A DNA stretch of 21,045 bases from Gracilariopsis chorda (taxonomy: Eukaryota > Rhodophyta > Florideophyceae > Gracilariales > Gracilariaceae). Each line of letters starts with the position of its first letter. Position 1 is the first letter of the stretch. Shown one piece after another: positions 1 through 21,045 of this stretch. Location: NCBI GenBank assembly GCA_003194525.1, contig NBIV01000507.1, positions 1 through 21,045 of the forward strand, read 5' to 3'. The notes beneath the pieces are model-generated. The model did not search any database. It was not told the origin of the DNA and saw only the letters and a list, made by a program, of their open reading frames with translations. The translations under genes were made by a program, and so were the position numbers.

Positions 1-1
1 A

Positions 2-136
2 AGGGAAGGAGCTAAAGCCCCTAAAACCCCTAAAGCCCCTAAACCGGGTAAGGGTAAATCCAAGGCCGGACCGTCCAAGAAGAACAAGTCGAAAAACGGG
101 CAAGGCGCTCCAGAACGGGGCGCCAAAGCAAACTAA
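2..136 (+). CDS. ORF1 C-terminal fragment, copy A
   Basis: The last 44 codons and stop of the ORF1 protein, identical in translation to the same part of the complete copies. It covers the Lys/Pro/Ala-rich basic tail (the AKAPKTPKAP stretch and KKNKSKNG), probably a nucleic-acid-binding or nuclear-targeting region. The upstream part lies outside the window, so start and intactness are unknown. Confidence 0.75.
   Translation, partial: REGAKAPKTPKAPKPGKGKSKAGPSKKNKSKNGQGAPERGAKAN
12..43 (+). repeat. telomere-like repeat inside ORF1, copy A
   Basis: About four CCCCTAAA-type repeats within coding sequence, on the same strand as the telomeric tract at 11138-11331. In copy A this lies almost at the left edge of the window. 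Confidence 0.7.
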
Positions 137-180
137 ACCGTACTAGACCACGGAAGCCCCGCTCTTCCCAGTCCAACGAA

Positions 181-1877
181 GTGAAGTTCAACACTCCTAT
201 TGGCATCCCGATTGAAGAAGTACCGTACTGTGTACGAAGAGTTCTCTCTGTTGGTGGTGGATTTGCCATAAGGACTTCACTCAAGGACTGCCTCAACGAA
301 GCTATCTCCAAGCTTCCTGGGAAACTCGAGAAGACGGGACAAGGGCTACCTAAGTCTACCTCCGAAATGGTTCTGAGGACCTGAGGGAAGCTGTTGAATC
401 GGTGAACTCAACTAGGAAGCCCGGAGCCCTTTCTAGCATCTTAAAGAAAGGTTCGAATACATCCGGAAGAAGAATTGGATTGTGAAGGAATCAGACAAGA
501 ACCTAGGCCTGGTGCTTATGCACAAAGAGGTATACTCCAACCTCGTAGAGGGGGAGTTAAGCAAGGGTGTATTTCTCTGAAGTGAACTCATTTCCTTATG
601 AGCAGATCTTCAGTAACCTTGTGAGGCTTACCAGAATAGGTAAGCTACCTCAACAGGAAAGGGAACTGATTTTGGATGAGGCTAAGGAACGCCAAAGCCC
701 CAACCCCTTCTATATCCTTCCGAAGATCCACAAGTCCACACTTGGAAGCAGGCCTATAACCGCTCAATGTTCATTCATATTGAGTGGTTTATCTCAAAGG
801 CTAAGCTCCGTCCTGAATGAGGTTGTACAGAGTATCAGAGTTATCACTGTCAACAGCAAACAGGCCGTGCGGCAATTGGAACAGCTGTATCTGCCCAAAG
901 ACTGCATCTTCGTTACTTATGATGTCGAAAGATGTTACCCTAACATTGACATCGATGATGCATGCAGAACACTGGTGGAATGCTTGCCTCATATCTTCCA
1001 AACCCAGAACTTCTTCTGGGCTCAAGTCCTACGCTTCATTATGAAGAACAACTTCATAACAGTGGACGGGAAGACGTACAAGCAGGAAACTGGTACAGCA
1101 ACAGGAACAGCAGTAGCTCCGGCTTTTGCCAATCTGTACCTGTATTTCAAGTTCCAACCGATCTTCAGAAGATTTGCCAAGGATATCATCTTTCAGAGGC
1201 GCTATATTGACGATGGGTTTATGATTCTAAGGAGCATAGGTGACCCCCAAAAAATTTTGGGATACCTGAACGCTTCAACAAACCTATCACTCACATATGT
1301 AGTAAGCCCTGGAAGAGCGGTATACCTTGATTTGGAAATCTACAAAGGAAAAAGGTTTTATAAGGAAAATCGTCTTGACTTGATGGTTTATACAAAACCA
1401 ATCTCAAAATTCCTTTATCTCCATGGCAAATCAGACCATCCGGAACACGTCTTTATTGGTATTGTGAAAGGAGAAATGATTCGCTATCTCCGCAACACAA
1501 ACTCTGAAGACGTATGGAAAAGGAAGGTAGCCTTTCTCTTTGGAAAGCTATCTCAACGAGGGTACACGAGGAAATACCTAAAGGAAGCTATCAAGTATGT
1601 TAGCTATAAGGATCGGGAATCCTATCTTCAAAATGATAGGAAAAAGGAACCGTTCAACCCAGGCCCATTTGTGACATGCCAATTCCATCCAGGCGCAAGG
1701 AAAGCTTGGAAAAGGCTGTACCAGTATGCTACATTGAAGTACATCTGGCCAGCCATCAAGGAACAGTGGCCCCACACGCTAATTCATTCAAGAGGCAAAA
1801 CGGTGGCCAAGGCGATCATATCGAGCAAGGAACAAACGAAGGAAGGCACCAGCAATGACATACAGCAAGACCTTTGA
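181..1877 (+). pseudogene. PLE reverse transcriptase ORF2, copy A, frameshifted
   Basis: The same ORF2 as at 3159-4856, but with three single-base homopolymer differences: one G missing near 376-377, one G missing near 450-451, and one extra T near 572-574. The net change is -1, so the reading frame breaks after codon 67 (stop ending at 384) and reopens at about 567-1877, where all catalytic motifs are intact and identical to the other copies. All three changes lie within 200 bases, in homopolymers, near the edge of the sequence, while the next 1.3 kb shows none. Sequencing or consensus error at a contig end is therefore as likely as true inactivation. Confidence 0.8.
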
Positions 1878-1962
1878 GTCCTGCGGGTCCTGCAGGTCCT
1901 TTAAGGTCTGCAAGGCCTAGGTGTCATAGCTGTAATACGTAGAGCAGTGAGTAGAATAGGTC

Positions 1963-1970
1963 TATATAAG
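1963..1970 (+). promoter_or_regulatory. TATA box, copy A
   Basis: TATATAAG followed by GGC, 86 bases after the ORF2 stop and 56 bases before the hammerhead paired region (2026). A start about 30 bases downstream would put the transcript 5' end just ahead of the ribozyme and would transcribe copy B. No transcript evidence is available. Confidence 0.6.
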
Positions 1971-2025
1971 GGCTACCCGCCTAGCGGAATCCCTTCTCCC
2001 CTCATCTCTCCTCACCACCAACCGA

Positions 2026-2061
2026 GGCACTGATGAGTCATAAAGACGAAAGCGCTCTGCC
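2026..2061 (+). ncRNA. type I hammerhead ribozyme, copy A
   Basis: Stem I GGCA (2026-2029) pairs with TGCC (2058-2061). The CTGATGA core is at 2030-2036. Stem II GTC (2037-2039) pairs with GAC (2045-2047) across loop ATAAA. GAAA is at 2048-2051. Stem III is only the self-complementary AGCGCT (2051-2056), followed by cleavage nucleotide C2057, so cleavage is predicted between 2057 and 2058. Very short palindromic stem III is typical of PLE hammerheads, which are reported to act as dimers. All conserved core bases are present. Confidence 0.88.
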
Positions 2062-2088
2062 CAAGTCAACTGTCTAAGCCTTAAGCCG

Positions 2089-2159
2089 TCTCTCTCCCTT
2101 CCCTTTCCCCTTCCCCGCCCCCTTCCCTTTCCCTCCTCCCCCCTCCCTCCTTTTCCCTC
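2089..2159 (+). other. polypyrimidine tract, copy A
   Basis: 71 bases of C and T broken by one G at 2117. It lies between the ribozyme and the unit junction, so it is both 3' sequence of copy A and predicted 5' leader of copy B. Confidence 0.8.
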
Positions 2160-2200
2160 ACCGCGAAGCGACGCCGCACATCCCCACCGCAACATTTCAA

Positions 2201-2213
2201 CCTAAAAACCCCT
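2201..2213 (+). repeat. telomere-like unit junction A/B
   Basis: CCTAAAAACCCCT, identical to the sequence where copy D runs into the telomeric tract. After this point copy D continues as telomeric repeat, while here copy B begins with TTTGCGGGACAG. This defines the unit boundary. Confidence 0.8.
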
Positions 2214-2268
2214 TTTGCGGGACAGTTGCCGTCGCCAGTCTCTTCTCAGCCATCCGCCACCCTTTACC

Positions 2269-3114
2269 ATGGCTCCCGGCACCCGTTCGGCTTCCAACGC
2301 CGCTTCGAACGACGGGATTTACAGCTCGATTGAGGAGCACCTTCACACCGTCACTGCACCCCTCGGCAAACGGATAGAAGATATTGAGAAGAAGATTGCC
2401 TCTCGCCGCGTCGTTCTGAATCAGCACTCTGAACATCGACGAAATGGAACGCTGCCGAAAGGGTTTGTGGCGCCGCGAATGCCACAAATCCCAGCGACCA
2501 TGGCGAATGAATTCCGTGAGAAGTTTGACTCCCTGGCTGAAAAATTCACAAAGGATGTACTCGATGTCGCCATCGTACTCCGAAACAAAGAAGTGAATCA
2601 GCTTCAGGCCGAGAAGGATCAGATCGTCAAAGACACCAAGGAAAAAGTCCACGAGGCACTCACTTATGCCGCAGGACTCCTTGACGATCTCCAACCCTCG
2701 GGTATCCCCTCCCTGGTCCAACGCTATATGACCAACTTTCTAAACCAACTCCAGGAGCAGAAAAGGGATAACGATGTCGCTTCAGTCTTCAAGGACTTTG
2801 TCACCAGAGAGAAGAAAGCAGCGGACCTCCTGAAGAATGCTGCTGCCGAGGCCGATGAAGTGGAGGCTCCTGAAGGAGTCGATCGGCTGCGCAAGGAGGT
2901 CCATTCAATGAAGAAGGAGATAGCTGCTCTCCGCTCTGGGAAGGCCAAGGATACCCCTAAAGGGAATAAAAAACCCTCAAGGGAAGGAGCTAAAGCCCCT
3001 AAAACCCCTAAAGCCCCTAAACCGGGTAAGGGTAAATCCAAGGCCGGACCGTCCAAGAAGAACAAGTCGAAAAACGGGCAAGGCGCTCCAGAACGGGGCG
3101 CCAAAGCAAACTAA
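2269..3114 (+). CDS. ORF1 gag-like coiled-coil protein, copy B
   Basis: A 281-aa protein of unknown family, probably the RNA-binding structural partner of the reverse transcriptase. The start is the ATG at 2269 in a strong ACCATGG context; the frame is open a little further upstream but has no ATG. Visible features are a short coiled coil (about residues 28-48), a helical Glu/Lys-rich middle (about 80-190), a second heptad region (about 204-223), and a very basic Lys/Pro/Gly tail (224-281). No CCHC zinc knuckle is visible. Residues about 240-251 are encoded by telomere-like DNA. ORF2 follows 44 nt after the stop in the -1 frame, and its open frame reaches back to 3036, overlapping ORF1. A gag-like role is inferred from position and composition only. 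Confidence 0.85.
   Translation: MAPGTRSASNAASNDGIYSSIEEHLHTVTAPLGKRIEDIEKKIASRRVVLNQHSEHRRNGTLPKGFVAPRMPQIPATMANEFREKFDSLAEKFTKDVLDVAIVLRNKEVNQLQAEKDQIVKDTKEKVHEALTYAAGLLDDLQPSGIPSLVQRYMTNFLNQLQEQKRDNDVASVFKDFVTREKKAADLLKNAAAEADEVEAPEGVDRLRKEVHSMKKEIAALRSGKAKDTPKGNKKPSREGAKAPKTPKAPKPGKGKSKAGPSKKNKSKNGQGAPERGAKAN
2990..3021 (+). repeat. telomere-like repeat inside ORF1, copy B
   Basis: Four successive CTAAAGCCC / CTAAAACCC-type units, read in the ORF1 frame as alternating Ala, Lys, Pro and Thr. The spacing and strand match the C-rich telomere strand. Confidence 0.75.
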
Positions 3115-3158
3115 ACCGTACTAGACCACGGAAGCCCCGCTCTTCCCAGTCCAACGAA

Positions 3159-4856
3159 GTGAAGTTCAACACTCCTATTGGCATCCCGATTGAAGAAGTA
3201 CCGTACTGTGTACGAAGAGTTCTCTCTGTTGGTGGTGGATTTGCCATAAGGACTTCACTCAAGGACTGCCTCAACGAAGCTATCTCCAAGCTTCCTGGGA
3301 AACTCGAGAAGACGGGACAAGGGCTACCTAAGTCTACCTCCGAAATGGTTCTGAGGGACCTGAGGGAAGCTGTTGAATCGGTGAACTCAACTAGGAAGCC
3401 CGGAGCCCTTTCTAGCATCTTAAAGAAAGGGTTCGAATACATCCGGAAGAAGAATTGGATTGTGAAGGAATCAGACAAGAACCTAGGCCTGGTGCTTATG
3501 CACAAAGAGGTATACTCCAACCTCGTAGAGGGGGAGTTAAGCAAGGGTGTATTCTCTGAAGTGAACTCATTTCCTTATGAGCAGATCTTCAGTAACCTTG
3601 TGAGGCTTACCAGAATAGGTAAGCTACCTCAACAGGAAAGGGAACTGATTTTGGATGAGGCTAAGGAACGCCAAAGCCCCAACCCCTTCTATATCCTTCC
3701 GAAGATCCACAAGTCCACACTTGGAAGCAGGCCTATAACCGCTCAATGTTCATTCATATTGAGTGGTTTATCTCAAAGGCTAAGCTCCGTCCTGAATGAG
3801 GTTGTACAGAGTATCAGAGTTATCACTGTCAACAGCAAACAGGCCGTGCGGCAATTGGAACAGCTGTATCTGCCCAAAGACTGCATCTTCGTTACTTATG
3901 ATGTCGAAAGATGTTACCCTAACATTGACATCGATGATGCATGCAGAACACTGGTGGAATGCTTGCCTCATATCTTCCAAACCCAGAACTTCTTCTGGGC
4001 TCAAGTCCTACGCTTCATTATGAAGAACAACTTCATAACAGTGGACGGGAAGACGTACAAGCAGGAAACTGGTACAGCAACAGGAACAGCAGTAGCTCCG
4101 GCTTTTGCCAATCTGTACCTGTATTTCAAGTTCCAACCGATCTTCAGAAGATTTGCCAAGGATATCATCTTTCAGAGGCGCTATATTGACGATGGGTTTA
4201 TGATTCTAAGGAGCATAGGTGACCCCCAAAAAATTTTGGGATACCTGAACGCTTCAACAAACCTATCACTCACATATGTAGTAAGCCCTGGAAGAGCGGT
4301 ATACCTTGATTTGGAAATCTACAAAGGAAAAAGGTTTTATAAGGAAAATCGTCTTGACTTGATGGTTTATACAAAACCAATCTCAAAATTCCTTTATCTC
4401 CATGGCAAATCAGACCATCCGGAACACGTCTTTATTGGTATTGTGAAAGGAGAAATGATTCGCTATCTCCGCAACACAAACTCTGAAGACGTATGGAAAA
4501 GGAAGGTAGCCTTTCTCTTTGGAAAGCTATCTCAACGAGGGTACACGAGGAAATACCTAAAGGAAGCTATCAAGTATGTTAGCTATAAGGATCGGGAATC
4601 CTATCTTCAAAATGATAGGAAAAAGGAACCGTTCAACCCAGGCCCATTTGTGACATGCCAATTCCATCCAGGCGCAAGGAAAGCTTGGAAAAGGCTGTAC
4701 CAGTATGCTACATTGAAGTACATCTGGCCAGCCATCAAGGAACAGTGGCCCCACACGCTAATTCATTCAAGAGGCAAAACGGTGGCCAAGGCGATCATAT
4801 CGAGCAAGGAACAAACGAAGGAAGGCACCAGCAATGACATACAGCAAGACCTTTGA
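3159..4856 (+). CDS. ORF2 Penelope-like reverse transcriptase, no endonuclease, copy B
   Basis: RNA-dependent DNA polymerase of the retroelement. Numbered from the GTG at 3159 (565 aa): N-terminal PLE region with VLSVGGGF (21-28) and KESDKNLGLVLM (103-114); LPKIHK (180-185) with RPI (191-193); catalytic Asp in TYDVE (D248); GTATGTAVAPAFANLY (305-320); the YIDD box (342-345, D344/D345); YLDLEIY (382-388); then thumb motifs KSDHPEH (417-423) and QRGY (459-462). The PLE linker-like end starts at FVTC (497). The protein stops about 65 residues later with no GIY-YIG domain. The first in-frame ATG is codon 63, inside the conserved N-terminus, so translation must begin at a non-AUG codon or through ORF1 by -1 frameshifting or reinitiation. 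GTG is only a coordinate choice. Confidence 0.93.
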   Translation: MKFNTPIGIPIEEVPYCVRRVLSVGGGFAIRTSLKDCLNEAISKLPGKLEKTGQGLPKSTSEMVLRDLREAVESVNSTRKPGALSSILKKGFEYIRKKNWIVKESDKNLGLVLMHKEVYSNLVEGELSKGVFSEVNSFPYEQIFSNLVRLTRIGKLPQQERELILDEAKERQSPNPFYILPKIHKSTLGSRPITAQCSFILSGLSQRLSSVLNEVVQSIRVITVNSKQAVRQLEQLYLPKDCIFVTYDVERCYPNIDIDDACRTLVECLPHIFQTQNFFWAQVLRFIMKNNFITVDGKTYKQETGTATGTAVAPAFANLYLYFKFQPIFRRFAKDIIFQRRYIDDGFMILRSIGDPQKILGYLNASTNLSLTYVVSPGRAVYLDLEIYKGKRFYKENRLDLMVYTKPISKFLYLHGKSDHPEHVFIGIVKGEMIRYLRNTNSEDVWKRKVAFLFGKLSQRGYTRKYLKEAIKYVSYKDRESYLQNDRKKEPFNPGPFVTCQFHPGARKAWKRLYQYATLKYIWPAIKEQWPHTLIHSRGKTVAKAIISSKEQTKEGTSNDIQQDL

Positions 4857-4941
4857 GTCCTGCGGGTCCTGCAGGTCCTTTAAGGTCTGCAAGGCCTAGG
4901 TGTCATAGCTGTAATACGTAGAGCAGTGAGTAGAATAGGTC

Positions 4942-4949
4942 TATATAAG
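4942..4949 (+). promoter_or_regulatory. TATA box, copy B
   Basis: TATATAAG at the same place as in copy A. It would drive transcription of copy C. Confidence 0.6.
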
Positions 4950-5004
4950 GGCTACCCGCCTAGCGGAATCCCTTCTCCCCTCATCTCTCCTCACCACCAA
5001 CCGA

Positions 5005-5040
5005 GGCACTGATGAGTCATAAAGACGAAAGCGCTCTGCC
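5005..5040 (+). ncRNA. type I hammerhead ribozyme, copy B
   Basis: Base-for-base the same as the ribozyme at 2026-2061. Predicted cleavage is between 5036 and 5037. Two successive ribozymes bound a 2979-nt unit-length RNA. Confidence 0.88.
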
Positions 5041-5067
5041 CAAGTCAACTGTCTAAGCCTTAAGCCG

Positions 5068-5138
5068 TCTCTCTCCCTTCCCTTTCCCCTTCCCCGCCCC
5101 CTTCCCTTTCCCTCCTCCCCCCTCCCTCCTTTTCCCTC
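5068..5138 (+). other. polypyrimidine tract, copy B
   Basis: The same 71-base C/T tract as at 2089-2159, between ribozyme and junction. Confidence 0.8.
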
Positions 5139-5179
5139 ACCGCGAAGCGACGCCGCACATCCCCACCGCAACATTTCAA

Positions 5180-5192
5180 CCTAAAAACCCCT
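5180..5192 (+). repeat. telomere-like unit junction B/C
   Basis: CCTAAAAACCCCT directly followed by the next unit's TTTGCGGG. Confidence 0.8.
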
Positions 5193-5247
5193 TTTGCGGG
5201 ACAGTTGCCGTCGCCAGTCTCTTCTCAGCCATCCGCCACCCTTTACC

Positions 5248-6093
5248 ATGGCTCCCGGCACCCGTTCGGCTTCCAACGCCGCTTCGAACGACGGGATTTA
5301 CAGCTCGATTGAGGAGCACCTTCACACCGTCACTGCACCCCTCGGCAAACGGATAGAAGATATTGAGAAGAAGATTGCCTCTCGCCGCGTCGTTCTGAAT
5401 CAGCACTCTGAACATCGACGAAATGGAACGCTGCCGAAAGGGTTTGTGGCGCCGCGAATGCCACAAATCCCAGCGACCATGGCGAATGAATTCCGTGAGA
5501 AGTTTGACTCCCTGGCTGAAAAATTCACAAAGGATGTACTCGATGTCGCCATCGTACTCCGAAACAAAGAAGTGAATCAGCTTCAGGCCGAGAAGGATCA
5601 GATCGTCAAAGACACCAAGGAAAAAGTCCACGAGGCACTCACTTATGCCGCAGGACTCCTTGACGATCTCCAACCCTCGGGTATCCCCTCCCTGGTCCAA
5701 CGCTATATGACCAACTTTCTAAACCAACTCCAGGAGCAGAAAAGGGATAACGATGTCGCTTCAGTCTTCAAGGACTTTGTCACCAGAGAGAAGAAAGCAG
5801 CGGACCTCCTGAAGAATGCTGCTGCCGAGGCCGATGAAGTGGAGGCTCCTGAAGGAGTCGATCGGCTGCGCAAGGAGGTCCATTCAATGAAGAAGGAGAT
5901 AGCTGCTCTCCGCTCTGGGAAGGCCAAGGATACCCCTAAAGGGAATAAAAAACCCTCAAGGGAAGGAGCTAAAGCCCCTAAAACCCCTAAAGCCCCTAAA
6001 CCGGGTAAGGGTAAATCCAAGGCCGGACCGTCCAAGAAGAACAAGTCGAAAAACGGGCAAGGCGCTCCAGAACGGGGCGCCAAAGCAAACTAA
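5248..6093 (+). CDS. ORF1 gag-like coiled-coil protein, copy C
   Basis: 281 aa, identical to the ORF1 product at 2269-3114. Same ACCATGG start, two heptad regions and basic tail. Confidence 0.85.
   Translation: MAPGTRSASNAASNDGIYSSIEEHLHTVTAPLGKRIEDIEKKIASRRVVLNQHSEHRRNGTLPKGFVAPRMPQIPATMANEFREKFDSLAEKFTKDVLDVAIVLRNKEVNQLQAEKDQIVKDTKEKVHEALTYAAGLLDDLQPSGIPSLVQRYMTNFLNQLQEQKRDNDVASVFKDFVTREKKAADLLKNAAAEADEVEAPEGVDRLRKEVHSMKKEIAALRSGKAKDTPKGNKKPSREGAKAPKTPKAPKPGKGKSKAGPSKKNKSKNGQGAPERGAKAN
5969..6000 (+). repeat. telomere-like repeat inside ORF1, copy C
   Basis: Identical to the copy at 2990-3021. Confidence 0.75.
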
Positions 6094-6137
6094 ACCGTAC
6101 TAGACCACGGAAGCCCCGCTCTTCCCAGTCCAACGAA

Positions 6138-7835
6138 GTGAAGTTCAACACTCCTATTGGCATCCCGATTGAAGAAGTACCGTACTGTGTACGAAGAGTT
6201 CTCTCTGTTGGTGGTGGATTTGCCATAAGGACTTCACTCAAGGACTGCCTCAACGAAGCTATCTCCAAGCTTCCTGGGAAACTCGAGAAGACGGGACAAG
6301 GGCTACCTAAGTCTACCTCCGAAATGGTTCTGAGGGACCTGAGGGAAGCTGTTGAATCGGTGAACTCAACTAGGAAGCCCGGAGCCCTTTCTAGCATCTT
6401 AAAGAAAGGGTTCGAATACATCCGGAAGAAGAATTGGATTGTGAAGGAATCAGACAAGAACCTAGGCCTGGTGCTTATGCACAAAGAGGTATACTCCAAC
6501 CTCGTAGAGGGGGAGTTAAGCAAGGGTGTATTCTCTGAAGTGAACTCATTTCCTTATGAGCAGATCTTCAGTAACCTTGTGAGGCTTACCAGAATAGGTA
6601 AGCTACCTCAACAGGAAAGGGAACTGATTTTGGATGAGGCTAAGGAACGCCAAAGCCCCAACCCCTTCTATATCCTTCCGAAGATCCACAAGTCCACACT
6701 TGGAAGCAGGCCTATAACCGCTCAATGTTCATTCATATTGAGTGGTTTATCTCAAAGGCTAAGCTCCGTCCTGAATGAGGTTGTACAGAGTATCAGAGTT
6801 ATCACTGTCAACAGCAAACAGGCCGTGCGGCAATTGGAACAGCTGTATCTGCCCAAAGACTGCATCTTCGTTACTTATGATGTCGAAAGATGTTACCCTA
6901 ACATTGACATCGATGATGCATGCAGAACACTGGTGGAATGCTTGCCTCATATCTTCCAAACCCAGAACTTCTTCTGGGCTCAAGTCCTACGCTTCATTAT
7001 GAAGAACAACTTCATAACAGTGGACGGGAAGACGTACAAGCAGGAAACTGGTACAGCAACAGGAACAGCAGTAGCTCCGGCTTTTGCCAATCTGTACCTG
7101 TATTTCAAGTTCCAACCGATCTTCAGAAGATTTGCCAAGGATATCATCTTTCAGAGGCGCTATATTGACGATGGGTTTATGATTCTAAGGAGCATAGGTG
7201 ACCCCCAAAAAATTTTGGGATACCTGAACGCTTCAACAAACCTATCACTCACATATGTAGTAAGCCCTGGAAGAGCGGTATACCTTGATTTGGAAATCTA
7301 CAAAGGAAAAAGGTTTTATAAGGAAAATCGTCTTGACTTGATGGTTTATACAAAACCAATCTCAAAATTCCTTTATCTCCATGGCAAATCAGACCATCCG
7401 GAACACGTCTTTATTGGTATTGTGAAAGGAGAAATGATTCGCTATCTCCGCAACACAAACTCTGAAGACGTATGGAAAAGGAAGGTAGCCTTTCTCTTTG
7501 GAAAGCTATCTCAACGAGGGTACACGAGGAAATACCTAAAGGAAGCTATCAAGTATGTTAGCTATAAGGATCGGGAATCCTATCTTCAAAATGATAGGAA
7601 AAAGGAACCGTTCAACCCAGGCCCATTTGTGACATGCCAATTCCATCCAGGCGCAAGGAAAGCTTGGAAAAGGCTGTACCAGTATGCTACATTGAAGTAC
7701 ATCTGGCCAGCCATCAAGGAACAGTGGCCCCACACGCTAATTCATTCAAGAGGCAAAACGGTGGCCAAGGCGATCATATCGAGCAAGGAACAAACGAAGG
7801 AAGGCACCAGCAATGACATACAGCAAGACCTTTGA
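6138..7835 (+). CDS. ORF2 Penelope-like reverse transcriptase, copy C
   Basis: 565 aa from the nominal GTG, identical to the product at 3159-4856, with intact TYDVE and YIDD catalytic motifs and no endonuclease. It has the same lack of an upstream ATG. Intact in this copy, so potentially active. Confidence 0.93.
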   Translation: MKFNTPIGIPIEEVPYCVRRVLSVGGGFAIRTSLKDCLNEAISKLPGKLEKTGQGLPKSTSEMVLRDLREAVESVNSTRKPGALSSILKKGFEYIRKKNWIVKESDKNLGLVLMHKEVYSNLVEGELSKGVFSEVNSFPYEQIFSNLVRLTRIGKLPQQERELILDEAKERQSPNPFYILPKIHKSTLGSRPITAQCSFILSGLSQRLSSVLNEVVQSIRVITVNSKQAVRQLEQLYLPKDCIFVTYDVERCYPNIDIDDACRTLVECLPHIFQTQNFFWAQVLRFIMKNNFITVDGKTYKQETGTATGTAVAPAFANLYLYFKFQPIFRRFAKDIIFQRRYIDDGFMILRSIGDPQKILGYLNASTNLSLTYVVSPGRAVYLDLEIYKGKRFYKENRLDLMVYTKPISKFLYLHGKSDHPEHVFIGIVKGEMIRYLRNTNSEDVWKRKVAFLFGKLSQRGYTRKYLKEAIKYVSYKDRESYLQNDRKKEPFNPGPFVTCQFHPGARKAWKRLYQYATLKYIWPAIKEQWPHTLIHSRGKTVAKAIISSKEQTKEGTSNDIQQDL

Positions 7836-7920
7836 GTCCTGCGGGTCCTGCAGGTCCTTTAAGGTCTGCAAGGCCTAGGTGTCATAGCTGTAATACGTAG
7901 AGCAGTGAGTAGAATAGGTC

Positions 7921-7928
7921 TATATAAG
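7921..7928 (+). promoter_or_regulatory. TATA box, copy C
   Basis: TATATAAG. It would drive transcription of copy D. Confidence 0.6.
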
Positions 7929-7983
7929 GGCTACCCGCCTAGCGGAATCCCTTCTCCCCTCATCTCTCCTCACCACCAACCGA

Positions 7984-8019
7984 GGCACTGATGAGTCATA
8001 AAGACGAAAGCGCTCTGCC
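7984..8019 (+). ncRNA. type I hammerhead ribozyme, copy C
   Basis: Same core, 3-bp stem II and AGCGCT palindromic stem III as copy A. Predicted cleavage is between 8015 and 8016. Confidence 0.88.
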
Positions 8020-8046
8020 CAAGTCAACTGTCTAAGCCTTAAGCCG

Positions 8047-8117
8047 TCTCTCTCCCTTCCCTTTCCCCTTCCCCGCCCCCTTCCCTTTCCCTCCTCCCCC
8101 CTCCCTCCTTTTCCCTC
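8047..8117 (+). other. polypyrimidine tract, copy C
   Basis: Same tract as in copies A and B, with T at 8087 where copy D has C. Confidence 0.8.
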
Positions 8118-8158
8118 ACCGCGAAGCGACGCCGCACATCCCCACCGCAACATTTCAA

Positions 8159-8171
8159 CCTAAAAACCCCT
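8159..8171 (+). repeat. telomere-like unit junction C/D
   Basis: CCTAAAAACCCCT directly followed by TTTGCGGG of copy D. Confidence 0.8.
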
Positions 8172-8226
8172 TTTGCGGGACAGTTGCCGTCGCCAGTCTC
8201 TTCTCAGCCATCCGCCACCCTTTACC

Positions 8227-9072
8227 ATGGCTCCCGGCACCCGTTCGGCTTCCAACGCCGCTTCGAACGACGGGATTTACAGCTCGATTGAGGAGCACCT
8301 TCACACCGTCACTGCACCCCTCGGCAAACGGATAGAAGATATTGAGAAGAAGATTGCCTCTCGCCGCGTCGTTCTGAATCAGCACTCTGAACATCGACGA
8401 AATGGAACGCTGCCGAAAGGGTTTGTGGCGCCGCGAATGCCACAAATCCCAGCGACCATGGCGAATGAATTCCGTGAGAAGTTTGACTCCCTGGCTGAAA
8501 AATTCACAAAGGATGTACTCGATGTCGCCATCGTACTCCGAAACAAAGAAGTGAATCAGCTTCAGGCCGAGAAGGATCAGATCGTCAAAGACACCAAGGA
8601 AAAAGTCCACGAGGCACTCACTTATGCCGCAGGACTCCTTGACGATCTCCAACCCTCGGGTATCCCCTCCCTGGTCCAACGCTATATGACCAACTTTCTA
8701 AACCAACTCCAGGAGCAGAAAAGGGATAACGATGTCGCTTCAGTCTTCAAGGACTTTGTCACCAGAGAGAAGAAAGCAGCGGACCTCCTGAAGAATGCTG
8801 CTGCCGAGGCCGATGAAGTGGAGGCTCCTGAAGGAGTCGATCGGCTGCGCAAGGAGGTCCATTCAATGAAGAAGGAGATAGCTGCTCTCCGCTCTGGGAA
8901 GGCCAAGGATACCCCTAAAGGGAATAAAAAACCCTCAAGGGAAGGAGCTAAAGCCCCTAAAACCCCTAAAGCCCCTAAACCGGGTAAGGGTAAATCCAAG
9001 GCCGGACCGTCCAAGAAGAACAAGTCGAAAAACGGGCAAGGCGCTCCAGAACGGGGCGCCAAAGCAAACTAA
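8227..9072 (+). CDS. ORF1 gag-like coiled-coil protein, copy D
   Basis: 281 aa, identical to the other complete ORF1 products. Start ATG in ACCATGG. Confidence 0.85.
   Translation: MAPGTRSASNAASNDGIYSSIEEHLHTVTAPLGKRIEDIEKKIASRRVVLNQHSEHRRNGTLPKGFVAPRMPQIPATMANEFREKFDSLAEKFTKDVLDVAIVLRNKEVNQLQAEKDQIVKDTKEKVHEALTYAAGLLDDLQPSGIPSLVQRYMTNFLNQLQEQKRDNDVASVFKDFVTREKKAADLLKNAAAEADEVEAPEGVDRLRKEVHSMKKEIAALRSGKAKDTPKGNKKPSREGAKAPKTPKAPKPGKGKSKAGPSKKNKSKNGQGAPERGAKAN
8948..8979 (+). repeat. telomere-like repeat inside ORF1, copy D
   Basis: Identical to the repeats in the other copies. Confidence 0.75.
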
Positions 9073-9116
9073 ACCGTACTAGACCACGGAAGCCCCGCTC
9101 TTCCCAGTCCAACGAA

Positions 9117-10814
9117 GTGAAGTTCAACACTCCTATTGGCATCCCGATTGAAGAAGTACCGTACTGTGTACGAAGAGTTCTCTCTGTTGGTGGTGGATTT
9201 GCCATAAGGACTTCACTCAAGGACTGCCTCAACGAAGCTATCTCCAAGCTTCCTGGGAAACTCGAGAAGACGGGACAAGGGCTACCTAAGTCTACCTCCG
9301 AAATGGTTCTGAGGGACCTGAGGGAAGCTGTTGAATCGGTGAACTCAACTAGGAAGCCCGGAGCCCTTTCTAGCATCTTAAAGAAAGGGTTCGAATACAT
9401 CCGGAAGAAGAATTGGATTGTGAAGGAATCAGACAAGAACCTAGGCCTGGTGCTTATGCACAAAGAGGTATACTCCAACCTCGTAGAGGGGGAGTTAAGC
9501 AAGGGTGTATTCTCTGAAGTGAACTCATTTCCTTATGAGCAGATCTTCAGTAACCTTGTGAGGCTTACCAGAATAGGTAAGCTACCTCAACAGGAAAGGG
9601 AACTGATTTTGGATGAGGCTAAGGAACGCCAAAGCCCCAACCCCTTCTATATCCTTCCGAAGATCCACAAGTCCACACTTGGAAGCAGGCCTATAACCGC
9701 TCAATGTTCATTCATATTGAGTGGTTTATCTCAAAGGCTAAGCTCCGTCCTGAATGAGGTTGTACAGAGTATCAGAGTTATCACTGTCAACAGCAAACAG
9801 GCCGTGCGGCAATTGGAACAGCTGTATCTGCCCAAAGACTGCATCTTCGTTACTTATGATGTCGAAAGATGTTACCCTAACATTGACATCGATGATGCAT
9901 GCAGAACACTGGTGGAATGCTTGCCTCATATCTTCCAAACCCAGAACTTCTTCTGGGCTCAAGTCCTACGCTTCATTATGAAGAACAACTTCATAACAGT
10001 GGACGGGAAGACGTACAAGCAGGAAACTGGTACAGCAACAGGAACAGCAGTAGCTCCGGCTTTTGCCAATCTGTACCTGTATTTCAAGTTCCAACCGATC
10101 TTCAGAAGATTTGCCAAGGATATCATCTTTCAGAGGCGCTATATTGACGATGGGTTTATGATTCTAAGGAGCATAGGTGACCCCCAAAAAATTTTGGGAT
10201 ACCTGAACGCTTCAACAAACCTATCACTCACATATGTAGTAAGCCCTGGAAGAGCGGTATACCTTGATTTGGAAATCTACAAAGGAAAAAGGTTTTATAA
10301 GGAAAATCGTCTTGACTTGATGGTTTATACAAAACCAATCTCAAAATTCCTTTATCTCCATGGCAAATCAGACCATCCGGAACACGTCTTTATTGGTATT
10401 GTGAAAGGAGAAATGATTCGCTATCTCCGCAACACAAACTCTGAAGACGTATGGAAAAGGAAGGTAGCCTTTCTCTTTGGAAAGCTATCTCAACGAGGGT
10501 ACACGAGGAAATACCTAAAGGAAGCTATCAAGTATGTTAGCTATAAGGATCGGGAATCCTATCTTCAAAATGATAGGAAAAAGGAACCGTTCAACCCAGG
10601 CCCATTTGTGACATGCCAATTCCATCCAGGCGCAAGGAAAGCTTGGAAAAGGCTGTACCAGTATGCTACATTGAAGTACATCTGGCCAGCCATCAAGGAA
10701 CAGTGGCCCCACACGCTAATTCATTCAAGAGGCAAAACGGTGGCCAAGGCGATCATATCGAGCAAGGAACAAACGAAGGAAGGCACCAGCAATGACATAC
10801 AGCAAGACCTTTGA
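9117..10814 (+). CDS. ORF2 Penelope-like reverse transcriptase, copy D
   Basis: 565 aa from the nominal GTG, identical to copies B and C although this is probably the oldest unit. That points to a very young array or to homogenisation. Confidence 0.93.
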   Translation: MKFNTPIGIPIEEVPYCVRRVLSVGGGFAIRTSLKDCLNEAISKLPGKLEKTGQGLPKSTSEMVLRDLREAVESVNSTRKPGALSSILKKGFEYIRKKNWIVKESDKNLGLVLMHKEVYSNLVEGELSKGVFSEVNSFPYEQIFSNLVRLTRIGKLPQQERELILDEAKERQSPNPFYILPKIHKSTLGSRPITAQCSFILSGLSQRLSSVLNEVVQSIRVITVNSKQAVRQLEQLYLPKDCIFVTYDVERCYPNIDIDDACRTLVECLPHIFQTQNFFWAQVLRFIMKNNFITVDGKTYKQETGTATGTAVAPAFANLYLYFKFQPIFRRFAKDIIFQRRYIDDGFMILRSIGDPQKILGYLNASTNLSLTYVVSPGRAVYLDLEIYKGKRFYKENRLDLMVYTKPISKFLYLHGKSDHPEHVFIGIVKGEMIRYLRNTNSEDVWKRKVAFLFGKLSQRGYTRKYLKEAIKYVSYKDRESYLQNDRKKEPFNPGPFVTCQFHPGARKAWKRLYQYATLKYIWPAIKEQWPHTLIHSRGKTVAKAIISSKEQTKEGTSNDIQQDL

Positions 10815-10899
10815 GTCCTGCGGGTCCTGCAGGTCCTTTAAGGTCTGCAAGGCCTAGGTGTCATAGCTGTAATACGTAGAGCAGTGAGTAGAATAGGTC

Positions 10900-10907
10900 T
10901 ATATAAG
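10900..10907 (+). promoter_or_regulatory. TATA box, copy D
   Basis: TATATAAG. Downstream of this copy there is no element, only telomeric tract and subtelomeric repeats, so any transcript from here would read the C-rich telomeric strand and the 75-bp repeats. Confidence 0.55.
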
Positions 10908-10962
10908 GGCTACCCGCCTAGCGGAATCCCTTCTCCCCTCATCTCTCCTCACCACCAACCGA

Positions 10963-10998
10963 GGCACTGATGAGTCATAAAGACGAAAGCGCTCTGCC
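10963..10998 (+). ncRNA. type I hammerhead ribozyme, copy D
   Basis: Complete core as in copy A. Predicted cleavage is between 10994 and 10995. Confidence 0.88.
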
Positions 10999-11025
10999 CA
11001 AGTCAACTGTCTAAGCCTTAAGCCG

Positions 11026-11096
11026 TCTCTCTCCCTTCCCTTTCCCCTTCCCCGCCCCCTTCCCTCTCCCTCCTCCCCCCTCCCTCCTTTTCCCTC
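11026..11096 (+). other. polypyrimidine tract, copy D
   Basis: Same tract, with the T-to-C difference at 11066. Confidence 0.8.
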
Positions 11097-11137
11097 ACCG
11101 CGAAGCGACGCCGCACATCCCCACCGCAACATTTCAA

Positions 11138-11331
11138 CCTAAAAACCCCTAAAAACCCCTAAAACCCCTAAAAAACCCCTAAAATCCCCTAAAAACCCCT
11201 AAAACCCCTAAAATCCCCTAAAAAACCCCTAAAAACCCCTAAAATACCCTAAAAACCCCTAAAGACCCCTAAAAAATCCCCTAAAAACCCCTAAATAACC
11301 CCTAAAACCCCCTAAAAACCCCTAAAAACCC
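11138..11331 (+). repeat. interstitial telomeric tract, C4TA4-5 type
   Basis: 194 bp of degenerate CCCCTAAAAA / CCCCTAAAA / CCCCTAAAAAA units, with variants such as TCCCCTAAAA, ATACCCTAAAA and AAAGACCCC. The C-rich strand reads 5'->3' rightwards, so the chromosome end lies to the left. The variability is typical of internal, eroded or naturally variable telomere repeats. The tract probably was the chromosome end before the element array was added. Confidence 0.85.
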
Positions 11332-11480
11332 GCTCTTCATTCTTTCTCGGAGGCTCCCTAATAAAAGCCTGCTTCGTCTCATTTGTTCCATGTGCGTAAA
11401 CATGACCACAATGCTTCGTTTGGGCAAATATGACCAGTACTACAAACCCCTAAACATTTGTCAGACATTTAAAAAACGCA
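11332..11480. other. transition from telomeric tract to subtelomeric repeat
   Basis: No gene seen. From about 11388 it carries a degraded copy of the 75-bp repeat (TGTGCGTAAACATG, then TTTGGGCAAATATG) without the CCAAGCGC core. Confidence 0.5.
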
Positions 11481-11499
11481 TTCCTTGGTTTCCACAAAT

Positions 11500-12010
11500 C
11501 TCTTCAAAACCAAGCGCTTTCGCCCTTTTGCACAATATGCGTTAACATGCCTGCATTGCATGGTTTTAGCAAATGTTGCAAAAACCAAGCGCTTTTGCAG
11601 TCTTGTACAATGTGCAAAAAAATCCACGCTTTGCTTGATCTCGCACCTAAACGGCCTAAAACCAAGCGCTTTCGCATATTTCTACAATGTGCGAAAATTC
11701 CCCCGCACTGCTAGGTTGCGTGAATGTGTCCAGAACCAAGCGCTTTCGATCATTTGCACAATGTGCGTAAACATGCCCGAAATGTTTGCTTTGGGCAAAT
11801 GTGTCCAAAACCAAGCGCTTTCGTACATTTGTACAATGTGCAAAATATTGACGTGTTGCTTGGTTTCTGCAAGCCAGTCCAAAACCAAGCGCTTTCCCAC
11901 ATTCTACAAATGAGCCAAAAAACATCCCACGCGCTTGGTCTGCGAAAAGCTGGCTAAAACCAAGCGCATGGAGCTTGCGACCAAACCTTGCCAAAACAGC
12001 TCAGAAACCA
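11500..12010. repeat. 75-bp subtelomeric tandem repeat (seven units)
   Basis: The core CCAAGCGC occurs at 11510, 11585, 11662, 11736, 11811, 11885 and 11960, at spacings of 75, 77, 74, 75, 74 and 75. Most units share AAAACCAAGCGCTTTCG, then ACAATGTGC about 20 bases later, and a divergent remainder. AAGCGCTT is palindromic. The open frames on both strands here only reflect the repeat length (75 = 25 codons) and are not genes. Confidence 0.85.
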
Positions 12011-12466
12011 TCCTTCCAAAGCCTCCGACACGCACATATGCGCGCGCGCGCACTTTCAGGACCTTCCTACAAGGCTCTGACAAATCGTGGCTAAAACCAA
12101 GCGCTGGGGCACCCTGTATTGGCGCGCTAAACCTTTAAATATGCGCCCAACCACGCTACTTACACGACATGCACGCGGCACGTGCCATATATGCTTAAAA
12201 CCAAGCGCAAACGGCGATGTCAAATCCTAATGTTTTGATGTATGCGCTTGGTTTTTAGCCGAACCAAGCATTCTATAATATTTAGCCAGGTTTTTTGAGC
12301 TCAAGCGTTTGTTTCATAACCGGCGCACAGCGCTTCGTCATCCACTGAAGGCATGAAAAACGTACATACAGCGATTCCACCACTCGTTCAACGTTTTGCG
12401 TCAGAACCAAGCGCTTGCCGACACCCCTCAAAACCAAGCGCAAACCCACACTTACATGCAACACTA
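12011..12466. repeat. scattered CCAAGCGC motifs, no gene
   Basis: CCAAGCGC at 12097, 12201, 12407 and 12434, and once inverted at 12244-12251, usually preceded by AAAA or GAA. The regular 75-bp spacing is lost. A CGCGCGCGC run lies near 12040. Nothing else recognised. Confidence 0.7.
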
Positions 12467-13093
12467 CTATAAGGATTGCTTGAAGGAGGCCATGTCCTTC
12501 TCAATGGCCTTCAACGCCTTATCTATGTTCTTTTGACGTTTTCTAATAGTTTTAGAACTTTTGCGTATTTGTGTCAAATGGCTCGTCACTCTGAGCCTGA
12601 ATGCTGGGAAGTCTACGTCTGTACCGTGTTCAGACAGGTTTCCTGTGTTGGCATTAATACCTTCTACACCATGAGGGGCTCCGATGACTGCTGTTGTGGC
12701 TGTATTTGTGCCTGCTGTTACTGCAACAGCCGCATTTCGCTTGTCTATAAGCCTCTGCGACCGTCTCAATGGGAGTGCAGCTCCTGCACTACCCTTTCCT
12801 ACTGCGCCAGAGCTTTCTACTTGCCCAAAAAACTCCACCGCACATACAGGGGGCGCAGGCATAATCCCAGCAGACTCAGTCCTACCTGTACTTGTGGAGC
12901 TGCTACCGTTTCCTGCTTCATTCGCTACGGGAAGATTAACTGCTGCCTGTGCAATGGCATGCACAGGCACAACGACTGGTGGGTGAGGTGGTGTGGGAGG
13001 CGTGGGAGGAGGATTTACCGGAGACAGTGGGGGTGAAAGAAAGCTTTCATTTGATGTCTCTGTTGAGAGCGACTCTGTGCCATGCTCTGACAT
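12467..13093 (-). CDS. hypothetical Pro/Ser/Thr-rich protein with basic C-terminal helix
   Basis: 208 aa from ATG at 13093. No family is recognised. Seen: Ser/Thr-rich N-terminus; Pro-rich PPTPPTPPHPP (about 29-39); Ala/Gly/Ser-rich middle; a basic LRRSQRLIDKR segment (about 107-117); a Lys/Arg-rich C-terminal helix (about 165-208) that could form a coiled coil. SEHGT occurs twice (residues 2-6 and again before the C-terminal part). It lies downstream of, and in the same direction as, the Ulp1-like gene, so it could be a separate gene, or a last exon or passenger of the same element. The overlapping plus-strand frame is Cys-rich nonsense and was judged a shadow. Confidence 0.5.
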   Translation of the reverse strand: MSEHGTESLSTETSNESFLSPPLSPVNPPPTPPTPPHPPVVVPVHAIAQAAVNLPVANEAGNGSSSTSTGRTESAGIMPAPPVCAVEFFGQVESSGAVGKGSAGAALPLRRSQRLIDKRNAAVAVTAGTNTATTAVIGAPHGVEGINANTGNLSEHGTDVDFPAFRLRVTSHLTQIRKSSKTIRKRQKNIDKALKAIEKDMASFKQSL

Positions 13094-13629
13094 TTCTTGT
13101 TCTACTTCAGTATGCTTTAGATGTCCTCTATACGAATTATTTGCCGTACGTTTATATCTCTGTATTGCTTGAAGACATTAGGATCCCCTTCTTTAGTAGA
13201 CCTCCTAAACATCACGCTATTGTACGTGTTACAATGGAAAGTAGCAAAACCCACACTACATGAGACACTCTAATCGTACTATTGTACAGTATCGGTTTGC
13301 TTCTATATGACACGTAAACCTAAAGACATATTTAATATGTAGTCCATACGCTCTGTATGAAACCCTCCGAAAGCACTGACCACTCTATGATACCGAAGCC
13401 CCAAAAACGTACACCTACGTTGCGGATCTACGACTACGGCAAAAAGGGGTCACCCCTAAACGTAACGGCTACTCACACCCGCTTACTCACCAGTAAGTAG
13501 AAAACACTCGACTTAAGATGCTCAGTCATTCCTTGAGGCCGATGTGCAAATCATACACGACCGTCTACCCCCCAATGGAATCATTGATCTTCATTGCATC
13601 TCAAGTACAGAACCCCAGTGACGCTTAAC
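13094..13629. other. intergenic region, no gene seen
   Basis: 536 bp between two minus-strand ORFs. It holds a near-perfect AT palindrome ACATATT/AATATGT (about 13327-13341) and a 13-base near-palindrome AGGGGTCACCCCT (about 13446). No clear promoter or terminator was identified. It may contain intron or leader sequence of the 12467-13093 gene. Confidence 0.5.
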
Positions 13630-14865
13630 CTACTCACGCACATTACTTTGCTCAGTCTTCATCCTTACCATAAGCTCATATATCTTACGCTTGCATGCCT
13701 TCCACTCACGCTTAAGTTCATCATCCTCCACTGTCTTCTCAAGCCCCAAGGCTTCCTCCACAACACTTAACAAACCCCGGTCACCACTACCATACTGCAG
13801 TCTGTTCTTGCATAGGGTATCTTCGACTTCTTCACGGTTTAGACCCGCGAACCCCTTGTGCAAAACTTCTTGTTCCATTTCCGCTGCCCGCTTCACCACC
13901 GCCCTCTTCTCACCATTCTGCTTCGAACGTACAACGAGATTGTTTGTATTTTCTGAAAAACAAACTGTCTTCACGCCTTCTAACTCTACGCCTGGCTGCC
14001 CATCGCACCCTTTCTTGGCACATTGTGAAAACACTTCATCCAGTACTCCCAATAAGATTCCTTGAACCCAGTTATGAACGTCAACCCTATGCCCTGCACT
14101 ACTCTCCCCGCAAACCCCAAAAGTCCCACGCCTGTTAATTCTTTTGCTTGGTGACACGGTGTTCGATCGTCCCTCGAGCTTTAGCCTATTTTGCACATCC
14201 TTCCGATACCCCTCTTTCACCCTTTCACATGCGTTTCCTAAATCTGAAAACCCCACTAAAAGCCCATCTTCTAAAACACGAAGTCGTTTGGTTGGCGTTC
14301 CCGGCACACTGAACTTGGCCCGCTGGCGTTTCCTCTGTTCCACTGCAGAGGCCTTGCCTAAACCACAAACCACTTCTCGTGAACAAACCCTCTTCTGATT
14401 TCCACGCATGTCTTCGTTGGAACGGCCAGCACCAGATTCTATTGATGCATCACCGAGTCCATTATCCTCTGGGTCTGAACCCCAAAGCCACACTGGCAGC
14501 TCAAAGGTCTGCTTGCCTCCATCACGATATTTCCCTATGCAAAATGCGAGTCGACTGAGCACTTCCCTCCGATATTGTTCAAACGCATAAGACGAGTGTC
14601 CTTTTGTCAGAATGGATTCCACTGTCGCAGGCGATCCAACCAGCAGGTTCTGAACCGCACGACTTAGCAGCGACACGTGGTACCCTACGTAGAAGCCGCA
14701 CTCCAAAGATCTCTGGAGAGAGAACCGGAGCTGATGGCATGATATCCTGGCCGCCACCGTTTCAACAGACGGCTTCACTACCCCTGGATAGCACAAGTTA
14801 AGATAATGGTACACATTGAGAGCCGTAGCAGCATGGGGTGACGATTTTCCAATACTGTCCACAAA
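13630..14865 (-). CDS. Ulp1/SENP-like protease, C-terminal part
   Basis: Open from just after an in-frame TAA (14866-14868) to TAG at 13630, with no ATG at its beginning, so it is the continuation of the ORF at 14866-16290 in the same frame. With the GTG at 14860-14862 as residue 1, it starts with DSIGKSSPH, resembling the LDS(L/M)G segment that carries the catalytic Asp of C48 (Ulp1/SENP) proteases. LECGFYVG follows, with Cys55 in the place of the (D)CG nucleophile and Gln50 nearby. The Asp-Cys spacing is 53 residues, the same as in human SENP1. The remaining 350 residues are an unrecognised, mostly polar region ending in a predicted coiled coil. Proteases of this class cleave SUMO/ubiquitin-like conjugates; the substrate here is unknown. 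Confidence 0.6.
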   Translation of the reverse strand, partial: FVDSIGKSSPHAATALNVYHYLNLCYPGVVKPSVETVAARISCHQLRFSLQRSLECGFYVGYHVSLLSRAVQNLLVGSPATVESILTKGHSSYAFEQYRREVLSRLAFCIGKYRDGGKQTFELPVWLWGSDPEDNGLGDASIESGAGRSNEDMRGNQKRVCSREVVCGLGKASAVEQRKRQRAKFSVPGTPTKRLRVLEDGLLVGFSDLGNACERVKEGYRKDVQNRLKLEGRSNTVSPSKRINRRGTFGVCGESSAGHRVDVHNWVQGILLGVLDEVFSQCAKKGCDGQPGVELEGVKTVCFSENTNNLVVRSKQNGEKRAVVKRAAEMEQEVLHKGFAGLNREEVEDTLCKNRLQYGSGDRGLLSVVEEALGLEKTVEDDELKREWKACKRKIYELMVRMKTEQSNVRE

Positions 14866-16290
14866 TTAAACTCGCACCGGACGCTCTGACTCCGTAAGGG
14901 CTTCCGTCTTCTGCTGCATACCTTCCAAGTCTTCCAGAAGATACTTCAAATTCAGAAAAACCGCTAAAGACCAATGACCACGTCCACAAATGGGCATGAA
15001 GCACACCTCCGTACGCCACAAATCCTCACATGCATTAATGGTTCTCCTCCCTTTTCGACTAAAGGCTTCCGTTAGCTCAAGCAAGCATCCGCTATCAATA
15101 GATAGATCACTATCCCACCACCCAGAGGTAAGTAGTGAGTCCACCATCGTACATGTCCGAACACTACAAGCATCCCACTTCGTCAGAAAAGAAAGGGTGA
15201 ACATCACAGACGTATCCGTTGCAAGCCGAAATTCCTGAATTGAATTGAGATCCTTCTCGCATAACGTCAACTTCCCTTGCAAAAAGCCCCCATGCACGAC
15301 AAGCTTCATTGCTCTTTCATCTACGGATTCCATCTCCTTCGTCGTTTCCTGCATCATCTCCGAAATATCCATGTTGGAGTACCCGCGGTCCTTCTCAAGC
15401 TTCTCCAAAACTCGTTGAGTAACTCTTATTTCCATATCTAGGTCAACATCACACACATCTCCTTCCACTTTCTTCTTTCTCCTTCTCAACGTCCTAAGCA
15501 TTTCCTGAACGGTGCCCGTAGTAGCCAGAACCCCTGACTCGTCAAACTGCTTCAAGCCACTGCATGGCAAGGGTAGACGTTCGTCAACGGCCCGAGATTG
15601 GTTTCCATATACCGGGCGCTCACCCTTCAGTGATGGAAGAGGTACTGTCTCCATGGATGACATCGGGTATGGAGGTGGAGACACCAGTGACATTTCTTGC
15701 GTTGGGGTCACTTGCGTCAGTATCGGATGAATAGTTCTAGAGTGTGAAGGCGTTGAACGCGGATATGCGTCGTCCGGTAGCTCGTTGTACCTCAATATTC
15801 GACCAGAAGGTGTGGGTTCCGATAACTGCATCGTCGCGGGATGACTCAGCATCTCGTCCGAGGACTTTGTATCCAGGATCTTCTGAACCCTCATCGTTGA
15901 GGACGAAGGCGGTAAAGGCAGTGTAGGCTCCCCTGCGGTAGATGGCTGAAGCTTTCTTGAGTTAGGCACAGTTTGACCGGTATCGACTTCCTTCTGCGAC
16001 GATGGCCGAATAAGATTTTGGTCTATCCGGCTGCGATGCGACATGACTGCATCCATAGACGATGGTTGGCCATCTGCCCCGTTCGGCGGTGTTTGATGTA
16101 CATGGTTCCGCTGAGGTATCCTGGAAGCCGAACTTGTTCCGTTGCCTGAAGTGCTATGCGGACTACTGCAAATATCTAATGCAGGGGTATGGGTTGTCGG
16201 GCTGTTTTCGTAGACTGTGGTGTGGCATGAGGCGGAGATCCTAATAGCCGAGTCTTTGGGCTGGGCGATCGAGTTCTTAATGTCGCGCAA
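14866..16290 (-). CDS. Ulp1/SENP-like protease, N-terminal and His-motif part
   Basis: 474 codons ending at TAA (14866-14868). The frame is open from about 16314 but has no ATG at its start, so the beginning is spliced or lost. Residues 1 to about 240 are Ser/Pro/Thr-rich and disordered-looking, followed by Arg/Lys/Glu-rich helices (about 270-330). From about 365, SLLTSGWWDSD resembles the Ulp1 N-lobe (W-x-D), and FMPICGRGHWSLAVF contains the His motif (H439). In SENP1 the Asp follows His by 17 residues; here DSIG comes about 38 codons later, across the TAA. The extra 20 or so codons suggest an unspliced intron of about 60 nt. However, the GTATGC donor paired with the nearest upstream AG still leaves the TAA in frame. 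An alternative is a disabled gene. Confidence 0.55.
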   Translation of the reverse strand: MRDIKNSIAQPKDSAIRISASCHTTVYENSPTTHTPALDICSSPHSTSGNGTSSASRIPQRNHVHQTPPNGADGQPSSMDAVMSHRSRIDQNLIRPSSQKEVDTGQTVPNSRKLQPSTAGEPTLPLPPSSSTMRVQKILDTKSSDEMLSHPATMQLSEPTPSGRILRYNELPDDAYPRSTPSHSRTIHPILTQVTPTQEMSLVSPPPYPMSSMETVPLPSLKGERPVYGNQSRAVDERLPLPCSGLKQFDESGVLATTGTVQEMLRTLRRRKKKVEGDVCDVDLDMEIRVTQRVLEKLEKDRGYSNMDISEMMQETTKEMESVDERAMKLVVHGGFLQGKLTLCEKDLNSIQEFRLATDTSVMFTLSFLTKWDACSVRTCTMVDSLLTSGWWDSDLSIDSGCLLELTEAFSRKGRRTINACEDLWRTEVCFMPICGRGHWSLAVFLNLKYLLEDLEGMQQKTEALTESERPVRV

Positions 16291-17276
16291 GTTGAAAACT
16301 CGCGTGAGGGTGAATCATGAGACAGTGGCGTGCCTTCAGATGTGCGCTTCTCTGCTTTTGGCTTTGCAGCTTGGCTTTGAGATGTGTCTCCTTTTCTTCC
16401 GCGCCCCTTCCCGTCTACCTCCCGTCCAATCCGATCGGAGAACAAATATTTCACTCTATTACCTGTCTCTCGACGAACTTTCCATAGCTCAATCACCTTT
16501 CTCATCTTCGTCACTGACCAGTTCCGCACTGAGTTGAGCGACGATTTGTTGAATGCAGCAACACCGAGTCGTTCCAAGTAGGAGAGGTACGGAACAACAC
16601 CATCCTCTAACAGACGATCCGCGCCAGACATGTAGTGTCGCCTTGTGGATTGCTTCATATCCGTAAGAAACTCAATCGCCCATCTCGACGTAGGACCCGC
16701 TCTATCCACCGTTTTCTCATAGAACTCGTAGAGCTTCCTGTGTGACATTGCTTGGGGAATTGCCTTCTTTCCTTTCAGCTGAGAAACGCGGTCTTTTTCC
16801 ATGCGCTGCCGTCGCTCCTTCAGATCCCCGTAGAGTGTGATCTGCTGCATAAATCCGTACTTCTCCGGGCGTGGCTCAGTTACTTCAACGTGGAACGCGA
16901 TTAGCCCCCTGTACTCAAATAGATCCAAGGTGTCTCCGTCCGTACCCAGTCCATCAAACGAGACCATCCTATACGGCAAAATAAGCGCATGTAGTACTCT
17001 ACCAGATGCCAGTAATCGATGACCGCCTCCGATAACCACGAGTCGTCCCTGCGTAGACGGCGTAGTTCCCTTCACTACGAGTAGATGCTCCCAACTGTGA
17101 AAGCGTTGCGGAGCCCCATTGTCTTCACTCAGTGTTTGTAGTCGTAACGAGGAGGTTTCGCGTCCGAAAAAATGGTCCGATGAACAGGTCAACTGCAGCG
17201 TATCACGTAGTAGAACCCCTCCCCTGCTCGATTCGGCGCTTAATCTGTGAGGAAATAGAGGATGCAAGATGTGCAT
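16176..17276 (-). CDS. hypothetical protein, probable upstream part of the Ulp1-like gene
   Basis: 366 codons in a different frame, overlapping the next ORF by 115 bases. No family recognised. The region of about residues 40-130 looks globular and mixed alpha/beta (LVVIGGGHRLL, VLHALILPYRMVSF, LIAFHVEV). The region of about 140-280 is helical and charged. The last 80 residues are Ser/Pro/Lys-rich like the start of the next ORF, which suggests one disordered linker split by an intron or frameshift. The ATG at 17276 may not be the true start: a CCTCACAG splice-acceptor-like sequence and a CTAAT branch-like site lie at and just above it. Confidence 0.5.
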   Translation of the reverse strand: MHILHPLFPHRLSAESSRGGVLLRDTLQLTCSSDHFFGRETSSLRLQTLSEDNGAPQRFHSWEHLLVVKGTTPSTQGRLVVIGGGHRLLASGRVLHALILPYRMVSFDGLGTDGDTLDLFEYRGLIAFHVEVTEPRPEKYGFMQQITLYGDLKERRQRMEKDRVSQLKGKKAIPQAMSHRKLYEFYEKTVDRAGPTSRWAIEFLTDMKQSTRRHYMSGADRLLEDGVVPYLSYLERLGVAAFNKSSLNSVRNWSVTKMRKVIELWKVRRETGNRVKYLFSDRIGREVDGKGRGRKGDTSQSQAAKPKAEKRTSEGTPLSHDSPSREFSTCATLRTRSPSPKTRLLGSPPHATPQSTKTARQPIPLH

Positions 17277-17311
17277 TAGGTGGTGACATGGCGCAGGGAA
17301 TGGGAGCTTAC

Positions 17312-17449
17312 CAAGCTAAGATGGTCGTTGAGCAAAACCTGAAGATAGATGGGGAACAGCTCGGCATCGGAATCGATGGAAAATAAAAGCGATGCGTCGG
17401 GAGAGGGGCGGAAATAGGGGAAACATTCCCCCAAAAACGCCCATGCCAT
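17312..17449 (-). CDS. candidate first exon of the Ulp1-like gene
   Basis: An ATG at 17449 opens 46 codons ending exactly at a strong donor TTG|GTAAGC (17311 is the first intron base). The peptide ends in LFPIYLQVLLNDHLSL, which looks like real coding sequence. The CACAG acceptor at 17245-17249 would give the wrong phase for the downstream ORF, whereas the CTGCAG at 17193-17198 gives the right phase (119-nt intron). The model is therefore tentative. Confidence 0.35.
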
Positions 17450-17880
17450 TCAGCAGTGCATGTCAATTATTTTGACTGGAAGGTGTAAAATAAACTGACA
17501 GTGGCGGACAGTGCACGCACGAGCGCACTGTCTGGAATTCGTATTCCAAATCCTTAAACATACGCACAAACGTTACGGACAACACATCGCAGGACAGATT
17601 GTGACACCGACTGTCACTTGTACAAGTAAGGTTGCCGACAGTGCACTGCGTGCATAGTATCTGGACCAATGAAAAGCTGCTCACTGTACATGACTTTGAC
17701 GTGTCCAAATCTGTGCCTCACAGTGCCCTAGCGCAAACAAGTCGTTACTGTACGTACGCAGTTTGTTTCCGTACAGAGCATGAAGCCTTACCATAACATT
17801 CACCCAGCTGCTATCGAAGCAACCCCACCGCCGTAGAACTCACAGTGTAATTCGGTCTCCACCATTTCTAAAAACTCTAG
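17450..17880. promoter_or_regulatory. putative promoter region with ACAGTG/CACTGT motifs
   Basis: No gene. ACAGTG or its complement recurs at about 17498, 17508, 17527, 17640, 17684, 17720 and 17840, with related ACTGTCA forms. One pair forms a perfect 8-bp inverted repeat: GACAGTGC (17507-17514) and GCACTGTC (17525-17532). It lies directly upstream of the minus-strand gene start at 17449, so a regulatory role is plausible. Confidence 0.4.
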
Positions 17881-17883
17881 TAG

Positions 17884-17945
17884 TGACGAAATGGGGGATT
17901 CATTCCCCCAAAAAACCCCAAAAAAACCCATCCCACTTTCTTCGA
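17884..17945. repeat. second copy of a G-rich start-region motif
   Basis: ATTCCCCCAAAAA followed by more C/A runs and CCCATCCCA resembles 17425-17450 (CATTCCCCCAAAAACGCCC, then ATGCCA), which is the beginning of the candidate first exon. Read on the minus strand both give TTTTTGGGGGAATG. It may be a degraded duplicate of the gene's 5' end. The second copy hits a stop immediately. Confidence 0.45.
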
Positions 17946-18085
17946 ATGTCGCGCACCAAGCGCCACCGCCGCTCATCCAAAACCGCTTTTATTTCAGTTG
18001 CGCGCCTAAAACTACCATAGGAAGACACGCCCGCTCTACAAGGAGACCAAGCGCTACCATCCACTAAAACCGCGCTCACCTCTTG
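17946..18085. repeat. CCAAGCGC subtelomeric motif, two copies
   Basis: ACCAAGCGC at 17956 and 18047 (91 bp apart), each followed about 15-20 bases later by AAAACCGC. They have the same core and direction as the left-hand repeats, so this repeat family flanks the minus-strand gene block. Confidence 0.55.
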
Positions 18086-18882
18086 GAAAACCACCGCTGT
18101 TACCCGCAAGCCGAACAACATACAACATGGTCTGACCTGATTCTAATCTACATCGAACAGCAAACATTCTGCTTCTCAACCCCGTGCTACACATCCCCGT
18201 CTACACTTCTGATTCCCATACTTCAGCACCACAGTTTGAGCCCGCGTGCCAGCGAACCCCTTGAACGGCTGCCCCCGCGACAGAAGTCTACACACCTACA
18301 CACCGCAAAAGCCCAATCCGAACCCGATCCCCGCCAGCATCTGAATAGCAGGTATACCAACGAACAAATTTCCAGGAAGCGGCGCCTTTTCTGCTCCCAT
18401 TGTAGCAACCACCTCTACTAACCCCACAGTTGTACATTACTCTACACCGGCCGAAGCGTATTTGGAACAGCATACCTTCACTACCTTCGTTGCAGCCACA
18501 CAAGAAACCCGTACAAAACACTTGCAGAAACTTCTAAACCGGAACAGAGAAAACGGTCTTCAACAAGTATCAGGGAAGGAAAAGAGCACCACTGCAACCA
18601 CCTTTCTACCAATACAGCGAGACACCTTCAACCCGCAGTTTATCACCCTCGCGGCGGTCCCCTAACAATCAACGGAAAACAAACGCAAAACCCTGCTTCT
18701 GCCTCCCCCCCGTGCCATTCTGATTTCCACCGCTACACACTTGCAGCACAGTCATGAATGCTAAATCAGGACGAAGAGATGGATGGGCTGAATTCATGGG
18801 AACGCCGAAGAAACCTTTGGAGATATTTGTGGACAGCAATCACTACGAGTAGACTGAGGACAATTCGAAGGAGACTAACACA
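18086..18882. other. no convincing gene
   Basis: Two plus-strand frames (18083-18421 and 18462-18665) are Thr/His/Pro/Gln-rich, with no domain, and do not connect. The DNA is rich in CA/CC dinucleotides. It may be leader or decayed gene sequence. Confidence 0.4.
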
Positions 18883-19113
18883 ATGATGGCGGCTTTCCGC
18901 TGCTTACAACAAGGATTCGGTTTTACTATGGGGGTTCACAATCTCACGGTGTGCGAATATGCAGATATCCTAACATATCTCCAGCCCACAACTTCTGACG
19001 TCATAAGTGGTTTGTCAACCTTTCAAACCCCTTTGAACCTTGAGAACAACTACCTGGGGCCAGTCTTCATGACGCGCCTCGTCCGACTCACAGATCGCAG
19101 GGATAAAGGTTAA
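18883..19113 (+). CDS. short ORF, doubtful
   Basis: 76 aa from ATG at 18883, including LENNYLGPVFMTRLVRLTDRR. No family recognised. The stop is followed by GTTAATG, and a good acceptor (GGCATGCAG) lies at 19302-19310 before the next ORF's better part, so it could be an upstream exon of the 19132-19946 candidate. Confidence 0.25.
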   Translation: MMAAFRCLQQGFGFTMGVHNLTVCEYADILTYLQPTTSDVISGLSTFQTPLNLENNYLGPVFMTRLVRLTDRRDKG

Positions 19114-19131
19114 TGCGGGGCGCTTGAGTCC

Positions 19132-19719
19132 ATGGTTGTGGCCCATCAGTATGCGCTGTGTACTGTTTGTGGGAAAGGAGGGTTGTGGGGACCAGGGCAG
19201 GAGACTCCCGGACATAATACCCCTAAACACCCTGAACAACATGTGAGCACATGGTGCGGGTTTCGTTACTGTGCTATAATACCACCTCTCTGTGGCATGC
19301 AGGACTTTTTGCGCGTAGTGGACGCTCCAATCGCATCGGTCACCCTGAGCTGCGAGCGGAGTACTCTGTTCTCGAGAGAAGGGAGGTTCTCTGCAAAGGG
19401 AAAGACGCTGGCCAAGTACTGTTGGAGTAATACAATCCTGAGTGAAGACGGATGTAACGACGAAGCCTTGTTCGTAGTGTATACTTTGTTCCCAAGCATG
19501 TCCAGTGGTCTACTCCCAGAAAAGATGAAAACTCTTGGTATATACGTCACAATAACGGAAGAGATAGTGCGTGGTCACAGTGGAGCGCGCGGAAAGAAGG
19601 GTAATTACTACGAGTGGGTCCCTCCCATTGCAGCTGGTACGCCCAGGAAGCGAGTGCAAACATTGTATCTAACGATGGGATGTAGCATCGTCGTCCGAGT
19701 ACATGCCTGGTGCGTCTAG
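19132..19719 (+). CDS. hypothetical protein, possibly exon or first half of a broken gene
   Basis: 195 aa open frame, function unknown. The first 55 residues are Cys/Gly-rich and may not be coding. From about 19300 (MQDFLRVVDAP...) it reads as a plausible globular protein, with beta-like segments (LFVVYTLFPSM, LGIYVTITEEIV, VQTLYLTMGCSIVVRV). The stop at 19719 overlaps the next frame at 19710, which continues with similar character. Confidence 0.4.
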   Translation: MVVAHQYALCTVCGKGGLWGPGQETPGHNTPKHPEQHVSTWCGFRYCAIIPPLCGMQDFLRVVDAPIASVTLSCERSTLFSREGRFSAKGKTLAKYCWSNTILSEDGCNDEALFVVYTLFPSMSSGLLPEKMKTLGIYVTITEEIVRGHSGARGKKGNYYEWVPPIAAGTPRKRVQTLYLTMGCSIVVRVHAWCV

Positions 19720-19946
19720 GATCGCACCCTAAGGAAGAGGTTGTGGTGTTTATTCATGCCGTGCGTGTGACGTTAACCGGAGAGGACAAGTTGGTTTTCA
19801 TGAAAAGACCAGCATCGTACCACTCCCCGGACCTGGACGAGTATGCTAACTACACGGATTTTCTTGAGCGCGGCTACAGTCGAAGGCAAGCTACGTCGAT
19901 TGGAACGAGTTACTTACTAATGATGAGCAACAAGACCTCGGCGTAG
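19710..19946 (+). CDS. hypothetical protein, continuation of the 19132 ORF in another frame
   Basis: 78 codons including EEVVVFIHAVRVTLTGEDKLVFMKRP, alternating hydrophobic like the upstream ORF. The 10-base overlap and frame change suggest a single frameshifted gene, or a very short intron near 19710-19720 (GTGCGT...TAG). No family recognised. Confidence 0.35.
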   Translation: MRLGSHPKEEVVVFIHAVRVTLTGEDKLVFMKRPASYHSPDLDEYANYTDFLERGYSRRQATSIGTSYLLMMSNKTSA

Positions 19947-20650
19947 TTGGGACCATTCCTTCGGTTGTCAATGTCCCCTTGACACCGAGACGCGCTTGAA
20001 ATTAGTGAAGTTGGATTCAAACCTTCGGTTGGGCACTGATAGAATCCTGGACGCTTATCGGAAAACACTGTGGTGCAATCCCGGTGTGGGAAAGGCACCC
20101 AAGGCAGCTCGAAGCCTTGCTCTCTTGGAGAGGTAGGCCCAGCTGGGTAGAGCCCTCCGTGTCCCGTATGACGGGTGTAACTCCGTCGGGAGCCTGGATG
20201 TACCTCGGAGGTTTAGGGGTTAGAACCGGTCGGAACCACGGCTGGTACGGAAGTAGCCTGCGAGCAGGGGAACAAAAGAGGGAAAGGGACCACCCGACGG
20301 GGGCGTGCAGAAAGCGGGAACAGACCCCGGAGGAGGGTGCCGATACACACGCACGAACACGCACCGCGCGGCGGTTAGGGGATATGAGGGGAAGAGATGG
20401 TCTCACGGTCTCACGACACACGTCGGTAATATCAATACCCAAAACTGGGGCGGAGATAGGGCCTGTACGGGCGGTCACACGACAGCAATGAATACCACGA
20501 GTGTCACAACCCACTGGGTACGACGACGAGCACGGTCTCCTCGGTGGTGCGAGTCGGGTGAAACTACCGGGCAAGCGGTGTACCTTCGCGAGGAGTTAGA
20601 CACTTCGCATGGCGAATAGAGTCAGAGCCGAACTCGGTCTTCTTTTCTTG
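19947..20650. other. non-coding region rich in hairpins
   Basis: No supported gene; overlapping frames on both strands are Arg/Thr/Pro-rich and look like shadows. It contains TCGG-T-TGTCAA (19961-19971) pairing with TTGACA-CCGA (19979-19988); CCCGT/ACGGG around an ATG loop (20163-20175); the 10-base palindrome CCCAGCTGGG (about 20139); and TTCGC/GCGAA around an ATG loop (about 20605). It resembles a structured untranslated region, possibly of a retroelement continuing outside the window, but no known RNA family was matched. Confidence 0.4.
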
Positions 20651-21045
20651 GTGAGCTCGCCGTCGGCCGCCGACGCTCAAGTACTAGCTCAGTGCAGTAC
20701 AGTAGGTAGTGCACTAGCCTAAGTAAAATTAACCCCTAAACTACACTAAAATAAGTAGCCATTTTGGGCCTCCTGGCCCGGGCTGTAGCCACGTGTCACC
20801 ACCTTGCCAGGCAAGTACCACAAAATATGAATGTTCCCATAACCACCCTGGGTAACCCGACCGCTAATTAGCGCGGTAAACGGGGGCTAAAATTCATGCA
20901 TCAAGCTTCATCGCTCGCACCGAGTACACCTCAGATATGAGTTTCACCATCGCCCGTACGCGGGAATGTATTGCACTACAAACACCGGTTTTCAGACTAC
21001 GACACGCTAGCGTGGGAGATGGTAACGCTGATGATGCTGATGCTC
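20651..21045. other. non-coding region with dense short palindromes
   Basis: CGTCGG/CCGACG with a 3-base loop (20661-20675), AGTGC/GCACT (20691-20715), GGGCC-TCCT-GGCCC (20766-20779), CTTGCC-A-GGCAAG (20803-20815) and CGCTAATTAGCG (20862-20873). No ORF. Confidence 0.45.

Follow-up and report, generated by a model that had tools for sequence, protein, structure and literature searches.

The analysed window of 21,045 nucleotides comprises the entire contig C505 of a eukaryotic genome assembly (91.3 Mb, 1081 contigs). Blastn searches with the unit located three complete units of 2979 bp each, arranged head to tail on the plus strand and spanning positions 2213-11149. The complete unit at 5192..8170 (plus strand), used here as the reference for unit coordinates, was identical over 2979 bp to the complete unit at 2213..5191 (plus strand) and differed from the innermost complete unit (8171..11149, plus strand) by a single mismatch, where the innermost unit has C in place of T (unit position 2896). 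The outermost copy (1..2212, plus strand; unit 767-2979) was cut by the contig start and matched at 99.9%, with 0 mismatches and 3 gaps. Its reverse-transcriptase frame was broken by single-base indels, which may represent consensus errors at the contig end. Of the array of four complete, near-identical and intact units described in an earlier, sequence-only reading, the single orientation and the near-identity (0-1 mismatch among complete units) were thus retained, but only three units were complete and the frame of the fourth was not intact. The 3' ends of all units in the window pointed to a telomeric tract (11138..11331, plus strand) of approximately 19 CCCCTAAAA-type repeats with variable spacing. 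As that reading had stated, the innermost 3' end merged into this tract without a seam.

Next to the telomeric tract lay a subtelomeric block (11332..12480, no strand assigned) that contains a 75-bp repeat, and a very similar block, as judged by eye, was present on contig C306 under plain telomere repeats. On C505 this block adjoins the element array, whereas on C306 it is capped up to the contig end by telomere repeats, with no array beyond. An array-bearing and an array-free end with much the same block are therefore available for comparison. Further inward in the window, positions 12467-17276 contained successive minus-strand ORFs with no Pfam match above cut-off; one of these had a GHW stretch that, by eye, was reminiscent of the C48 proteases of some transposons.

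Each unit contained an ORF1 and a reverse transcriptase (RT) ORF2, with no other sense ORF of at least 100 aa. ORF1 (5248..6093, plus strand; 281 aa from ATG) occupied the same place in every complete unit, had a tail that appeared K/P-rich by eye and showed no Pfam match above cut-off. ORF2 (6138..7835, plus strand; 565 aa from GTG, with the frame open from further upstream) matched RVT_1 with an E-value of 2e-7. This was the sole above-cut-off Pfam match in both ORFs, in which no endonuclease, including GIY-YIG, was found. A homologue search with the RT yielded 860 matches, 120 of which were listed and 39 of these aligned. Across the resulting 40 aligned sequences, residues D248, D344 and D345 of the RT were invariant; 34 of the 40 proteins matched RVT_1, and no other family was matched by more than one. 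Homologues among the 120 listed of 860 matches carried the precomputed domains PF28514 and PF26215, both without names. A structure model predicted a TERT-like fold for the RT which, together with the lack of a detected endonuclease, agreed with the initial description of an endonuclease-lacking Penelope-like element. When the RT sequence was compared with solved structures, the best match was an RNA-directed DNA polymerase (8bgj, E 2e-4), and telomerase was absent among the 8 matches listed. The start of ORF2 (window 6060-6150) was GTG in the family found in the window (family A), TTG in a second family (B) and ATG at that place in a third (C). The ORF2 frame differs from that of ORF1 and its open frame overlaps the ORF1 end, and translation of ORF2 may involve a non-AUG start, reinitiation or a frameshift.

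A protein search detected at least 79 RT matches genome-wide, a count that is a lower bound because 77 of 369 candidates were scored. Units of the three families, each with two ORFs, measured 2979 bp (A), approximately 3265 bp (B) and approximately 3111 bp (C). Amino-acid identity of the RT was 50% between A and B, 52% between A and C and 62% between B and C; for ORF1, identity among the families was 37-51%. Frames were open in many genome copies, and codon positions 1 and 2 were more conserved than position 3 between families. All three families formed arrays. An exact 32-nt pattern for a ribozyme-like core (see below) had 165 matches in the genome and 0 for the reversed control; a second pattern, consisting of two sequence arms separated by 25-55 nt across the junction between tandem units, had 146 matches against 0 in its control. 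These counts ruled out a chance origin of the array and confirmed that it is real. The 100 core matches listed out of 165 were located on 23 contigs, on one strand only per contig. At all contig ends for which the inner flank was examined (11/11), the 5' ends of the units faced outward. Minus-strand copies occurred at the right ends of C3, C117, C151, C247, C263, C269 and C319, and plus-strand copies at the left ends of C343, C505, C591 and C907. Other array-bearing contigs consisted of array as far as examined and were uninformative on direction. The search for other contig ends carrying the element was therefore successful, and the claim that 5' ends face the chromosome end held for polarity, with "chromosome end" to be read as contig end: no array reached a physical terminus in the stretches examined, and the arrays are putatively terminal.

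Copies away from contig ends were found on C193, C58 and C157, each of them single and 5'-truncated, and a subterminal copy was found on C306. The copies on C193 and C306 were diverged and A-like, and by eye both began at the inner edge of the subtelomeric block. The C157 copy was also diverged and had an orientation opposite to the others; at this copy, the one inspected by eye, no target-site duplication was evident. A copy on C343 that is truncated at unit position 2211 was capped by approximately 520 bp of telomere-like repeats, with more units beyond, so that addition of the element and addition of repeats seem to alternate. This was the one clear case of a capped truncation; the solo copies described below were likewise capped but had a single start in common, and the 5'-truncated copies on C306, C193, C58 and C157 were not directly capped by telomeric repeats. 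A scrambled stretch between two A units on C343 (4703-4913) resembled a damaged unit end and could reflect an error or a rearrangement.

Each unit ended in a telomere-complementary motif, CCTAAAAACCCC (5180..5191, plus strand, for the unit preceding the reference unit). Free 3' ends were located by means of the left one of the two junction arms, a scan that misses ends with a mutated left arm, such as that of the full unit beside the solo copy on C117. Among the 19 free 3' ends located in this way, 18 terminated at this one motif; the remaining one stopped approximately 20 nt earlier, likewise into telomeric repeats. Sixteen of the 19 continued into telomeric words, some internal copies for a short stretch only, while the other three showed 4-6 bases of mostly telomeric sequence followed by a solo copy. 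The proposed position of 3' ends at telomeric repeats was thereby substantiated. A stop at this motif fits what would be predicted if the RNA anneals to a G-rich overhang.

Information on the other end of the RNA came from solo copies of the 199-bp 3' segment (4993..5191, plus strand; unit 2781-2979). Four such copies were present, one on C117, two on C343 and one on C907, with a length of 199 bp (200 on C907). When the genome was searched for the ribozyme core lying no more than 30 bases after a telomere repeat, exactly these four were retrieved, against 0 matches in the control. All four began with ACCACCAACC, with the precise first base blurred by adjacent As. The C907 copy had an extra G at its start, in this one case perhaps a copied cap. 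The shared start points to unit position 2781 (window 4993) as the probable 5' end of the RNA, inside the 3' UTR. A TATA-like box, TATATAAGG (4942..4950, plus strand), which is common to families A, B and C and recurs near the 3' end of each unit, lay approximately 50 nt ahead of this start. An RNA 5' end at 2781 would imply that the putative promoter serving a unit lies in the 3' UTR of the unit before it, an arrangement described for HeT-A, whose 3' UTR promoter lies ahead of its downstream neighbour (PMC5537684).

The same segment contained a minimal hammerhead-like core (5004..5040, plus strand) with short stems I and II and almost no helix III. It was recognised by the arrangement CUGANGA ... 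GAAA ... UC, which we take to be the hammerhead consensus, and was common to the three families save for two variable positions. Rfam hammerhead models matched the core weakly, far below cut-off, and an Rfam scan of the entire window detected no hammerhead up to an E-value of 1. Approximately 150 nt separated the core from the 3' motif. Hammerheads of Penelope-like elements (PLEs) are described as usually lacking helix III (PMC6155905, PMC7761336), and their role has been termed still a mystery (PMC7761336). Ribozyme cleavage was rejected as the origin of the 5' ends of the solo copies, as these ends precede the site where cleavage would be expected. Since the solo copies retain the part upstream of this site, their templates would have been uncleaved there. 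This agrees with the report that PAc, a PLE from Anolis, mainly uses unprocessed RNA as its substrate in vitro (PMC11167929).

Noncoding blocks common to A, B and C, in comparisons of 370-494 nt, were TATATAAGG, most of the hammerhead core, GCGACGCCGCACA, AAAAACCCCT and AGTTGCCGTCGCC; shuffled sequences contained on average 0.03 shared blocks of 9. Low-complexity pyrimidine blocks, although also shared, were given no weight. Two of the blocks are GC-rich and lie on either side of the telomere motif at the tandem junction: a left arm, GCGACGCCGCACA (5147..5159, plus strand), and a right arm, AGTTGCCGTCGCC (5203..5215, plus strand), in the 5' UTR of the next unit. The arms are able to form 9 bp interrupted by a 2-nt bulge, and pairing as good as this occurred in 120 of 20,000 shuffled block sets; as the arms are invariant, there is no covariation. 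The 100 junctions listed of the 146 matching the two-arm pattern belonged to families A, B and C only and were alike within each family save for small indels. In a 100-nt frame, the outer stem had a predicted pairing probability of 0.84-1.0 in the three families; the motif was predicted to be unpaired in A (0.93-1.0), while in B and C it was partly paired. In longer family A frames, the minimum-energy fold lost the outer stem. PAc is reported to start reverse transcription internally, near its repeat-ORF junction (PMC11167929), and by analogy the possible hairpin would be located at the corresponding place. Internal initiation of reverse transcription therein appears possible to likely. Judged against the accounts given in later papers, the shared hammerhead-like core, the solo copies with one start and the complementary arms appear to be newly described.

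A search of the assembly for telomerase located an open TERT frame of at least 1031 aa on C110, with matches to Telomerase_RBD (E 2e-28) and RVT_1 and with TERT_C just under cut-off. Plain telomere repeats were present at the ends of C9, C45, C60, C95, C306 and C639. The suggestion that the element acts instead of telomerase was thereby contradicted, and replacement of the HeT-A/TART type, in a host without telomerase, was rejected: given the frame on C110, the element has not replaced the telomerase gene. The telomere repeats varied in spacing, as CCCCTAAAA with 0-2 extra bases, for example on C343 and C306, which suggests either slippage of telomerase on its template or the existence of variants.

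Taken together, these results are best explained by a compact Penelope-like element that is endonuclease-deficient, attaches to telomeres and occurs as three families in a telomerase-bearing genome, and we assign a probability of roughly 0.75 to this reading, including the following cycle. Transcription of a unit in the array would be driven from the 3' UTR of its upstream neighbour, by a promoter with the TATA box and the RNA start at unit 2781. The resulting RNA would bear the telomere-complementary motif CCUAAAAACCCC between the two complementary arms. The telomerase-like RT would anneal CCUAAAAACCCC to a G-rich 3' overhang (TTTTAGGGG) and copy the RNA to its 5' end. A start at the first motif would yield a 199-bp solo copy, and a start after one or more units a longer copy. 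Telomerase would then add repeats to the new end, on which the next copy could land. Exact multi-unit arrays would arise by copying of multi-unit RNA or by later recombination. A more far-reaching version of this cycle, in which the messenger resembles a telomerase RNA with its own gene, the junction hairpin holds the template, internal starts occur on uncleaved RNA and the junction used sets whether a solo, single or multi-unit copy is made, with the result that chromosome ends are extended by 0.2 kb or 3 kb at a time in parallel with telomerase, is speculative and rather unlikely to hold in full.

How the arrays were enlarged bears directly on this reading. If each unit had been added singly from the mapped RNA, a 199-bp tag should mark every junction. 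The 77 core spacings obtained from the 100 listed of 165 cores comprised 70 of one unit, three of two units, three of solo type and one irregular spacing. With exact periodicity and without 199-bp tags, stepwise addition of single units was disfavoured as the sole source of arrays, and the spacings point instead to copying from multi-unit RNA or enlargement by recombination. The proposed outward growth was thus supported by polarity and 3' junctions, but weakened in its unit-by-unit form. It is conceivable, with somewhat less than even odds, that the arrays owe their origin chiefly to recombination (by unequal exchange, break-induced replication or rolling-circle-like amplification of telomeric DNA) that followed rare insertions, with retrotransposition slow or extinct. 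The exact unit period without tags at 70 of 77 spacings, the uniformity of the tandem junctions within families and the near-zero divergence between units in the window would all follow from such a history. Solo copies with a fixed start and telomere tracts between copies, however, indicate separate addition events, and the many open frames and the codon-position constraint between families argue that RT function has been kept. The element may be active at present. The solo copies themselves could have a different origin, to which we give a similar, slightly less than even chance: when an RNA that starts at 2781 is copied in full, the product would have the same 199 bp on either side, and exchange between its ends would leave exactly a solo copy, comparable to a solo terminal repeat, without internal initiation. 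None of the blasted loci held a copy next to telomere repeats that had the 199 bp at both ends, which speaks against this route. The RNA start at 2781 stands under either origin.

Insertion into internal telomere-like tracts or double-strand breaks, with the terminal position reflecting survivor bias, is improbable. Internal or subterminal copies do exist on C58, C157 and C193, and short internal telomeric tracts occur elsewhere in the genome; yet those copies are single and 5'-truncated, the ones on C157 and C193 are diverged, and arrays with an examined inner flank lay at contig ends in one orientation in 11 of 11 cases. The same evidence bears on the statement that copies in both orientations at non-telomeric sites, with target-site duplications, would speak against telomeric growth: an internal, reversed copy was found on C157, but the arrays kept to one orientation at the ends. 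An assembly artefact, in the form of a collapsed or falsely extended repeat, could account for the frameshifting indels in the copy at the start of C505 and in some copies near other contig ends. It is nevertheless highly improbable in view of the many contigs, distinct inner flanks, three families and different junctions involved.

The preferred reading, a telomere-attaching PLE, places the element in a known kind, to which it fits by its features. Telomere-associated endonuclease-deficient PLEs, comprising Athena of bdelloid rotifers and fungal, protist and plant elements, are described as having an RT without GIY-YIG, two ORFs, a location at chromosome ends and telomeric repeats at the 3' end that are also added to truncated 5' ends (PMC3846280, PMC5537684, PMC6431247). 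The likeness to Athena-type elements noted previously was upheld by the descriptions in PMC3846280 and PMC6431247: the RT without GIY-YIG, the two ORFs and the telomeric 3' repeats are shared, here at contig ends. Units here are shorter (3.0-3.3 kb versus 4-6 kb; PMC6431247) and form long exact arrays of complete units, whereas those descriptions stress 5'-truncated copies. The giant Athena-bearing Terminons share a hammerhead followed by a C-rich, telomere-complementary 3' end and long head-to-tail arrays (PMC6431247, PMC12477314). Terminon units can, however, exceed 40 kb and carry extra ORFs, whereas the units found here (2979, ~3111 and ~3265 bp) have only two ORFs and no giant units with accessory ORFs were found. 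PAc likewise forms tandem units with a hammerhead in the repeat and an internal start (PMC11167929), but has a GIY-YIG endonuclease and an AT-rich preference, in contrast to the telomeric 3' ends and telomere-complementary motif of the present element. HeT-A and TAHRE of Drosophila also form head-to-tail telomeric arrays in one direction and have the 3' UTR promoter that is proposed here (PMC5537684); they are non-LTR elements that carry 3' oligo(A) and belong to a host lacking telomerase, as opposed to a TERT-like RT, telomeric 3' ends and a TERT gene. PLE reverse transcriptases and telomerase are held to share common ancestry (PMC3846280). The element resembles telomerase in its predicted RT fold and, putatively, in a short telomere-complementary RNA stretch, but would copy a whole 3-kb unit rather than one repeat, from a template in its own messenger.

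End choice and copying by endonuclease-deficient PLEs have apparently so far been inferred from sequence. Because a single genome here offers three open-framed families, long arrays and copies that mark both RNA ends, two questions become directly testable, namely the RNA site at which copying starts and the purpose of the hammerhead.

In a search for relatives in viral contigs, 46 stretches fitted a pattern and 0 were confirmed. Another repeated sequence, with copies on C756 and C927, had five telomeric repeats as a short internal tract, in a matching position in each copy. Within ORF1, the K/P-rich tail was encoded by telomere-like codons, CCCCTAAAACCCCTAAAGCCCCTAAACC (window 5969-6003, and in each unit), and telomere-like words also occurred in family B at about the same place; CCCCTAAAACCCCTAAAGCCCCTAAACC may provide the RNA with a second site complementary to telomere repeats, or the likeness may be a chance effect of Pro-Lys codons.
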